Shown: positions 1-64,000 of the stretch, one piece after another
Numbering within the stretch: position 1 is the stretch's first letter
Layout of the letters: each line of letters begins with the position of its first letter
DNA from: Candidatus Cloacimonetes bacterium HGW-Cloacimonetes-3
GTDB taxonomy: Bacteria > Cloacimonadota > Cloacimonadia > Cloacimonadales > Cloacimonadaceae
NCBI GenBank assembly: GCA_002840645.1
Contig: PHBO01000001.1
Span: forward strand, 156,731 to 220,730
DNA: 64,000 bases
Reading direction: 5' to 3'
The notes under the pieces: model-generated
What the model saw: the letters and a program-made list of their open reading frames with translations, nothing else
Databases searched by the model: none
Told to the model about the DNA's origin: nothing
Position numbers and translations under genes: made by a program

Positions 1-2
1 TT

Positions 3-269
3 TTCCTAAACGTACGGGGTGCAAAGCTTAGCCGTATGGGCTTCTGGAAAATCCTGCGCTTAGCAGTGATAGCTGCCGGGATAAAGAAGGATGTTACACC
101 TCACACTTTCCGGCACAGTTTCGCCACTCACCTGTTGGAAGCAGGTGTTAACCTACGCATTGTGCAGGCTTTATTGGGACACGCAAGTATAAACACTACT
201 CAAATTTACACTCATGTGGACATGCGCAGGCTGATTGAAACCCATTCTTTGTACCATCCAAGAGCATAA
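3..269 (+). CDS. xerD: Tyrosine recombinase XerC/XerD C-terminal part (5' truncated by window start)
   Basis: Frame is open to the window edge ([18 protein letters not shown]...); [15 protein letters not shown]...[16 protein letters not shown] contains the HxxR and GH...Y catalytic motifs of Xer recombinases. Confidence 0.9.
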
Positions 270-293
270 TAATTAAGCATATAGGAGAAAACA

Positions 294-1271
294 ATGAAAC
301 TAAGCTATCTACTTATCCCGGCTCTGTTAGCCACATTATCCATAAGTGCTTGTGGCAAGAAAGAGCAGCAAAAGCAAGAATCTGAGAAGGTTAGTGTAAC
401 CTTGGACTGGACTCCCAATACCAATCACACCGGTTTATATGTAGCCAAAGAGCTTGGTTACTTTACTGAGGTGGGTTTGGATGTGGATATCCTGCAGCCC
501 GGACAGGGAGTAACAGATCAAATCGTTGCAGCGGGGAAAAGCCAGTTTGGAGTTAGTTATCAGGAAAACGTGATTCGCGCACGTAGTGAAAGCATACCTT
601 TGGTTTCCATTGCTGCCATTATTCAACATAACACTTCCGGATTTGCATCTCTTAAAACGGCAGGGATAAAAGCTCCCAAAGACTTTGAAGGCAAGCGTTA
701 CGGTTCTTGGGATTCTCCTTCAGAGCAGGCAATCTTAAAGAATATCATGACCAAGAATAAAGCTGATTTCTCGGCGGTTAAGATAGTCTCAGGTGTTTAT
801 GATTTCTTCTCCACCATAGGCAAAGACGCTGATTTCGAATGGATTTATTACGGCTGGGATGGCGTTGAAGCAAAACGCAGAGGCATTGAGATTGATTACA
901 TTGCGCTTAAAGACCTTAACCCTGTTTTCGATTACTATACCCCTGTGATCATAACCAACGAAAAGCTGCTAAGCGAAAACCCCGAATTAGCCAAAAAATT
1001 CCTCACTGCCGTCTCCCGCGGTTATGAATACTGCATAGCAAATCCCCAAAAAGCTGCCGACATCCTGATGAAACATGTACCAGAATTGAACGCAGAACAG
1101 GTGAAACTAAGCATGGAATACCTTGCCAAAGAGTATCAATCGGATGCTACAAAGTGGGGAAGCCAGAAGCCTGAGGTATGGCAACGCTTTATTGACTGGA
1201 TGTATGTGGAACGCTTGATTCCTATAAGCGTGGAAACTGCTAAAGCATACTCTAACGATTATTTACCATAA
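294..1271 (+). CDS. ABC transporter substrate-binding lipoprotein, NMT1/THI5-like
   Basis: Lipobox LSISAC; VTLDWTPNTNHTGLYVAKELGYFTEVGLDV is typical of NMT1/THI5-like proteins. Confidence 0.88.
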   Translation: MKLSYLLIPALLATLSISACGKKEQQKQESEKVSVTLDWTPNTNHTGLYVAKELGYFTEVGLDVDILQPGQGVTDQIVAAGKSQFGVSYQENVIRARSESIPLVSIAAIIQHNTSGFASLKTAGIKAPKDFEGKRYGSWDSPSEQAILKNIMTKNKADFSAVKIVSGVYDFFSTIGKDADFEWIYYGWDGVEAKRRGIEIDYIALKDLNPVFDYYTPVIITNEKLLSENPELAKKFLTAVSRGYEYCIANPQKAADILMKHVPELNAEQVKLSMEYLAKEYQSDATKWGSQKPEVWQRFIDWMYVERLIPISVETAKAYSNDYLP

Positions 1272-1275
1272 TAAC

Positions 1276-2037
1276 ATGCATACACTGCCTCCAAGCGACA
1301 ATTCTATCATACTGGAAGCAAAAGGGATAAAGAAGTCATTTCTCTTTCGCAATAGTATTTCTGTGGTATTGGAGGCAGTGGATTTCCATATCCACCAGGG
1401 AGAGTTTGTAAGCATTATCGGACCCAGCGGATGTGGCAAGAGTACCTTTCTGGAGCTGCTGGCAGGCATTAGTAAGCCGGATTTCGGGCAGATATTTTTG
1501 AACCAAGAGGATATCACCGGAAGAACAGGTTATCTGGGTTACATGCCTCAGGATGATTTGCTTTTCCCCTGGCTTAATACCATGCAGAATATACTGTTAC
1601 CTATTAGGGTTCGCAGCGGTGATATAAACCAAGCCAAGCAGATAATTGAGGAACTCCTTCCCCTGTTTGGGCTTAGTAATCATGCCCATCACCTCCCGCA
1701 TCAGCTTTCCGGGGGCTTAAGGCAACGGGTGGCACTGCTTAGAACCTATATGTGCAGTACAAAAGTCTTGCTGTTGGACGAGCCTCTTGCCAGTCTGGAT
1801 TCGCTAACTCGCGCTCAGCTACAAACCTGGCTGAAAGAAATTGTCCGTAAACTTAATGTTACCGTTATTCTCGTAACCCACGATATTGACGAAGCAATTG
1901 CTCTGTCTGATAGAATCGAACTGATGAGCAAAGACCCGGGAACTTTTATCCAAAGCATCAATATAGCTGCTATGCGTGGGAAAGACGATACTACCAGGCT
2001 TGAGCTGAAAGCAATGATTCGGGGGATGTTCATTTAA
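1276..2037 (+). CDS. ABC transporter ATP-binding protein (nitrate/sulfonate/taurine/thiamine-precursor type)
   Basis: Walker A GPSGCGKST, signature LSGGLRQRVALLR, Walker B VLLLDEPLASLD, H-loop VTHD. Confidence 0.92.
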   Translation: MHTLPPSDNSIILEAKGIKKSFLFRNSISVVLEAVDFHIHQGEFVSIIGPSGCGKSTFLELLAGISKPDFGQIFLNQEDITGRTGYLGYMPQDDLLFPWLNTMQNILLPIRVRSGDINQAKQIIEELLPLFGLSNHAHHLPHQLSGGLRQRVALLRTYMCSTKVLLLDEPLASLDSLTRAQLQTWLKEIVRKLNVTVILVTHDIDEAIALSDRIELMSKDPGTFIQSINIAAMRGKDDTTRLELKAMIRGMFI

Positions 2038-2098
2038 CGCATACCGGTTCATTCTTCATCGTTTTTCCTTACTTCGAAACCTCTATCAATCCTCACTT

Positions 2099-2130
2099 AT
2101 TGCCCACAAGGTCCGTAATGAGTGGGCAAT
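2099..2130. terminator. Hairpin between convergent genes (possible bidirectional terminator)
   Basis: ATTGCCCAC ... GTGGGCAAT 9-bp inverted repeat between the stops of two convergent genes; no strong T-tract. Confidence 0.4.
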
Positions 2131-2166
2131 GATAGGGCAATGCTTGAAAGTGAAGAGGGATAAAAG

Positions 2167-2943
2167 TTAGCTAAAGAACAAATTATACACAATTCTGGCA
2201 AGCAGCAATAGCAGAGCAAGGATGAACACTTCTTTGATCAGCTTGTTGCCCTTTAGGATAACCAGTTTAGAGCCGATGATGTTGCCCGTGATGCCACAGA
2301 TTGCACCGGGTATGGCAATAGGGAAAAAGATACTGCCCGATACCGCAAAGGTTATCAGTGCTGCCACATTGGAGGCAAGATTCACTACCTTGGTATTGCC
2401 ATTGGCTTTGATAAAGTCATAGTGCATCAGAGAAGCGTAGATAAGGATGAGGAAAGTCCCTGTTCCGGGTCCGAAGAAACCGTCATAAAAGCCGATCACC
2501 AATCCTGCGATGCTGCCAAGTGTTAACCGGTAACCCAGTTTTAGCAGATGTGCATTGTTTTTTAAACCCATCTTACGGCTGCTAAGCGACACCACTGTGA
2601 TGATAGGGATAAGGATAACCAGAAGATAATTAAGCAACTTAGGCGATACTCTCAGAGCAGTGGAAGCCCCAAGCCACGAACCCACTAACGCAAGGGCTGC
2701 ACTCGCCAAGGCTACAGGGATATCTATCATCTTGGCTCTAAAATAGTTTAGCGTGGAAAACAGGGTGCCGAAGCAAGATGAAAACTTATTAGTGCCAAGG
2801 GCTACATGGGGTGGCAATCCTATGCTCCAATATGCGGGGAGCGAGATTAAGCCGCCACCTCCGGCGATGGCATCTATGAAACCAGCCAGGAAGATGAAGG
2901 GAAGTGCAATTGCGTAATCCAAAGGGCTAAGAGAAATCATCAT
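2167..2943 (-). CDS. Sulfite exporter TauE/SafE (TSUP) family membrane protein
   Basis: Hydrophobic protein with FLAGFIDAIAGGGGLISLPAYWSIGLPPHVALGTNKF and GFYDGFFGPGTGTFLI motifs. Confidence 0.88.
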   Translation of the reverse strand: MMISLSPLDYAIALPFIFLAGFIDAIAGGGGLISLPAYWSIGLPPHVALGTNKFSSCFGTLFSTLNYFRAKMIDIPVALASAALALVGSWLGASTALRVSPKLLNYLLVILIPIITVVSLSSRKMGLKNNAHLLKLGYRLTLGSIAGLVIGFYDGFFGPGTGTFLILIYASLMHYDFIKANGNTKVVNLASNVAALITFAVSGSIFFPIAIPGAICGITGNIIGSKLVILKGNKLIKEVFILALLLLLARIVYNLFFS

Positions 2944-5900
2944 TATAATTCTGCCTTAAACTCAAGTTTCAGTTCGTGTTTGCTTTTTTCATCGGGGTAA
3001 TCGTTAAAGCGGTATTCCATAGAAACGCTGCTGAAGCTGTTTATGCGGTAGATACCACTGGTGTTAAAGCCGGTGATCCAGCCTTCCCTTTTCTGGGGTA
3101 AAAAGCCAAAATAACTGCTACCGGAAAGGAAATTCCGCCGTAGGGAAAAGGACGCCGAGATACGGTACTTCTGCATCCAAACACTACGCAGAGTGGGGGA
3201 TAGCATGTAGCTACTAAGGGTGTAATCCTCGCTGCCGTTTTGCTTAGCACCGTTTTCGGAACTATAAGCGAATTCTGTCTGGATACTGCTTTGGGTGGCA
3301 AGGTTGCGTTGAATTGAAGCACTCATGTTTTGCACGCTTACTTTCGATAGATAACGAGAATCGCTGGTGCTTTCGTGGTTGTATTGCAGCCTGGTATTAT
3401 AGGGGTTATAGCCTTTGATGTCCATCTGTGCGCCACGAGACAGACTGTAACTGCGCTCCAGGCTTTGGTAACGTTTATCCAGGCTTCTATCCACATTAAG
3501 CTGTAAATTACCGGTTATCCGGTTGGAGATAACATTCAGCCAAAGAGTTTGCTGGAAGGTCTGTTTTCCATAGATGGTGTGAGCTTCGCTATACACTTCT
3601 CCCGGCAGAAACAGATAGCTTTTCCAGTTAGCGTGGTTTACGCTTTGTTCGTTCAGGTTCAGGGAAGTATCGCTGTGCCAGCGTTTGAAGAACTCTTTGC
3701 TGCTAAGCGTTGCGGGTTTCAGGTACAAATTTAACTGAGTGTTTATTTCGGAGGACAGGCTTCCATTCGCACTGGTGATATACACATAATCGAAATCGCC
3801 GGAAGAGACGCTAACTCCGGTGCTGTCGTAAACACCCAAGCCATTGCCGATGTATTGCAGCTCGCGAATCTTGGGGTAAAACTCGGTTTGGTTTAGCTGA
3901 TAGTTTACAAACAGGCTTATTGCCTTTTTCATAAAATTGTGGCTGGAACGGAAGTTTACCAGATCATAATTGGATTTGGGACTACTGGTGGATGCGGCTT
4001 GGTTTAGCTCACGGTGCGTCGCATCTACATCAATGTGGTGTTCGGCAGTGCTAAGCAAGTGCTTAACAGCGTAGGTTTGGCTGTTGCCCACCTCAATCCA
4101 GTTGGGGCTCTTCAGCTTGGAAACATCATCGCTATAGCTTACCTGGGTGAAGATACTGCTGGTGTTACCAAGACTGATTGTTGGGGAGAGCTTCTGGTAT
4201 GAAGAGCCATAAGTGCCATTATCCAGTAGATTGTACAGCCCGTTCAGCTTAAGTTTCAGCCGTCTGTACGCCCACGAAGCATCAGCCTGGTGGTATTGAA
4301 GCTGTCCGTTTGGTTTGTCAGCCGCACGGTAATCCTGCTGGGATATGGTGCTACGGATATTTATGGCAGGGATAATCCCTAACGCCGGGGATGTAGATAA
4401 GAAACGGAGGGCTTTTTGTTCATAGAAATCATCAATATCTTTGTAGCGGAACATGAGAGTGCTATTCGATCCCTGTGTGCCGCTGCTGATACTAAGATTA
4501 GTTTCGCTTTGCGCCAGAGAATCGGCACTTTCCAAACCGGATAAATCAAATTCCAGTTCGGGATTGCGGTATTTACCGAACAGAAAGCTCTTGGCTGCTC
4601 GTTGCTCGCGGTCTATCCGTAGCTTCACAAGTGAGATGGGCAGCTCTGCATAAGCATAGATAATACCGCTCTGATTGTCATCATCATCTTTAGGTGAGAT
4701 GCTGTTCCGGTCGTTTAAGGTGCCTATCGCCTCAATCCCGGCGTTTAATTGCCCATTGCCGTAAGATAGTGCAAGATCAAGATTGCCTTGCTTCACGGGG
4801 GCTAAAAGGCGTTTTTTTGGCAGCCATGATCCAAGCCCATTACCCATGTAGCGAAATTTACCGGGAGAGTATTCCTGATAATCACCACTACTAAATCCAA
4901 CATAGCTAAAGATTATGTTGTATTCTGCGCTGATGTCCGGATAGGCATATTCATAGTATTCTATTCCGCTTTGGCTGATAATCTTCCGGTAATAGCCCTC
5001 ACCCGGTTCCACTTGCGTGATGCCATCTCCCCAAACTAAATTGTCACCTGCATTACTCAGTGAATCAAGATCGGAAGCGGTGAAATCAAACAGCAAGGGA
5101 TGTTTTTTATCGTCCTGCTGCCAAATGAATTGATGAGAGAGGCTTAGATGGTTGCCGAGTTTTATGGTGGAGGAATTGATAAAGCTGCTGATGGCAAAGT
5201 ATTCGTCTGTATATTGAAAGCGCACCAGAACTTGGTTTGTGGAGCTTATCAAGCGTTTGAACATCAGGCTGCCTTCGGCGTAGTCTATGGTATAATCTAT
5301 ACCTCGATCCCATCGGCTGCCATCCACAAACACTTCTTCGCTTCCCGCCACTACGATGAAGCCCGGCTGAAAGTCGTTTGCGCGCAGATAGTATGGTCCC
5401 TGCTTGCCATCCACAATTGCCGGGTTAAGGGAAGTGCTTTTACCGTTTCCGGCAGAATAAGCTGCCTGAACTGCATGTTTATCTTTGTACCAAGCGTTAA
5501 TACCTTCAAATTTGCTTTGATACTCCATATACCTGCTTCCGCTTAGCTTTAGTTCAATATCGCCCATGGCGAGTTCATACTTGTTGCCATACACTTTTAT
5601 GAACACCTTGTCCAGAGAGCTAAGTTCCTTGGAATCGCCTTCCGGGGATAAGCGGGATTGGCTGTCGGAGAGCTGTGCCGAGATAGAAACCCCTTGGGCT
5701 AATTCCCCGGAGAGATTTACAAACAGGGATTGCTTCAGGTCGAATGCCTCATCGTCCGAAAAAGTGATAGCGAAGGTTTTAACACCCTGTATTTCCAGCT
5801 TAGTATCTCCCGCAAACGCTGGGTTAGCACGCCGTTTAAGGCTGGTGAACAGGCTGTCGCTACGGGCTTTGCTTTCCCACCTTTGCAGGGTAACATTCAG

Positions 5901-6185
5901 GCTGGGGGGAACTTGGATGAATTCCACATATAACACAGGCGCAGCGGGGATTGTTAGCAGTAGCAGCTCTGCCGTGGAATAGTTCATCTTGTAATCCACT
6001 CCGCTAATCAGCAGCAGGCTATCTGCATAAACGCTTTCACTGTGATGGATGAGGGGCTTATCGGCAATGATGTAGCGGTTTTGGTCTATATTCAGAACCA
6101 CGGTTTTTTGCTGAAACAGGCTTTGTGCGGAGAGAGGAAGAAAAATTGTAAGGAATAGCAGAGCAGTAAGTTTGGAGGCTGCCAA
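2943..6185 (-). CDS. Large putative outer-membrane / surface protein (unknown function)
   Basis: Signal peptide-like N-terminus, 1080 aa rich in alternating beta-strand-like segments, overlaps the TSUP start. Confidence 0.6.
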   Translation of the reverse strand: MAASKLTALLFLTIFLPLSAQSLFQQKTVVLNIDQNRYIIADKPLIHHSESVYADSLLLISGVDYKMNYSTAELLLLTIPAAPVLYVEFIQVPPSLNVTLQRWESKARSDSLFTSLKRRANPAFAGDTKLEIQGVKTFAITFSDDEAFDLKQSLFVNLSGELAQGVSISAQLSDSQSRLSPEGDSKELSSLDKVFIKVYGNKYELAMGDIELKLSGSRYMEYQSKFEGINAWYKDKHAVQAAYSAGNGKSTSLNPAIVDGKQGPYYLRANDFQPGFIVVAGSEEVFVDGSRWDRGIDYTIDYAEGSLMFKRLISSTNQVLVRFQYTDEYFAISSFINSSTIKLGNHLSLSHQFIWQQDDKKHPLLFDFTASDLDSLSNAGDNLVWGDGITQVEPGEGYYRKIISQSGIEYYEYAYPDISAEYNIIFSYVGFSSGDYQEYSPGKFRYMGNGLGSWLPKKRLLAPVKQGNLDLALSYGNGQLNAGIEAIGTLNDRNSISPKDDDDNQSGIIYAYAELPISLVKLRIDREQRAAKSFLFGKYRNPELEFDLSGLESADSLAQSETNLSISSGTQGSNSTLMFRYKDIDDFYEQKALRFLSTSPALGIIPAINIRSTISQQDYRAADKPNGQLQYHQADASWAYRRLKLKLNGLYNLLDNGTYGSSYQKLSPTISLGNTSSIFTQVSYSDDVSKLKSPNWIEVGNSQTYAVKHLLSTAEHHIDVDATHRELNQAASTSSPKSNYDLVNFRSSHNFMKKAISLFVNYQLNQTEFYPKIRELQYIGNGLGVYDSTGVSVSSGDFDYVYITSANGSLSSEINTQLNLYLKPATLSSKEFFKRWHSDTSLNLNEQSVNHANWKSYLFLPGEVYSEAHTIYGKQTFQQTLWLNVISNRITGNLQLNVDRSLDKRYQSLERSYSLSRGAQMDIKGYNPYNTRLQYNHESTSDSRYLSKVSVQNMSASIQRNLATQSSIQTEFAYSSENGAKQNGSEDYTLSSYMLSPTLRSVWMQKYRISASFSLRRNFLSGSSYFGFLPQKREGWITGFNTSGIYRINSFSSVSMEYRFNDYPDEKSKHELKLEFKAEL

Positions 6186-6189
6186 GGGA

Positions 6190-6642
6190 TTAAACTTTGT
6201 GAATAACGTAAGTTACAACACCCCAGATAGCGAAATCCATGCCCTCGTGGATATGGATGGAAGGGTAATCCTCGCTTTCGGGCATCAGAAAGTATTCTTT
6301 TGCTTCAATCTTTAGCCGCTTCACGGTAAGTTCTCCATCCACAATGGCGATAACGATGCGGTTATGGGTGGCATCCAAAGAACGATCCACTACCAGAATG
6401 TCATCCGGCTGAATGCCCGCTCCCACCATGGAATAGCCATCCACGCGCACAAAGAAGGTGGCGGCGGGATGAGCAACCATATATTCGTTCAAGTCCAGCT
6501 TGCCTTCGATGTAGTCCTGAGCAGGGGAGGGAAAGCCGGCGGAGATTTTGGATGCCATTAATGGACGGAACAGTTTCTTACCTTCCCGGTAGCTATAAAT
6601 TGCTTTTACGGAGCCATCGTTACTTAGTTTCATAGCTTGCAT
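6190..6642 (-). CDS. umuD: UmuD-like S24 peptidase
   Basis: Cleavage-site-like AGFPSPAQDYIE, Ser motif VDGYSMVGAGI, Lys region DGELTVKRL. Confidence 0.85.
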   Translation of the reverse strand: MQAMKLSNDGSVKAIYSYREGKKLFRPLMASKISAGFPSPAQDYIEGKLDLNEYMVAHPAATFFVRVDGYSMVGAGIQPDDILVVDRSLDATHNRIVIAIVDGELTVKRLKIEAKEYFLMPESEDYPSIHIHEGMDFAIWGVVTYVIHKV

Positions 6643-6693
6643 AAAAAAGGGGACGGATGGAGCTAAGCCACCCGTCCACTGGTTTATAATGCT

Positions 6694-7881
6694 TTATTTA
6701 GGCATCTTTTTGTCTTTAAGAATGTTCTTTGCCTGGGTTCCCCACTTGGGGTCGTTTTGGATGCGTTCCAAATCTACCTTGGCAGAGCTGTAGTTTTTAA
6801 GCTGGTAATAAGCCAAGCCGCGTAACATCAATGCATCTGCATCGCGGGAATCGGCTGCTAAAGTCATAGTAGCATAAGTTACCACTTTCTGATAGGTTTT
6901 GGTGCTGTTATAATAGCCGGCAAGCACTTTGGCAAGCTGGGGGTCACGGTCTAAACCTATGGATTTCTCATAGTATTCCACCATCTTTTTCTTGTTGCCA
7001 AGCTCATCGTAATTGTTGCCGATCATACTATAGTATTTTGCCAGTTCACCGGTGGGTGGATTTGTGGCTACTAACTTTTCCAAGTATATATTGGCATTTG
7101 TCCAGTCCTTAGCGTTACGATAGAAATTCACCATCCGGCGGTTCATATCTGCATCAGGTCTTAATGCCAGAGCTTTGGCATAGTACTTTCCCGCTTCCAC
7201 GTTATTGCCGCGTTCCTCATATCGTTCGGCAAGGTTTATAAAGGCTGCCGGATCCTGTGATGCTTCTGCGTATTTTATCAGAACTGCGTAGGCGCGGGTA
7301 TCGTCTTTGATATTATCGCGTAGCACAAAGAACTTGGCATTAAGAGTTTCGGGGTCATTCGGCTGCATTTCCAGAATAGCATCGTAGTATTGAATTGCTT
7401 CTTCGTATCGCCCTGCGTTTTTTAAGGAGATGGCAAGGTTATTGTAAACGCCAAGGATATTCTTGTTCAGTTCTGCTTGGGTTATTCTTTGCGGACTGAT
7501 GGTTTTGTAGATAGTTAAAGCGTTTTGATAGTTAATGATAGCTTCGTTATACATCTGTGATCCCATGCTATCGCTCGCCATGTCGATGTGTGATTTGGCG
7601 ATGTTCAGGTTCATCTTCTCGATATTTATCGATATTGAATCGCTGGGTACAGCAGTAGGGGCTGCTTCACTAAACAGAGCTATTGCCTCTGTGAAAGAGA
7701 TAATGGCTTCATTATAAAGCTTTTCATCGTAGGCATCATTACCGGCTGCCGAGGCTTCGTGAGCAAGTGCAAGGGGGTTGCGAACGGGAACAACTTCCTG
7801 CGGCACACGTTTGTTTCCGCCACAGGCAGTTAGTATGAGCATAGCTACTATGCTTATGAGACATAAAATCTTTAGTTTCAT
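6694..7881 (-). CDS. TPR-repeat lipoprotein
   Basis: Lipobox ILTACGG and multiple TPR repeats; start placed at Met6 of the supplied ORF because GGAGG lies just upstream of ATG 7881. Confidence 0.8.
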   Translation of the reverse strand: MKLKILCLISIVAMLILTACGGNKRVPQEVVPVRNPLALAHEASAAGNDAYDEKLYNEAIISFTEAIALFSEAAPTAVPSDSISINIEKMNLNIAKSHIDMASDSMGSQMYNEAIINYQNALTIYKTISPQRITQAELNKNILGVYNNLAISLKNAGRYEEAIQYYDAILEMQPNDPETLNAKFFVLRDNIKDDTRAYAVLIKYAEASQDPAAFINLAERYEERGNNVEAGKYYAKALALRPDADMNRRMVNFYRNAKDWTNANIYLEKLVATNPPTGELAKYYSMIGNNYDELGNKKKMVEYYEKSIGLDRDPQLAKVLAGYYNSTKTYQKVVTYATMTLAADSRDADALMLRGLAYYQLKNYSSAKVDLERIQNDPKWGTQAKNILKDKKMPK

Positions 7882-8100
7882 GAGTAAATCCTCCATATTC
7901 TTTTGATTCCTAAAGCGTTGCTAAGCGGTTTTTTGTCAACTTAAAAAGCTACCCATCGAGTTTTTGTTATTTTTTTTGCAGATTATTTTGATATTCTTCA
8001 ACATTGCCTAACTTACTAATATACAAGTATTAACAAAGAATGGCTAAGCCGTGAACCCGCAATAAATCGTTATTCCGATTTAAATCAACACTTTTTTCTA

Positions 8101-8129
8101 TTGACAGAAATTTAGAAGTGCATTTATAT
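8101..8129 (+). promoter_or_regulatory. Sigma70-type promoter upstream of the HU gene
   Basis: TTGACA (8101-8106), 17-nt spacer, TTATAT (8124-8129). Confidence 0.65.
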
Positions 8130-8177
8130 CAGCCCAATATGACTCTCACTCTTATCACAAAACTAATAGGAGGTAAT

Positions 8178-8453
8178 ATGAGCAGAGATGATTTAGTAAA
8201 AAAGATCGCAGGTGCAGCCGGCATTTCCCAGAAAGTAGCCGGTCTTGCCCTCGCCGCAGTTCTTGAAGGCGTCACCGAAACCCTCAAACAGGGTGGAAAG
8301 GTTTCATTGGTAGGTTTTGGTTCTTTCAGCGTTGCCCAGCGCAAAGCTCGCAACGGTATCAATCCCAAAACTAAAAAGCCTCTTAAAATTCCAGCTCGCA
8401 AAGTACCAGTTTTCAAAGCCGGTAAAAAGCTGAAAGAGGCTGTAAAAAAGTAA
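8178..8453 (+). CDS. hup: HU/IHF-family DNA-binding protein
   Basis: MSRDDLVKKIAGAAGISQK...GKVSLVGFGSFSVAQRKARNGINPKTKKPLKIPARKVPVFKAGKKLK; SD AGGAGG at 8168-8173. Confidence 0.95.
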   Translation: MSRDDLVKKIAGAAGISQKVAGLALAAVLEGVTETLKQGGKVSLVGFGSFSVAQRKARNGINPKTKKPLKIPARKVPVFKAGKKLKEAVKK

Positions 8454-8479
8454 CCCATTAATTCACATTCCTTAGGTAA

Positions 8480-8509
8480 GGCAGAAAGGTAACTTTCTGC
8501 CTTTTCTTT
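8480..8509 (+). terminator. Rho-independent terminator of the HU gene
   Basis: GGCAGAAAG gtaa CTTTCTGCC followed by TTTTCTTT. Confidence 0.88.
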
Positions 8510-8693
8510 GTAGGTGAAATCCTTTATTAAACCAACACGGGGTTTAGCCGATAGAACCTTGACACACGGTTCTGATAGCCTTTGTGTTCTATGCAGGTTC
8601 CGAGGGGTTCCGCTCGCTGCACACCCTCGCTATGATAATACGCCAGCAAGGGCTTTAATTGGCGATCTTCCTATGATTTTATAACACCACTAA

Positions 8694-8874
8694 GTCTGGA
8701 GTCGATTCGGCTTAGATATCTTTTTACGGACAAATAACTGTTATAGCCGGAAGGACTACAGAGACACTAACAGGTGTTTTAACTGGCAAAGCCGTAGCAA
8801 GCTTACGCTGTAGTCCATGTCGCAGCATAAATCTCAATAACTGCAAAGTTACCTATGCGACATCGACTCCAGAC
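8694..8874. other. Candidate structured RNA / cruciform element (cloverleaf-like nested inverted repeats)
   Basis: Outer stem 8694-8704/8864-8874 (11 bp) encloses 8753-8761/8808-8816 (9 bp), 8817-8824/8856-8863 (8 bp) and a weak 5-bp stem; inner hairpin UAACU-GCAA-AGUUA has a GNRA loop. No convincing ORF. Confidence 0.45.
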
Positions 8875-9517
8875 ACAATGCGACCCAACAAATATAAGTA
8901 TAAACACAGAGGTTACAACTACAAGAGTATGATGCCAGATGCCAAAAAGAACGCATGCCAACTCCCATCACTTCATCATCATTGGCTTACACTGTAACAG
9001 AGAGAAGGAGACAAGAAGTAGTAGCATAGCAGTATAGTATTATATATCATATATATAGATATATGTAATGTCTCTTGTAATCTCCCTTTTCTTCTGCCGT
9101 GTACACTGGAAAACGATGAATGATAAAACCAATGAAAAAGGCGTGTTTTAAGCCCGCCTTACTCGCTATAATCTATTCTCTCTTATTTCCCTCCAGCCCT
9201 ACTTGCCCGTTCATCTCTACACCAGATGAATTTCCCATTCCGGTATTGGAGATGTTTATGCAGAATCCGGCTATCCAGGCTATCTTTGGGATAGCTGTCC
9301 CGTATTCTTGTTATACTCATTTTCACGCAGGAGTAGCTGTTATTATCGCTGCTGACCTTAAACATGCGTAGCGTAACAGCGCTAATATCCCCAGCGGCAG
9401 GATACCGCCTACTTCCATTGCTATCTTCGTGAAGATGATGTATCTGTTCTCGGAGCTGGACGAAGGGCATATCGATCTGGCAGCCCCCACAATAACAAAC
9501 ATATTGCGTAAAAAAAG

Positions 9518-9544
9518 CCACGGAGGGCACAATACCCTCCGTGG
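9518..9544 (-). terminator. Rho-independent terminator for the 1.0-kaa secreted protein gene
   Basis: Perfect 10-bp stem CCACGGAGGG/CCCTCCGTGG with 7-nt loop, followed on the minus strand by CTTTTTTT. Confidence 0.85.
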
Positions 9545-9574
9545 TTTCTTACGTATATTTCGGCAGTTGTGCTA

Positions 9575-12500
9575 TTATTTCATCAGCACCATTTTGCGTT
9601 GCTGTATTTCCTTGCCATTGCTTAGGCGGTAGAAATATACTCCGCTGGAAACGTTGGTTCCGGCTTCGTCTCTGCCATCCCAAACCATGCTGTGAGAGCC
9701 TTGGATCATGGTTCCCGCATAGAGCTTCTTCACCATCTGTCCTTTAAGATTGTAGATATTTAGTTCAAGGGCAGGGGTAGCGTGTTTCAGAGTAAAGCTG
9801 ATCGTCGTGCTGGGGTTGAAGGGATTGGGGTGATTTTGCTTCAGTTCTATCCCGCTAATTGACGGGGTATTATTATCGCTTATCGACACGGAACTGCTCA
9901 TCTTTTGCGCATAGAGCCCCAGAATCTCGGTTTTGCCGCTGGAACGTCCATCTGCCCACAACATGTAAGCCTGGTCATTCAAAGTAGCGGATATGGGCTG
10001 ATATTGAGGTTTCTTGGCATCGCAAAGGATGTTGCCATAGATATCACCACTGAACACACCATCGCTGGAAGCGTATTTGTAGAACAAATCACTTTCGTCA
10101 CCATAGAAATCTTCCCAGGCAATTACAGAATTGCCGGAGGCAAAGCTTGTTATGGTAGAGTGTGACTGCACAGAATCCTTCTGCACAACAAAGTAGCCGG
10201 TAGGACTCCACAGCGCATCACCGGAGAAAGAGTATTTCTGCGCCATGATATCGTGCACACCCTCGATACTCTCACACCAGGTGAAAGAAATGCCGCTGCT
10301 GGATGCGGTTACAGCCGGTTGTTCCTGCTCTCTGCTGTTATCGGCAAGATTCACGCCCAAGGGGTTCCAAAGTCTGGTTCCTTCGGCAGAAATATGTTGT
10401 CCCCAGTAGTTCTTCACAAAGTCATCCCTGCTGTCTTTCCACATCACAAAGATACCTTGGGGGGTTTTGTGTGCTATCGGGTGGTATTGCCCCGTATCCC
10501 AGTTATCATGTGTGGAAGCTTTTAAGCCTTCATTTGGCCAGCCTGTCATGGCGGCTCCGGCGGCATCCACTCTCTTAGCCCAAATAGTGTAGCTTGCTCC
10601 CATAGGGGCAACTCTGTGCCACACATAGTAATTCTCTATCAGGCTATACATGGTACATTCATTGTTTTGTTCGTTAGCAGGCAATACAGATATCACCTGT
10701 CCGTTAGGTCCCCACATTTTTTGCCCGTTCTGAATCCTTTGTCCATAGATGTGGTAGTAATAAACAGAGCCTACTAACACGGAATTAGACCAGCCAAGGT
10801 AAAAAGAACCATCATAATAAGATATCTTAGCCTCACCCTGTCGGAGGGGGGAAAGCTCTGTAACTTCCATGCCATTCACGCCCCAAAGCATGTTTCCGCT
10901 GGGGTCTATCAACTGTGCATATATCTTGGGATTATCTCCGCGTGCATCTTCCCACACTACACCAATGTAATCATCCGGGGTAACCACGGCATGGGGGCTA
11001 ATCTGTTTTCCACCCACAGAGCCGGTTAAGGGGCGTCCGTTTACTTCCAGATCCACACTCCCGTCAGGGTTTAGAAACTGGGCATAAATGCGATAGCCGT
11101 CGTTTGCAAAGCGGGTATCCTGCCAGATAATAGCGATATCGTTACTGCGGGTTAAGATTTGATATTGTTCCTTAGGCGTATCTCCGCTTAAACCCCAGAA
11201 AACTAATTTGCCATTGCTTTCCAACTGAGCTTCGCCGGAGGTATTTAGCACCTGATAATATATGCCTACGCTGCCATTGCGAATATCCATCCAATTGATG
11301 TAGATATTCCCGCCGCTAACTTTTACCAGGCTGCCTGTTTGCTGATTCGGAGCATTGCAAATAGCTTTTCCATTTGGTTCCCACAGCGCAGCTCCGGTAC
11401 CCGAAAGATGCTGGGCATAGATATCGTCATTGGGGTTGTTGCCATTGCGAAGGTCATCCCACACAACATAGCAACCGCCGGAAGTATCGGGGTACATGCG
11501 GGGTCCTATTTGGGCAAATTCAGCAGTACAAAGGGCTATGCCATTTGGATTCCACATTTTTGCGCCTGCTGTTGATAGTTTCTGAGCGAAGAGATCGGGA
11601 TTCTGAGAATCCAAACGGTGATCTTCCCAAATAATGATCACTCCATTATCTGAGGTTTTCACAATGCGTGGATTAAGCTGGCTAACAGAAAGCGGTAAAC
11701 CCTGATCACCATATACTATAGTGGGATTAGGCCAGAGGATTTCGCCGGCGAGATTCAGCTTTTGTGCGTAGATATCGGGATTGGCAAATCTTTGATCCTG
11801 CCAGGTAAAAACAAATTCTCCACCATCAAGAGCTGCCATGCGGACACCTGATTGGTTGCCCTCTACTGTGCAGAGAGGTAGCGGAGCAGCCCATGCCATG
11901 GTTCCATCGGCAAGAAAGCGCTTGGCATAAAGATCTTCAGGACCGTTATAGCTGTGCATATAGGCGATCATCATACCGCCCTGACCATCAGGCAGCATGG
12001 TATTCTGAACTTCATCACCCACCCCGCTGGCTATGGCAACGCTGTTAGAATTCCACAGAAGTGCTCCGGTTGAGGAGATTCTCTGCCCATAGATGTCTTT
12101 ACTGGGATTGCGGGAATCCACCCATACGATAAAGGCTCCGCCATCTAAATCAGCTTCCATATTTAAGGCAATCTGCATGCCGGGGCGAGTGCAGACAGGT
12201 ACGCCACCTTGCTGCCACAAAAGCTGTCCCTGGGCATTAATCTTTTGGGCGTACACATCTCCATCCAGATCAGCGGTAAAATCGATCCAGGCTATGATAT
12301 AATTATTGTCACTGGTACGTGTTATCACGGGGTCTTCCTGGCGGTCTGGCTTGCCATCTATCAGCAAGGGTTCACCCCAAACAAGGTTGCCTGAGGCATC
12401 TACTTTCTGAGCCCACAGGTCTCTTTCGCCAAGCTTGGTATCAGACCAAACGTATATTGCACCACCGTCATGGGTATCTATACCGGTGCGAAACCACTCG

Positions 12501-12604
12501 ATATTTACACCCTGCCGGATGGCAACTGCATCTTGCCACATTAATCCTGCTGATAGGCTTAAGCAAACAATTGCCAAGCCCAGTAATAGTGCTATCTTCT
12601 TCAT
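9575..12604 (-). CDS. Secreted repeat (beta-propeller-like) protein with FlgD-like/T9SS-type C-terminal sorting domain
   Basis: Signal peptide MKKIALLLGLAIVCLSLSAG; many W.D.R...DIYAQ...LW..NG repeats; C-term HPNPFNPSTTISFTL...GVYFYRL..G...QQRKMVLMK. Start set to 12604 (SD AAGGAG). Confidence 0.8.
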   Translation of the reverse strand: MKKIALLLGLAIVCLSLSAGLMWQDAVAIRQGVNIEWFRTGIDTHDGGAIYVWSDTKLGERDLWAQKVDASGNLVWGEPLLIDGKPDRQEDPVITRTSDNNYIIAWIDFTADLDGDVYAQKINAQGQLLWQQGGVPVCTRPGMQIALNMEADLDGGAFIVWVDSRNPSKDIYGQRISSTGALLWNSNSVAIASGVGDEVQNTMLPDGQGGMMIAYMHSYNGPEDLYAKRFLADGTMAWAAPLPLCTVEGNQSGVRMAALDGGEFVFTWQDQRFANPDIYAQKLNLAGEILWPNPTIVYGDQGLPLSVSQLNPRIVKTSDNGVIIIWEDHRLDSQNPDLFAQKLSTAGAKMWNPNGIALCTAEFAQIGPRMYPDTSGGCYVVWDDLRNGNNPNDDIYAQHLSGTGAALWEPNGKAICNAPNQQTGSLVKVSGGNIYINWMDIRNGSVGIYYQVLNTSGEAQLESNGKLVFWGLSGDTPKEQYQILTRSNDIAIIWQDTRFANDGYRIYAQFLNPDGSVDLEVNGRPLTGSVGGKQISPHAVVTPDDYIGVVWEDARGDNPKIYAQLIDPSGNMLWGVNGMEVTELSPLRQGEAKISYYDGSFYLGWSNSVLVGSVYYYHIYGQRIQNGQKMWGPNGQVISVLPANEQNNECTMYSLIENYYVWHRVAPMGASYTIWAKRVDAAGAAMTGWPNEGLKASTHDNWDTGQYHPIAHKTPQGIFVMWKDSRDDFVKNYWGQHISAEGTRLWNPLGVNLADNSREQEQPAVTASSSGISFTWCESIEGVHDIMAQKYSFSGDALWSPTGYFVVQKDSVQSHSTITSFASGNSVIAWEDFYGDESDLFYKYASSDGVFSGDIYGNILCDAKKPQYQPISATLNDQAYMLWADGRSSGKTEILGLYAQKMSSSVSISDNNTPSISGIELKQNHPNPFNPSTTISFTLKHATPALELNIYNLKGQMVKKLYAGTMIQGSHSMVWDGRDEAGTNVSSGVYFYRLSNGKEIQQRKMVLMK

Positions 12605-12851
12605 ATCTATCTCCTTATATTCAAAATTTAGTCCCGGAAGAATGACACATTCCTCCATATACTTGTAAAAGCAAGAAGCTTTCCAAGTTAGTGATTATGT
12701 TTTATCTTGGTGTGATTTTGTTTGGATAGTTTGAAGCTATGCGATGCGGCGGAATGCTGTATAACAATGCACAACTTGTACTTATGGAAATAAAGCACTT
12801 TTTGGCATTGTTGTGCTATGCTGCCATAGATTACATGCACCAATTGCAGAT

Positions 12852-12898
12852 GCATTACGCATGAACTACGCATCGCATCCGTAATTCATGCGTAATGC
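12852..12898. repeat. Dispersed intergenic inverted-repeat element, copy 1
   Basis: GCATTACGCATGAA ... TTCATGCGTAATGC 14-bp perfect inverted repeat; related copy at 24928-24980. Confidence 0.65.
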
Positions 12899-12923
12899 TT
12901 AAGTAATTGAAGCAAGGAAGCTA

Positions 12924-13469
12924 TTACGGAGCAGAGATTGCGGTCACCGGACAGCCGGCATAATCTGCCTGGTCGCCGGCTATGCAGATTCCGCAGTTTA
13001 TGCATTTGGCTTCGTCTATCACAGCTTTGCCGTTTATCATCGTAATGGCATTTGTGGGGCAGCTGCTTACACATAAGCCGCAACCTATGCACTTTTGTGG
13101 GTCAACGTGATGTGCTTTATGCTTAGCAACTTCCGTTTTGGGCTTGGTTACAGGTTTTTGCTTTTCGGGAGTGGCGTTTGGCTGTGGAATGTTGCTATCT
13201 TCCTCAGTTGGCTCGGTAACTATCGGCAGGGCGGGGGCTGGAACAGAGCTTATTTCTGCGGCTTTTGGCACCACAATTCCATCCACACAACGTCTGCAAC
13301 CGATGCACATGCCGGCATCTATCACGGCTTTTCCATTCACCATAGAGATAGCGTCAACCGGGCAAACTTCTGTAACCGGGCTTTGTTTAGCCTGGAATCC
13401 CCGCCAAAGCTGAAAGCCGAGAAACACTAAGAGGCATGCACTAAGCAGTATTTTCATGAAAAGCTTCAT
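12924..13469 (-). CDS. 4Fe-4S ferredoxin-type protein, membrane-anchored
   Basis: N-terminal TM segment, CIGCGLCVSSCPTNAI and CINCGICI...CPVTAI motifs; start set at 13469, overlapping the upstream gene. Confidence 0.8.
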   Translation of the reverse strand: MKLFMKILLSACLLVFLGFQLWRGFQAKQSPVTEVCPVDAISMVNGKAVIDAGMCIGCRRCVDGIVVPKAAEISSVPAPALPIVTEPTEEDSNIPQPNATPEKQKPVTKPKTEVAKHKAHHVDPQKCIGCGLCVSSCPTNAITMINGKAVIDEAKCINCGICIAGDQADYAGCPVTAISAP

Positions 13470-14269
13470 ATATCCGTTTCCTTTTGGCAGCAAATAGTAC
13501 CGGGTTTGGGGCACTTGGCGGCGCATAAGTTGCAATGAATACAATCGTTAGATTGCACGAATTCTTGCTCTGTAATCTGCAAATTCATCGGGCAACTGAT
13601 CTCGCATATCCCGCAATCTATACAACGCTCCAGATTGCGTGAAATCTTCCTGCGCTTAATCCCAACGAAAGAACCAAGCATCTGAAAGAGATTTAGCAAA
13701 GCGGCATAAGGACACAGATACCGGCACCAAAACCGCTCGATGTAGAGCCCTGCAGCTACTATCAGGGTAAGCACAGCTAAACCAGGGATAGCAAGCCGGG
13801 GAAACATAGAAATGGCATAAATGGGGCAGAAGCGGATGAAAATGTAGGCTATCCCGATTATGGACAGCAATGAGGTGATTAACAGGACAGGATACTTTGT
13901 TCCGGCAAAACGAACCTCGTAAAAATATGGGACTCTGTGGCTTCGGCTGTACTTGGCGGAGCGAAGTGAAAACAGAGCTTCCTGAATGGTGCCAAGGGGG
14001 CAAAGATAACCACAGAACACGCGTCCGTGGAACATGCTGTGAATTAGAAATATCACTCCGGCGATTGCCGTGAACCAGAAAGCTCCCACGCTGAGGCTAA
14101 AAAATCCTGCGGGGCTGATACCAAAGCATACCGTGGCATAGGGGCAGATGGCATGTATGGCTTGCTTGTAGCCAAGAATGATCAGGCTTACAAATACAGA
14201 CGAACATAGCAGAGCAAGTATCTGCATCGTTTGCCTTAAGTTTATCTTAGTAGGCTTCTTAGTTTTCAC
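13466..14269 (-). CDS. NapH-like 4Fe-4S membrane polyferredoxin
   Basis: TM segments with CGYLCPLG and CRYLCPYA; C-terminal CIDCGICEISCP and CIHCNLCAAKCP. Confidence 0.85.
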   Translation of the reverse strand: MKTKKPTKINLRQTMQILALLCSSVFVSLIILGYKQAIHAICPYATVCFGISPAGFFSLSVGAFWFTAIAGVIFLIHSMFHGRVFCGYLCPLGTIQEALFSLRSAKYSRSHRVPYFYEVRFAGTKYPVLLITSLLSIIGIAYIFIRFCPIYAISMFPRLAIPGLAVLTLIVAAGLYIERFWCRYLCPYAALLNLFQMLGSFVGIKRRKISRNLERCIDCGICEISCPMNLQITEQEFVQSNDCIHCNLCAAKCPKPGTICCQKETDI

Positions 14270-14272
14270 GGG

Positions 14273-15100
14273 CTAAATCTCAATTATATGTGTGCGTTGC
14301 AGCTTGGAAAGCCTGTCTCGCACGGGGTTTGCATCTTGGTATAAATCCTCATGATACACCGGCAGGAGCATTTTGGAGAACACACCCAGATATATGTAAT
14401 CCCTGTTTGTGGCAAGCTCCACCGCTTGTGAATTGCTGCTTGGAATAGCTTCCAGTAGCTTAATCTTATGGTTTAACTCTGTGTAGTTATTGTTATAGCT
14501 GACACATGGTTGCATAACTTCGATAAAGGAAAAACCTTTATGGTTTACCCCTTGCACAATCAGATCGGCAAGGTGATCGGGATTGGCACTGTATCCTCTT
14601 GCGGCGAAGGTTGCACCGGCTTCCAACAACAAAGGAATAGCCCGGAAAGGTCTTTCTATATTTCCGGCAGGAGTGGATAAGCCCTTGTAGCCATGCTCGC
14701 TAAGGGGGGAGAACTGGCCGGTGGTTAACCCATAAGTACCATTGTTGTGAAGGATTAAGGTGATATCCATATTCCGTTTAGCTGCGAACAGGGTGTGTTC
14801 CAACCCTTCACCAAGGCTGTCGCCATCCCCACCGAAACTGATTACCTGCAAATTGGGATTGGCGAGCTTGATGCCGGAAGCAGTGGCAGTTCCTCTACCA
14901 TGTAAGCCGTAAACACCGCTTAATGCTAAGTAATCAAATATCTTACCATGGCAGCCTATCCCACAAGTGATAGCTATATCAGCAAGGGGTAATCCTGCCT
15001 CATGCAAGCTTGACATGGCTTTTTTAACCGCATTCAGGATGCCGAAGTTGCCACAGCCGCTGCACCAGGTGTTTTCTTTGTTGGTGCCAAGATCACGCAT
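14273..15100 (-). CDS. 2-oxoacid:ferredoxin oxidoreductase, beta (TPP-binding) subunit
   Basis: TWCSGCGNFGILNAVKKA; GIGCHGK; GRGTATASGIKLANPNLQVISFGGDGDSLGEG. Confidence 0.92.
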   Translation of the reverse strand: MRDLGTNKENTWCSGCGNFGILNAVKKAMSSLHEAGLPLADIAITCGIGCHGKIFDYLALSGVYGLHGRGTATASGIKLANPNLQVISFGGDGDSLGEGLEHTLFAAKRNMDITLILHNNGTYGLTTGQFSPLSEHGYKGLSTPAGNIERPFRAIPLLLEAGATFAARGYSANPDHLADLIVQGVNHKGFSFIEVMQPCVSYNNNYTELNHKIKLLEAIPSSNSQAVELATNRDYIYLGVFSKMLLPVYHEDLYQDANPVRDRLSKLQRTHIIEI

Positions 15101-16817
15101 TGAAGCTTACCTCCAGTAGTGAAGCCAGTTCTTTGGGATCCCAGGGTCTTCCATCGTAGCGAAGAATGCTTTTTTTGATAACCACTCCTAACTCGCAGGA
15201 AAGAAGCTTGGCAAAGCTGCCGGTGGTGTTATGTTCTACAACAATAGCCTCACAAGCATTGAATTGGCACAGTTCTGCTGTTGGGAAGGGCAACAAATAG
15301 ATAAGTGATATAATTCGGAAGTCTGTTTTACAATGCTTCTTAGCTTCCTGTAACTCCATAACGGCAGAGCCGTATGCAAAGACAAGGGGACCGCCATCAC
15401 CATACACAGCGATGCGTTTATAGCGTTTGGTAGCCTCGTACAAAGAATCCATTTTACGGCTACGTTTGTCTTTCATGGCGATAATTGCATCAGCCTTATC
15501 AGTGCGTAAGCCGGAGGGGATATGTTCGTGGGAATTCCATTTATTTACCACATCATCTGTTACATTTTCCAAACCGGGGAAAACCAAGGGTGATACCCCG
15601 CTTTCCTGTTGGGAATAACGCCTGTACGATGCAGATACATCTTCCTTGGGAGCGATAGCAGTATAATCATCAGCAAAGGGAACTTCCGGAAACTTAGCAA
15701 CACAGGTGCTGCTTTCGGATAAATGCTTATCACAAAGCAAAATAACCGGGCTTTGGAACTCCCAAGCCAAACAAAGCAGTTCGGCAGACAATGAAAATGC
15801 ATTAGTTATGGAATCCGGGGCAGCTACCACTCTGCCAAACTCTCCATGCCCCTGTGCGAGGGCAAAATTCAGGTCTTCCTGGGCAGTGTATGTGGATACG
15901 CCTGTTGCGGGTCCCGGGCGTGAAGAGAGAATGCATAACAAGGGTGCTTCTACCATCCCGGCAAGAGAAAAGGCTTCCTGCATCAAAGCGAAACCACCGC
16001 CACTACTACCTATGGCAGTTTTTGCACCGGCGAATACGCTGCCGATTGCCATATTAGCAGCAGCTAATTCGCTCTCAGCATGAATGGCATATACCTTGTG
16101 TGTAGTTTGTTTAAGGGCAAGATAGTGCAGGATAGAGGAGGCAGGAGTCATGGGATAAGCATAATAAAAATCCAAGCCCGCTGTCCATGCCCCCAGAGCT
16201 ATGGCTTGATTGCCGGATAGCAAACGGCGAGGCATACTATGTAGTGCATCAGGCAAACAGATATCTGCACGGATGTCTGCTGCCTTCCCATGCTCCCATA
16301 TTGCCTTAGCAAAACGAGAGTTCTCATCCAGATCACGCTTAAAGGCTTTTCGTACAGTTTGCTCCAGAAGCGTTTCATCCCAACCCATCCAGACAAAAAA
16401 CAATGCGATCGCTGCCACAGAAATGTTGGAGGGCTTGCATTCAAGCTGTTTAGCAACTGTTAAAAAAGGGAATCCAAGTAAGCGTGCAGTGCCTGCATCG
16501 GGAAACTCCGCAGAGATATCAGAATTGTAGCAATGAAGGGATTGTTGTGGTGTTTTAAGCGTATCCAGCCAGTGTGTTTCCACGCTTCGCTGATCAAAGG
16601 AAATCAGTAAATCAGCATTAACATAAGCGTTGTGAATGGGTTCAGTAGAGAAGCTGACCGTGCTGAAATTGTGACCACCCTTTATCAGGCTCTGATAATC
16701 GTCCTGCTGGAACACAAACCAGCCTTGTTGCATCAAAGCTGAAGCAATTACCTGAGCGGACTTCTTTATCCCTTCGCCGGCTTTACCGCCTATTAGGACG
16801 CTATATATACAGCTCAT
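15093..16817 (-). CDS. 2-oxoacid:ferredoxin oxidoreductase, fused gamma-alpha subunit
   Basis: N-terminal GGKAGEGIKKSAQVIASAL gamma domain; FYYAYPMTPASSILHYLA and AIGSSGGGFALMQEAFSLAGMVEAPLL alpha domain. Confidence 0.92.
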   Translation of the reverse strand: MSCIYSVLIGGKAGEGIKKSAQVIASALMQQGWFVFQQDDYQSLIKGGHNFSTVSFSTEPIHNAYVNADLLISFDQRSVETHWLDTLKTPQQSLHCYNSDISAEFPDAGTARLLGFPFLTVAKQLECKPSNISVAAIALFFVWMGWDETLLEQTVRKAFKRDLDENSRFAKAIWEHGKAADIRADICLPDALHSMPRRLLSGNQAIALGAWTAGLDFYYAYPMTPASSILHYLALKQTTHKVYAIHAESELAAANMAIGSVFAGAKTAIGSSGGGFALMQEAFSLAGMVEAPLLCILSSRPGPATGVSTYTAQEDLNFALAQGHGEFGRVVAAPDSITNAFSLSAELLCLAWEFQSPVILLCDKHLSESSTCVAKFPEVPFADDYTAIAPKEDVSASYRRYSQQESGVSPLVFPGLENVTDDVVNKWNSHEHIPSGLRTDKADAIIAMKDKRSRKMDSLYEATKRYKRIAVYGDGGPLVFAYGSAVMELQEAKKHCKTDFRIISLIYLLPFPTAELCQFNACEAIVVEHNTTGSFAKLLSCELGVVIKKSILRYDGRPWDPKELASLLEVSFNA

Positions 16818-16825
16818 TAAGTGCG

Positions 16826-19606
16826 TTATCTAACAAGACCCGATTGTTTAGCTTCAGCGGAAGCGGTATTCTTGGATTCTTCCGGTGAGGCATTTAGTTG
16901 TTCCTCAAAATAGGAGAGATCATATAGCATTTTACTCCGCATCTCGGCAAAGAGCTTCTTAATCTCTGGAGCTCTGTTGTACTCAAGCGCTATGTGCATC
17001 CCAAGCTGGGCGTAATAATCCTGTGCAGGATATTGCAGCATCCCCATTTTTAACATTGGAATAACCTGTTGGGGGTAGTTTTTCACCACGTGCGATAACA
17101 CATAACTAAGATATATGCGCCACCCGTCGGGATGAGGGAAGATAGTCTCAACCACAAATTTATCCAGCTTAGCCCACTGTCCTGTGGCACTATAATAGTT
17201 CGTGTAGAACTCGGTTAGCTTTATCTCGCTATCAATATACTTGCGTCCGCGGGAAACATATTCTAATGCCTTGTCATATTGTTTGATACTAACAAAGTAG
17301 TTAGCAGCGCGCACATAACCGGAACCATAATTCATCACCAAACGTGTCATGTTTTCATCCTTGAACACGCGGCTATCCGATATGGAGCGGTATTGATACA
17401 CGTTATCGATATTCTTTAACAGGCGGTTAATATCCATTTGGTCATCACCGGGGATATTTACCACTCTGGACACCATCCCCTCGTTGCGGGCATAATCCTC
17501 AAAGCCAATAAAACTCTCGCAGGTAACTGCAAAGTAGATGGGGCGTTTGCCAAAGTTGTCCTTAATAATCTGAATAACCGCTTGATCAGCTATACGGTAA
17601 AATGGCTCATTTTTACGCCATTCGGCAGTAGGCGGGATTTGTAGGCTAAACCCCATATCAGGGTGCGCAGGCGGTCCAGGAACCACAATATCTTCTTCTA
17701 TCCGCCTTAAGCCTAATTCGTCAATCTGGTCATCAGGCATGTTAAAAAGGATACCTTCTTTATCCCTGATTTGTCTGATATACCAAGGTGTGTTCAGCAG
17801 CGACAGATTGGCGATGGACACATCTTTACGGATACCCTTCAGGTATTTGTTTTTATATTCCATGGCGGCTTGGATGGCTGCTTTGCTTTCATCTGTGGGA
17901 TACACATCCTTGGCAGGATGTACGTATTCCTTGGAATTCGGATCAGCTACACTTTGGGCAAACCAAAGCGGGAAGGTGTCATTATCACCATTGGTAAATA
18001 TAATGGCATTCTCCTCCAGCGAATTCAGGAAGTTCAGCCCATAATCCAAGGCAATGTACTCATGAGAGCGATCATGCATTTTGTACTGAGCCACAAAATT
18101 GTGCAGCGGAATGGCACTTAGCAGGATGACAAACAGTATTTTAGGCGCATTGCTTTTCCAGATGTTTACCAGCGCTAAACTGCCTATGCCTAACCAGATT
18201 GCCCACATGTTGTATGCCACCACAAAGAAGTAATCTCTATCCCTAACTTCTGCATTGGAAAGGTTCATGATAAACACCATTGCTACCGTGGTTAACAGAA
18301 TCACAGACAGGAAGTAACGGAAACTGTGCTTGTTCATGCGGAAGTGGAAGATGGCACCAGCTACGCCAAGAAACATGATGAGGAAATTACCAAGGCTGCG
18401 TAAGTAGTTGGCGGGAGAGCCGGCAAGCTTGGCAAAAATGCCCTCAGGAAACCATTGCATACCGAAATAACGCAGGAAATGGAAGCCGATCTGATCCGTG
18501 AAGAAGTTACCCCGTCTCTGAATAAAGCTTGTGTTGCCATATTGCTTGCGTAAAACGTAGTCTTTAAACATCTGAAGCGTACTGGGATGTCCTTCATTGA
18601 TGAAGGGACGATCAGCAGCTCTAACCATCAGATAAATATGGGAAGAAAGCCCCACCAGTACCAAGCCGAAGCCTATTATCCATACTCTGCGGTCTATCAC
18701 ATCTTTTAGCTCTGCATACATTATGAGTAATGCGACAATGGCAAAGCCCCACTTATCAAAATCATCAATGGCAAGTCCCTTGCCAATAGAGCCAAATATG
18801 AAGTAACCGGCAAACAGAGCCAGAGTATAGCCGATAACCTTCAGCCAAAAGTTGCCTCCTTTCATACCCTTTTGAAACAGGGGATAAACCACAATAAACA
18901 GCACTGCCGGAGCTACCTGTAGGGCTGTCTGGTGAACGCAGAATCCGACAAAGAAAAGATATACGATCAGAAGCAAGATGTTTTGATGAGAAAAGTCTTT
19001 CGATTTCTGCACCCAAACCATGGTTAACCAAAGGATGAGATTGATAAAGAAGACCAATCCGGAGTACACTTCCGCTTCCACAGCATTCATCCAGAAGGTA
19101 AAGGAAAACGCCGTGTATAGAGCTGCTATTACTCCGGCAAAGATGGCTTCCCATGCTTTTATCTTGAACATGCTGGCGAACTGAACCGTTAGCAGATAGG
19201 TGAACATTACCGCAAAAGCACTGGTTAAGCCCGAGATAAAGGAGGCAATCACAGCGTGTGAAAACATACCGCCAAGAAGCGAAACTATAGCCTTGCCAAA
19301 AAGGATATAGAAAGGATTGCCGGGAGGATGAGGAACACCAAGAATACTTATACAGGTGGCATATTCTCCGCTGTCCCAGAAGGACATAGTCCGTGCCTGG
19401 GTAAGCATGTAAACAATAAGAGTGAAGACAAACAAGCCCAATGCTATCAAACGGTTCTTGTCTATAGGTACTATCGTCTGTGGTTTCAGCAAGGTATCGT
19501 CTAACTTTACATATGCTTCAGGTTTCTCATATTCAGGGTGAGTAGTTTTTCCGGGTTTGTTTTTCCCCTGTTGAGCTCTTTTTTGGCGTATATTGATTTC
19601 GTTCAC
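16826..19606 (-). CDS. DUF2723 family membrane protein (glycosyltransferase-like)
   Basis: ARTMSFWDSGEYATCISILGVPHPPGNPFYILFGK motif, multiple TM helices; GTG start with SD AAGGAG. Confidence 0.85.
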   Translation of the reverse strand: MNEINIRQKRAQQGKNKPGKTTHPEYEKPEAYVKLDDTLLKPQTIVPIDKNRLIALGLFVFTLIVYMLTQARTMSFWDSGEYATCISILGVPHPPGNPFYILFGKAIVSLLGGMFSHAVIASFISGLTSAFAVMFTYLLTVQFASMFKIKAWEAIFAGVIAALYTAFSFTFWMNAVEAEVYSGLVFFINLILWLTMVWVQKSKDFSHQNILLLIVYLFFVGFCVHQTALQVAPAVLFIVVYPLFQKGMKGGNFWLKVIGYTLALFAGYFIFGSIGKGLAIDDFDKWGFAIVALLIMYAELKDVIDRRVWIIGFGLVLVGLSSHIYLMVRAADRPFINEGHPSTLQMFKDYVLRKQYGNTSFIQRRGNFFTDQIGFHFLRYFGMQWFPEGIFAKLAGSPANYLRSLGNFLIMFLGVAGAIFHFRMNKHSFRYFLSVILLTTVAMVFIMNLSNAEVRDRDYFFVVAYNMWAIWLGIGSLALVNIWKSNAPKILFVILLSAIPLHNFVAQYKMHDRSHEYIALDYGLNFLNSLEENAIIFTNGDNDTFPLWFAQSVADPNSKEYVHPAKDVYPTDESKAAIQAAMEYKNKYLKGIRKDVSIANLSLLNTPWYIRQIRDKEGILFNMPDDQIDELGLRRIEEDIVVPGPPAHPDMGFSLQIPPTAEWRKNEPFYRIADQAVIQIIKDNFGKRPIYFAVTCESFIGFEDYARNEGMVSRVVNIPGDDQMDINRLLKNIDNVYQYRSISDSRVFKDENMTRLVMNYGSGYVRAANYFVSIKQYDKALEYVSRGRKYIDSEIKLTEFYTNYYSATGQWAKLDKFVVETIFPHPDGWRIYLSYVLSHVVKNYPQQVIPMLKMGMLQYPAQDYYAQLGMHIALEYNRAPEIKKLFAEMRSKMLYDLSYFEEQLNASPEESKNTASAEAKQSGLVR

Positions 19607-19618
19607 GTTTATAGCTCC

Positions 19619-20608
19619 TTAGTCTTTCAAGCCGGCTTTGGCATAGCTGGCGATGATTTGTTTTTGTGCCATGAAGAAAAGGATCAGTATGGGTATTATA
19701 CTAAATGTGGAAGCAGCCATCAGCAGCGTAGTTTGTGTGGACGCCTCCTGATTGAAATAGCTTAATCCCACCTGTAATACCCGCAATTCAGGTCTGTTTG
19801 TCATTACCAAAGGCCACATGAAGCTATTCCAGCTACCGATCAGAGAAAATATGGAAGCCGTAGCTATGATGGGTTTGGATAAGGGAATCATTATGCGCCA
19901 TAACATGCCAAAGGTGCTGCATCCATCTATTGCTGCCGCATCAAACAGCTCTTGCGGTAAAGACTTGAAGTGCTGACGGAAGAGGAAGATAGTGAAGATA
20001 TTCACACACCATGGGACAATAAGTGCTTGGTAAGTATCCAGCCAGTGTATCTTATCTAACAGCACATAGGAAGAGATTAAGTAAATCGGCTCGGGAACCA
20101 TCATCATGCTTAGGAATAGATAAAAGAAGAAATCCCTGCCTGTGAATTCCATTCTGGCAAAGGCATAAGCCGCCAGCATAGAGGTTATCAACACCCCTAT
20201 CAAGGATAGGAAACTAACATACAAGGTATTAGCAAAGTACAAGCCAAATGGCACTTTTTTAAATGCTTTCGTGAAATTCTTCCAATGAAAGCTGGGGACT
20301 TTCTTGATTAGCTTAATCTGGCTACTGGGTGCTTCCTGATATTCTTTTACTATTTTGCCATCACTATCTAACAAATGGATAATGCTGGTACTGCCTTTTT
20401 CCATTACAAGCAGGACTTTCTTTGCTTTGCCTGCGCCACTATCCCACACATGGTATTCTTCTTTGGGGATGAAAGTGGATTCATGCTTGTTGAATTCAGA
20501 CTGGGTCATCAAAGCGGTGGAGATCATCCAGATAAAAGGGACGATCATCATTAATCCAAACACACTAAGTACGGTGTAGATGATGGACATGCGTATTTTC
20601 TCGTTCAT
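19619..20608 (-). CDS. Carbohydrate ABC transporter permease (MalG-like)
   Basis: EELFDAAAIDGCSTFGMLWRIMIPLSKPIIAT EAA motif; TM helices. Confidence 0.88.
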   Translation of the reverse strand: MNEKIRMSIIYTVLSVFGLMMIVPFIWMISTALMTQSEFNKHESTFIPKEEYHVWDSGAGKAKKVLLVMEKGSTSIIHLLDSDGKIVKEYQEAPSSQIKLIKKVPSFHWKNFTKAFKKVPFGLYFANTLYVSFLSLIGVLITSMLAAYAFARMEFTGRDFFFYLFLSMMMVPEPIYLISSYVLLDKIHWLDTYQALIVPWCVNIFTIFLFRQHFKSLPQELFDAAAIDGCSTFGMLWRIMIPLSKPIIATASIFSLIGSWNSFMWPLVMTNRPELRVLQVGLSYFNQEASTQTTLLMAASTFSIIPILILFFMAQKQIIASYAKAGLKD

Positions 20609-20618
20609 CTTCCACCTC

Positions 20619-21551
20619 CTAATAGTTCACATGTTTTTCCAGACGTTTCTGGAAAACAGTGAGAGCAAGAATTAAAACAAACAGTGCTAATGCCACAGCA
20701 CTGGCATAGCCCATATCCAGGGTATCAAAGCCTTTCTCGTAAATATAGTACACAATCAGTTTCGTCGTATTAAGGGGTCCGCCTTTGTCTGTCATCAGGT
20801 ATATCTGAGCGAAAGCCTGGAAACTAACTATCGTAGTCATAATCAGCACATAAAAGGTAGTGGGTGAGACCAATGGCAGAGTAATCCGCCAGAACTGTCT
20901 CATTTTACTGGCTCCATCAATCTCCGCAGCCTCATAATAAACCTTGGAGATATTCTGCAAACCTGCAAGATAGATAATAGTGTTATAGCCCAATCCCTTC
21001 CACACCGTCATTATAATAATGGCAAACAGGGCTTGGGAAGGACCGCCTAACCATTTCGGCAAAGATATTCCCATCCCCGTGAAGAATATCTCAAAGATAC
21101 CCCTTGCTTCGGACAGCCATTTCTGTGGTTCAATACCAACCCAACCGATCATAGTATTCATCAATCCGGTCTGCTCGTTAAACATAATTTTCCACACAAT
21201 TGAAACAGCCACAAGCGAAGTAACAAAAGGCATAAAGTACACTGTCCTGAACAAACCTTTTAAGGCTTTTATCTGATTCAGCATCACGGCAAATAGCAGC
21301 GAGAATACTATACTTGCGGGAACAACAATAATCACTAACCAGAAGGTGTTGGTCATAGACTGCCAGAACACATCATCTTTCAGCATGTTAGTATAGTTCA
21401 TTAAGCCGATGAATTTCCCTGTTCCTTTGATAGACCATTCAAAGAAGCTGATCACAAAGGACATCACAATGGGGATGAGGCGAAAGGCAAACAGAAGGGC
21501 AAACGCCGGCATAATGTATAGGTATGGCGACACTTTCCATTTAGTTTTCAT
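20619..21551 (-). CDS. Sugar ABC transporter permease (MalF/UgpA-like)
   Basis: YYEAAEIDGASKMRQFWRITLPLVSPTTFYV EAA motif. Confidence 0.9.
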   Translation of the reverse strand: MKTKWKVSPYLYIMPAFALLFAFRLIPIVMSFVISFFEWSIKGTGKFIGLMNYTNMLKDDVFWQSMTNTFWLVIIVVPASIVFSLLFAVMLNQIKALKGLFRTVYFMPFVTSLVAVSIVWKIMFNEQTGLMNTMIGWVGIEPQKWLSEARGIFEIFFTGMGISLPKWLGGPSQALFAIIIMTVWKGLGYNTIIYLAGLQNISKVYYEAAEIDGASKMRQFWRITLPLVSPTTFYVLIMTTIVSFQAFAQIYLMTDKGGPLNTTKLIVYYIYEKGFDTLDMGYASAVALALFVLILALTVFQKRLEKHVNY

Positions 21552-21553
21552 TG

Positions 21554-22981
21554 TTAACCCACTTTATCTTCATTATTATTGGTTTTTTGCTTGCGGTAAT
21601 GGCTATAATCAATACCGAGCTGTTCACATTTTTTATATAGATTGTCTCGTGTAATTCCTGATACTTTGGATGCCAGGCTAAAGTTTCCTTCGCATTGGGA
21701 CAGCAACTGCTGGAAATAGCGTCTGGAGAAATCCTGCTTTGCGTTGTGCCAATCGCCGGTTCCTTCCTGCAAGTTTGCGAAAGGGCTTATCTCGGCAGTA
21801 CCAAAGATGTTTTCCGGCAGGTCTTCGGGTTGGATAACCTTGTGTTCTGCCAGTATCACTGCATGTTCGATGGCATTTCGCAGCTCTCGTATGTTTCCCT
21901 TCCATTCATAGTTCAATAACATGGATAGCACACCGGGAGACAGCTTCAGCTCGCTCTTCTTATACTTGGCGCAGAACTCTGAGGTAAACGCACTGGCAAG
22001 AACTTTTATATCGTCTTTGCGCTCTCTTAGCGGCGGGATATGAAGTTTGATAACGTTCAGACGGTAATAAAGATCTTCACGGAATGTGCCATTATCCACG
22101 CTCTCTTTGATATCCTTATTGGTAGCGGCGATAAGGCGAACATCGGTATGCATATCATGATCGCTGCCAACCTGACGGAACACGCCTGCTTCCAGCACTT
22201 TCAGCAGTTTAACCTGAAAAGCCAGTGAGGTTTCTGTTATTTCGTCCAGGAATAGTGTTCCCCCGTTGGCTTCCTGAAAATAACCAACTTTATCTCTGAA
22301 TGCGTCTGTGAAAGAGCCACGCTTGTGACCAAACAGCAAGCTTTCCAACAGAGTTTCGGTTAAACTTCCACAGTTTACCGCTACGAACTTCTGATTTTTA
22401 CGCAGGCTGTTACAATGGATCAATTCTGCAAAAACGCTTTTACCAACCCCGGTTTCCCCGGTAATCAAAGCAAGGGTATCCAGCTTGGCAATTTTCTTCA
22501 CTTTTTGCAGCAGGGATTGTATTGCCAGCGAATTGCCGATAATCAAATCTGTCTCAATATCTTTCTGGATCATGGCGTTCAGCCTTTGGTTCTCAGCTAT
22601 CAGCCATTGGGTTTGCAGGATTTTTTCCACCTGGATGTTTATCAGATCAAGGTTACGGAATGGCTTCACCAGATATTCGTTTGCTCCCAGTTTCATAGCG
22701 GATACAGCCGTTTCTATAGATGCCTGACCGCTGATGGCTATAACAGCTGTAAAAGGGTAATTCTGGGCAATTTCCTGGATCAAATCCAAGCCATTTTCGC
22801 CGGGTAATACTAAGTCTATTATGGCTATATGATACCTGTTTTGCTCCAGCAATGAACGTGCCTCAACCAGGCTTAAAGCTGTATCTATATTATACGGAGC
22901 TCCAAGTTGCAGCTGGAAAAGCTCCAGTGTCTCCAGGCTATCATCCACTACTAATACTTTGTGTTTTACTGCGTCGCTCAT
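21554..22981 (-). CDS. Sigma-54-dependent response regulator (NtrC family)
   Basis: Receiver domain VLVVDDS..IIDLVLPGENG; AAA+ GETGVGKSVFAELIH, GSFTDA, C-terminal Fis-type HTH. Confidence 0.93.
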   Translation of the reverse strand: MSDAVKHKVLVVDDSLETLELFQLQLGAPYNIDTALSLVEARSLLEQNRYHIAIIDLVLPGENGLDLIQEIAQNYPFTAVIAISGQASIETAVSAMKLGANEYLVKPFRNLDLINIQVEKILQTQWLIAENQRLNAMIQKDIETDLIIGNSLAIQSLLQKVKKIAKLDTLALITGETGVGKSVFAELIHCNSLRKNQKFVAVNCGSLTETLLESLLFGHKRGSFTDAFRDKVGYFQEANGGTLFLDEITETSLAFQVKLLKVLEAGVFRQVGSDHDMHTDVRLIAATNKDIKESVDNGTFREDLYYRLNVIKLHIPPLRERKDDIKVLASAFTSEFCAKYKKSELKLSPGVLSMLLNYEWKGNIRELRNAIEHAVILAEHKVIQPEDLPENIFGTAEISPFANLQEGTGDWHNAKQDFSRRYFQQLLSQCEGNFSLASKVSGITRDNLYKKCEQLGIDYSHYRKQKTNNNEDKVG

Positions 22982-23556
22982 TGAAACTTAACCTGTATTT
23001 GTATTCCGGTATCCACTTTCCGGATTTCTGTACTTAGGAAGGGTTTCTCGGCTTCGTTATCGCATGCTAACAGCCTTTCGACAGCCAAAATGCTGATATG
23101 TGCGCTATTAACATTCATTTGCATAGTGGCATCTTCAAACAGGCTGATATGCAAATGTACAGGACTATCGTTGGGGCTATCGGCAATGCACTGCAGAAAT
23201 GCTTCGAACCACTGGCTTAGCTGTAAAGAAGAAGTCTCACACCACACATCTGTCTCTGCTATAGAAGTCTCGAATTGCAAACGGTGTTTTATCTGCAAAT
23301 GGTTGTTCAGCAGTTTAAGTTCGCTATTCAGCCAATCGTTCAGGCATATTTTTGCCACTTCAGGGTTGCGCTTTTCAAAAGCTTCCCAGGTTCCCTGCAT
23401 CAAGTCGTCAATCTTTATCCCGGCTTGGTAAATACGCTCGAGATAAGGATTATCTGTCTGTTTCTGCATCTGTTGGGCGTAACCCAGGATCAGGTTTAAT
23501 GGTGTCCTGATATTGTGAATCAAGCCTTCCAGCACAGCCAGTGAGATATCTTTCAC
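22978..23556 (-). CDS. Small histidine-kinase-like protein (HisKA, degenerate/absent ATPase)
   Basis: H-box-like LIHNIRTPLNLILGYAQQM; overlaps the response regulator start; no clear N/G boxes. Confidence 0.6.
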   Translation of the reverse strand: MKDISLAVLEGLIHNIRTPLNLILGYAQQMQKQTDNPYLERIYQAGIKIDDLMQGTWEAFEKRNPEVAKICLNDWLNSELKLLNNHLQIKHRLQFETSIAETDVWCETSSLQLSQWFEAFLQCIADSPNDSPVHLHISLFEDATMQMNVNSAHISILAVERLLACDNEAEKPFLSTEIRKVDTGIQIQVKFQ

Positions 23557-23560
23557 TATG

Positions 23561-24754
23561 TTAAGTTCTCTTTTGGTATTCTGCCAATCCGGTTCTGAAT
23601 ATGTGCATGGCTTTCTTCAAATCTTCTTTACAAAGGATATAAGCCAGGCGAAGCTCGTTGCGTCCCAATCCGGGAGTGGCATAGAAGCCTTCCGCAGGAG
23701 CAGCCATCACGGTTTCATTGTTTATCTGGAAGTCATTCAGCATCCAGATGATAAAGTCTTCTGCATTCTCGATAGGCAGCTTGGCTACAATGTAAAAAGC
23801 ACCTTCCGGTTTCTTACATACTATGCCGGGAATCTTCTTCAGCTCTTCCATCACGAGGTCACGTCGGGCTTTGTATCTATCTGTTAAAGTAGTGAAGAAC
23901 TCGTCTTTCAGGTGCACACATGCGTTGGCGGCAAGCTGATCCACCGTAGGAGGGCACAGCCTTGCCTGGGCGAACTTCAACACCGCATCCATCAATGTCA
24001 CATTCCTGGAAACAATGCAGCCAATCCGCGCTCCGCATGCACTGTAACGCTTGGATACGCTATCCACCATGATAGCATTATCAGCAAAATCCGGCACTTC
24101 CAACACACTGGTATGCACCGTGCCATCATACACAAACTCGCGATAAACTTCATCGGAGATCAGATACAGATTATGCTTCTTGGCAAGAGCGGCGATGCGG
24201 AATATCTCGTCCTTGCTATAAACCGTACCGGTAGGATTACCGGGATTGCACAGCATAATGGCTTTGGTTTTATTGCCAATCAAAGCTTCAATAACGCTGT
24301 CTTCGGGCAGGGCAAAGCCTGTTTCTGCATAGGTGGTAAGGGGCTTCAGGTGTATTCCGGCCATCGTGGCAAAGCCGTTGTAATTGGTGTAAAAAGGTTC
24401 AGGAACGATGATCTCGTCGCCCACTTCACCCACTACCATCATCGCAAAGATAATTGCTTCGCTTCCGGCGGTGGTTACTATTATATCCTTGGTTTGCAGT
24501 TCTATACCCTGATGGCGATAGTATTCCACCAAGCCTTTCCGGTACACTTCCAGCCCCTGTGAAGGACCGTATGCCAACACCTTGTCTGAGAAGCTATGAT
24601 ACACATCAATCATCTCTTGCGGGGTGGGAATATCGGGTTGACCGATGTTCAAATGATACACTTTTATGCCTTTAGCTTCGGCAGCAACTGCATAAGGCAT
24701 TAGTTTTCTGATGGGGGATGCCTGAATCTCACGGGCACGTTTCGAAAGCTCCAT
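23561..24754 (-). CDS. Class I/II pyridoxal-phosphate aminotransferase (aspartate aminotransferase-like)
   Basis: LNIGQPDIPTPQEM, CNPGNPTGTVYS, SVSKRYSACGARIG (PLP lysine); start at Met23 of the listed ORF. Confidence 0.9.
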   Translation of the reverse strand: MELSKRAREIQASPIRKLMPYAVAAEAKGIKVYHLNIGQPDIPTPQEMIDVYHSFSDKVLAYGPSQGLEVYRKGLVEYYRHQGIELQTKDIIVTTAGSEAIIFAMMVVGEVGDEIIVPEPFYTNYNGFATMAGIHLKPLTTYAETGFALPEDSVIEALIGNKTKAIMLCNPGNPTGTVYSKDEIFRIAALAKKHNLYLISDEVYREFVYDGTVHTSVLEVPDFADNAIMVDSVSKRYSACGARIGCIVSRNVTLMDAVLKFAQARLCPPTVDQLAANACVHLKDEFFTTLTDRYKARRDLVMEELKKIPGIVCKKPEGAFYIVAKLPIENAEDFIIWMLNDFQINNETVMAAPAEGFYATPGLGRNELRLAYILCKEDLKKAMHIFRTGLAEYQKRT

Positions 24755-24927
24755 TTTCTCTATCCTTAAGTAGTAATTTTCCTTATAGTGCCTATATTTG
24801 GGAGTCTTAAAAAAAGACAAGGAAAATCTTCATTTCCAGCCCCAAACACCTATAAAACGTCAAAATACTTGTCCCCTTTTTGTGACACTGCAATCTCATC
24901 TACGGCTTTCATGGCTGAAATACTAAT

Positions 24928-24980
24928 GCATTACTTATGAATTACGGATGAGATGCGTAGTTCATGCGTAATAGTAATGC
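24928..24980. repeat. Dispersed intergenic inverted-repeat element, copy 2
   Basis: GCATTACTTATGAATTACGGATGAGATGCGTAGTTCATGCGTAATAGTAATGC, related to the reverse complement of 12852-12898. Confidence 0.6.
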
Positions 24981-25175
24981 AATTTAAGCAACAAAGGCGA
25001 AGTCTAATTAGTCCACTAATAAATCGACCTATTCCGTGCCGATTTGAGAACGTCTCTCTCTTTTCCTTATTTCCTCTTTTTTCGCATGTCTTTTCTCACC
25101 CTGTTAGTGCGGATATAAAAAATGCCTCCCCAAGCAATGCTCAGGAAGGCTTACAATGAAGTTTGTTACCGAAGC

Positions 25176-26330
25176 CTATTTGAACTTCTCTTCTCCGCTG
25201 AACTCGCGGTAGGGATCGAAACTCTTTAGCTCCCGTATATCATCTGCAGTAACCGCATCATTACACATACGGGTGATTAGTTCTCCCATGCCGGGGCCAA
25301 GCATAAAGCCCTGACCGCACATTCCCACTGCATTAAGCAAGTTCGGCACTTCTTTTGAGATACCCACAATGGGGAATCCGTCCGGAGTCATGGGATACTG
25401 TCCCCTCCAGGTGCGGCGTACTTTCAGGTTTCGCAGACGCGGATATATCTCCAGCATGCGTTTGCTGCACATAGGCAGGAATTCTGAAGTGCTGCGGTTA
25501 TCAATACCCAGAATAGCAGGTTCGGGAGTGATGCAAAACACCACCTGACCTTCATGATTCTGGTAAAAATAGAAGTTTGCACTACCCGGGGCTTTGCGCA
25601 TATCTATCACCATAGGTTCAAAGAAGCGGGTTACCGGCTCTGTTATCCCTGCTTCGTGGTTATCGGGGAATACGGGCAGATCAAGCCCTGCATACTGCCC
25701 AATTTCTCGGGCGTTATTACCGGAAGCGTTCACAACCTGGGCACAGGCATAGCTGCCTTTGTTTGTCCTCACGCTGGTTACTTTGGCATTGGCTATCTCA
25801 AAGCCGGTCACCGTCTCGTTAAAGCTGAATTCTACTCCAGCTTTCAGGGCATGGAAGTAGTAAGAAGAAGCCATCATCAAAGGAGAGCAAGAGCCGTCTT
25901 CCGGGGAGAAAGTAGAGCCTATTAAGCCCTCCATCCTGATGCCGGGGACAATCTCGTTATATTCCTGCGGGCTTAGCCACTTTATATTCAAACCAAAGCT
26001 TAGCTGAACCTTCATCAGGTCTTGTAATGCCTTTGCATCCTGCTCTCTGTAGGCGGGATAACTGTAGCCGTTGCTCATCCAGCCGATGTCGTCGCCCATT
26101 TCCTGTTGCCAGGTACGCATGATCTCTATGGAGCGCAGGCAAACGCTAATCTTGCCAAAGTCAGAATGGGTGGCACGAACTCCACCGATTGCTTTTTTAT
26201 TATTCTCTTGTCCGGGTCCGTGAGTAGGGTCTATCACCAAGACAGATTTACCGCTCTTTGCCAGATAGTAGGCGGCAGGTAAGCCGATGGAGCCTGCTCC
26301 GATTACTATTACATCGTATGTCTTGCTCAT
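25176..26330 (-). CDS. FAD-dependent oxidoreductase (DAO / sarcosine oxidase beta-like)
   Basis: DVIVIGAGSIGLPAAYYLAKSGKSVLVID; GMCGQGFMLGPGMGELI. Confidence 0.88.
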   Translation of the reverse strand: MSKTYDVIVIGAGSIGLPAAYYLAKSGKSVLVIDPTHGPGQENNKKAIGGVRATHSDFGKISVCLRSIEIMRTWQQEMGDDIGWMSNGYSYPAYREQDAKALQDLMKVQLSFGLNIKWLSPQEYNEIVPGIRMEGLIGSTFSPEDGSCSPLMMASSYYFHALKAGVEFSFNETVTGFEIANAKVTSVRTNKGSYACAQVVNASGNNAREIGQYAGLDLPVFPDNHEAGITEPVTRFFEPMVIDMRKAPGSANFYFYQNHEGQVVFCITPEPAILGIDNRSTSEFLPMCSKRMLEIYPRLRNLKVRRTWRGQYPMTPDGFPIVGISKEVPNLLNAVGMCGQGFMLGPGMGELITRMCNDAVTADDIRELKSFDPYREFSGEEKFK

Positions 26331-28405
26331 TTTACACTCCCATCAGGAAACTTGGATAAGGGGATTTCGATAAACAGCGGACGCTTGGTATTGGGCACAA
26401 CATCGGTAACCGGAATGCCTTCCTCTCTCAGCAAGCCTTTTATCATCACTTCGCAGGTCTTGGCACCACAAGGCCCCATTCCGGCACGTGTGATGGCTTT
26501 AATCTGGTTAAGATCGCTAATCCCGCTGCGAATAAGAGACCGCACCTGACCCACGCTAACGCGTTCACAAAGGCAGATCATAGCATCATCAGCAAGCCTT
26601 TCGGGGATTATGGCATTGTTTACGGATGCGCTTACTTCTGCTGACTGAATCACGAAGCCCGCTACCTGCTTAGCAATACCCTTAGGCACGGCAAAGCGGA
26701 CAATCTGGCTATGCTGTTTGGCATAATTCTGCACGGCTGTAACAGCAAATGTTCCAAGCTCTGCAGCATCGATATCAACAAGCGGAAGTTCATCGCCAAC
26801 TTTGATTTCATGATTGCTTACTTCATACACCAAACTTACGGTAGGTAGCTCACTGTCCTTGCGATAGTCCACCAGAGTGATGGCAAGCCCGGGGCAGATA
26901 AGCAAGCACTTACCGCAGCCGATACAGCTTCCATTATAAACCGGAACTGCCATCAGGCTGCCGTCTTCGGTGTTTATAGAATTGGTAGGGCATACCGTGG
27001 TGCATGGGTTACATGGTATCTCCTGCAGGCAGTGGATTATGGGGAATACTCCCTCTTCGGCTGTATTGTTCTGATACCCTTTAACAATACCGGGATGCGC
27101 TTTCAGTGCTTCCGCCTTGGCATACCACTCGTCCGGAACTGGATTGCCTGTTTCACCCGCAAGGGCAGAGGCTATTTTGAGTCCGGCAATCTTGCCATTG
27201 AACATGGCAGAGCTGGCTTCGGCTATTTCCAGTGCGTCTCCGGCTGAATCTATCGGTATCCCTGCTGCCTCGGCTTCGATGGTGAATTCGCTTAAGGGAT
27301 CCAAGCCCACGGCGATTAGGATTGTATCGCATGTAAATGTCTTTTCCGTGCCGGTTATTGCCTTGAACTTATCGTCTATAGCAGTGATGGTGATGCTTTC
27401 CACCGCTTCCTCACCATTTGCGCAAAGAATGGAGTGTGAAGTATAGATCGGCACACCTAAGCGCATCAGCTTATCGGCATGGACTTTGTAGCCGCCACAT
27501 ACAGGCATGGCTTCCACAAGACCCACAACTTCTATCCCCGCCTGCAAAGCGTGGTAACCGGCAATCAAGCCCACATTGCCGCCACCGATGATGAACAAAC
27601 GCTTTGTGGGGCGCACTAAGTCTCTGTTTACTAATGTCTGAAACGCTCCTGCACCATAGATACGGGCAAGATTATTACCGGGAAAGCGCAGGAACTTTTC
27701 CCTTGCTCCGGCAGCATTCAAAATACGTTTCGGGCTTACAATCTTGTACACACCATCTTTCAGGATGCCTACTTTCCGGTCGCTAAACACAAACACGGCT
27801 GTGCTGTTCAGCCAAACTTCTATACTGCTAAAGCCGCTAACCTCTTCTGCAAGCAGCTTGCCAATATCATGTCCACGCGTACCGGCGCGGCTGTCTTCTT
27901 CTGAACCGAAGAACTTGTGAGTTTGCAAAACCAGCTTTCCGCCCAGGGCGTTTTTATCATCTATCAGCAATGCAGGTATGTTTTTCTTTCCCAATTCTAT
28001 AGCTGCGGATAAGCCTGCAGGCCCACCCCCAATGATAAGCACTTCCGTGCTGAGGTGTTCAATAGGCTCAAAGCTCTGGGGTGCATCGTCTGCCGGCAAG
28101 GTTGCCAAGCCTTCCACACTATGCACAATCATATTCTCTGTAACGGCTACCATACAGGATTTTACCGATACGCCATTGGCGATCACGCTGCACTTTGCAC
28201 ATTGACCGTTGGCGCAAAAGATACCCTGTGCTCCTCCGTCTTTGTGGTGATGCCCAAAGATAGAGATGCCGTTGGCGATAAGGGCGGAGGAGATCATTTC
28301 TCCCCTGCGGGCATATAGTTTTGTCCCGTTCCAGTAAAAGCTGATTTCGTCCATTTCGGGTACACTTAAGATGGGATGGGTGGTGATGCGATTGTCATTC
28401 ACCAT
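26327..28405 (-). CDS. Multidomain FAD/Fe-S oxidoreductase (sarcosine oxidase alpha-like; 2Fe-2S, pyridine nucleotide-disulfide, 4Fe-4S, BFD-like domains)
   Basis: CANGQCAKCSV; LIIGGGPAGLSAAIELG; CNPCTTVCP / CIGCGKCLLICP; CLCERVSVGQV...CGAKTC. Start set at 28405 (SD AAAGGAG). Confidence 0.85.
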   Translation of the reverse strand: MVNDNRITTHPILSVPEMDEISFYWNGTKLYARRGEMISSALIANGISIFGHHHKDGGAQGIFCANGQCAKCSVIANGVSVKSCMVAVTENMIVHSVEGLATLPADDAPQSFEPIEHLSTEVLIIGGGPAGLSAAIELGKKNIPALLIDDKNALGGKLVLQTHKFFGSEEDSRAGTRGHDIGKLLAEEVSGFSSIEVWLNSTAVFVFSDRKVGILKDGVYKIVSPKRILNAAGAREKFLRFPGNNLARIYGAGAFQTLVNRDLVRPTKRLFIIGGGNVGLIAGYHALQAGIEVVGLVEAMPVCGGYKVHADKLMRLGVPIYTSHSILCANGEEAVESITITAIDDKFKAITGTEKTFTCDTILIAVGLDPLSEFTIEAEAAGIPIDSAGDALEIAEASSAMFNGKIAGLKIASALAGETGNPVPDEWYAKAEALKAHPGIVKGYQNNTAEEGVFPIIHCLQEIPCNPCTTVCPTNSINTEDGSLMAVPVYNGSCIGCGKCLLICPGLAITLVDYRKDSELPTVSLVYEVSNHEIKVGDELPLVDIDAAELGTFAVTAVQNYAKQHSQIVRFAVPKGIAKQVAGFVIQSAEVSASVNNAIIPERLADDAMICLCERVSVGQVRSLIRSGISDLNQIKAITRAGMGPCGAKTCEVMIKGLLREEGIPVTDVVPNTKRPLFIEIPLSKFPDGSVK

Positions 28406-28563
28406 GGTATAAAACTCCTTTATATCGGCTTTGCAAGGCGCATCGCCGTGATTCATATTTGCGAATTACAAAGTTTGTGCCCTATCACTTTGTCAAGCGA
28501 AATAGCAGTTTTCAGCTTCATCCCAACAATCATCTCGTACTGAATAGCTCTATTTATAAGCAA

Positions 28564-28589
28564 AACGACAGATATCTCTATCTGTCGTT
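28564..28589 (-). terminator. Hairpin downstream of the secreted protein gene
   Basis: AACGACAGATA tctc TATCTGTCGTT perfect 11-bp stem just past the stop of 28619-30382; followed by TTTTGC on the minus strand. Confidence 0.6.
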
Positions 28590-28618
28590 ATATGCGTAAC
28601 CTCACCTGAGGCAGGATA

Positions 28619-30382
28619 TTATTTTAAGAGAATCACTTTTTGCTGATACACTGCTTTTTCAGCCTTCATACGAACAATAAACACACCTGAACCGGCTAAG
28701 TTACCGTTCTTATCTTTTCCGTCCCAATTCAGGGTGTAGTTGCCTGCAGCCTTAACCCCGGAAAATACCGTACGAACATGTTGCCCAAGGACATTGAAAA
28801 TACCGATTTCTACCATTGTTTGGTTCTTAACAGTATAAGCAATATTTAAATCCGGATTAAAGGGGTTAGGATACGGCATATGCAATCCGGTTATAATTGG
28901 AATTACAGGAGGTGGAATATTACCTTGGTCTATAGTGACCAGGCTCGGTCCGTAATAATCGTTATTACCACTATAATCAACAGATTGTAACCAGTAATAG
29001 TAGTCTCCGTTTTCTGTTATATCTCTGTCTTCAAAAGAGTACTCTGCTGCGCCCGAAGTGTTGCCAGCTTGTATCAGGGGACTTACCAAGCCTGCCTGTG
29101 TTAACAGTGCTGTCCGGCTTCGGTAGATATAGAACCCTAAAACATTTGTCTCAGATTGCGTCACCCAATTCAATCTTACATAATCATGAGGAGTGGCATT
29201 AGCAGTGAAAGAAGATAGCTCAATCGGGAGAGTAATATCAGTGAAAAACCAATCTGTAGAGACACGGATGCCATCGAAGTATGCTATTGGTGTTGTAGTT
29301 CCCTGACGTATTTGCACGCTACCGATGGCACTTATATCAGCTCCGCTTACATCTGAGGCTGTCAGTTGGGCAGCCGGTTCGCTACCGGTGATCACAGGGT
29401 TTACCCACATATACACATTGTCATTGGCAGCACCCGCATTGATTTTATACTTAAGCACTATCAGATAAGTAGTTCCATGATTATAGCTATAACCAGTCCA
29501 AACAGCGCTGCTTGCATCTGAAGACTTGGTAAGCCCAAAGCGGATTACGTTGCTGGCATTTTTCTGCACAAACACTCTGCCCTTGAAATCTGATATACCC
29601 GCTGGATTAGGTGCCAGATTGAAAACATAATCTGCAGTAGTGGAAGCAGAGCTTACATTAATCAAAAAAGAACTATACACCGTACCTGAGGTCTGGGCTG
29701 TAAAGGTACGGCTTACATCCTGACCTGTCTCACCCAGGGTTTGTCCTGCATACCCCGACACACAGGGATAATTTGGATAAGTTAATGCCGTTGTAGCTAC
29801 GGTAGGGGTGTTCCCGGTGTTGTATCCACTCCAGAAATTTGATACCAAAGTTGTTCCATTCGTATAATTGAAATTCTCCTCCAACAGAAGAGGCGAAACA
29901 GGACTACCCTGTAGCTGGATTTCATCGATTCTTACTGCCTGTGCTCCCGTATAGGGGAAAGTCCATTTGAATTTCAATTGGGAAGTGCTTAGTGTCCCCA
30001 GATTCCATGTTCCTGCTGAACTCATTGCTACTCCGGTAGGAGTTGCTGAGGTAAAGGTGGAAGCATTCCAGGAAGCTCCATTATCTGTAGAATATTCTAC
30101 CTTGCTCGGATGAGGTGTTCCTCCGCTGGAAGTAAGCGTGCCAACTTTGAAGGTAAGGGTTAGCGAAGTAAAATTGTTTACATTGTATGCTTCGCTTATG
30201 ATTATGTCACCGGAATTATCCAGCAACCAATAGGTATTCTGTTGCAGTGCCATGCTCCCGCCTGCATTAGTAAAAGTCCAGTTTGCTGTAGCAGAGTTAC
30301 ATACTTCATACATCAGCGTTTGCTGAGCCCATATTATGCTGCAAAAAGCTAATATGGTTAGAATTAATATCATCTTTCTCAT
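28619..30382 (-). CDS. Secreted protein with T9SS-type/FlgD-like C-terminal sorting domain
   Basis: Signal peptide MRKMILILTILAFCSIIWAQ; C-term YPNPFNPDLNIAYTV...GSGVFIVRMKAEKAVYQQKVILLK. Confidence 0.8.
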   Translation of the reverse strand: MRKMILILTILAFCSIIWAQQTLMYEVCNSATANWTFTNAGGSMALQQNTYWLLDNSGDIIISEAYNVNNFTSLTLTFKVGTLTSSGGTPHPSKVEYSTDNGASWNASTFTSATPTGVAMSSAGTWNLGTLSTSQLKFKWTFPYTGAQAVRIDEIQLQGSPVSPLLLEENFNYTNGTTLVSNFWSGYNTGNTPTVATTALTYPNYPCVSGYAGQTLGETGQDVSRTFTAQTSGTVYSSFLINVSSASTTADYVFNLAPNPAGISDFKGRVFVQKNASNVIRFGLTKSSDASSAVWTGYSYNHGTTYLIVLKYKINAGAANDNVYMWVNPVITGSEPAAQLTASDVSGADISAIGSVQIRQGTTTPIAYFDGIRVSTDWFFTDITLPIELSSFTANATPHDYVRLNWVTQSETNVLGFYIYRSRTALLTQAGLVSPLIQAGNTSGAAEYSFEDRDITENGDYYYWLQSVDYSGNNDYYGPSLVTIDQGNIPPPVIPIITGLHMPYPNPFNPDLNIAYTVKNQTMVEIGIFNVLGQHVRTVFSGVKAAGNYTLNWDGKDKNGNLAGSGVFIVRMKAEKAVYQQKVILLK

Positions 30383-30764
30383 AGTTCTTAATCTCCTCAA
30401 TTTCAAGCTTCCAAGCTACTATCCGGATGTACAGCCGGCAGTGAAAATCACCCTCTGAAACCTAAAATACGGCTATACATAGATAATACACTATTTTTAG
30501 CATTAGCCCAATGGTATTTTGACAGCCTGTACAGCGGAACTACAGGTTTTAGCTGAAAGTTACAACCCGTGTCTCAGGATTTGGGATCAACTATAAGCGA
30601 GGACTACTTTTCAGGGTCAGTTACGCTATAAAGTATCAGATTTATGCTGGTTATGCAAAGCGCCTCTGCCGTTTGTCATATTTGTAGATTGTAAAATTTG
30701 TGCGCAATCTCTCTGTCAAACGAAATTGCGTTTTGCCCATCACTAATCGTTATTCCAATGCATA

Positions 30765-31054
30765 GCCCGCCAGGGCGAAATACCATAGCGACGGGTTCGG
30801 AGAGCTGCAGGCTCGCAGATCCTCATTACATGCCCCCACAGATTCAGCCCTTTAGGGCGTCACAATAGGGGATGAGGGATGCAATTGTACTTACATGCAA
30901 ATGTGTATCATTATGATTAGCGCTCAAATCCAACTCTGCAAGAGGGGTAGTGTCGCCCCATGGGGCTTAGGTGTTTCTATCCGTTAACGAGGGTCTCCGC
31001 ATGGCTTGGTGCCATGCTGCGAACCCATCGCTATGGTATTCCGCCCTGCCGGGC
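30765..31054. repeat. Intergenic element bounded by 36-bp imperfect inverted repeats
   Basis: 30765-30800 GCCCGCCAGGGCGAAATACCATAGCGACGGGTTCGG vs reverse complement of 31019-31054 GCCCGGCAGGGCGGAATACCATAGCGATGGGTTCGC. Confidence 0.8.
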
Positions 31055-31183
31055 TTATCCTACTGCACTTAGAGGCTTATCCTACTGCACTTAGAGGCTT
31101 ATCCTATTGCACTTAGATGCTTATCCTATTGCACTTAGATGCTTATCCTACTGCACTTGGAGGCTTATCCTATTGCATTTATT
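31052..31183. repeat. Six-copy tandem repeat, 22-bp period
   Basis: Copies of GGCTTATCCTAYTGCACTTAGA at 31052, 31074, 31096, 31118, 31140, 31162. Confidence 0.9.
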
Positions 31184-31222
31184 GTCTATGATGCAACCAT
31201 GCATATGGCTGGCAATACCCGG

Positions 31223-31363
31223 TGTCATTCCCGCGGAGGCGGGAATCCAGCCCATTAGAATCCCAGGGGGATGAAACAAGTACCATGCTATTCCGCAAGG
31301 CTTTATGCAATATTGAAATAGTAATTAATAACAGTCTGGATTCCCGCCTCCGCGGGAATGACA
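31223..31363. repeat. Element bounded by 28-bp perfect inverted repeats (TGTCATTCCCGCGGAGGCGGGAATCCAG)
   Basis: 31223-31250 and 31336-31363 are exact reverse complements; partial third copy 31393-31407. Confidence 0.88.
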
Positions 31364-31433
31364 TGAAGCTTCTGAGGGAATGTCAAATAGTCTCCGCGGG
31401 AATGACAAGCTGCGTGCCCATATTCAGGGTATG

Positions 31434-31880
31434 CTATATCTCCCTATCCAGATGCTCATAATCGTAAACCACAGGCAGTAAACCTGCTTCCACGGCACGG
31501 GAAATGCTTATGCAAGGCAGGTCACGGGTGTAAATCTCCTCACGGGTAAGGGTTAGCAAATCTATTGTATAATCCCGCCGTGCCATTTCCCGCATCAGTT
31601 TTAGGTACATATTCACCCAGGAGCGCACATATTTGCCTTCGTTATCCCGCAGCGTGTTATAGCGTCCCAGATAGGTGCGTATATCGTTTTTGTAGCCTTC
31701 GGATGGCGTTATTGCGTGCAGATTGGTGGTTGTGTTGCCTATCTTGTGATTCTGCTCCGTGAGGGTGGGGTAACGGTATTTGCGCACCAAAACCAGCCCT
31801 TCCCGCCGATAATTGCAGAACACCACGCCATCCAGCTTCCCGGAATACGAGCCGATGCCATAAGTGAATTTAGCTCTCAT
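31434..31880 (-). CDS. Conserved-looking hypothetical protein
   Basis: 148 aa ORF with balanced composition (GIGSYSGKLDGVVFCNYRREGLVLVRKYRYPTLTEQN...); purine-rich SD region upstream. Confidence 0.55.
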   Translation of the reverse strand: MRAKFTYGIGSYSGKLDGVVFCNYRREGLVLVRKYRYPTLTEQNHKIGNTTTNLHAITPSEGYKNDIRTYLGRYNTLRDNEGKYVRSWVNMYLKLMREMARRDYTIDLLTLTREEIYTRDLPCISISRAVEAGLLPVVYDYEHLDREI

Positions 31881-32138
31881 TTCTATCCTCCTATATGCTT
31901 GTTATATTATCATGTTAGCATGCAGCTAACCGCTAATACATCTATCTTTTGTTTATTTTTCTTACCTACCTGACATATAATATAAGCCAAACTAATCGCT
32001 ATGCCTATGAAATTTAATCACCCTTTAAAAATACTTTAGTGATTCCTTAATTCGATTAAGGAATGATTAAAGAATGACTAAAGGATGATTAAATATCATA
32101 CTCATTGCAAAGAGGGGGGGGGAAGAGGTGATTGCAAC

Positions 32139-32300
32139 GTGACAACGAAAACTGCAAATTGTGCAGCGAAATCTGCAAACTGTCGCATCCTTATGCATCG
32201 TAGGACATCCTTAACAAGACCCTTTTGAGTAGTTTCTGACAGGAATTCTGCAATTTAGATCACCGAAAATTGCAAATTGTGACAGGATTACTGCAAATGC
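32139..32300 (+). repeat. Array of ~22-bp repeats; candidate transposase-binding end of a Mu/Tn7/TniA-like element
   Basis: 32139 gtgacaacgaaaactgcaaatt; 32161 gtgcagcgaaatctgcaaactg; 32236 ctgacaggaattctgcaattta; 32258 gatcaccgaaaattgcaaatt; 32279 gtgacaggattactgcaaatgc. Confidence 0.6.
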
Positions 32301-32605
32301 AATGGAACAGGTATTAACCAATCAGTGTCATAGTCTCGGATGAACGATTTCTTATATGCAAAGGATTTGATTCTTACAAGATTTCTCGTCTCATCTCATC
32401 TGCAAACATCTTAAAATTGCCTCGCATGCAATCTACCGCCGCCAGATTTGATAAAGCAATTGACATTTAGCCCCTCTTTGCAAATATATACTCAGTGCTG
32501 AGATTACCTTTTGAGTAATCGGCTAAAGTAGTAAAAATCAGTTCATAGAATACGAATCCAACTAAGCATTATGGAGAGAAGCTCCTGGTTTATGGAGATT
32601 GAAAA

Positions 32606-33001
32606 ATGGGAAAATATGATCAAATACTTGAATACATAAGTTACTTTGAGCTTGAGAGTAACGAGTATGGAAAAGAAGTATTTAATCCAAATACAATGGC
32701 ATACTGGACGTATAACAATAAGCTTAAATCTTTTATGCGATGCATAAGTGAATCAGATTTGATGAGAGTAGATTATCTGAGCTTTATCGACATGCCAAAT
32801 AGTGAGCAGATTACTGAAGAAATCGAGTTAGCAGATATTGAATTACTGAAGGCGATGTTTACATATTACAATCGGCAGGAACGATTTCAGGAAGGATTAT
32901 GGTTCTTTACTGCCAAGGACGGTATATTCCTCAGGTTACTGAAACGTTTGCAAGAGATTGTTAATAAGCCAATGGAGGGAGAATGTCAGCAATCAGAATA
33001 G
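32606..33001 (+). CDS. Hypothetical protein, first gene of the DUF6361/PLD/helicase operon
   Basis: 131 aa, overlaps the next ORF by 19 nt, same strand. Confidence 0.65.
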   Translation: MGKYDQILEYISYFELESNEYGKEVFNPNTMAYWTYNNKLKSFMRCISESDLMRVDYLSFIDMPNSEQITEEIELADIELLKAMFTYYNRQERFQEGLWFFTAKDGIFLRLLKRLQEIVNKPMEGECQQSE

Positions 33002-34182
33002 GGTGGATTGATTTTTCCAAAGAACATCGCAATAAAGTAATCAGTGTAATGCATCTACTCACCGAGCCTGGAGCAATGGATGAGCTTGGAGTTGGTGTCG
33101 TTCGAGATGTATTCTCCAATATCTTTTTCCCGGGTACTTCGACTATCCAGACCCGAGCCAAGTATTTTCTAATTGTGCCCTTTCTGCTTTATGAACTTGA
33201 ACATCAGAAGGTTAGCAGTGCAGATGAATTTATAAGCAAACTGCATGACCAGGAAACAAAGCTCATAGATATTTTAAAGAAAAGTGGAGAAGAAGGGATA
33301 ATCGGCTCCTCTGCTGGAGCTGAACTGAAACGCAAACCTTCAGATGTATACTGGAATGGTATCAGCACCTATCACATATTCAACTGCGACAGGATGTCGA
33401 TTTATGATTATGCCAAGGTTGTATGTACTCTGCAAACCAGAAAGCAAAAACTCAAAGATCAGGGTAGTACTAATAACAAAGATGACGAGATTGATGGGGA
33501 TGATAAAGATGCCTTATCTGGAGACCTTTTAGGTAGATTCTGGAAGCTGCCTGATATTCCTGAACATTGGAAAGACAATCTGAGCATTAGACTCAGTAAT
33601 CAAGAAGCAATTTTCCTGAAAAACAAGATTGTGTCATCCTGTCCAGAATCAATGCTGAGCTACGTTCTTAAGGAAGAGGATCATGATTTCATAGCCATCC
33701 ACGAATTTGACCATATCGAAGGAATCATGGATAGGATTCCAGTTCACTTGAAAGTTCATTACTTACTGGCTAAGCAGTTTGCTGATTTTATATATGGTAC
33801 CCATCTAAGATACAACGTGATCCTATCCAAGGGAGAAAGCAGTGACATCCTAAAGAAGTGGAACGAATGGCATGTTGGAATTATGGATCATGCGAGCATT
33901 GATTTGAATCTGATACTCCCTCTCCTGGGCAGAAACGGTAAACTCTTCAGATTCCTCACTGAATGCAAAAACGCCATGCAGCTAGACGAGATCAAGAGAC
34001 TGGATCAACTCGTTCTGAATAGAGAAATTGACCTTAAGGGTAAGACCAGATCCAAACTGTATAATAGAGAGGATTTCGCTTATAATGGGTGGGTAGGTAT
34101 CAGCAAGCTGCAATACAGGCTTCCCAATGCCCAGAGGTTGTTAAAAGACATCTTTGATGGATTGGGAGCAGCTAATGTTTAA
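32983..34182 (+). CDS. DUF6361-family protein
   Basis: IGWIDFSKEHRNKVISVMHLLTEPGAMDELGVGVVRDVFSNIFFPGTSTIQTRAKYFLIVPFLLYELE resembles the DUF6361 N-terminus. Confidence 0.8.
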   Translation: MSAIRIGWIDFSKEHRNKVISVMHLLTEPGAMDELGVGVVRDVFSNIFFPGTSTIQTRAKYFLIVPFLLYELEHQKVSSADEFISKLHDQETKLIDILKKSGEEGIIGSSAGAELKRKPSDVYWNGISTYHIFNCDRMSIYDYAKVVCTLQTRKQKLKDQGSTNNKDDEIDGDDKDALSGDLLGRFWKLPDIPEHWKDNLSIRLSNQEAIFLKNKIVSSCPESMLSYVLKEEDHDFIAIHEFDHIEGIMDRIPVHLKVHYLLAKQFADFIYGTHLRYNVILSKGESSDILKKWNEWHVGIMDHASIDLNLILPLLGRNGKLFRFLTECKNAMQLDEIKRLDQLVLNREIDLKGKTRSKLYNREDFAYNGWVGISKLQYRLPNAQRLLKDIFDGLGAANV

Positions 34183-35947
34183 GCCAACCAGTGACCGTTT
34201 AGATTACAGCCAGATACTCGCTCCTCCCCCTGGATATGAAACCGTTTTTGCAGTAGGAACAACTTACTCACTTGACCTAGATGCTCTTATCGGAGCATGT
34301 ATAGCATTGGGTTTATCAGAAAGTACTGATAGCGCATTGAAGGATAACCCTCTCTACCTGCTCGAAGCACTCCGCAAAACATCCGATAAACTGTTGCTCT
34401 TTTGTGAAGCTGGTCAGATTAAGGCTCCCGGTATATCGAATAAACTACACCTCCTTCTTGAGAAGATGGTGGTAGAAATTGTGATGAAGAAAACGAAATC
34501 CTTCCATCCCAAGCTTTGGTTGGTTAAGTATGAAAATGCAAAGAAAGATACTCTGTACCGGTGTGTGGTGCTAAGCCGTAATCTAACTTTTGACCGCAGT
34601 TGGGATGTATCAGTTTGCATGGAAGGAAAGCCTGTTTCTGAAGCGAGCATCGATAAAACCAAACCTCTAACTGACTTTTTTATTGCTATATCACAGCTTG
34701 TTAATCGTCACGACATTGATAAGACAAAAAAGAAGTCACTATTGAGTCTAAGCACTGAACTCCAGAATGTGGAGTTTCAGCTTGAGAGCAAGATATTCAC
34801 TGATTTCAGCTTCTGTCCTGTGGGAATCTCCGGTTATGGTAAAGCACAAAGCGGGCTGTTCAAATCATACAACGAAATGTTGATAATCTCGCCATTTCTG
34901 AGTAGTAACATAGTTTCTGAGTTTAATACACTTGCCCTTACCAGTCAGCAACCCAAAACACTAATCACCCGTAAAACAGAATTGGCTAAACTCAGTCCGG
35001 ATGCTATTTCCAAATTTAACCTATTCGTTATGAAAGACATGGTCATTGATGGCGAAGAGAGTCTCGGCGAAGGTGATAATGATGACAAGCAAAGCCAGGA
35101 TATACACGCTAAGTTGTATTTAAAGACTAAATACTCAGATAGCGAGCTATTTATAGGTTCCCTGAATGCTACGAACAGTGCTATCAATGGGAATATTGAG
35201 TTTATGTTCAAGCTGTCTGGAAAACGAAGAAATCTGAATGTAGATGCCCTAAAACGAGACCTTTTTGGAGCCGATGACAAGAACAATCCGTTTGAACAAG
35301 TGGAGATAACAAATGATGCTGAACCGCCTCCAACAATCATAGAAAATCTGGATTTAGTTATCAAGGCCATCTGCAGGTTAAAAAGTAGTGCCAAAGTGCT
35401 TGAGATAGGCGACCAGTATTCTGTAGAGTTATCTTTTACAGGGTATCACCAGAATGATAATGTGTTTATCTCACCTTTAATGAAACCGGGCATGGAGCAG
35501 AACCTTACTGCAGCAATCAGGTTTGATAATCTTGATCTGCTCCAGTTGTCAGAGTTTTATATTATCCGTGTGATCGGTACAGAATCAAGCCTTAGAAGGG
35601 TTATCAAGATTAATACAGAGAATATGCCTGATAACAGAGAAAGCATGATAGCCAATAGCATTATCAGGAATAAAAGTGATTTCATCCAATACATCACTTT
35701 CATTCTGGGTGACAATTACCTTATCACAATGCTTGAGAATGCAAATCAGGCAAATTCGTTTAACTTTACCCACAAAGAACCTGTTCCAGCTCTCTATGAA
35801 AAGATGCTCAAAGCAGCGGCGCATTCACCTGGTAAACTTGATGAGATAAAGCAAGTACTGGAGCTTATAACTGATGACAGTAAGATACCGGACGGCTTCA
35901 AAGAATTATATGATCTATTTATGAAAGTGGTAAAGAAGAATGCTTGA
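34175..35947 (+). CDS. Phospholipase D-like (HKD) domain protein
   Basis: Two HxK motifs: SFHPKLWLVKY and IHAKLYLKTKYSDSELFIGSLNATNSAINGN. Start at 34175 overlaps the upstream stop. Confidence 0.82.
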   Translation: MFKPTSDRLDYSQILAPPPGYETVFAVGTTYSLDLDALIGACIALGLSESTDSALKDNPLYLLEALRKTSDKLLLFCEAGQIKAPGISNKLHLLLEKMVVEIVMKKTKSFHPKLWLVKYENAKKDTLYRCVVLSRNLTFDRSWDVSVCMEGKPVSEASIDKTKPLTDFFIAISQLVNRHDIDKTKKKSLLSLSTELQNVEFQLESKIFTDFSFCPVGISGYGKAQSGLFKSYNEMLIISPFLSSNIVSEFNTLALTSQQPKTLITRKTELAKLSPDAISKFNLFVMKDMVIDGEESLGEGDNDDKQSQDIHAKLYLKTKYSDSELFIGSLNATNSAINGNIEFMFKLSGKRRNLNVDALKRDLFGADDKNNPFEQVEITNDAEPPPTIIENLDLVIKAICRLKSSAKVLEIGDQYSVELSFTGYHQNDNVFISPLMKPGMEQNLTAAIRFDNLDLLQLSEFYIIRVIGTESSLRRVIKINTENMPDNRESMIANSIIRNKSDFIQYITFILGDNYLITMLENANQANSFNFTHKEPVPALYEKMLKAAAHSPGKLDEIKQVLELITDDSKIPDGFKELYDLFMKVVKKNA

Positions 35948-38900
35948 AAAGCTAAAGTCAATTGAACAAACTGTCTTAGATGGCTTGAAGGACTTCCAAC
36001 TGGCGACTGCCAAAAGAGTCTTTGAGCTATACAAGCAAGGTCAGAAAAGAGTCTTGGTGGCTGATGAAGTGGGACTAGGTAAGACCCTGATCGCTAAAGG
36101 AGTAATTGCTCAAACAGCCAGATATCATTATGAAGATATGCAAGACGAACTTTTTAAGGTAGTTTATGTATGTTCTAATCAGGTTATAGCCAATCAGAAT
36201 CTGAATAAGCTGAAAATCTGTGAAGACATCACAGTGGATGGGGTCACAGATACCAGGCTATCCATGCAACATTTGAAGATTTATGAGCAGGAGTCTGATC
36301 CTAAGATAAAAGCAAACTATATCCAATTGATTCCACTTACTCCATCAACATCGTTTTACATTACAAGTGGCGGAGGCAGTGCCAGCGAAAGGGCGTTGAT
36401 CTATGCAATTCTTAAGAGAACAAATCTCTTCAGGGAGTTGTTTGAAAAGCATGAAGAGAAAATGAATGACATCTTTACTTGCACTGCAACAACTGGATGG
36501 ATAGCAGAAAGAAACAGATATGAAGAACGCGTTGTAAGATGCAACACTAATTCTGGTGGTTCGTATTTAAAAATGATTACCAGCTTAGTAGAAAAGAGTA
36601 TCTTAGACAATGGCTTGTTCGACGACATCGCCTCTCTGATCATAGATAAAAGTGGGCAGTATGTCGTTATGGGTAAGCTAAGGATGTTGTTTGCAGAAAT
36701 CAGCGTTGATCTCCTTAATCCTGACTTGGTTATAATGGATGAGTTTCAGCGGTTCAGATCACTGATTAAGGAAGATAACTCCAGCGAAACAAGCGTTCTG
36801 GCTCACAAGTTCTTGATGGGCAATGATGTAAAAGTGCTACTACTCTCTGCCACTCCCTACAAGCTATATTCCACTCTTGAAGAAATTTATGAAACAGGCA
36901 GTGATGATCCATACTATGAGTTTCTGGAAGTAATGAAGTTCATACAGCCCAATAAGCATCAGGAATTCAAAGAAATCTGGAGTAACTACTCTCTAAAACT
37001 CAGGGAACTGCACCAGGACAAAACATCGATCATTGAAGCCCGTGATATTGCAGAAAATGCTATGTACCAGGGAGTCTGTCGAACTGAGAGAATGGCTGCA
37101 ATTAAAAAAGCAACTTTGATCGATGACACCAAGGCTAAACAAGCAATCAGTATAAACGAAAACGACATCGTTACCTTTTTGGAAGCAGAAGATTTAGTGA
37201 AGAGTATATCTGGAATCAGTACTGTGCCCGTTGAGTACGTAAAATCCTGCCCATACCTACTTTCATTTTCGAATCAATACAAGTTCAGAAAGAACATCGA
37301 TAACCATTTTCGGCATAATCAACAGATGATAAACCAAGCTAAGAGAAAGATGCTGTGGATAGATGAAAGCGGCATTGAGAAATATAAAGAACTTATCACA
37401 GCAAATGCCAGACTGGAGATGCTCAAAGAGATCGCTTTCGAGAAGAAATCTGAACTGCTGCTCTGGATTCCACCCTCTAAGCCTTATTATGAACCACAGG
37501 GGGCATTTAAAGAAGCACATAACTTCTCTAAGATACTGGTGTTTTCGGCTTGGGAGATGGTTCCCCGAATGATTGCTTCCCTCATTTCATATGAGGCAGA
37601 ACGGCGATCTGTTGGCAAGCTTGTTGCTTTGAATAAAGATAAGAAGAATACGACATATTCAGCACCAAATAGCAGACGCTTCCCGGTTGCAAGATTACGT
37701 TTTAACATTGAAAATGATATGCCACAATCAATGAGCTTATTCTGTCTCCTATATCCATCTCAAACCTTAGCTGAGATTTATAATCCAATCAGTTACCTTA
37801 ACGAAGGTCACAATCTACATGAAATAGAAGATGAGTTGAAGAGCATTATTGAAACCAAGCTTAGCAGATTGACCGTTTATCAAGCTAACCCCAACAGAGT
37901 GGATGAAAGATGGTATTATTTAGCACCTATGCTCTTAGATAATGTGGACTACGTAGAGAAATGGCTTGCTTATGGCAAAGAGCTTATCTCAGCCAGTTTA
38001 GATGAGGACGAGCAGAAAAGTCAAAAAGGTTTTGAGGTTCACCTTGCAAAACTAAGGGAATATTATAGAAATCCTGATGCTGCTCAACTGGGACTGTTTC
38101 CGGTAGACTTGGCTCAAGTCTTATGCAGAATGGCTTTGGCTTCACCTGCTGTATGTGCTTATCGAGCCTATGGTCAGAACGCAAATTATGCTTCTCAATT
38201 TGCCAAGGCTATGATCAATCTCTTTAACAGAAATGAAGCGACTGCAATAATAGAGCTCTGCTACGTGAAAACAAGTGAAGATGCACATTGGATGAATGTG
38301 CTGCATTACTGTAGAGATGGCAATCTCCAGGCGATGCTGGACGAGTTCATTCACATGCTTACCGAATCAAATGGCTTAATTGATAATGAAAACAGGTACA
38401 AAGCTACCCATACTTTGATGCTGAATACCATGAAAACCCACTCAGCAAGTTATACAGTAGATACCTATCGAACCTTTAAGACCAATATTCTCAAAGGTAA
38501 GGAGAAGGGTATTTCACTCAGGTCTCATTTTGCTGTTGGATTCTATAAAGGCGAAGGCGAAAGCAGTAAGATAGTAAATCGTAAAGAGAGTATCAGAAAT
38601 TCATTTAACTCACCCTTTAGACCCTTTGTATTGGCTACTACATCTATCGGACAGGAGGGATTGGACTTCCATTACTACTGTCGAAAAATCATGCATTGGA
38701 ATCTGCCTTCAAACCCCATCGATCTCGAACAGAGAGAAGGTCGAATCGACAGATTCAAATGCCTTGCAATCAGGCAGAACATAGCAGAAAAGTATGCCGG
38801 AACGATTACATTCAAAAATGATGTATGGACAGAGATGTTTGATAGAGCAAAGCTGGAATACAATCCTGAGTACTCCGAATTGGTTCCATTCTGGTGTTTG

Positions 38901-39125
38901 CCAGATGCACAGGGCAGCAAGATTGAACGCATTGTCCCATCCTATCCACTGAGTAAGGATATAGGGAATTATGAAAGGTTAATCAAGATACTATCGTTAT
39001 ACCGATTAACTCTGGGTCAGGCAAGGCAGGAAGAGCTATTGGAGCATATCTTCAAGAACTTTGAGAATGGTGAGGAACTAAAAGAGCTTTTCATAAACTT
39101 GAGTCCATACTATAGGGATCATTGA
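35940..39125 (+). CDS. SF2 helicase (SNF2/DEAD-like), partner of PLD and DUF6361
   Basis: Walker A ADEVGLGKTLIAKG, motif II VIMDEFQRF, motif III LLLSATPYKLY, motifs V/VI ATTSIGQEGLDFH...LEQREGRIDRFK. Confidence 0.87.
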   Translation: MLEKLKSIEQTVLDGLKDFQLATAKRVFELYKQGQKRVLVADEVGLGKTLIAKGVIAQTARYHYEDMQDELFKVVYVCSNQVIANQNLNKLKICEDITVDGVTDTRLSMQHLKIYEQESDPKIKANYIQLIPLTPSTSFYITSGGGSASERALIYAILKRTNLFRELFEKHEEKMNDIFTCTATTGWIAERNRYEERVVRCNTNSGGSYLKMITSLVEKSILDNGLFDDIASLIIDKSGQYVVMGKLRMLFAEISVDLLNPDLVIMDEFQRFRSLIKEDNSSETSVLAHKFLMGNDVKVLLLSATPYKLYSTLEEIYETGSDDPYYEFLEVMKFIQPNKHQEFKEIWSNYSLKLRELHQDKTSIIEARDIAENAMYQGVCRTERMAAIKKATLIDDTKAKQAISINENDIVTFLEAEDLVKSISGISTVPVEYVKSCPYLLSFSNQYKFRKNIDNHFRHNQQMINQAKRKMLWIDESGIEKYKELITANARLEMLKEIAFEKKSELLLWIPPSKPYYEPQGAFKEAHNFSKILVFSAWEMVPRMIASLISYEAERRSVGKLVALNKDKKNTTYSAPNSRRFPVARLRFNIENDMPQSMSLFCLLYPSQTLAEIYNPISYLNEGHNLHEIEDELKSIIETKLSRLTVYQANPNRVDERWYYLAPMLLDNVDYVEKWLAYGKELISASLDEDEQKSQKGFEVHLAKLREYYRNPDAAQLGLFPVDLAQVLCRMALASPAVCAYRAYGQNANYASQFAKAMINLFNRNEATAIIELCYVKTSEDAHWMNVLHYCRDGNLQAMLDEFIHMLTESNGLIDNENRYKATHTLMLNTMKTHSASYTVDTYRTFKTNILKGKEKGISLRSHFAVGFYKGEGESSKIVNRKESIRNSFNSPFRPFVLATTSIGQEGLDFHYYCRKIMHWNLPSNPIDLEQREGRIDRFKCLAIRQNIAEKYAGTITFKNDVWTEMFDRAKLEYNPEYSELVPFWCLPDAQGSKIERIVPSYPLSKDIGNYERLIKILSLYRLTLGQARQEELLEHIFKNFENGEELKELFINLSPYYRDH

Positions 39126-39237
39126 CTGGCTTAATCATAAGTCCGCTGTTAATTCCTTATATAACTTATCATCTATTAAACGATAGTTTGTGAAGCCCAG
39201 AAACTGTTTAGTGTATTGTTATGCAGATATTATTCAC

Positions 39238-39810
39238 TTATCGTTTCCATTTGTATTCAATTAGGTCTACAAAGCCGTCTTCACCGCGAACTGAATCTAA
39301 GCCATTGTACTCATCTGAGTGCTTGAAAGTAAGAAACAAGACACCTTCGCCGATATCAGCGTTTGGTTTACGCTTGTGGTCATAGTAACATCTTGGGGCA
39401 ATGACTAGCTGTCGAAAAGGCTCGTTAAGGCTCCAGCTATCGCCCTTTAACTCCTGAAACTGCTGATCTATTCTTACAATGTTTTTTAGCAATTCTTCAG
39501 CGTATGCACGTACTTGTTCTGCTGCCATATTAGTAGATCCGCTTCCATTTGTATACTTTGTTTCAATAATGTAGAGATTTCTTTCCTCATCATAAGCTAC
39601 AAGATCTATTCTCTTTTTTTCAATAATGACTTCACCTAAGGGTATTTCATAACCGCAAGTCATAATAACTCTATTGTTTTGTTCGACCAAGCGCAATTTC
39701 GCTCTAGATGTGAACAGTTCCCATTGCATATGTTGTTCTTTTCTACTAATGTCTGGCTCTTTGAAGCGGTCGTAATTGAATAAGTGCAGGGGTTTGGTAC
39801 GGGTTTTCAT
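39238..39810 (-). CDS. PD-(D/E)XK nuclease-like protein
   Basis: KKRIDLVAYDEERNLYIIETKYTNG: D-Xn-ExK core. Confidence 0.65.
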   Translation of the reverse strand: MKTRTKPLHLFNYDRFKEPDISRKEQHMQWELFTSRAKLRLVEQNNRVIMTCGYEIPLGEVIIEKKRIDLVAYDEERNLYIIETKYTNGSGSTNMAAEQVRAYAEELLKNIVRIDQQFQELKGDSWSLNEPFRQLVIAPRCYYDHKRKPNADIGEGVLFLTFKHSDEYNGLDSVRGEDGFVDLIEYKWKR

Positions 39811-39833
39811 TGTAATCTACTCCTTGGGGTAGT

Positions 39834-40559
39834 CTAGTACAGGCTGTCATCAGCAACGTGAATAAACACTTTATGTATATTCTCAGAATTGTACAGCTTC
39901 TCAATGCCCAGTGCCCGATCCTGTATGTAAAGAGAACTTTCCCAACCTGACACATCTTTGGGGCAATTGTATTTTGAATCCCGTACATCTCCTATGAAAT
40001 AAACAAGTACGATATGAGGATTATAGTTGTTCCGCTTCAGATAATCAAATAGCACAAGACGATTAGCGAGTTGGTAATAGCTATTGAGCCAATGGCTTTC
40101 ATTGTATTCTATGTTTAAACTCTCTGCAGTTCTCTTAAATGCTCTTGATATTTTGTTAATACTTACTTCTGATGTTGCTTTGCATTTAGATAGAAGTTCT
40201 TGTGTATGAGCTTTAGCCTCAACAAGAATAATATCTCTATTTTCATGTCCTTTACTTTTTAAATCGCTTGATACTAACCAACCGACAGCATCCCAATTAT
40301 GTTGTTCTCCAGAGGTAGGCCATACTTCTTTCCAGCCAGACACAACTGATTCGCTGTCTATGAATTCTAAACCTTTCAATTCAGAGTCGTACCATTTATC
40401 TTTTTCATGATTGAAATTGAAATCTAGCCAATCAATCCTTGCGTCACTTGTTGAATTACCCATAGCATTTATTATTGCCTTGTTAAAAGAATTTCTATGT
40501 CTGCCCATCCATCTAAGTAAATGGCATTCACTACCATATCCTATTCCTATTTTTGCCAT
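39834..40559 (-). CDS. PD-(D/E)XK nuclease-like protein
   Basis: NWDAVGWLVSSDLKSKGHENRDIILVEAKAHTQEL: D-Xn-EAK core. Confidence 0.55.
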   Translation of the reverse strand: MAKIGIGYGSECHLLRWMGRHRNSFNKAIINAMGNSTSDARIDWLDFNFNHEKDKWYDSELKGLEFIDSESVVSGWKEVWPTSGEQHNWDAVGWLVSSDLKSKGHENRDIILVEAKAHTQELLSKCKATSEVSINKISRAFKRTAESLNIEYNESHWLNSYYQLANRLVLFDYLKRNNYNPHIVLVYFIGDVRDSKYNCPKDVSGWESSLYIQDRALGIEKLYNSENIHKVFIHVADDSLY

Positions 40560-42604
40560 GATTTCTCCTTTGAATCAGTCTCATAAGTTATGTATGTTTC
40601 ACTAAATTCATTATTGAAATTCGCTTTTAACCATGCACTATGATAAGCAATTTTTGTCAATGTCATAGCATGATACTTTGGAAAAGCCATTCTACCATAG
40701 CTTTTAAAGAAGCTTAATACTTGATTTATTACTGGTTCAGTGAAACCATGCTCAAGAGCTTTAGTGGTAAAAGTCTCGAAGATGAGTTTAACTTCTTTGG
40801 GCTTTCCATGTATCAGTATTCTCTTGAAATTTTTTGCTTCTTCATCGGTGTATCCTGCCATTTGTCGCACCAAGCTAATTGTCTGCTCATGATAGATAAG
40901 CATGCCATGAGTCTCTGTTAAAATGCTTCTAAGTATAGGATGGGGATATTCCTGTCTGTTCTTGCGTCTATTTAAGTAGTCATTTAAGCGTTTATCTGGT
41001 TTTATTGTGTTAAGCACCATAAATGCCATCAATTCATTGAAACAGCATGGTTTGAACTTTTGTAATGCTTGCCGGGTGTAATTTGCATCAAGATGAAGGA
41101 CTCCCTCAGTTTCACCTCTTGCTATTATTGCATATGTTGAAGCGTCATTGAGTGGAATCGTATCAGGGTTTAAAGATAGCCCCCGGTTTTCCTTGATCAG
41201 AGCTAAGCAGTTCTGCATATCAATAAGAGCCTCCAGCTCAAAAATGTACAAGATTGGGTAACCGAGTTGCTCTAAAGCATGTATGTCAAATTGGTTATAA
41301 GGTATTGATTGATTGCGTGGCACAATTGGCAAAGGAGCATTACTCGGAACTATAACGAAGACTGTGGGCATGTATCCAATTCGTTCAAACACCCCCTCTA
41401 AGTCCGATATAATGCTTACTACCTTTGAGTAGAGATAGTTTTCCAAGGCGAAACAAGAGAAATCAATGGATTGCATTATCGCATCAAAAACAGACTTTGA
41501 GTACTTTGGCATCATATCAGTCAGCCATTCTATTTTGTCTTCAGAGACACCTAATACCCTGGCCACAGCACTAAACAGGTTCTTTGTGGAATAGCGACCA
41601 TATGTGCTTACAGGCACGATTTGAAAGTCACTGAAGCCATCTTGCACAGTTTCAACTAAATCATCCAGCATGCCAGATGGAATGTGTAAGTTGATCCTAT
41701 TCTTGGCTTTATATGATATGTAATTGCATTCAGGAAGGCTGCACTGCTGCAATTTTTCGAGGATGTCCGAAGCATTATGATTCATCTCTAAGGGGAGCTC
41801 AGACAAGAGATCAAGTTCAATACTCTCAGCAATTGTGAGGGTATTCGAAATAGCCTGTGGAGGATGATCGATGAGCTTTTTCATCTCCTGGGGTGTTTTG
41901 AAATAGTATTCATTGCAGGCAAATCGTTTGCTCTCAGCAGCTTTGAAGTCCATTCCTGTGCGCATGCAATTCAAGGCATCGATTGCTTCTGATTGCCGTT
42001 TATCTATGTAATGGCAGTCGTTTGTCAATACCACCTGAGTCTTAGTTTGGTACGCAAGGTTCAGTAGCAGGTTCATGGCAATCGCTTCCTTGGGTAATCC
42101 ATGATTCTGAAACTCCAGATAGTACCTGTCACTAAAGACAGACTTGTACCAATCGATGGTTTGAAGAGCATCATCCTGCTTATCTTCAAGAAGGAGAGTA
42201 CCCAGTTCTCCCACGACGCTGAATGAAAGGCAAATCAAACCTGTAGAATGTTTTGCCAATTGACTTTTAGTGGCCTTGGGTTCTGATCTATCATTCTCAT
42301 AAGCAAGACTGATCAAGCGGGATAGATTGTGGAAACCTTCCAAATTTTGAGCTATAAGAATCACCGAGAAAGCTCTGCTATCGCTAATATCATTTATAAC
42401 ACTGATCTCCAGTCCAATGATGGGTTTTATCCCTACGTCATTACACTTCTGACTGAACCGTATTGCTCCGGCTATTGAGTTTCTGTCTGTAATTGCTACA
42501 GCAGGCATCTTAAGTTCCTTGGCTCTTTTGACTAGCTTTTCTATCTGGCATGCGCCATCGAGCCAACTGTATTCAGTGTGAACATGTAAATGAACAAACG
42601 ACAT
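40547..42604 (-). CDS. Truncated, apparently polymerase-inactive DNA polymerase III alpha (DnaE)-like protein (PHP + degenerate palm + fingers)
   Basis: PHP: FVHLHVHTEYSWLDGACQIEKLVKRAKELKMPAVAITDRNSIAGAI; TNDCHYID; fingers: IPLNDASTYAIIARGETEGVLHLD...HGMLIYHEQTISLVRQMAGY...PKYHAMTLTKIAYHSAWLKANF. GRGS and PDxDxD palm motifs not found. Confidence 0.85.
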   Translation of the reverse strand: MSFVHLHVHTEYSWLDGACQIEKLVKRAKELKMPAVAITDRNSIAGAIRFSQKCNDVGIKPIIGLEISVINDISDSRAFSVILIAQNLEGFHNLSRLISLAYENDRSEPKATKSQLAKHSTGLICLSFSVVGELGTLLLEDKQDDALQTIDWYKSVFSDRYYLEFQNHGLPKEAIAMNLLLNLAYQTKTQVVLTNDCHYIDKRQSEAIDALNCMRTGMDFKAAESKRFACNEYYFKTPQEMKKLIDHPPQAISNTLTIAESIELDLLSELPLEMNHNASDILEKLQQCSLPECNYISYKAKNRINLHIPSGMLDDLVETVQDGFSDFQIVPVSTYGRYSTKNLFSAVARVLGVSEDKIEWLTDMMPKYSKSVFDAIMQSIDFSCFALENYLYSKVVSIISDLEGVFERIGYMPTVFVIVPSNAPLPIVPRNQSIPYNQFDIHALEQLGYPILYIFELEALIDMQNCLALIKENRGLSLNPDTIPLNDASTYAIIARGETEGVLHLDANYTRQALQKFKPCCFNELMAFMVLNTIKPDKRLNDYLNRRKNRQEYPHPILRSILTETHGMLIYHEQTISLVRQMAGYTDEEAKNFKRILIHGKPKEVKLIFETFTTKALEHGFTEPVINQVLSFFKSYGRMAFPKYHAMTLTKIAYHSAWLKANFNNEFSETYITYETDSKEKSWQK

Positions 42605-42613
42605 TTGCTCCTC

Positions 42614-44482
42614 CTAAAATCCTATAATCTTTGTTGAGTTATTGCCTGCCCAGGGCTGCTCAAGAGCAGCGTATTTGACGATATCGGCCATCGTGAGGCG
42701 TTTAAACTTACCAGAGCGAGTAATGGCTTCACTACACGCATTATTAACAACAAGGGCTATCTGTCCGCCTGTGAATTCGTAGGTCTTTGCCAGATATTCA
42801 ATATCGATGTCTGTCGCACCAGGGATATCTTTACTAACGTGTAGCTTCCAGAGCATTATGCGGCAAGGGAGATCGGGTGGATTGAACTTTAGTTTCAAGT
42901 TGAACCTGCGGAAATATGCTTCATCGATGTTTTCATCCAGATTTGTGGTGAGAATCATTATCCCCGGAAAGCTCTCCATTGCCTCCAGGATGATGTTTTG
43001 AATTGAGTTATCTGTTCTGGAACCATAGCTATTCCTTTCGCTTCTATTATGAACAAGCTGATCAGCTTCATTGATGAGAAACACCGGGGGATTATCCATT
43101 TCGACAGACATCTTGTGCATCAAATCAAAGGAATTCTTGACCAGCTTCTCGGACTCGCCATAATAACTATCACGTAGCGCTGAGCAGTCTAATCCAACTA
43201 ATGGCTTCAGAAGAGCATTGGCTACAGCTCCGGCTGCATAAGTCTTGCCTGTTCCTGGCTTACCATAGAACAGAGCAATCATTCCTTTCTGAGAGTTATG
43301 TCCGATATTTAGTCCCCAATTGGCAAAGTCTTGGCAATCCAGTTGTTTGTAGCGATGGGTCAATGACATTAGCAGAGATTTGTCATGCTTTGGGAGAATC
43401 AGATCATCGATTGATTGCACTACATGAACCAATTTTAAGGCATTATTCTGCGACAGATAGTAAATTATCTGAGGCTTTTTTACTGATTTTTGCTCTCCAC
43501 AGAGTCGCAGCTTCAATTCTTCGGGGATTGAAAAGTCTCTTCGATTGGCAAAGCTTCTTACGTCTTCTACTTGCAGCAGGCATTGGGCAGTAAGTTTTGA
43601 TTCTGGTCTTAAATAACGGGAGTAGCAACTAATTTCTTGGTCACTATTACAAATGATCCCAAGCAACTCATTTTCTGTTATGCAATTATCTTGTGTTAAC
43701 TGGGTATAGAGAACCAATATCAGGATGCAAATTTCGATCTTATCAAGCTCATGGTCATTAATGAGCTTGGTGATAACCAACTCATTTCGGGCTTGGCCAA
43801 GCTTCACAAGCAAAGGCTCAATGCATAAAAAGAAAACATCCGCCTGGATACTCTTGGATCTTCTCCGGCGGTTTCCCTCAATTTCACCAAAGCAACTGAA
43901 GATAGTATTCATGCACTGATTCAAATCACTAATGAAATCAGAATCAGACAGCCAATCATGGGCGATAAGTCTGCCAATTTCATTGGGTATACTCCTGCCA
44001 AGTATCTTCATGATCAATAGATTGCTCAGCATAAACTCGCCCGACAGCAGAATTATCGGATTGATATGATAGTCACTCTTGATCGATTCATCAAATGTGA
44101 TAAGCTTGCGGTCAAGAAGGCTCTCGATGTATGCCAGGCAGGTATTGGTATCATAGACATTCATCTTTAGTTCTCTGCAGAGGGCATTCCAGGACATACT
44201 TGTACCCATACACTCTATGTGCTTTTTCCATAGAATGGCAATGCACAGTACATCCATCTTGGTCAGCTGATACTCAACAAATTCTGGATGCGAGATCAAT
44301 GGGGAAATCTCTTTGCTTAGTTTTCGCTGTGATACTTGTGTGGTAGTGGTCTGGCTTGCTAAAGTGACCTCTCTTGGCTTCTTGCCTATCTCGTGTCTTG
44401 CATCAGGAAATGACTCTGGATCATTCATAATCATAACTTTGTGCAGGATGTTAACTGGGCACAGAAACTCATTGCTATTCAT
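42614..44482 (-). CDS. AAA+ ATPase
   Basis: Walker A FYGKPGTGKTYAA, Walker B PVFLINEADQL (D->N variant), sensor LTTNLDENIDEAYFRRFNLKLKF. Confidence 0.87.
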   Translation of the reverse strand: MNSNEFLCPVNILHKVMIMNDPESFPDARHEIGKKPREVTLASQTTTTQVSQRKLSKEISPLISHPEFVEYQLTKMDVLCIAILWKKHIECMGTSMSWNALCRELKMNVYDTNTCLAYIESLLDRKLITFDESIKSDYHINPIILLSGEFMLSNLLIMKILGRSIPNEIGRLIAHDWLSDSDFISDLNQCMNTIFSCFGEIEGNRRRRSKSIQADVFFLCIEPLLVKLGQARNELVITKLINDHELDKIEICILILVLYTQLTQDNCITENELLGIICNSDQEISCYSRYLRPESKLTAQCLLQVEDVRSFANRRDFSIPEELKLRLCGEQKSVKKPQIIYYLSQNNALKLVHVVQSIDDLILPKHDKSLLMSLTHRYKQLDCQDFANWGLNIGHNSQKGMIALFYGKPGTGKTYAAGAVANALLKPLVGLDCSALRDSYYGESEKLVKNSFDLMHKMSVEMDNPPVFLINEADQLVHNRSERNSYGSRTDNSIQNIILEAMESFPGIMILTTNLDENIDEAYFRRFNLKLKFNPPDLPCRIMLWKLHVSKDIPGATDIDIEYLAKTYEFTGGQIALVVNNACSEAITRSGKFKRLTMADIVKYAALEQPWAGNNSTKIIGF

Positions 44483-44506
44483 CTTATACCTCTCAACTGC
44501 GATTTA

Positions 44507-45184
44507 TTAAAGCTCATCCACTGCCGTTAACTTATCCACAGCATATTGCTTCTGATACTGTGTTTGACCGTTTCTAATCCTATTCATGATAAGCGTGAAC
44601 ATCTCCTTCTCAGCAGGATCAATGATGTCGCTGAGGAAATCGTTCACGTCATTTTCCGTCAGTTTGCGGTATCTGGAGGCTGTAGTAAAATACTTCAATG
44701 ATTCCTGTGTATCTGGATTGGGATGACTGCTGATCTTGACTCTCTTTTGCTCTACGATATAGCCATTCAACTCCATGATGATTTTTATCATGTAACCTGT
44801 TACTTGTTTAAACTGGATGTAGTCATCACCAGCTTGGGGTAATTCCGGATAAAAAGCCATCAATCTGTAAGACATAGCTTCTGCGGCTGGTTTTTCCATC
44901 TCGGTCGCAGTTATCATGCGGATTGTGTTCTCTCGGGAGCAAAGGAACGCCCATAACCTATTCGAATCGTGGGTATCACTTTCCAGTAAATTTCGCAGCC
45001 TAGGACTTAACAAATGTATGGGAATTGGATGTTGATCATCAAACACAAAGGGTATTCTATCTTTGCCATATAGTCTGGCACAAAGATCATTCATAAGACC
45101 CATTTCCCCTGCTGTCTTCTCATTGTTAGAGTCAACAAATAGCTTTGTAGCTCGATAGATTATACTAAGTGCATCCAGTTTCAT
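44507..45184 (-). CDS. Hypothetical protein, first gene of the AAA+/DnaE-like operon
   Basis: 225 aa, co-oriented, 24 nt upstream of the AAA+ gene. Confidence 0.65.
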   Translation of the reverse strand: MKLDALSIIYRATKLFVDSNNEKTAGEMGLMNDLCARLYGKDRIPFVFDDQHPIPIHLLSPRLRNLLESDTHDSNRLWAFLCSRENTIRMITATEMEKPAAEAMSYRLMAFYPELPQAGDDYIQFKQVTGYMIKIIMELNGYIVEQKRVKISSHPNPDTQESLKYFTTASRYRKLTENDVNDFLSDIIDPAEKEMFTLIMNRIRNGQTQYQKQYAVDKLTAVDEL

Positions 45185-45314
45185 AATCTTAGCCTCCTTT
45201 GTAATATATACTTATGCTATACGTGCCAAATATGGGCAGTATGCTAAATCGGTCAAGAACTTTTTTCTCCGAGCTTAACACAAATCTCATACATATATAT
45301 ACGTTTTCTGGATT

Positions 45315-45491
45315 CTAACTTATCTGCCCAACATTCACAATCACTTTGAGGTCATAACCATCATCTTGCTCGTTAGCGCCCCAAAGACCGCTTCTGTGGG
45401 CATATTTGCAGCAGAATAAACTAATCCCGTGTATTTCATCAAACAGCCGCATAAGGGCTTTGTTTTGGCGTTTGAGCAGATGATCTATCCA
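45315..45491 (-). pseudogene. Possible remnant of a decayed gene
   Basis: Open frame WIDHLLKRQNKALMRLFDEIHGISLFCCKYAHRSGLWGANEQDDGYDLKVIVNVGQIS* with protein-like composition but an in-frame stop upstream. Confidence 0.3.
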
Positions 45492-45727
45492 TCATCGGTT
45501 TGAATACTTCAGTCCGGATGGGGTGCTCGATGTTACTTATCCCCATCGTTGAAACATTTGAAACATCTTGCTGCTCGTTAAACGCATAAGATGTGAACTG
45601 ATGCAAAGGAATTTGTGATTGACAGAATGAGACTAATCCAGAAGTAGTATTGTTTCCATAACTTCTTCTTGTAGCATCGTAGATTTATAGGATATCTCAT
45701 AAAAATATAGTTATTATAGGCAGGCGG

Positions 45728-48616
45728 ATGATTACTGACTTCCATGCAAAGTACTATGCATACGAGCTCAGCCGTATGGGCGGAGCAGGCGTAGAAAGAG
45801 TGGGAAGAGCTTTGTTCGATGCTTGTGTTGATCTTAATCCCCACCAGATCGAAGCTTCCTTGTTCAGTTTACGCTCTCCAATATCCAAAGGCGTTCTATT
45901 GGCGGATGAAGTTGGACTGGGGAAAACCATTGAAGCTGGCTTGACTATCTGTCAGTATTGGGCAGAGAAAAAGCGCAGAATCCTGATCATTTGCCCTGCA
46001 TCACTGCGAAAGCAATGGGCATTGGAGATGCAGGAGAAATTCAATCTTCCGGTGCAGGTATTAGATGCTAAAACCGCCAAAGACCTGGTGAAGAAAGGTC
46101 ACGACAACCCTTTCGATACTAAGCAAATAGTAATCGTTTCCATGCATTATGCCGGGCAGAACGCAGGATCAATAAAATTACTCCCATGGGATTTAGTGGT
46201 GATTGATGAAGCTCATAAGCTGCGCAATGCCTACAGACAAAGCAATAAACTGGGGCAAGAGATCAGGCGGGCAACTGAAGGAATCAAGAAGATACTGCTT
46301 ACTGCGACTCCTTTGCAAAACTCGCTTACAGAGCTATACGGTCTCTCCACTCTGATTGATGAAAACCTCTTTGGTGATTTACCTTCATTCCGTTCACAAT
46401 ACATGAATTCCGGTGGTAGCCTAAGCGATTTGAAAGAACGCTTGCAGACCTTTTGCTGGAGAACCCTTCGTAGCCAGGTATTGGAATATGTGAAGTTCAC
46501 AGAACGCAGACCCATCACCCGTCCTTTCACTCCTACCCAGCAAGAACATGATCTGTACATGGGTGTCTCTGAGTTCCTCAAAACAGAGGAAAATTATGCT
46601 CTCCCACAAGGGCAGAAGCATCTTCTGATCCTCCTGGTTCGCAAAGTACTGGCTTCGTCACCTCATGCGGTGGCAGGAACTCTGGAGATTATCAGAGACC
46701 GCTTAGTTAAGCTTAGACAAGACTACCACAAGCAGCAAAGTGCCTTACAACAATTGATTATAGACGACTACATAGATGATGATCTGCTGGACGAGCTTTT
46801 AGAAGATCAGGAAGACTTGGAAACTGAGACTGAGCCAGTCACTCCTCCTGAAGCAGATCAACCTAAAAAAATCGACTTAGCCAAATTAGATGCTGAAATA
46901 CAAGCTTTGAATGGCTATATAGAGACTGCCAGAAGCTTCGGGGTGGATTCTAAATCCAAAGCACTGCTTACCGCCTTAGATATAGGCTTTTCCCAAATGC
47001 AAAAAATGGGAGCAGCCCGCAAAGCAGTGGTCTTCACAGAATCCAGACGCACCCAAGCCTGGCTCAAGGATTATCTGGAAGCCAATGGCTATGCCGGAGA
47101 AGTACTCACCTTCAATGGTTCAAATAAAGATGATGCTACTGGTCAAATCTATACTGAGTGGTTAGCAGAAAATCAAACCAATGGCAGATCATCAGGTTCC
47201 AAACAGGTTGATTTACGCACAGCAATCATAGAACGCTTCAGGGATCAATCCAGCATCCTGATTGCCACAGAAGCTGGTGCTGAAGGCTTAAACCTGCAAT
47301 TCTGCTCTATGGTGATCAATTATGACCTACCTTGGAATCCCCAACGCATTGAGCAGAGGATTGGTCGCTGTCACCGCTACGGACAGAAGCACGACGTGGT
47401 AGTGATCAATTTCCTGAATGAACGTAATGAAGCAGACCAAAGAGTATTTGTAATCCTCTCAGAGAAGTTTCACCTGTTCTCCGGTGTCTTTGGTGCCTCT
47501 GATGATGTCCTCGGTTCGCTGGAGTCAGGAGTTGATTTCGAACGTAAAGTGCTGGAGATTTATCAGCAATGCCGTACCGCGGAGGAGATTGCTACAGCAT
47601 TTAATAAACTTCAGAAAGAGCTGGAAGATACGATCCAAACCAGGATGAAAGATACTCGCCGCAAGCTCTTGGAACATTTTGATGAAGATGTTCATGAACG
47701 CCTCAAAGCAAACCATACCGATGCAGTAGAAGCCCTGGACAAGATAGGAAAGCTCTTCTGGCAATTAACGATGCACATCCTGAACAAGGAAGCATCCTTT
47801 GAAGAGAAAACCCATACATTCAGTCTAAAGAAAGCTCCCTGCAAAGGCAGCCGTCCCGGTACTTATCGTCTGATCTCCAAAGACAGCGAAAACTTCGGAA
47901 ACGATTTCCTGTATCGCATGAGCCATCCCTTAGGTGAATACGTTCTGGAGCAGGGAAAAAAGAAAACCTGCCCTCCCGTAGAAGTGGTTTTTGACATCAG
48001 TAAACACCCCACCAGAATCACTCTAATCGAACAATTGAAAGGGAAGCACGGATGGCTCAGGCTTGACATGCTTGCAGTTAACTCTCTGGATACTGAAGAG
48101 TATCTGCTGTTCACGGCACTGGATGATGCAGGCAATAGCCTTGACCAGGAGACCTGCGAAAAGCGGTTCTTATGTAATGGCTTCGTCTCGGATCAATCTC
48201 TTGATGTAATACCTGCGGATATTAACCTGCAAAATAATGCAGAAAGGCACGTAGAGGCTACTTTAGCCAAGAACCTAGAAGAGAATAACAAGCACTTTAC
48301 CGAAGCCCGTGAACAACTGGAGAAATGGGCAGATGACATGGTAAAATCTGTCGAACGGGAATTGGATGATATCAAAAGACAGATTCGGGAAAAGCAGAGA
48401 CTTTGCCGTCAAAGCCCTACATTGAAGGAACAGCACGATTTACAGGAAGATATCGCCAAGCTGGAAAAGAAGAAACGCAAATTGCGTGAGAAGATATTTG
48501 ACACAGAAGACCAGATTGCAGAAAAAAGGGATAAGCTGATTGATGCCCTGTCTCACAGGCTTAAACAAAAGACGAAAACCACAACCCTCTTCACCATCCG
48601 GTGGAAAGTAGTATAA
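45728..48616 (+). CDS. SNF2-family helicase
   Basis: LADEVGLGKTIEAGL, LVVIDEAHKLRN, LLTATPLQNSLTELYGL, EAGAEGLNLQFCSMVINYDLPWNPQRIEQRIGRCHRYGQ. Confidence 0.92.
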   Translation: MITDFHAKYYAYELSRMGGAGVERVGRALFDACVDLNPHQIEASLFSLRSPISKGVLLADEVGLGKTIEAGLTICQYWAEKKRRILIICPASLRKQWALEMQEKFNLPVQVLDAKTAKDLVKKGHDNPFDTKQIVIVSMHYAGQNAGSIKLLPWDLVVIDEAHKLRNAYRQSNKLGQEIRRATEGIKKILLTATPLQNSLTELYGLSTLIDENLFGDLPSFRSQYMNSGGSLSDLKERLQTFCWRTLRSQVLEYVKFTERRPITRPFTPTQQEHDLYMGVSEFLKTEENYALPQGQKHLLILLVRKVLASSPHAVAGTLEIIRDRLVKLRQDYHKQQSALQQLIIDDYIDDDLLDELLEDQEDLETETEPVTPPEADQPKKIDLAKLDAEIQALNGYIETARSFGVDSKSKALLTALDIGFSQMQKMGAARKAVVFTESRRTQAWLKDYLEANGYAGEVLTFNGSNKDDATGQIYTEWLAENQTNGRSSGSKQVDLRTAIIERFRDQSSILIATEAGAEGLNLQFCSMVINYDLPWNPQRIEQRIGRCHRYGQKHDVVVINFLNERNEADQRVFVILSEKFHLFSGVFGASDDVLGSLESGVDFERKVLEIYQQCRTAEEIATAFNKLQKELEDTIQTRMKDTRRKLLEHFDEDVHERLKANHTDAVEALDKIGKLFWQLTMHILNKEASFEEKTHTFSLKKAPCKGSRPGTYRLISKDSENFGNDFLYRMSHPLGEYVLEQGKKKTCPPVEVVFDISKHPTRITLIEQLKGKHGWLRLDMLAVNSLDTEEYLLFTALDDAGNSLDQETCEKRFLCNGFVSDQSLDVIPADINLQNNAERHVEATLAKNLEENNKHFTEAREQLEKWADDMVKSVERELDDIKRQIREKQRLCRQSPTLKEQHDLQEDIAKLEKKKRKLREKIFDTEDQIAEKRDKLIDALSHRLKQKTKTTTLFTIRWKVV

Positions 48617-48626
48617 GGAGAAATGG

Positions 48627-51600
48627 ATGCCTACTACCGATCAATTACGGTCTAAGCTGATAAATAAACTCAAAGAGCTGTTCCAACTCAATCAACCAGA
48701 TCTGGATTTTGGATTTTATCGGATTATGCATGCCAAATCTGAACAGGTCAGCAGTTTCATAGAAAATGACCTGTTACAGGTAATCCAGGATACCTTTGGA
48801 CAAGTGGATGAAACAAAGAAAGATAAGCTTAAGCAAGAACTGGACAATGCCATCCAGACCGCCATAGATTTTGGAGCACCAGACCCGGAAACAACTACTA
48901 AAGTAATAGAAGCTCGTGCTAAGTATGAAGCTATCAAAGATAGTGCTAGTTCCGAAGCCGAGATATATGACCACCTCTACCGATTCTTTGAACGGTATTA
49001 CGATGATGGAGACTTTATTTCCAGACGTTATTATACCAGAGAGACACCCGGTAAAGCAGCACCTTTCTCCATCCCCTATAACGGAGAAGAAGTAAAGCTG
49101 CATTGGGCAAATGCAGACCAATACTACATCAAGACCACTGAGTATTTTGCCAATTATGCAGTCAACCTGACCGAAGCTGTTAAAGGCTTGAAAGAAACCA
49201 AGAAGAAGAGTGATGAAGAGATTGATCTTGATGATAGCAGTGTGCCTGAAGGCTTAAAGCTGCACTTCCGCATCATAGATGCCACTGAGGGTGATCATGC
49301 CAACGTGAAAGCCAGTGATGCCACCAAACGCTATTTCCTCATACATAAAGCCAAACCAGTTGAGTTAAATGATAAGAATGAACTGATTATAAACTTTGAA
49401 TATCGACCTGACCAAGCAGGAGCTAAGCAGGATGCACTTAACAAGGACGCCTTATCGGCTATCATTTATGCCCTTAAGTTAGAGCCTTCTATGGCTGCAT
49501 ACTACGAGCATCTATCCCACAGAACTCCCACAGATAAAGATAAAGACAGAATCCTTCTGACCAAGTACGTAAACCAATATACAGCCCGTAATACGATGGA
49601 CTACTTCATCCACAAAAACCTGGGTGCATTCCTCAAGCGAGAGCTGGATTTCTATATTAAAAACGAGATAATGCGTCTGGATGATATCGAAAACGCAGAA
49701 GTTCCCAAGGTGGAAGACTACCTTTCTAAGATAAAAGTCCTGCGTAAAATCGCCATTAAGCTAATCGAGTTTATGGCTCAGCTTGAGGACTTCCAAAAGA
49801 AGCTCTGGCTCAAAAAGAAGTTCGTGGTTGAGACAAATTACTGCATTACCATCGACCGGGTACCTGAAGCACTATATCCCCAAATTATAGCTAATAAAGA
49901 GCAGATAGGTGAATGGATCAAGCTTTATGCCATTGATGAGATAGAAGCTGACACTACCTGTCCGGCTTTTACAAATCCTCCCACCCTGAACTTTCTCAAG
50001 GTTAACAACAAACTGATGCTGGACACACGCTTCTTTGATGATGCATTTAAAGCCAGATTAATAAGCTCCATACAGGATTTTGATGATAAGTGTGATGGGC
50101 TACTTATTCATAGCGAGAACTTCCAGGCACTAAATTTGGCTCAACAACGTCTATTGGGTCAAGTGACTTACATATACATAGACCCACCTTACAACACGAA
50201 TGAGGCAAGCTTTATATATAAGAACGAATATAAGCATTCATCATGGGGAACAATGGTTTTCAATTCCATCAACAAAAGCAAGCCTCTAATGAGTAGCAAT
50301 GGTCTAATTTCTATAGCAATTGATGACTTAGAACAACCATTTTTAGCTAACATTTGTGATGAGTTGTTTGGTATAGAAGAGAGACTCGGAACACTTGTCA
50401 TTGAGATTAAGCCATCCGGACGAACAAATGATAACTTCTTAGCCACTTCACATGAATACATCCTCTTCTATGGTTATAACTCTTCAGAGACTAAGATTTG
50501 TTTTTTCGAACTTACTGACGACCAAAAAAATCAGTACTTTGAGACTGACGATAGCAGTGCTTATAAATGGCGAGACTTTTTGAGAACTGGAGGATATTCG
50601 ACTCCTGAAGAACGCCCGAATTCATTTTACCCCATTTATTATGATGAAGTTACGGGTAAAGTTACACTAGAAGAAACAGAAGGCTATTTAAAAATACTAC
50701 CAATCGATAGTGAAGGAAAATTCAGGGTCTGGAGAAAAACACCCCCATCATTTCTTGAACATCTAAATTCTGGTGAGATAAATATCAAGAAGAGCATTAA
50801 TGGACAATGGAAAGTACAAATAATCGATCGTATAAAACAGGGAACGAGACCAAAAAGTGTTTGGGTTGGGAAAAAATACGATGCTGCCTCACATGGCACA
50901 AAACACCTAAAACAGTTGTTTGGTAACTCTGCTCCGTTTTCATTCCCTAAATCTGTTTTTGCTGTATCTGATTGCGTTTATATTGTTTCTGGTGATTCTG
51001 ACCTTGACCATGTTATCCTCGACTACTTTGCGGGTTCTGGCACTACTGGTCAGGCTGTTATCAACCTTAACCGTAATGACGGTGGAAATCGAAAATACAT
51101 CCTGGTTGAAATGGGTGATTACTTCGATACTGTTCTCAAGCCCCGGATCAACAAAGTGGTATATAGTAAAGATTGGAAAGAAGGCAAACCTAAGGATAGG
51201 GACACAGGCATTAGCCACTGTTTCAAGTATTTACGTTTAGAAAGTTATGAAGACACCCTGAACAATCTGGTTCTACAAAACGAGCCCATCAGAGATATAA
51301 CGCTTGCCGATAATGCATCGCTCCAAGAAGATTACATACTTCATTACATGCTCGATGTGGAAAGCAAAGGCAGTCAAAGCCTGCTAAATATAGACGCTTT
51401 CAATGATCCAACCTCCTATGCACTTAAAGTGAAAAAGCCGGGCAGTGACGAATACATAGAAAAAGCAGTGGATTTGATCGAGACCTTCAATTATCTGATT
51501 GGTCTTAGATTAGTGCATCTGGGGGTTCCACAAACGCTGACAGCAGCTTCCACTCGCGTGCCAGACCCTGATTTGCCCCAGGATCAGGATACCAAGCTGA

Positions 51601-51932
51601 TTATCAATGGAGATTTCAAACAGGTTGCAGATGGCAAATGGTGGATTCGCAAGGTAGAAGGCTGGGTTCCCAAGAATCCCTATAGTCCCAACGATGGTTT
51701 GAAAGAAAAGGTACTCATTGTCTGGCGCAAGCTGACCGGAAACCTGGAAGAGGATAACCTTATCCTGGACGCATGGTTTCAGAAGAACCGTATCAGTACT
51801 CTTGACTGGGAATTTGACACCATCTATGTAAATGGCAGTAATAATCTGCCTAACCTGCAACAGGATGGCGATACCTGGAAGGTACGGCTCATTGAGGAAG
51901 AATTTATGAAGCGGATGTGGGAGCAAAACTAA
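48627..51932 (+). CDS. Large Mod-like DNA N6-adenine/N4-cytosine methyltransferase (type III-like)
   Basis: YIYIDPPYNTNEASFIYKNEYKHSSW (motif IV) before DYFAGSGTTGQAVINLNR (motif I): beta-class order. Confidence 0.88.
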   Translation: MPTTDQLRSKLINKLKELFQLNQPDLDFGFYRIMHAKSEQVSSFIENDLLQVIQDTFGQVDETKKDKLKQELDNAIQTAIDFGAPDPETTTKVIEARAKYEAIKDSASSEAEIYDHLYRFFERYYDDGDFISRRYYTRETPGKAAPFSIPYNGEEVKLHWANADQYYIKTTEYFANYAVNLTEAVKGLKETKKKSDEEIDLDDSSVPEGLKLHFRIIDATEGDHANVKASDATKRYFLIHKAKPVELNDKNELIINFEYRPDQAGAKQDALNKDALSAIIYALKLEPSMAAYYEHLSHRTPTDKDKDRILLTKYVNQYTARNTMDYFIHKNLGAFLKRELDFYIKNEIMRLDDIENAEVPKVEDYLSKIKVLRKIAIKLIEFMAQLEDFQKKLWLKKKFVVETNYCITIDRVPEALYPQIIANKEQIGEWIKLYAIDEIEADTTCPAFTNPPTLNFLKVNNKLMLDTRFFDDAFKARLISSIQDFDDKCDGLLIHSENFQALNLAQQRLLGQVTYIYIDPPYNTNEASFIYKNEYKHSSWGTMVFNSINKSKPLMSSNGLISIAIDDLEQPFLANICDELFGIEERLGTLVIEIKPSGRTNDNFLATSHEYILFYGYNSSETKICFFELTDDQKNQYFETDDSSAYKWRDFLRTGGYSTPEERPNSFYPIYYDEVTGKVTLEETEGYLKILPIDSEGKFRVWRKTPPSFLEHLNSGEINIKKSINGQWKVQIIDRIKQGTRPKSVWVGKKYDAASHGTKHLKQLFGNSAPFSFPKSVFAVSDCVYIVSGDSDLDHVILDYFAGSGTTGQAVINLNRNDGGNRKYILVEMGDYFDTVLKPRINKVVYSKDWKEGKPKDRDTGISHCFKYLRLESYEDTLNNLVLQNEPIRDITLADNASLQEDYILHYMLDVESKGSQSLLNIDAFNDPTSYALKVKKPGSDEYIEKAVDLIETFNYLIGLRLVHLGVPQTLTAASTRVPDPDLPQDQDTKLIINGDFKQVADGKWWIRKVEGWVPKNPYSPNDGLKEKVLIVWRKLTGNLEEDNLILDAWFQKNRISTLDWEFDTIYVNGSNNLPNLQQDGDTWKVRLIEEEFMKRMWEQN

Positions 51933-54900
51933 TGGCTCGCAAAACAAGCTTACAGAACCATAAATTCTCCAATAAACTGCTCCTTAACCAGTGGTTGATG
52001 AGTCAATTTGGAATTGACCCGCTCTTGGAATATAAGGATAATACCCGACCATTTCACAAACTTGCTGCACCCATCAGAGATAACCGCATGGAGGGTTATG
52101 ATACGGACGGATTACACCGTTTTTACCATGAACTGGTGAATAGCGAGCTATTTTACAATGAGCTCCATCCCATCAGCAAAGAGCAGCTACGCATCTATGA
52201 GGAAAACATCGTCTCGCATACCAGAACTATAAACTACTTACGTAGTAGACCTATTGTCTGGAAGTACTTTCAATGGCTAACTCTGCTTTTTGTGGAAATC
52301 TATCTGGATCGTTATTTTACCGATAAAGCAAAGCTGCTGGATGATCTGAATGTCTATCTAAAGAGGTTTAATGAAAAGTGGACTGGCTTTCAGAATCTTG
52401 AGCCATACTCTTTTGATGATCTGAATAAGTTATGTCTGCAAAACGCAACGGGAAGCGGTAAGACCCTGCTGATGCATGTTAACCTCTTGCAGTTCCGGCA
52501 TTATGCCAAAAAGACTCGTGAGGGAAGTGAGATATCCAGGGTAATCTTGCTTAGCCCCAATGAACGGCTTAGTGAGCAGCATTTGGAAGAGCTAAAGATT
52601 AGCGGTTTCTATTCTGCCCAAAGGCTAAAAACCAAGCAAGACGGCAGCATTGATATGGTCGATGTAATCGAAATCACCAAACTCGGTGATACCGAAGGAC
52701 CAAATACAATCGCCACCAGAAGCCTTGGGGATCAAAACCTGCTATTGGTTGATGAAGGGCACCGGGGGATGAGCGGAAAAGATGAAGGAGTGTGGTTCAC
52801 AAGAAGATCAGAACTATGTGCCAAAGGCTTTACCTTCGAATATTCTGCCACGTTTGCCCAAGCTGTTGCCGCTGCGAATAACAGAGCATTTGAGGATAGC
52901 TATGCCAAGACCGTGATCTTCGACTATTCCTACAGGTGGTTTTACGAAGATGGATTTGGCAAGGACTACCAGATATTGAACCTGCCAAAAACCTATCAGC
53001 AGGTGCAGGATGTGTATCTGACTGCCTGTCTACTCAAATACTATCAGCAACTCAAAGTCTATGAAGATAAGAAACTGGAAATTGTCCCATTTAACTTGGA
53101 AAAACCTCTGTAGGTCTTTGTGGGTAGTACTGTTACCAAGAAAAAGGGTAAACAAGAGGTTGAGCTCCCCAGCGAGGAGTTACTCTCGGACGTGGGGCAG
53201 ATTATAGTCTTTATCGCTAAGTTCCTGAGTAACGATGCTGTTTTCCAAAAGAGCATTGAGAAGATCCTCTATGACAATGGCAGCAGTACCGGGCTGCTCG
53301 ACGATGCAGGCAATGACATCTTTGCAAATTCATTCAATTATCTCCTCAAGACCGCTAATTCTACTGATAACATTTCCGAGATTTATCACGATATTCTGAA
53401 GACACTGTTCAACAACCCAGCCGGAGGACAACTTAGCTTGGCAAGGCTTAAGGGAGATTCCGGTGAAGTCGCTTTGTATCTCGGCAATAGCGACACACCC
53501 TTTGGTTTGATCAATGTCGGAGATGCCAAGGGTTTGTGTGATCACATAGAAGAGACTGCCAAACACAATGATATACAGTTAAATGTGGAAGATAGCGATT
53601 TTACAGAAGCGATGTTTGCTTCAGTGAAGGATTCCTCATCTCCCATCAACCTATTGATCGGGTCTAAGAAGTTTGTCGAAGGGTGGGATTGCTGGCGTGT
53701 TAGTACCATGGGTTTGATGCATGTCGGTAAGAGCGAAGGAACGCAAATTATCCAGCTATTTGGGCGCGGTGTGCGCTTAAAAGGGTATGAGTGGAGTCTG
53801 AAGCGCAGTGGGCATACTTATGCCACCACAAAGCCTGGATTCATTGAAGATATCGAAACCCTGAATGTCTTTGGCATCGAAGCTGACTTCATGGATAAAT
53901 TCAGACAATTCTTACGTGATGAAGGCTTGCCTGGCAACGAGAAAAGGCTGGTTATAACAATCCCGATGAATGTGACTGCTGATTTTGGCAAAAAGCTAAA
54001 GATACTACGACCTAAAAAGAAGAAAGACGGCACTGAATACGATTTTAAGAAAGACGGACCAGTACCCACTATTGGCAATGTACCTCAGTATCTGCAAAAG
54101 AATCCTGTAGTATCGGACTGGTACCCCCGGATTCAAACCATCAAGTCACGAGGCACACTGCAAGATGGTCAAAAAGACGAGGTAATACTAAAGAGTAAGC
54201 AGATAAGCCTTCTGGATATGGATCGCCTGTATTTCGAACTTGAACGTTTCAAACGGGAAAAAAGCTGGCACAACCTCAATCTCAGCAAACAGGGGATTAT
54301 CAGCTTGTTATCAGATACATCCTGGTATCGGCTATTCTTGCCTGAAACAAGGCTCATGCCTCAAAACTATGATGAAGTGCTCATCCTTCAACAAATAGCT
54401 ACTGAACTGGTAAAGCGATTCTGTGAGAAGTACTATAATTTCTGCAAGAAGTCTTTTATCGAACCTCGACTGGAACTAAGAGAACTGACTCCTGATGATG
54501 ATAACTTGCCTTCTGATAAAGAATATCAGTTGATTGTGGATGGCGATGATATCCATGTAATCGAAGGGATTAAGAAGCTGAAAGATGAGATCATTGTTAA
54601 GAAAGACCAGCTTCTGCATGTAGGCGACCTCAAAGCCTGCAACTTTGGCAATCATCTTTTCCAACCCTTGTTTCATGTGCGTCATGGCGGGAACATCACG
54701 ATCTTGCCAGTCTCTTTTAACGAGAGCGAATACCAGTTCATTACTGACCTGAAAGCATGGTGCGATAAGAATCATAAGGATATGAAGGATAAGGGAAAGG
54801 AGTTATATCTTCTCCGCAATCTAAGTCGGGGCAAGGGAGTGGGCTTCTTTGAAGCTGGTAACTTCCATCCCGATTTCATCCTCTGGGTTCTTTCTGAAGG

Positions 54901-55168
54901 CAAACAGTATGTTCACTTCATTGAACCACATGGACTGATGCATGAAGGGATCAACAGCGAGAAAATCCAGTTCCACAAGCGCATCAAAGAGATAGAGGCA
55001 AGGCTGGGTGATCCCAATGTTATCTTGAGTAGCTGGATATTGTCTGCAACTCCCAAACAAGAGCTTAGTCTCCGTGGGTATGATCCAGATGAGTATCTGA
55101 AGAATAATGTGGTGTTTATGGAAGACCAAGACACTTATGTTTCAATGATTATTAAACGGATGAGATAA
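51932..55168 (+). pseudogene. Type III restriction Res-like DEAD helicase, interrupted by an in-frame amber codon at 53111-53113
   Basis: LQNATGSGKTLLMHVNLLQF, LLVDEGHRGM in 5' half; VEGWDCWRVSTMGLMHVGKSEGTQIIQLFGRGVRLKG in 3' half; both halves in the same frame, ...NLEKPL-TAG-VFVGSTVTKKK.... Confidence 0.85.
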
Positions 55169-55244
55169 CAAAATGACAGATAGAAGACTTTATGAGATAC
55201 CCATGAATCTTGTATAAGTCAGTCTATGAAAAAGGAGCATTTAG

Positions 55245-56654
55245 ATGACAGAATGGGGAAGTCAAATACTAAAGGTTGGTCCTAAAATTGATTTTAATGC
55301 TAAAAATCCTGATCAGGTAACTGCCGAAAATGTCACAGACACAGAAACACAAAAGAACCAACTTATCGATCAGTATAGAAAGAACATTGAACCATGGTTA
55401 TCATCTCTATTTCAGAGTGAACACTTATCTCTATTAATCGGAAGTGGATTCACGACTGCCATAGCAAATAAATGCTGTTGCACAGCTCAAGGTATGGGCT
55501 ACGATGAGACCAAATTTCCCGAAACTCATAGAGTGATTCTTGATAAACATACAAAAGAAACAGCTAAATCTATCCGGTTAAGTGATCCAAACATTGAAGA
55601 TCAAATCCGTGTGTTAAGTCAATCCATTGATGGTTTAGAGGCTCTTGGTGATAGCGTTAATGCAGAAGCATTTAAAACTTCATTAAACGAATTGATATCA
55701 TCTTTTTTATCAGGATTACTTAAGACTGAGTGTGGTATAGGAAAAAAGCTGTTTGAGTCGATTGAAGAAGGTCCCATTAATACACTGATCCCATTTCTAA
55801 TGAGCTTTGCATCGAGAACCGCTTCCCGCGAAAGGTTGAATTTGTTTACAACGAATTATGACCGGCTTATTGAATTGGGCTGTGATGCTGCGGGAATAAG
55901 AGTTTTAGACCGTTTCGTTGGATCTTTAGAACCAGTTTTCAGGTCATCACGTCTTGATATTGATATGCATTATAACCCTCCTGGTATAAGAGGAGAACCG
56001 AGGTATTTGGAAGGAGTTGTGAGACTTACAAAATTGCATGGCTCTCTGGATTGGCGATATGACACAGACTTAAAAGTAATAAGGAAAGTCGGGTTACCAT
56101 TCGGAGTTGATACTGTTGTGAATCCCCTCCCTACTAATCCGGCTTACAGTGTGATGATTTATCCTAATCCTATGAAAGATCGAGAGACTGCAGAATATCC
56201 ATATGTGGAATTGTTTCGAGATTTCGCTGCAGCCGTGTGTAAACCTAACGCTACCTTGGTGACTTATGGTTACGGATTTGGAGACGATCATATAAACCGT
56301 ATTATCTCAGACATGCTGACAATCCCATCAACTCATTTACTAATTATCTCTTACGACAAATCAGATGATAGGATTAAACATTTCTATGAAAAACAGGGAT
56401 TTGAATCTCAGATATCGTTATTGATAGGTTCACATTTTGGTGACATCTCTACATTAGTTGAACAATATCTCCCGAAACCATCAATAGATCGCATTTCTAA
56501 CAGGATGTTTGAGTTGTTAAGTAAGCGTATCAACTGTAAGGAAAAAGCTCCTGAAGTAACTGAACATATTGCTGTCGATCAAGATATCACTCAAAAAACA
56601 GATCAACCTGAAACCATCATAATCCCCACAGTAGATGATGATGTCCCATTTTAG
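55245..56654 (+). CDS. SIR2-like domain protein (SIR2-HerA system) with SSB-like C-terminal tip
   Basis: LLIGSGFTTAIANKC; LFTTNYDRLIELGCDAAGI; LTKLHGSLDW; LVTYGYGFGDDHINRII; ends PTVDDDVPF*. Confidence 0.85.
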   Translation: MTEWGSQILKVGPKIDFNAKNPDQVTAENVTDTETQKNQLIDQYRKNIEPWLSSLFQSEHLSLLIGSGFTTAIANKCCCTAQGMGYDETKFPETHRVILDKHTKETAKSIRLSDPNIEDQIRVLSQSIDGLEALGDSVNAEAFKTSLNELISSFLSGLLKTECGIGKKLFESIEEGPINTLIPFLMSFASRTASRERLNLFTTNYDRLIELGCDAAGIRVLDRFVGSLEPVFRSSRLDIDMHYNPPGIRGEPRYLEGVVRLTKLHGSLDWRYDTDLKVIRKVGLPFGVDTVVNPLPTNPAYSVMIYPNPMKDRETAEYPYVELFRDFAAAVCKPNATLVTYGYGFGDDHINRIISDMLTIPSTHLLIISYDKSDDRIKHFYEKQGFESQISLLIGSHFGDISTLVEQYLPKPSIDRISNRMFELLSKRINCKEKAPEVTEHIAVDQDITQKTDQPETIIIPTVDDDVPF

Positions 56655-56663
56655 GAGTTTACA

Positions 56664-58793
56664 ATGAGAACACCAATGTCTGAGTATTCAAGCCGTCTTG
56701 TTGGAACAGTAGATGGTGTTTCACCTGACGAGATTGTTGTTCTATTGGATACAGATGCACCTCAATCTACAGCTTTAAATACTGGCACTCCAACTGCATT
56801 TCCTCAAGTAAATGGTTATGTTTTGATACCAAATCAATCTGGTGCTATTGTCGGCTTAGTTTACTGGTTAGGAATAGAAAGATCTCCATATCCAAAGCGA
56901 AAAGGATATTCTGATTTTGGGCTAATTGACCTTCCCTTCCCGTTACGAAAATTAAAGATAACTCCAGTTGGAACACTTGTCTCTAAAAGAGGCATCGAAA
57001 ATAAATGGAAACTGGAAAGAGGTGTCTTTACTTTCCCATCTATCGGGGATAATGTTGTTATACCTACACCAGAGCAGATTAAAGCAATTGTTACTGGTGA
57101 AGAAGACCAAGCCCATGTAACTTTAGGTACTTGTCCATCAGCTTTTGATGCAGACGTTAAGATCGATCCCAACATACTTTTTGGGCGCCATTTAGCAATT
57201 CTAGGTAATACGGGAAGTGGCAAGTCTTGTACTGTCGCTTCAGTTGTACGATCAATGCTTGTGCAATCTCGTGATAAGCATAAAGATGGGAATGAGCCAA
57301 ATGCAAGGTTTATTTTCTTAGACCCTAATGGAGAATACTCAAAGTGTTTTAAGGATATTTGCCCCAATGTTAGAGTATTTAGACCTGAACCAAATGCAGA
57401 TGATATACAAAGTGGGATTGAGCCATTTTCCCTTCCAGCTTGGATGTGGAACAGTTCAGAATGGTCTGCCATTGCACAAGCAGCACCTAGAATACAAAGG
57501 CCAATGCTGCAAGAAGCTCTTAGAAAACTAAAGTCTGGCAGTAACAGTACCTTTGACATACTTGGAAGAATGCGGATTAGATGCGGCTTTTTTGTCACAA
57601 GTAATAGTCGATTTATTGGGCAAGGTACAAACAGCTTTCAATCAAACAACTCATTTGGTCAGAGTATCGAAAGACTAGTCGAAGACTTGAATTGGTACAA
57701 AACTTCGCTTACTGATTCTGATGTTACTCAAGTTGAACTATGTATAACATCAATTGAAGCTATTCGGGGGCAGCGTAGGTGGACAAGTCAAAACAGTGCT
57801 GGATATAATGGTTTCGGCGACACAGAAGTTCAAACAGTAATTAATGCTATCGACACATTAATGGCTCATTTTCCCATAACTGATAACGAGTTAGTTGTAA
57901 ATGAGGACTCACCTGTTAAATTTGACATTAGGTATTTACCTGAATCATTAGAGGAAATATCGAGAACTGATACCGGTAACGCTCAGCAATTCATATCGAC
58001 GTTAATTGTTCGGATCAAGTCACTTTTGAATGACCAAAGAATATCATCCGTTATTGCATCAGAAACATGCACTCTTGAAAGCTGGCTTGAAAACACTATT
58101 GGAAAAGATCAATCAAGTAATGGACAAATAGCTGTGATTGATTTGTCGTTAATTCCATACGAAGTACTTCATCTAACTATAGCAGTAGCAGGTCGAGTAA
58201 TCTTTGAGGCACTTCAACGTTACATGAAACATAACAAAGTTAGCCTTCCTACATCTTTAGTTCTCGAAGAAGCACATACATTTGTTTCTAAGCTCTCATT
58301 TCAGGGAGATGAGATACCGAATCCAGCCGCTATGTGCCGTTTTACATTTGAACGAATAGCACGAGAAGGGCGTAAATTTGGTTTAGGGTTAATTGTTTCT
58401 TCACAACGACCGTCTGAGATTTCAGAATCAGTACTATCCCAATGCAACACATTTATGATACATCGAATAACTAACGATAAAGATCAAGATGTTATTAATC
58501 GACTTGTTCCAGATACAGCTAGAGGATTACTTAGAGAATTACCTAGTTTGCCTACAAGGCATTGCATTATGCTCGGAGCAGCAGTTAAAATACCTGTAAT
58601 GATTGAGATACCAGAACTATCAAAGGAAGTACGACCTCAATCAGAAGACCCTAAATTTTGGGAAGTGTGGACTGGAAATGTCGAGCGTCAGATCAATTGG
58701 AAAGCAATTGCAGATGACTGGCAGGGTATTCATCCTCTCTCTGAAGAAAATGTTCAACAAGAAGAAACACCAGAAGACGATGTCCCATTTTAG
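56664..58793 (+). CDS. HerA/DUF87-like ATPase with SSB-like C-terminal tip
   Basis: HLAILGNTGSGKSCTVASVVRSM; FIFLDPNGEYSKCF; LVLEEAHTFV; GLGLIVSSQRPSEISESVLSQCNTFMIHRI; ends TPEDDVPF*. Confidence 0.9.
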   Translation: MRTPMSEYSSRLVGTVDGVSPDEIVVLLDTDAPQSTALNTGTPTAFPQVNGYVLIPNQSGAIVGLVYWLGIERSPYPKRKGYSDFGLIDLPFPLRKLKITPVGTLVSKRGIENKWKLERGVFTFPSIGDNVVIPTPEQIKAIVTGEEDQAHVTLGTCPSAFDADVKIDPNILFGRHLAILGNTGSGKSCTVASVVRSMLVQSRDKHKDGNEPNARFIFLDPNGEYSKCFKDICPNVRVFRPEPNADDIQSGIEPFSLPAWMWNSSEWSAIAQAAPRIQRPMLQEALRKLKSGSNSTFDILGRMRIRCGFFVTSNSRFIGQGTNSFQSNNSFGQSIERLVEDLNWYKTSLTDSDVTQVELCITSIEAIRGQRRWTSQNSAGYNGFGDTEVQTVINAIDTLMAHFPITDNELVVNEDSPVKFDIRYLPESLEEISRTDTGNAQQFISTLIVRIKSLLNDQRISSVIASETCTLESWLENTIGKDQSSNGQIAVIDLSLIPYEVLHLTIAVAGRVIFEALQRYMKHNKVSLPTSLVLEEAHTFVSKLSFQGDEIPNPAAMCRFTFERIAREGRKFGLGLIVSSQRPSEISESVLSQCNTFMIHRITNDKDQDVINRLVPDTARGLLRELPSLPTRHCIMLGAAVKIPVMIEIPELSKEVRPQSEDPKFWEVWTGNVERQINWKAIADDWQGIHPLSEENVQQEETPEDDVPF

Positions 58794-58838
58794 AATGCCA
58801 AACGAATATTAGTAGTAGATAATAAAGGAGTTCTATCG

Positions 58839-59810
58839 ATGAGTAGAGATGAGTTAATTGAATATGCATTACAATCAGATATTATGAAAAATTGGCATTA
58901 CTTTCAGTTTCACTTTTCGTTTTATCATAAAGAGATGGAGCATGAGTTATGCAAATCTATTATTAACAGTTGTATATCATGTGAGTTAAAAATTGAGGGT
59001 ATAGCGAAGAATTTTATTGATAGGATAGCATCAATCAATGGTAGAGTAAAACAACAATCAGATTATGAACAGCTACTGCAGATACTCGCTGAGTTACTTA
59101 TAGTCGAGAAAACTCTTTCTTTTGAATGGGAAAACGTAAGAGAGTATAAGCATGAACCGACCACTGGAGAATCTAAAAAGAATCCCGAAGTAAACATAGT
59201 TACAGATAACTACACAATTGGTGTAGAGGTCAAAAGTCCTAAGATAATAGATCATATGAATGTTAGAGCAAGCAACCCATTCCAATTACCTGCACGAAGC
59301 CCAATAATCGATTTTTATGGAAAAGAACATACTACTCTGCCTAGGGATAACCCTGTAAAAGACTTTCTGATAAGTGCTGACGAAAAGTTTAAAAGCTTTA
59401 AAGAAACAATTCCGAACTATTATGGCGTGCTAGTTATTGTCTGGGATGATTACATTTACGAGCCAATTTCATCTTTGCTCTCTGAAGGCTCAGGTCTATT
59501 TACGGAAGCATCATTCTATATTGACACAGATAAGAATGCGGTAAAATTTCCGAACATTGATTGTGTAGTTTTAACCAGACACTTACTTCAGATAATTCGT
59601 GGAACTAGGGGTGAGCCATTACCAGATGAGGTTAAAACTCCCTTGGAATATGGGGATAAGACTATTTTCCCATTTAAAGTGCATATTGTCAACCCAGCAT
59701 CTAGTGTAACAATTCCAGATGAAGTTATACAGTGCTTTCAAACACATGAACCTTCTTTTATGCTTGGTGCCGAATATAGTCCAACAGATCAAATAACTTG
59801 GTTCAATTGA
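58839..59810 (+). CDS. Hypothetical protein, possible PD-(D/E)XK nuclease, third gene of the SIR2-HerA locus
   Basis: NPEVNIVTDNYTIGVEVKSP: D-Xn-ExK-like core; co-oriented, 45 nt downstream of herA. Confidence 0.5.
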   Translation: MSRDELIEYALQSDIMKNWHYFQFHFSFYHKEMEHELCKSIINSCISCELKIEGIAKNFIDRIASINGRVKQQSDYEQLLQILAELLIVEKTLSFEWENVREYKHEPTTGESKKNPEVNIVTDNYTIGVEVKSPKIIDHMNVRASNPFQLPARSPIIDFYGKEHTTLPRDNPVKDFLISADEKFKSFKETIPNYYGVLVIVWDDYIYEPISSLLSEGSGLFTEASFYIDTDKNAVKFPNIDCVVLTRHLLQIIRGTRGEPLPDEVKTPLEYGDKTIFPFKVHIVNPASSVTIPDEVIQCFQTHEPSFMLGAEYSPTDQITWFN

Positions 59811-59919
59811 TGTTCTAGTTTTGCATCATACAATTCCTATGCTTTCAAATCACTTTTTAAGTGTACATGATTGTTTGAGTGAACTAAACAGAATGTCTCC
59901 ATCCGATCGACAGCCGAGT

Positions 59920-60435
59920 TTAGTTTAAGCATCGTCTTCCACCTAAGCGATTCAAACCCCGGAGTTGACCCAATATACCTTTCTGGACTTTTCTGCCGAT
60001 TTTGGGCACGTTTTGGCGGGAAATAACTACATATATGAAGCCTCTCAGATCAACGACCTCAATTGATGCCAATGCCTCCAGATAGATATAGACCCACTGT
60101 CTGGATTTACCTATGTCTTGTGCAATATCTCGGATTGACTTGTATCTGCCTTGTTCCAGGATGTCCAGAAGCCTGTGGGCATCTGCTATGCTGAAAGTCC
60201 ATCCCCTGTAGTGCTGATAGCCTATTCTGGCTTGGTAGCGGTTGGCTCGGACATATATGGGAGGACTATCTTCTATCTGTTTGATTGCCCGACCTTGAAT
60301 CAGTTCAGACAATGTCTGATCTATGATGTCTGCTTCAATACTGGTTAACTGAGCTATTACATTAGCATTGAAAGGTCGATCATACTGATTGATGAAGTTG
60401 AGGATTAGTTCTTTGTCCGTCATACTGCCCTCAAT
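59920..60435 (-). CDS. Small HTH-containing protein of the transposition module
   Basis: MIEGSMTDKELILNFINQYDRP...YKSIRDIAQDIGKSRQWVYIYLEALASIEVVDLRGF resembles an HTH; follows the transposition ATPase. Start uncertain (listed ORF extends to 60465). Confidence 0.5.
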   Translation of the reverse strand: MEGSMTDKELILNFINQYDRPFNANVIAQLTSIEADIIDQTLSELIQGRAIKQIEDSPPIYVRANRYQARIGYQHYRGWTFSIADAHRLLDILEQGRYKSIRDIAQDIGKSRQWVYIYLEALASIEVVDLRGFIYVVISRQNVPKIGRKVQKGILGQLRGLNRLGGRRCLN

Positions 60436-61141
60436 CATCCAAATCGGCTTGGGTGACCAGTTCAAGGTTCTTGTAAATACCTATCTCCTCTACTGAGCGA
60501 ATAAGCTTCATGGCTTTTCGGACATTACCGCAGGAGTGGAAGTGGACATATTCGACAACATCCGGATGGAACTTGATTTCCAGAATCTCACTGCATAACT
60601 GGGCAACATCCTTCTTGGGCAGGTCTTGGAACTCATAGAAGAAATTGCATCTATCGAAGTAATACTCATTGATCTGGTTGAGCTTATCCTTGGCATTCTG
60701 CATCCCGACCAGGATCACTATCGATGTGGTCTCATCCACGATATCCCTGATCGCACCTAAGAGCTGTGGGTGTCGGAAGGCATAGTCTATCTCATCCACC
60801 ACTATGATCGTATCACGATGATCTTCCAGTGTCGACAAGCACAGCATAAAGAGGTCATTAGCTGTACCGTATGGTACATACTCTCCCAGGCCAAATCTCT
60901 TGTATAAGGCTAAGAGTAGCTTGGAGGCAAATGCCTTGGGTGTGGTTGTTGCTTCCAGTCTGAGATAGACATAACCCTTACTGAAAGCAATCCGGTTCGC
61001 ATACGTGGTCTTACCCAGACCTGGTCTACCATACAGCAACCCGAGCCCGACCATCTCCAGTTTGGGTCGATTCAGGAGGTATTCAATGCATTTATCGGCT
61101 GCGATTACGTTCTGAGTCCTGACTAGTTTTCCTTGTTTCAT
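60431..61141 (-). CDS. AAA transposition ATPase (MuB/TniB/TnsC-like)
   Basis: LGLLYGRPGLGKTTYANRIA; DTIIVVDEIDYAF; immediately downstream of a MuA-like transposase. Confidence 0.8.
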   Translation of the reverse strand: MKQGKLVRTQNVIAADKCIEYLLNRPKLEMVGLGLLYGRPGLGKTTYANRIAFSKGYVYLRLEATTTPKAFASKLLLALYKRFGLGEYVPYGTANDLFMLCLSTLEDHRDTIIVVDEIDYAFRHPQLLGAIRDIVDETTSIVILVGMQNAKDKLNQINEYYFDRCNFFYEFQDLPKKDVAQLCSEILEIKFHPDVVEYVHFHSCGNVRKAMKLIRSVEEIGIYKNLELVTQADLDD

Positions 61142-61150
61142 TATTACCTT

Positions 61151-63715
61151 CTAATTGGTTATCCCGATTCGTTTGAGTAGTTCTGCTCTGGATAGATGTG
61201 CGAACGGTGACTGCTCTTTCTCTTCCTCATCTTGTTTTTGCTTATACACTTCCATGTTCTCTGTTTTGTTGAGAGTGATATTCGATTGATCTCTCTCTTC
61301 AGCTATAGGACTTGCCTCATCGGTTGTTGCAGTGCCAATTTGATCTGCGGAATCTTGTTCTGTTAAGGCTGTTTGTTTCGATTTGTAATGCTCTCTCGCT
61401 GTCTTACTGAAGGCTATCTTCATAGATATGGGCATTTCACCATTGCTGTCATTATAATCTAGTCCTATCCTCTCAAAGGAAGCCCTGATCTCTTGCTCTA
61501 TTATGCGATTTATCTCTATTTCTGCCAGTCTCTCTTTCTCCTTAGCATCAAGCTGTTCCCGCTCTTCAGGACTCAGCATATCAGGATGCTTCGGCAGGTT
61601 CATCATCGCCTTTCTGGTCATCTCTTCGATGATCTCATCACTATCCCTTGGTGGAGCCTCCAGCATGGGAGGACTGTTGAAGATTGCTCTGGCACCCTGA
61701 TCCTCAAGTTTCTCTTGCTTGGCTGTTGATGTACCCAAGATTCTATCAACTGCCTTCTGTGAGTTCACTACCAACTTCTTGGCATTGCGTTCTTTCTCTC
61801 GTCGGAGTCCCTTGATCTCGTTGTATTCTTTATTGAGTTCCTTATGCGATACTGCCTTATCCATCGAGACTTCAATGAACGGATGTTGCGTCTTCCGGAG
61901 AGCTGCCTGGCAGATGAAGACATCGTTCTTATCATAGACCACGATCCATCTGGCATCACTGTAATCGAATCTGATAATACAGGGCTGTCCCACATGGTTC
62001 ACCATGTCCCGATGCCAATAAACCTTCTTATCTAGTCTGATGCCTTCACTACGGATGTTCTTGCGTTCCATTGCCATCATCAGGAAGTTCAGCTTAGAGA
62101 TCTCCACTTGTCGATTCTCAGCTATTCTGGCTGCACTGAAGACCTCGTAAGGAGTCCGTCTATTGAGTGAAGTATGCGGAGTCTCACCATAACAGAATCG
62201 CACATAGAAGGCGATCATCTGCATTGTCTCTTCAATGGTAGGTGGCTTACCGGTATAGAGCTTCTTAGCCCACTTCTCGTTGCGGTGTAGCACTGATGGT
62301 TTATCTGCAATTGATGCTCCTCTGAAGGTGGTAATGAACCTCTCAAACTGTTCCTGGAAGGTCTTGAAGAAGCGTTCGATCACCTTGGCTTTGGCATTGT
62401 AGCTTTCTGCGAATCTTACCCCAATATTGAGCCGGGGGAAGATGCCTCCCAGTTCCTTGTTTAGATCATGTTCTTCCCAACTCTCATGAAAGAGTTTGGC
62501 TCGGAAGGCTTTACCATTATCCAGATAGACATACTCCGGCAGTACTGCCATCGTTCCGCTATTGTTATCAGCTATCTGAGAGCAGTTGATGAAACCGTTG
62601 CGGAAGGCGGTGAGGATATGCTGGCTATCTTCAGTAAAGGCGAGTGAAGCTCCCACCGGATATCTGCTTGCCCAGTCCATCACCATGATCATCGTCATAC
62701 GCTGTGCTCTTCCGGTCTGAGGATTGAGAATATCAAAGGAGAGGGTATGTCCATCCGCTACCCATACCTGTCCCACAGATAAGCTGCTATCATCTCGCAT
62801 AATGGTCTTGATGATCCGCTCCGAGACGAACTTACTGCCATCTCTGGCTTGATGCCATTCTGCAGGATGCCTGGCAGCCCATTCCTCGCACCAGCGTCTG
62901 AGCGTCCGTTCATTGGTCTCTGATTCTATTACTTTGTTTCTGGACATCTGCTTGAGGTTAGTAATGGCAGAGCCGATCTTGATCCGATTGGGATTGAGTA
63001 GCAGATGCAGCAGATAGTGTTGTTCCTGAAAGGTGATCTTACGTTCTTTATACTTGCCCTTACTCTTATGTATCAGGGCATACATATCCAGCTTATTCTC
63101 AAGGTAGATATTGAGCCACTCTCGCAGTGCTCTCTCCTTCCGTGGTCCTTTGAGGTTGTAGAGCTCCGGCACCAGTCTCTTGGTGTTATAGTCATTGGTG
63201 ATGCGTTTCCAGGCTAGTGTCCTGGAATCTACTCCATGCAATCTGCGGTACACTTCCTGGCAGAATCTGCCATAGAGCTGAGCCTCATCTTTGAATAGCA
63301 GCCTCTCCTCTTCCACAGGAGCCAGATCAAGGAATTCATTGGAGAAATCAATCACCACATCATTATCACGGGCTTCGTGGATCAGAGTGAGCTTGCGTTC
63401 AAAGTCCAGATAGTCTTCATACGTCTCATAGACTGTCTCGGACTCCAGATTATCTTCTGAACTATCTGCTTTAGCGTTATACTGCTGGCTGTAGGCAAGC
63501 ATGTAGCTGTTGTCGGCGTCAGAATCTGAACCATTGCCTTCATCTTTACCACTAACCTTGCCTAATCCAGCCTTAACCACAGGAACCACTATACATCTGC
63601 CTCCACTCTTGATTTCCAGCTTCAGTCCCTGGCTTTCCATCAGTTCTTGCAGTTCATTCAGCTTATTGCGATATTCTCTCAGGAACTCCTCAGTCGGTCT
63701 GCCGCTATAGGGAAA
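61151..63715 (-). CDS. MuA/TniA-like DDE transposase
   Basis: rve-fold VWVADGHTLSFD...VYLDNGKAFRAKLF...KAKVIERFFKTF (D, D, E). Start placed at 63715 because GGAGG lies 7 nt upstream of that ATG. Confidence 0.85.
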   Translation of the reverse strand, partial: FPYSGRPTEEFLREYRNKLNELQELMESQGLKLEIKSGGRCIVVPVVKAGLGKVSGKDEGNGSDSDADNSYMLAYSQQYNAKADSSEDNLESETVYETYEDYLDFERKLTLIHEARDNDVVIDFSNEFLDLAPVEEERLLFKDEAQLYGRFCQEVYRRLHGVDSRTLAWKRITNDYNTKRLVPELYNLKGPRKERALREWLNIYLENKLDMYALIHKSKGKYKERKITFQEQHYLLHLLLNPNRIKIGSAITNLKQMSRNKVIESETNERTLRRWCEEWAARHPAEWHQARDGSKFVSERIIKTIMRDDSSLSVGQVWVADGHTLSFDILNPQTGRAQRMTMIMVMDWASRYPVGASLAFTEDSQHILTAFRNGFINCSQIADNNSGTMAVLPEYVYLDNGKAFRAKLFHESWEEHDLNKELGGIFPRLNIGVRFAESYNAKAKVIERFFKTFQEQFERFITTFRGASIADKPSVLHRNEKWAKKLYTGKPPTIEETMQMIAFYVRFCYGETPHTSLNRRTPYEVFSAARIAENRQVEISKLNFLMMAMERKNIRSEGIRLDKKVYWHRDMVNHVGQPCIIRFDYSDARWIVVYDKNDVFICQAALRKTQHPFIEVSMDKAVSHKELNKEYNEIKGLRREKERNAKKLVVNSQKAVDRILGTSTAKQEKLEDQGARAIFNSPPMLEAPPRDSDEIIEEMTRKAMMNLPKHPDMLSPEEREQLDAKEKERLAEIEINRIIEQEIRASFERIGLDYNDSNGEMPISMKIAFSKTAREHYKSKQTALTEQDSADQIGTATTDEASPIAEERDQSNITLNKTENMEVYKQKQDEEEKEQSPFAHLSRAELLKRIGITN

Positions 63716-63999
63716 CATCCGAACCTCCAGCTTTCTCATTACCAGACGCAATTGAGTTGTTACCATTCTCATAATAGACCAGGAAGACACTGGGATAGCT
63801 ATGCTCGCCCAGATCGATCACTTCCTCAAAGTACAGCTCCGGTTTGCGCAGGCTATCTCTGAATCTGTCATACTCAGCCTGAATGATCTCTTCCGTTGCC
63901 AGCACAAAGGTCTTGATCGTAGCTCCGTTCTTGGTTGGTATCTGATGCTTGAGTGCGGTTAGCTTCCCGGCATCCACCATTCTTCTGATCGTCTTGAGA
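63705..63999 (-). CDS. N-terminal DNA-binding component of the transposition module (5' truncated by window end)
   Basis: Frame open to the window edge (...LKTIRRMVDAGKLTALKHQIPTKNGATIKTFVLATEEI); overlaps the transposase start (ATG inside gATGTTTCCCTATAG). Confidence 0.6.
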   Translation of the reverse strand, partial: LKTIRRMVDAGKLTALKHQIPTKNGATIKTFVLATEEIIQAEYDRFRDSLRKPELYFEEVIDLGEHSYPSVFLVYYENGNNSIASGNEKAGGSDVSL

Positions 64000-64000
64000 T

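What the first reader, a model, noticed from the sequence alone, without database searches (positions are those of the whole stretch)
39238..45184. Five-gene operon: hypothetical - AAA+ ATPase - polymerase-dead DnaE-like protein - two PD-(D/E)XK-like nucleases (candidate undescribed defence system)
Seen: five co-oriented, tightly spaced minus-strand genes, flanked on both sides by other defence-type cassettes. Components are an AAA+ ATPase, a PHP/DnaE-derived protein without palm catalytic residues, and two small proteins with D-Xn-E-x-K cores. I know of no named defence system with an inactive DnaE homologue as core. Inference: the DnaE-like protein could sense or mimic the replisome or act as a PHP nuclease, the AAA+ protein could remodel, and the nucleases could be effectors.
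Basis: partly seen in the sequence, partly recalled or inferred. Interest (0 to 1): 0.88.

Follow-up and report, generated by a model that had tools for sequence, protein, structure and literature searches.

The report
Dead-polymerase AAA–nuclease defence-island operon
A five-gene operon in a mobile defence island of an uncultured bacterium (Cloacimonadota) is built around a shortened copy of the host's own replicative DNA polymerase that has lost both of its catalytic sites yet is kept by selection, next to an AAA ATPase and interchangeable DNA-cutting enzymes, which suggests an undescribed anti-phage system that uses a dead polymerase as bait or adaptor.

Summary
Confirmed: five co-oriented genes at 39238-45184 (-), between Azaca genes (ZacABC) and a DrmD/type III RM/SIR2-HerA block. 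p3 is not a decayed dnaE. It belongs to a well-supported clade of 'mini-DnaE' proteins (14 places in 12 of 125 Cloacimonadota genomes, usually 455 or 682-685 aa, dN/dS about 0.06-0.29) that branches inside the host phylum's own DnaE. It lacks the thumb, most of the palm and all catalytic Asp. Its PHP metal site is also dismantled in the same way (H-R, H-S, C-S/G) in 10 of 11 members, whereas 20 of 20 host DnaE keep it. p5-AAA-mini-DnaE recurs in five other places. In the three closest copies the gene just after mini-DnaE is a different PD-(D/E)XK protein each time, and homology stops at the mini-DnaE stop codon: constant core, swappable nuclease. PADLOC, Pfam and NCBIfam name no such system; p5 has no PDB fold match. 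Best reading: an undescribed defence-type operon in which a captured, doubly inactive PolIII-alpha acts as non-enzymatic bait or adaptor, the AAA protein remodels, and the PD-(D/E)XK proteins cut. Defence activity is inferred, not shown.

The parts
44507..45184 (-). p5, 225 aa: first gene of the constant core; mostly helical, central domain about residues 60-175; unknown function
   Evidence: No Pfam/NCBIfam/PADLOC/PHROG family (PAS_10 E=6e-4 is below cut-off). 9 full-length homologues, all immediately upstream of the AAA gene. AF2 pLDDT 82.5, no PDB or BFVD fold match.
42614..44482 (-). p4, 622 aa AAA ATPase (Cdc48/IetA-like C-terminal module; N-terminal ~380 aa helical with wHTH-like segments; Walker B DE replaced by NE)
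   Evidence: N471, E472, K413, T414, R525, R526 invariant in 22 homologues.
40547..42604 (-). p3, 685 aa mini-DnaE: PHP (1-270), palm remnant, fingers; no thumb, no catalytic Asp, PHP metal site HHDHEHCDH changed to HHDRESSDH
   Evidence: tree; dN/dS.
39834..40559 (-). p2, 241 aa PD-(D/E)XK-type protein in the variable slot (D90, E114, K116)
   Evidence: Motif invariant in A2; replaced by REase-ARP or DUF6946 proteins at the same slot in relatives.
39238..39810 (-). p1, 190 aa PD-(D/E)XK-type protein (D69, E83, K85)
   Evidence: Homologues in G015, G026, G018, G002 near mini-DnaE; weak DpnII/HSDR_N/NucS similarity.
59920..63790 (-). Likely mobile-element context, not part of the operon: HTH protein, TniB/TnsC-like AAA, TnsB/Mu-type transposase; the contig ends 210 bases beyond
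   Evidence: the same trio (86% nt identity) directly precedes p5 in the second copy of this genome (L029).

Best explanation
A defence-type operon carried in mobile islands of Cloacimonadota. Shown: the core p5-AAA-mini-DnaE is constant and the PD-(D/E)XK gene after it is exchanged between relatives; mini-DnaE is a captured copy of host PolIII alpha that has lost the polymerase site and the trinuclear PHP exonuclease site, and is still under purifying selection. Inferred: mini-DnaE works without catalysis, as a decoy or adaptor that presents a PolIII-alpha-like surface, either to be hit by phage factors that act on the replicase or to dock on replication intermediates; p5 and the AAA protein (predicted N-terminal winged-helix-like segments) sense or transmit this and remodel the complex; the PD-(D/E)XK proteins then cut phage or host DNA.
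For: Recurrence of p5-AAA-mini-DnaE in G015, G028 (p5 lost at a contig edge), G026, G018 and a diverged second copy in the same genome. Nucleotide homology of window with G028 and G015 ends at the mini-DnaE stop (40557), after which come p2, REase-ARP and DUF6946, all with D..ExK motifs. Mini-DnaE is one clade (100/100) inside Cloacimonadota DnaE (98/90; the narrower nesting within one family 85/86). PHP ligands HHDHEHCDH in 20/20 host DnaE; R41, S80, S/G129 in 10/11 mini-DnaE. dN/dS about 0.06-0.29, lowest in the PHP part. Defence neighbours: Azaca, DrmD/type III RM, SIR2-HerA, HmaA in G015 and G026.
Against: No phage challenge or biochemistry. Genomic location in a defence island is circumstantial. 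p2 has no library hit and p1 only sub-threshold ones, so the nuclease calls rest on motif and neighbours. Mini-DnaE occurs without p5/AAA (G001, G002, G027, G038), so the complex is not obligatory. Four PHP ligands that could hold one metal (H7, H9, E66, D196) are kept in the intact members, so some residual chemistry is possible. Nothing shows which partner mini-DnaE contacts.
Confidence: 0.5

Rival explanations
1. Mini-DnaE keeps a remodelled one-metal PHP site and is an enzyme with changed chemistry (nuclease or phosphoesterase), the other genes being accessory.
For: H7, H9, E66, D196 (the M1 tetrad by the YcdX scheme, recalled from memory), D16 and H198 are kept in 10/11 members; PHP is the most constrained part (dN/dS 0.09-0.21) and the fingers are absent from the short forms.
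Against: Three of nine ligands are replaced in the whole intact family; by the published criterion (HHDHEH[C/H]DH, PMC12926913) such a site counts as inactive; host DnaE of the same phylum keep all nine.
Confidence: 0.25
2. The operon is a restriction-like or toxin-antitoxin module: the PD-(D/E)XK protein is an auto-toxic nuclease and mini-DnaE (with or without p5/AAA) is its specific inhibitor or chaperone.
For: Minimal two-gene units exist: REase-ARP + mini-DnaE in G001 (overlapping genes, no p5/AAA) and p2-like + mini-DnaE in G062; genes overlap or nearly touch.
Against: The nuclease partner changes family while mini-DnaE stays nearly constant, which fits a specific inhibitor poorly; G027 has intact mini-DnaE with no nuclease beside it.
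Confidence: 0.12
3. It is an accessory of a Tn7-like transposon that steers insertion to replicating DNA (compare the TnsE-clamp link, recalled from memory) rather than a defence system.
For: TnsB/TnsC/HTH genes lie directly upstream of p5 in L029 and 15 kb away in the window; the HTH gene is upstream of p5 in G018; AAA relatives sit next to the same trio in G010 and G001, and next to TnsC-HTH at a contig edge in G031.
Against: No transposition genes within the fetched DNA next to the operon in G015 and G026, or next to mini-DnaE in G001, G002, G027; swappable nucleases and Azaca/Hma/SIR2-HerA neighbours look like cargo.
Confidence: 0.07
4. p3 is an ordinary decayed dnaE copy and the cluster is a chance array.
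For: It is truncated; a few members are broken (G017) or diverged (G038).
Against: One clade with a fixed 455-aa length in six genomes, dN/dS about 0.06-0.29, identical ligand substitutions, and recurrent gene order.
Confidence: 0.02

Closest known systems
Bacterial DNA polymerase III alpha, DnaE1 (e.g. Thermus aquaticus 2hpi; the genome's own dnaE)
   Same: PHP, part of the palm and fingers; 43% identity to the host protein over the PHP domain; clade nested inside host-phylum DnaE
   Different: Lacks thumb, catalytic Asp, clamp-binding/OB/tau regions and three PHP ligands; linked to AAA and nuclease genes
Noncanonical PolX and PolX-like proteins (PMC12926913)
   Same: Polymerase-family protein whose polymerase function is lost while the PHP part persists
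   Different: X family, PHP site conserved and active; here C family and the PHP site is dismantled too
IetAS (AAA ATPase plus subtilisin-like protease)
   Same: AAA module similar (PADLOC IetA E=8e-23, NCBIfam IteA E=1e-22, below cut-off)
   Different: Long distinct N-terminal region; no IetS protease; partners are p5, mini-DnaE and PD-(D/E)XK proteins
Ppl and other PHP-ATPase defence proteins (Gao et al., from memory)
   Same: PHP domain with an ATPase in a defence context
   Different: PADLOC gives no hit of any kind to p3 at E<=1; PHP here is DnaE-derived and lacks ligands
PARIS and other ATPase-nuclease defence operons (from memory)
   Same: Works-like level: sensor/ATPase plus releasable nuclease, mobile-element cargo
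   Different: No sequence relation found; different ATPase class and no polymerase-derived part
phrog_7513 (461 aa) and split phage DnaE
   Same: Phage protein family of similar length matching the PHP part (E=9e-45)
   Different: Mini-DnaE branches inside host DnaE, not with the viral DnaE sampled; phrog_7513 members were not themselves placed in the tree

Membership tests
Functional DnaE (PolIII alpha) | Palm catalytic aspartates (PDxDxD and the third Asp) | tested here: not met
   Region absent or substituted in all aligned members
Functional DnaE (PolIII alpha) | C-terminal clamp-binding, OB and tau-binding region | tested here: not met
   Protein ends at about Taq residue 852 of 1220
Active PHP exonuclease | Nine ligands HHDHEH[C/H]DH | tested here: not met
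   HHDRESSDH; 10/11 family members alike, 20/20 host DnaE complete
IetAS | IetA AAA above the family cut-off | tested here: not met
   NCBIfam IteA 80.7 bits against cut-off 510
IetAS | Adjacent IetS subtilisin-like protease | tested here: not met
   No such gene in the operon
Ppl / PHP defence families in PADLOC | p3 matches a PADLOC PHP model | tested here: not met
   0 families at E<=1
PD-(D/E)XK nuclease superfamily (p2, p1) | D..(E/D)xK core in a conserved position | tested here: met
   p2 D90/E114/K116, p1 D69/E83/K85 conserved in homologues
PD-(D/E)XK nuclease superfamily (p2, p1) | Fold, or profile match above cut-off | tested here: inconclusive
   p1 only sub-threshold Pfam hits; p2 none in Pfam or PDB; structures not predicted
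AAA ATPase | Walker A, Walker B, arginine finger | tested here: met
   PF00004 above cut-off; Walker B is NE instead of DE
Anti-phage defence system | Protection against phage | not testable with these tools
   Needs experiment
Anti-phage defence system | Recurrent location beside known defence genes | tested here: met
   Azaca, DrmD/type III RM, SIR2-HerA in the window; HmaA beside the G015 and G026 copies

The most novel reading that the evidence does not exclude
Bacteria have turned a copy of their own replicative polymerase, with both active sites removed, into an immune bait: phage factors that attack or hijack PolIII alpha bind mini-DnaE, and this triggers an AAA protein and an interchangeable nuclease (an 'integrated decoy' of the replisome).
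Probability: 0.25. Interest if true: 0.92.

Novelty: new variant of a known kind. Interest (0 to 1): 0.75.

Why it matters
No defence system that I know of, and none in the PADLOC library searched, has a replicative polymerase derivative as its constant part. A family that has lost both catalytic sites, yet is conserved next to a swappable nuclease, is a clean test case for whether bacterial immunity uses replisome decoys or replisome-docked nucleases. If true it would link phage takeover of the replisome to immune sensing, and it gives a searchable signature (PHP motif TDRNS, no PDIDID) for more such systems.

Tried and rejected
Phage origin of p3: 751 phage records match, but the listed ones are full or ordinary DnaE-type polymerases and no short form was recovered in IMG/VR; the tree puts mini-DnaE in host DnaE. 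Decayed dnaE: rejected by length, selection and synteny. Catalytic PHP exonuclease: disfavoured by ligand loss. Sequestration of a stand-alone epsilon/DnaQ: the two RNase_T-family matches in this genome lie in open frames of 963 and 1550 aa, none in a short stand-alone one, so no obvious epsilon to sequester. Clamp-binding motif: only QWELF in p1, not shared by its homologue in G015, treated as chance. p5 fold search in PDB and BFVD: nothing. p5 in viral contigs: none. Plasmid searches: p5 central domain only as small stand-alone proteins; p4 N-terminus and p1 none; p2 one Azospirillum homologue, without AAA or mini-DnaE listed nearby. Literature searches found no description of such a DnaE in defence. 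Promoter and terminator scans were at chance level.

Full report
OBSERVATION. Five minus-strand ORFs occupy 39238-45184 exactly as described, tightly packed (24 nt, 9 nt, -13 nt, 23 nt). The genome is a Cloacimonadota MAG: its close relatives in GTDB records bear that name. It is 97.5% complete and holds a separate intact 1152-aa dnaE, so p3 is an additional gene.

SURROUNDINGS. PADLOC names the flanking genes: Azaca ZacA, ZacB, ZacC at 32983-39125 (+), and at 45728-58793 (+) a DrmD-type helicase, a type III methyltransferase, a type III restriction enzyme split over two ORFs, SIR2 and HerA. At 59920-63790 lie an HTH protein, a TniB/TnsC-like ATPase and a transposase with Mu-transpos_C and rve domains. 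The contig ends at the window's end. A second, diverged p5-AAA-mini-DnaE copy in the same genome (L029) is directly preceded by the same three transposition genes at 86% nucleotide identity, and its contig also ends there. The island is probably transposon cargo (inference).

WHAT IS CONSERVED. Searching p4 in 98 relatives gave many AAA homologues. Nine full-length p5 proteins (window included) are each immediately upstream of an AAA gene. Mini-DnaE was found in 14 places in 12 of 125 genomes: window, G015 and G028 (682-685 aa); G026, G018, G001, G002, G027, G038 (455 aa); G062 (about 455-484); G000 second copy (359); partial or broken in G017, G022, and a second G028 contig. In six places it is in one operon with p5-AAA. 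In G026, G018, G002, G017 and the second G028 contig a Sel1-repeat protein precedes it, usually with a HExxH zincin (HELAHAYTMAGYDIN); in L029 both lie downstream. In G001 and G062 it forms a two-gene unit with a PD-(D/E)XK-type protein (REase-ARP and p2-like).

SWAPPED NUCLEASE SLOT. Nucleotide homology of the window with G028 (93%) and G015 (78%) runs through p4-p3 and stops at 40557, the end of p3. The next gene is p2 in the window, a REase-ARP/PDDEXK_13 protein in G028 (Pfam 5e-39) and a DUF6946 protein in G015 (5e-58). All carry a D..(E)xK motif (WDAV...ILVEAK; FDLCI...LLFEVK; NDLYV...IIVEAK), yet p2 and the DUF6946 protein share nothing beyond it. p1 homologues, 26-29% identical, occur in G015, G026, G018 and G002.

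MINI-DnaE IS DOUBLY DEAD AND KEPT. Against Taq PolIII alpha the region 286-473 is missing and the protein ends near 852; host DnaE motifs MPDIDID and KMDILGL have no counterpart. PHP ligands were read at nine positions taken from the published motif HHDHEH[C/H]DH (PMC12926913). All 20 Cloacimonadota DnaE sampled have the complete set; 10 of 11 mini-DnaE have R, S and S/G at three of them, with H, H, D, E, D, H kept; the eleventh (G038) is more degraded. A maximum-likelihood tree of the PHP part makes mini-DnaE one clade (100/100) inside Cloacimonadota DnaE (98/90), most likely inside the window's family (85/86, not decisive) and away from the viral DnaE sampled. Its stem is long (1.2), so the exact sister is uncertain. 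dN/dS (NG86) between members is about 0.06-0.29, lowest in the PHP part and higher in the fingers of the long forms. So this is a captured host polymerase under purifying selection, not a pseudogene.

p4 AND p5. p4 has a Cdc48/proteasome-ATPase-like module with an invariant N in place of Walker B Asp in 22 homologues. The predicted N-terminal 380 aa are mostly helical with two helix-helix-helix-hairpin segments that look winged-helix-like (my reading of the secondary structure, not a fold match). The p5 model has pLDDT 82.5 from 9 sequences and no PDB or BFVD match. Its central part exists as stand-alone proteins of about 116-120 aa, one in Cloacimonadota beside a REase-ARP-LRR fusion (L109).

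MECHANISM. Shown: constant core, variable nuclease slot, catalytic loss with selection, host origin, defence neighbourhood. Inferred: mini-DnaE is a non-catalytic bait or adaptor with a PolIII-alpha-like surface; p5-AAA couples a signal to remodelling; PD-(D/E)XK proteins are effectors, exchanged as effectors often are in defence systems. The main rival, a remodelled one-metal PHP enzyme, stays open because the ligands that could hold one metal are kept.

KNOWN SYSTEMS. No match to a named system in PADLOC 2023, Pfam or NCBIfam except generic AAA similarity to IetA far below cut-off. The papers library gave no description; most subscription papers are not in it. As a kind (ATPase plus nuclease operon in a mobile island) it is a variant of something known; the constant dead-polymerase component has no precedent that I know of.

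Noticed in passing
window 51917-55168: Type III restriction enzyme profile is split over two ORFs (positions 17-323 and 463-1116 of 1154), probably a broken or divided gene.
   Followed up: no
L041, L042, L043 (G010, G001, G031): AAA relatives of p4 (about 30%) sit directly after TnsB-TnsC-HTH genes; downstream cargo includes a Sel1-DUF4268 protein and an Nmad3 protein (L042) and a UDG-like protein (L041).
   Followed up: partly
L109 7743-10099: Stand-alone p5-type domain (117 aa) next to a REase-ARP-leucine-rich-repeat fusion of 668 aa.
   Followed up: no
L085 4527-5748 (Acinetobacter sp. TAC-1 plasmid): Small p5-domain protein upstream of a PP2C phosphatase gene on small Acinetobacter plasmids.
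   Followed up: no
L029 3608-4392 and 11521-12181: In the second copy of this genome the Sel1 gene and the TnsC gene are each split in two ORFs.
   Followed up: no
L026 4148-5644, L027 6727-8298: A nuclease pair is fused in one genome and separate in the other.
   Followed up: no
L025 8228-12061 (G051): p5-AAA followed by an alpha/beta-hydrolase with SHOCT domain and an 849-aa ion-channel-like protein instead of nucleases: possibly a membrane-type effector version.
   Followed up: no
PHROG phrog_7513: Phage family of about 461 aa matching the DnaE PHP part, unknown function; worth placing on the mini-DnaE tree.
   Followed up: no

What the first reader, a model, noticed from the sequence alone, without database searches (positions are those of the whole stretch)
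40547..42604. DnaE-like protein that has lost all three polymerase aspartates, the GRGS loop and the whole C-terminal half
Aligned by eye to E. coli/Taq alpha subunit. The PHP domain and fingers align well (IPLNDASTYAIIARGETEGVLHLD ~ IPLDDPKTYELLQRGETTGVFQLE; HGMLIYHEQTISLVRQMAGY ~ YGIILYQEQVMQIAQVLAGY). The region matching PDFDVDF reads INLHI (both Asp replaced), the segment with GPGRGSAAGS is deleted, and KFDFLGLRTL is replaced by YIFELEAL. The protein ends right after the fingers, so it lacks the HhH, OB and tau/clamp-binding regions. The frame is open over 685 codons, so loss of catalysis seems selected rather than decay. The PHP motif II His (TDH) is Arg here (TDRNS).
Basis: partly seen in the sequence, partly recalled or inferred. 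Interest (0 to 1): 0.8.

Follow-up and report, generated by a model that had tools for sequence, protein, structure and literature searches.

The report
Dead replicase homologue in defence island
In some bacteria of the phylum Cloacimonadota, a relative of the main DNA-copying enzyme has lost both of its active sites but is still kept by natural selection, and it usually sits beside an ATPase and a DNA-cutting enzyme among anti-virus genes, so it has probably been reused as a non-copying part of a defence machine.

Summary
Window 40547-42604 (-) encodes a 685-aa DnaE homologue: PHP domain, a remnant of palm and thumb, then fingers. The DxD aspartates became N and H, the third aspartate is gone, the GPGRGS loop is deleted, and the chain ends after the fingers (E. 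coli residue ~795). The genome has a separate intact DnaE.

This is no decaying copy. It is one of 13 loci in 11 of 124 Cloacimonadota genomes, forms one clade (SH-aLRT 100), and is under purifying selection (dN/dS 0.05-0.21 in PHP, 0.24-0.33 in fingers). A sister group of eight proteins lacks the fingers altogether, so the PHP domain is the constant part.

The gene usually follows a novel 225-aa protein and an AAA+ ATPase, and adjoins a PD-(D/E)XK nuclease with an intact catalytic motif. These cassettes sit beside known defence systems (Zac, Hma, type III R-M, SIR2-HerA). Best reading, inferred only: a catalytically dead replicase fragment acting as recognition or docking subunit for the nuclease, governed by the ATPase. 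Defence, metal content and partners are untested. No published description was found in the searched library.

The parts
40547..42604 (-). Pseudo-DnaE, 685 aa: PHP 1-266, low-confidence linker about 273-312, remnant palm/thumb about 312-450, fingers about 451-680; both polymerase and PHP catalytic sites altered
42614..44482 (-). AAA+ ATPase, 622 aa; Walker A GKPGTGKT intact, Walker B LINEAD (Asp to Asn, Glu kept), invariant C-terminal IGF; best PADLOC match IetA (E 7.8e-23) but far below the NCBIfam cut-off for that family
   Evidence: conserved partner in L006, L080, L082, L083, L087
44507..45184 (-). P225, 225-aa protein of unknown fold, first gene of the cassette
   Evidence: family alignment A1; no clear PDB fold match; co-occurs with pseudo-DnaE
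39834..40559 (-). PD-(D/E)XK-type nuclease, 241 aa, motif WDAVG...ILVEAKAH; its start overlaps the end of the pseudo-DnaE gene by 13 nt, with an AAGGAG inside that gene
   Evidence: alignment with five relatives, D and ExK invariant; overlap seen; no Pfam family
39238..39810 (-). Second PD-(D/E)XK-like protein, 190 aa (IDLVAYDEERNLYIIETK); relatives in L006, L083, L085; membership of the cassette less sure

Best explanation
The protein belongs to a Cloacimonadota family of doubly inactivated DnaE paralogues that has become a non-catalytic subunit of a multi-gene, probably anti-phage, nuclease cassette (P225 - AAA+ ATPase - pseudo-DnaE - PD-(D/E)XK nuclease). Proposed mechanism: the PHP domain, with one metal site probably still filled and an Arg where another metal sat, binds a DNA 3' end, a primer-template or a replisome protein without processing it, and holds the PD-(D/E)XK nuclease, much as the inactive PHP domain of E. 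coli Pol III alpha holds the epsilon exonuclease. The AAA+ ATPase with P225 loads or releases this complex, and the nuclease cuts. Shown: sequence losses, family, selection, gene neighbourhood, intact nuclease and ATPase motifs. Inferred: metal occupancy, DNA or protein binding, docking of the nuclease, role of the ATPase, defence function.
For: Both catalytic sites are changed while the own-genome DnaE (G000:C30) keeps HHDHEHCDH and all Asp. Purifying selection in PHP, middle and fingers. Of 75 PHP columns conserved in DnaE only six are fixed to another residue in the ten sound family members, and two of those are metal ligands (H41R, H80S); 8 of 9 ligand positions are invariant in the family against 40% of PHP columns (hypergeometric P 0.003), so the pocket is still constrained. 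Kept ligands include the set equivalent to Mtb Zn2 (H, H, E73, D226); the Zn1 ligand H107 equivalent is lost (H107 and E73/D226 roles from PMC5636811; the full assignment of the other ligands is my own knowledge). A PD-(D/E)XK gene adjoins or lies within a few genes of most members, with D and ExK intact, from several nuclease families. P225 and pseudo-DnaE co-occur (5 genomes against 0.6 expected, Fisher P 4e-5, not corrected for kinship). Defence systems next door: Zac, type III R-M, SIR2-HerA in the window; HmaABC in L006, HmaAB in L082, Zac in L081, Mko-like helicase and methylase in L083.
Against: No experiment and no predicted complex supports nuclease docking or DNA binding. Nuclease families vary while the PHP domain is conserved, which a specific docking surface would have to accommodate. 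Three orphan or near-orphan loci (G003, G007, G012) keep the gene without P225-AAA, two of them under clear purifying selection, so the cassette is not obligatory. Some P225-AAA pairs have no pseudo-DnaE (L090, L094). The core of a barrel is conserved in any case, so the pocket statistic is only suggestive. Position in a defence island does not prove a defence function.
Confidence: 0.4

Rival explanations
1. The PHP domain is still an enzyme: with one intact metal site and Arg41 standing in for a second metal, it is an altered phosphoesterase or nuclease and is itself an effector; palm and fingers are disposable DNA-binding remnants.
For: Six of nine ligands kept, including the equivalents of D23 and D226 that are essential in Mtb DnaE1; Arg41 invariant in 10 of 10 sound members; PHP is the most constrained and the only universal domain. 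Bacterial PolX shows that a PHP can outlive its polymerase (PMC12926913).
Against: Surveys treat any deviation from the nine-residue motif as inactive (PMC12926913); the Zn1 site lacks its His and Cys equivalents here; E. coli alpha also keeps a partly altered, inactive PHP (from memory).
Confidence: 0.2
2. Decoy or guard: the protein mimics host DnaE so that a phage protein that attacks or hijacks the replisome binds it and triggers the nuclease.
For: Replicase mimic next to ATPase and nuclease in defence islands; fold overlays Pol III alpha.
Against: No tracking of the host: identity of the PHP to own-host DnaE (42-45%) is no higher than to DnaE of other Cloacimonadota; fingers are absent in the sister group, so only a PHP mimic would be common to all.
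Confidence: 0.13
3. Not defence: a replication or repair accessory (for example a regulator of the host replisome or of mobile elements) carried in islands.
For: Orphan copies at chromosomal sites between ordinary genes (L084, L085); distant AAA relatives beside ribosomal-protein genes or IS21-like genes.
Against: Patchy distribution (11 of 124 genomes), repeated defence neighbours, nuclease partners.
Confidence: 0.2
4. A decaying duplicate of dnaE with no function.
For: Loss of both sites, low-confidence linker, progressive shortening (685, 455, 359 aa), some broken copies (G019:C4 fragment, G009:C76 with a stop, degenerate G019:C17).
Against: dN/dS 0.05-0.33 and intact frames in at least ten loci across several genera.
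Confidence: 0.04

Closest known systems
DNA polymerase III alpha subunit, DnaE1 (C-family)
   Same: PHP and fingers sequence and fold; closer to Cloacimonadota DnaE (42-45% in PHP) than to other phyla (37-39%)
   Different: No catalytic Asp triad, no GRGS loop, no HhH/OB/CTD, altered PHP ligands; separate long-branched clade
PolX-like proteins (Actinobacteria) and polymerase-dead PolX1, PMC12926913
   Same: Polymerase function lost while the PHP domain is retained
   Different: X-family; their PHP site is kept intact, here it is altered as well
ImuB and other inactive Y-family polymerases (iPolY) in DnaE2 mutasomes
   Same: A dead polymerase kept as a structural subunit of a multi-protein machine
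   Different: Y-family, translesion synthesis, no nuclease cassette
E. coli Pol III alpha PHP with epsilon exonuclease (4gx8)
   Same: Fold of the PHP (rmsd 1.9 over 263 residues); a non-catalytic PHP that serves another nuclease is the model proposed here
   Different: Partner here would be a PD-(D/E)XK protein, not DEDDh; untested
IetAS anti-phage system
   Same: AAA domain most like IetA among PADLOC models (E 7.8e-23)
   Different: 80.7 bits against a cut-off of 510; no IetS protease found beside it; other partners

Membership tests
DnaE / Pol III alpha (active C-family polymerase) | three catalytic aspartates in the palm | tested here: not met
   N, H and a non-Asp residue at columns that are D in 17/17 DnaEs
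DnaE / Pol III alpha (active C-family polymerase) | GPGRGS loop | tested here: not met
   deleted
DnaE / Pol III alpha (active C-family polymerase) | PHP domain and fingers | tested here: met
   Pfam PHP and DNA_pol3_finger above cut-off; fold match Z 46.9
DnaE / Pol III alpha (active C-family polymerase) | HhH, OB and C-terminal clamp/tau region | tested here: not met
   protein ends after fingers
PHP exonuclease / phosphoesterase | nine metal ligands HHDHEH[C/H]DH | tested here: not met
   HHDRESSDH, six of nine kept
PHP exonuclease / phosphoesterase | metal binding and hydrolytic activity | not testable with these tools
   needs protein
IetAS | IetA ATPase above family cut-off | tested here: not met
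   80.7 bits, cut-off 510
IetAS | adjacent subtilisin-like protease IetS | tested here: not met
   none among flanking ORFs scanned in the window
PD-(D/E)XK nuclease (241-aa partner) | D ... (D/E)xK motif conserved in relatives | tested here: met
   WD...VEAK invariant in six sequences; family assignment by motif only, no significant Pfam match
Any catalogued defence system containing a DnaE homologue (PADLOC 2.0) | a matching model for the pseudo-DnaE | tested here: not met
   no PADLOC model hits it, nor P225, nor the 241-aa protein

The most novel reading that the evidence does not exclude
A new defence system in which a retired replicase, dead at both active sites, acts as the sensor of invading DNA replication: its rebuilt PHP pocket (one metal plus Arg41) reads 3' ends or primer-templates and licences an exchangeable PD-(D/E)XK nuclease under control of an AAA+ ATPase and a protein without a recognised fold.
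Probability: 0.2. Interest if true: 0.82.

Novelty: new variant of a known kind. Interest (0 to 1): 0.6.

Why it matters
Dead polymerases serving as subunits are known in the Y, B and X families. I found no description of one from the C family, the bacterial replicases, in the two large surveys consulted or in the searched library. If the cassette defends against phages, it would show that the replisome has been mined for parts of immune machines, and would give a small system in which to ask what a PHP domain does without its exonuclease site.

Tried and rejected
Sequencing artefact or chimera: rejected, same architecture in independent genomes (83% and 71% identity). Phage origin: viral contigs gave no P225 relative; 80 viral matches to the pseudo-DnaE looked like ordinary phage DnaE in a motif check, though in some the regular expressions missed a palm or GRGS motif and these were not read one by one. 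Plasmid and phage collections returned matches at under 60% identity, those listed being annotated or looking like ordinary DnaE. P225 against PDB: nothing above Z 3.9, so no fold assigned. Distant P225 relatives on plasmids (about 110-185 aa, 31-34% identity) had no common informative partner. Host-tracking test for a decoy: negative. Origin within Cloacimonadota DnaE: not resolved by the tree, because of the long branch; only identity favours it. Presence outside Cloacimonadota could not be tested well: one genome-contig scan, close relatives only, and the genome search cannot be centred on other phyla. Two papers on conflict systems and BREX held no mention of PHP or DnaE parts.

Full report
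What is there. The window lies in a 2.7-Mb genome of a Cloacimonadota bacterium. The ORF 40547..42604 (-) encodes 685 aa. It starts nine nucleotides after the end of an upstream AAA+ ATPase gene, with a clear ribosome-binding site, and its end overlaps the start of the next gene by 13 nt. Pfam finds a full PHP domain, part of the palm/thumb model and a full fingers domain. Against 17 intact DnaEs the D-x-D is N-x-H, the third aspartate is gone, the GPGRGS loop is absent and the protein ends where the fingers end. An AF2 model (mean pLDDT 83.6) overlays E. coli Pol III alpha over residues 4-794 (Z 46.9); 273-312 is not confidently placed. Carboxylate positions could not be measured because coordinates are not released by the tool.

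The PHP domain has lost three of its nine metal ligands: HHDHEHCDH of the ten Cloacimonadota DnaEs checked, that of this genome included, reads HHDRESSDH here. In the Mtb DnaE1 structure E73 binds Zn1 and Zn2, D226 binds Zn2 and H107 binds Zn1 (PMC5636811). The equivalents of E73 and D226 are kept, that of H107 is Ser. By the criterion used in the recent survey of bacterial polymerases any deviation counts as inactive (PMC12926913). So this is a replicase homologue with both active sites altered.

A family under selection. A search of 124 Cloacimonadota genomes gives 13 loci in 11 genomes above the DnaE background: three long forms (685, 682, 682 aa; 83% and 71% identical to the window), a fingers fragment (G019:C4), seven short forms of about 455-484 aa (one of them, G019:C17, degenerate), a 359-aa paralogue in the same genome (G000:C21), and a broken copy (G009:C76). 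Short forms keep the PHP domain (64-67% identical to the window's in the pairs measured) and end before the fingers. Eleven members form one clade with SH-aLRT 100; long and short forms separate within it. Its place relative to Cloacimonadota DnaE is not resolved; PHP identity is higher to Cloacimonadota DnaE than to DnaE of other phyla in all six members compared. Nei-Gojobori dN/dS is 0.05-0.21 for PHP, 0.12-0.33 for the middle and 0.24-0.33 for fingers in pairs with usable dS. Eight of nine ligand positions are invariant in ten sound members against 40% of PHP columns (P 0.003): suggestive that the pocket still matters.

The cassette. Upstream lie P225 (225 aa) and a 622-aa AAA+ protein; downstream a 241-aa protein with a PD-(D/E)XK motif and a 190-aa protein with another. 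P225-AAA-pseudo-DnaE with a nuclease gene recurs in L006, L082, L083 and the second copy L087; L080 shows AAA-pseudo-DnaE-nuclease cut by the contig end. The nuclease differs: PF22558 REase-ARP in L080, L081 and L084, DUF6946 in L006 (whose EAK motif I read by eye), the 241-aa family in the window, L087, L083 and L045. A metallopeptidase-like protein (HELAH, by eye) and a Sel1-repeat protein recur in L082, L083, L085 and L087. P225 and pseudo-DnaE co-occur in five genomes, Fisher P 4e-5 without correction for kinship. Orphans exist both ways: G003, G007 and G012 have no P225-AAA at the locus, and L090, L093 and L094 have P225-AAA without the pseudo-DnaE on the held stretch.

The surroundings. 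From about 32 to 60 kb the G+C is 0.37-0.46, against 0.43-0.50 before it, and the stretch holds ZacABC, this cassette, a DrmD-like helicase with a type III methylase and a type III endonuclease in two pieces, and SIR2-HerA, then a Mu-type transposase. L006 has HmaABC downstream, L082 HmaA and HmaB, L081 ZacABC, L083 an Mko-like helicase and a methylase.

Mechanism. Established: losses, family, selection, neighbours, intact catalytic motifs in nuclease and ATPase (Walker B carries N for D but keeps E). Inferred: that the protein binds DNA ends or a replisome protein without processing them and docks the nuclease. I give this 0.4. Rivals are an altered but active PHP enzyme (0.2), a role outside defence (0.2) and a replisome decoy (0.13), against which the lack of host tracking speaks.

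Known or new. The two surveys of C-family polymerases describe truncations after OB and PHP inactivation, not a catalytically dead, fingers-terminated or fingerless DnaE in an operon with a nuclease (PMC3919608 and PMC12926913, searched by terms and read in part). No PADLOC model covers the pseudo-DnaE, P225 or the 241-aa protein. The library lacks most subscription papers, so prior description cannot be excluded.

Noticed in passing
window 32983-39125 (+): Complete ZacABC defence operon (PADLOC E 2.8e-94, 6.9e-153, 0), preceded by a DUF6508 protein; Zac is also the neighbour of the pseudo-DnaE fragment in L081.
   Followed up: partly
window 51917-53113 and 53120-55168 (+): Type III restriction endonuclease split into two ORFs matching successive parts of one PADLOC model: a broken gene or a two-piece form, beside a methylase and a DrmD-like helicase.
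   Followed up: no
window 55245-58793 (+): SIR2-HerA defence pair (PADLOC E 1.1e-169 and 1.6e-263).
   Followed up: no
L087 (own genome, G000:C21) 5108-12400: Second, diverged copy of the cassette in the same genome with a 359-aa pseudo-DnaE, a 241-aa-type nuclease and a TnsB-like gene upstream.
   Followed up: partly
window 42614-44482 (-) and alignment A2: The AAA+ family has N instead of D in Walker B and an invariant C-terminal IGF, reminiscent of docking motifs; more distant members lie beside ribosomal-protein or IS21-like genes in other Cloacimonadota.
   Followed up: partly
L222, L221, L223, L224 (plasmids): The core of P225 (residues 61-174) resembles short hypothetical proteins on Acinetobacter, Photobacterium, Lelliottia and Agrobacterium plasmids, one near a TrlF (PHP-AAA) gene, one next to a tellurium-resistance operon.
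   Followed up: partly
L081 2694-3497: Fingers-only fragment of a pseudo-DnaE (267 aa, 74% identical) beside an intact REase-ARP nuclease: recent truncation or a domain on its own.
   Followed up: no
L082, L083, L085, L087: A HELAH metallopeptidase-like protein and a Sel1-repeat protein recur beside the short pseudo-DnaE.
   Followed up: no

What the first reader, a model, noticed from the sequence alone, without database searches (positions are those of the whole stretch)
55245..58793. Both SIR2 and HerA end in an SSB-like acidic C-terminal tip (DDDVPF / EDDVPF)
Seen: SIR2 ends ...PTVDDDVPF-stop and HerA ends ...TPEDDVPF-stop, with 15 identical nt (GATGTCCCATTTTAG) at both termini. Established: bacterial SSB proteins end in an acidic tip such as DDDIPF, which docks on partners (RecQ, RecO, ExoI, PriA, chi). 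Inference: the SIR2-HerA complex may present many SSB-tip mimics to recruit or titrate SSB-binding proteins, or to respond when phage SSB occupies them. Two different folds sharing an exact terminal motif is hard to explain by chance.
Basis: partly seen in the sequence, partly recalled or inferred. Interest (0 to 1): 0.82.

Follow-up and report, generated by a model that had tools for sequence, protein, structure and literature searches.

The report
SSB-like tips on SIR2–HerA defence proteins
Two neighbouring anti-phage defence proteins both end in the short acidic tail that the cell's own single-stranded-DNA-binding protein uses to dock its partners, and the same ending has arisen separately on other defence proteins, so defence complexes may be plugging into the host's replication and repair hub, which can be tested directly.

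Summary
SIR2 (55245-56654) ends in DDDVPF and HerA (56664-58793) in EDDVPF. The host's SSB ends in SDDVPF. In the whole genome, only these three genes end in D[IVM]PF-stop.

The tip is not an ancestral part of SIR2–HerA: the nine closest homologous loci (44-58% identity) lack it in both proteins. It recurs, however. Among 48 HerA C-termini from many phyla, 4 have an SSB-like tip (EDDVPF, DDDVPF, DDDIPF, DDDYPF), and the tree needs four separate gains. SIR2 has it only here (1 of 39).

An unbiased scan of 124 genomes of the phylum found about one DD[VILM]PF gene per genome, normally ssb. Setting aside SSBs, phage replication genes and doubtful ORFs, four genes remained, all anti-phage defence proteins: this SIR2, this HerA, another HerA, and a Shedu nuclease (SduA).

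Best reading: convergent SSB-tip mimicry that lets the SIR2–HerA complex dock on SSB-tip-binding proteins at forks and ssDNA. Docking itself is inferred. Rivals are bait for phage recombinases and self-inhibition. The shared 15 nt are suggestive of, but do not prove, copying of the tip between the two genes.

The parts
55245..56654 (+). SIR2 effector of the SIR2-HerA anti-phage pair, 469 aa
   Evidence: PADLOC SIR2 PDLC04079 E=1e-169; Pfam SIR2_2
56634..56654 (+). SSB-like tip DDDVPF and stop of SIR2
   Evidence: sequence; host SSB ends SDDVPF
56664..58793 (+). HerA ATPase/translocase of the pair, 709 aa
   Evidence: PADLOC HerA PDLC04098 E=2e-263; Pfam DUF87
58773..58793 (+). SSB-like tip EDDVPF and stop of HerA
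   Evidence: sequence; 4 of 48 HerA C-termini carry such a tip, gained separately
56628..56654 (+). 27-nt 3'-end repeat, SIR2 copy (last 15 nt identical to the HerA copy)
   Evidence: family D2; codon probability 0.008
58767..58793 (+). 27-nt 3'-end repeat, HerA copy
48627..51932 (+). Type III methyltransferase (Mod), upstream neighbour
   Evidence: PADLOC MTase_III E=9e-210
51917..55168 (+). Type III restriction subunit (Res), interrupted by one in-frame TAG at 53111-53113
   Evidence: two ORFs matching consecutive parts of PDLC03654; same frame

Best explanation
The two tails are convergent mimics of the host SSB C-terminal tip. Shown: the residues, their identity with the host SSB tip, rarity in the genome, and repeated gain on HerA and presence on a Shedu nuclease. 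Inferred: in the roughly 12 SIR2 : 6 HerA complex the tails are flexible and present up to 18 tips, which dock in the SSB-tip pockets of host partners (such as RecO, PriA, RecG, RecJ, DnaG). This holds the complex at forks and ssDNA-processing sites where invading DNA replicates, so that HerA can load on DNA there and trigger the SIR2 effector.
For: Host SSB ends SDDVPF. Only ssb, SIR2 and HerA genes end so in the whole genome. HerA of G096 (same order, another family, 42% identity) ends ITDDDVPF and its own SSB ends VTDDDVPF. HerA of G1360 (Pseudomonadota) ends LDDDIPF, SSB LDDDVPF. A more distant HerA in G1129 ends DDDYPF, SSB DDDIPF. Four separate gains on the tree, forced by well-supported branches. 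SduA (Shedu) of G092 ends ISDDDVPF; its SSB ends VTDDDVPF. Chance of at least 2 of 46 HerA not picked by their tip: about 1e-6. Complex stoichiometry 12:6 (PMC12198126; chain counts). SSB tip as docking site for many partners: PMC7145534, PMC10164576.
Against: No binding was tested. Most SIR2-HerA pairs (44 of 48 HerA, 38 of 39 SIR2) do without the tip. An SSB-like tail can be dispensable: the one on DdrB is not needed for radioresistance (PMC3834827). The G096 HerA has an in-frame TAG near its N-terminus. The predicted models are poor (mean pLDDT 51 and 45), so tail disorder is only weakly shown.
Confidence: 0.5

Rival explanations
1. Bait: the tips lure phage proteins that must bind the host SSB tip (Red-beta/RecT-type annealing proteins, Orf-type mediators); their docking on the complex is the trigger for SIR2.
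For: Phage annealing proteins recognise the last seven residues of host SSB in a host-specific way (PMC10711431), and a lambda Orf-family protein binds SSB through its tail (PMC4118853). The tips follow the host's SSB sequence. Phage SSB proteins trigger several other systems (PMC13381803). The trigger of SIR2-HerA is listed as unclear (PMC12198126).
Against: No phage of this host or its annealing protein is known here; most SIR2-HerA lack the tip; a pocket-binding bait would also be bound by host partners all the time.
Confidence: 0.2
2. Self-inhibition: the acidic tail with a hydrophobic anchor folds back on the complex (DNA channel of HerA or a neighbouring subunit) and is released when DNA enters, as acidic tips do in Hfq.
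For: HerA tails are commonly acidic in the last 20 residues (median net +3); acidic tips autoregulate Hfq (PMC5606850).
Against: Self-inhibition needs acidity but not the exact DD[VI]PF end of the host SSB, nor its presence on two different folds and on Shedu.
Confidence: 0.15
3. Chance: variable acidic tails occasionally end in DDxPF, with no function; in the window one gene copied the end of the other.
For: The tails are unconserved and often acidic. The two 3' ends share 15 nt. All closest homologues lack the tip.
Against: Four separate gains in 48 HerA, two found without reference to the tip, probability about 1e-6; all four tip genes left in the phylum scan after setting aside SSB, phage and doubtful ORFs are defence genes.
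Confidence: 0.1

Closest known systems
SIR2-HerA (Nezha-type) anti-phage systems
   Same: Adjacent SIR2 and HerA genes matching PADLOC models PDLC04079 and PDLC04098; solved relatives are 12:6 complexes
   Different: Both proteins end in an SSB-like tip; 44 of 48 sampled HerA and 38 of 39 SIR2 do not
Bacterial SSB C-terminal tip (SSB-Ct, DDDIPF)
   Same: Acidic run followed by V/I-P-F at the very C-terminus after a variable tail; same letters as the host SSB
   Different: No OB fold; carried by a SIR2 enzyme and a HerA ATPase
SSB-responsive defence (Hna, Hachiman, Nhi, Retron-Eco8, AbpAB)
   Same: Link between SSB biology and anti-phage defence (PMC13381803)
   Different: Those systems sense phage SSB protein; here the defence protein itself carries the SSB docking tip
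DdrB of Deinococcus
   Same: A protein outside the canonical SSB family reported to have an SSB-like C-terminal motif (PMC3834827)
   Different: ssDNA-binding repair protein, not defence; its motif was dispensable for radioresistance

Membership tests
SIR2-HerA anti-phage system | SIR2-like effector gene next to a HerA gene | tested here: met
SIR2-HerA anti-phage system | Match to curated SIR2 and HerA defence models | tested here: met
   PADLOC E=1e-169 and 2e-263; NCBIfam equivalogs hit but far below cut-off, so a divergent subfamily
SIR2-HerA anti-phage system | 12:6 assembly, NADase activation, phage protection | not testable with these tools
   known for relatives only
SSB protein family | OB-fold ssDNA-binding domain | tested here: not met
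   no SSB match in SIR2 or HerA; the genome has one SSB elsewhere
SSB C-terminal tip (docking motif) | [DE]DD[IVL]PF at the very C-terminus, matching the host SSB | tested here: met
SSB C-terminal tip (docking motif) | Flexible tail carrying the tip | tested here: inconclusive
   tails are coil with low pLDDT, but the models are poor overall
SSB C-terminal tip (docking motif) | Binds SSB-tip pockets of partner proteins through the terminal Phe | not testable with these tools
   needs binding assays

The most novel reading that the evidence does not exclude
Mimicry of the host SSB tip is a general, convergently gained module of anti-phage proteins (HerA at least four times, SIR2, Shedu, possibly others), used either to station defence complexes at replication forks or as bait for phage proteins that must bind the SSB tip.
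Probability: 0.3. Interest if true: 0.85.

Novelty: new variant of a known kind. Interest (0 to 1): 0.66.

Why it matters
How SIR2–HerA and Shedu find or sense phage is not settled. A tip that copies the host's own SSB docking motif, gained again and again by unrelated defence proteins, points to the SSB interaction hub as the place of recruitment or sensing, and gives a six-residue handle for a direct test. No paper found here describes SSB-tip mimicry on defence proteins; the library is partial, so this is not proof of absence.

Tried and rejected
Conservation of the tip across SIR2–HerA as proof of function: rejected, most lack it.

Single ancestral origin of the HerA tip: rejected by the tree (quick method, since the careful search did not finish, and some very distant rows are unstable).

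Finding tip-bearing relatives in viral contigs: none.

AlphaFold models from eight sequences: too weak to place the tails, so no fold search was run.

Second pattern hits in G040, G094, G099 and G112 are not ends of clear genes.

Full report
Observation. The window carries SIR2 (55245-56654) and HerA (56664-58793) in tandem. Both end as reported, TVDDDVPF and TPEDDVPF. PADLOC places them in the SIR2–HerA defence pair with very strong scores. The last 15 nt are identical, within a 27-nt repeat at 85%. From window codon usage, five identical codons given the same peptide has probability about 0.008; copying of a 3' end between the two genes is therefore plausible but not shown.

Host SSB. The genome (2.68 Mb, 32 contigs) has one SSB match. 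The SSB ends in ATSDDVPF. A search for D[IVM]PF-stop over the whole genome gives only ssb, SIR2, HerA and one place that ends no gene.

Homologues. Nine loci at 44-58% identity, among them Bacteroidota, Chlorobiota, Bdellovibrionota, Thermodesulfobacteriota, Bacillota and Gammaproteobacteria, lack the tip in both proteins. Their own SSBs have it. Samples of the HerA family in three further phylum draws gave no tip, and twelve plasmid loci from Proteobacteria and Actinomycetota gave none (one HerA there is cut by an IS element).

Repeated gain. A HerA of the same order but another family (G096, 42% identity) ends ITDDDVPF, while its SSB ends VTDDDVPF and its SIR2 ends in EKDE (KEDKDE in full). 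A Pseudomonadota HerA (G1360, 48%) ends LDDDIPF, its SSB LDDDVPF, its SIR2 without a tip. A HerA of another subfamily (G1129, 27%) ends DDDYPF, its SSB DDDIPF. On a tree of 48 HerA, the four tips need four gains, forced by well-supported branches; sisters of G096 and G1360 lack the tip. Two of the four (G096, G1129) were found by HerA search, not by tip; chance for two of 46 is about 1e-6 under a composition model, and still low if the usual acidity of these tails is allowed for (my estimate, about 4e-5). G1360 was found through the tip scan and is not counted.

Unbiased scan. DD[VILM]PF-stop was searched in 124 genomes of the phylum. Nearly every genome has one, which is ssb wherever read. 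Second matches were fetched from the genomes that had them. The real genes beyond the main ssb are: a second SSB (G066), two phage replication-type proteins (G060), an 87-aa piece resembling a phage SSB tail (G090), the window's SIR2 and HerA, the G096 HerA, and a Shedu nuclease SduA in G092 ending EISDDDVPF (PADLOC E=1e-99; the SSB of that genome ends VTDDDVPF). One 115-aa ORF in G079 is doubtful. So, apart from SSB, phage genes and that ORF, all four are defence genes.

A partial scan of 249 Pseudomonadota genomes found a wider set: HerA (G1360), PcrA/UvrD-like helicases, a CHC2 zinc-finger (DnaG-type) protein, a phage SSB, an ArdC-like protein, a kinase with defence-kinase similarity, and many copies of DUF6511 and of another small protein. 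There the tip is thus not confined to defence; it sits mostly on proteins that work on DNA or that look mobile. The listing was cut and not all matches were examined.

Mechanism. Shown: the motif, its identity with the host tip, its rarity, its repeated gain. Established: the SSB tip docks on many genome-maintenance proteins (PMC7145534, PMC10164576, PMC10018359; abstracts); SIR2–HerA relatives are 12:6 complexes with unclear trigger (PMC12198126). Inferred: the tails act as SSB-tip mimics with avidity, placing the complex at forks or ssDNA sites. The bait reading is attractive because phage annealing proteins read the last seven residues of the host SSB in a host-specific way (PMC10711431), and several defence systems are triggered by phage SSB (PMC13381803). 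Self-inhibition by an acidic tail is possible but does not ask for the exact SSB ending. That the SIR2 tip occurs only here, beside a tip-bearing HerA, fits a late copy that would raise the number of tips per complex from 6 to 18 (inference).

Limits. The tree is the quick one; the structures are poor; the G096 HerA has an in-frame TAG near its start; nothing was tested at the bench. The literature library is partial.

Surroundings. Upstream lies a Type III Mod–Res pair; Res genes of three different models stand directly upstream of SIR2–HerA in the window, L015, L016 and G096. Downstream is an unknown 323-aa gene and, on the other strand, transposition genes (TniB-like, Mu-transposase C).

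Noticed in passing
window 53111-53113: The Type III Res gene is interrupted by a single in-frame TAG between two otherwise continuous halves (398 and 682 aa); the related Res in L015 reads through as one ORF.
   Followed up: partly
window 48627-58793; L015:1-6136; L016:3-6133; L094:4357-11001: Type III restriction subunits of three different PADLOC models stand directly upstream of SIR2-HerA, a recurring pairing of Type III restriction with SIR2-HerA.
   Followed up: partly
L215, L216 (Rhizobium and Methylocella plasmids): SIR2-HerA is followed at once by SbcD and SbcC-like genes, with the start of sbcD overlapping the end of HerA.
   Followed up: no
window 58839-59810: A 323-aa protein directly after HerA has no match in Pfam, PADLOC or NCBIfam; it may belong to the defence operon.
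   Followed up: no
window 59920-63790, - strand: TniB-like ATPase, Mu-transposase-C protein and a 181-aa partner: a Tn7/Tn5053-like transposition module beside the defence island.
   Followed up: no
L145-L204 (several Pseudomonadota genomes), e.g. L173:289-735, L159:2810-3016: DUF6511 proteins in many copies per genome end in DD[VI]PF, an SSB-like tip on a family of unknown function that looks mobile.
   Followed up: partly
L118, L121, L123: PcrA/UvrD-like helicases with a C-terminal SSB-like tip (ADDVPF, SDDVPF, SDDIPF).
   Followed up: no
L194:2066-3070; L114:1247-2008; L133:1726-2880: Proteins ending in DDDIPF or SDDIPF: a 334-aa and a 253-aa protein without any family match, and a kinase resembling PD-T4-6/mad6 defence kinases.
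   Followed up: partly
L089 near 3073, - strand (G094): An in-frame TITDDDVPF-stop lies just after a TGA that ends a short ORF; a possible gene remnant with the tip.
   Followed up: partly
L108 HerA C-terminus: A Bacillota HerA ends ...DADDVPWDDTLF, a tip-like stretch that is not terminal.
   Followed up: no
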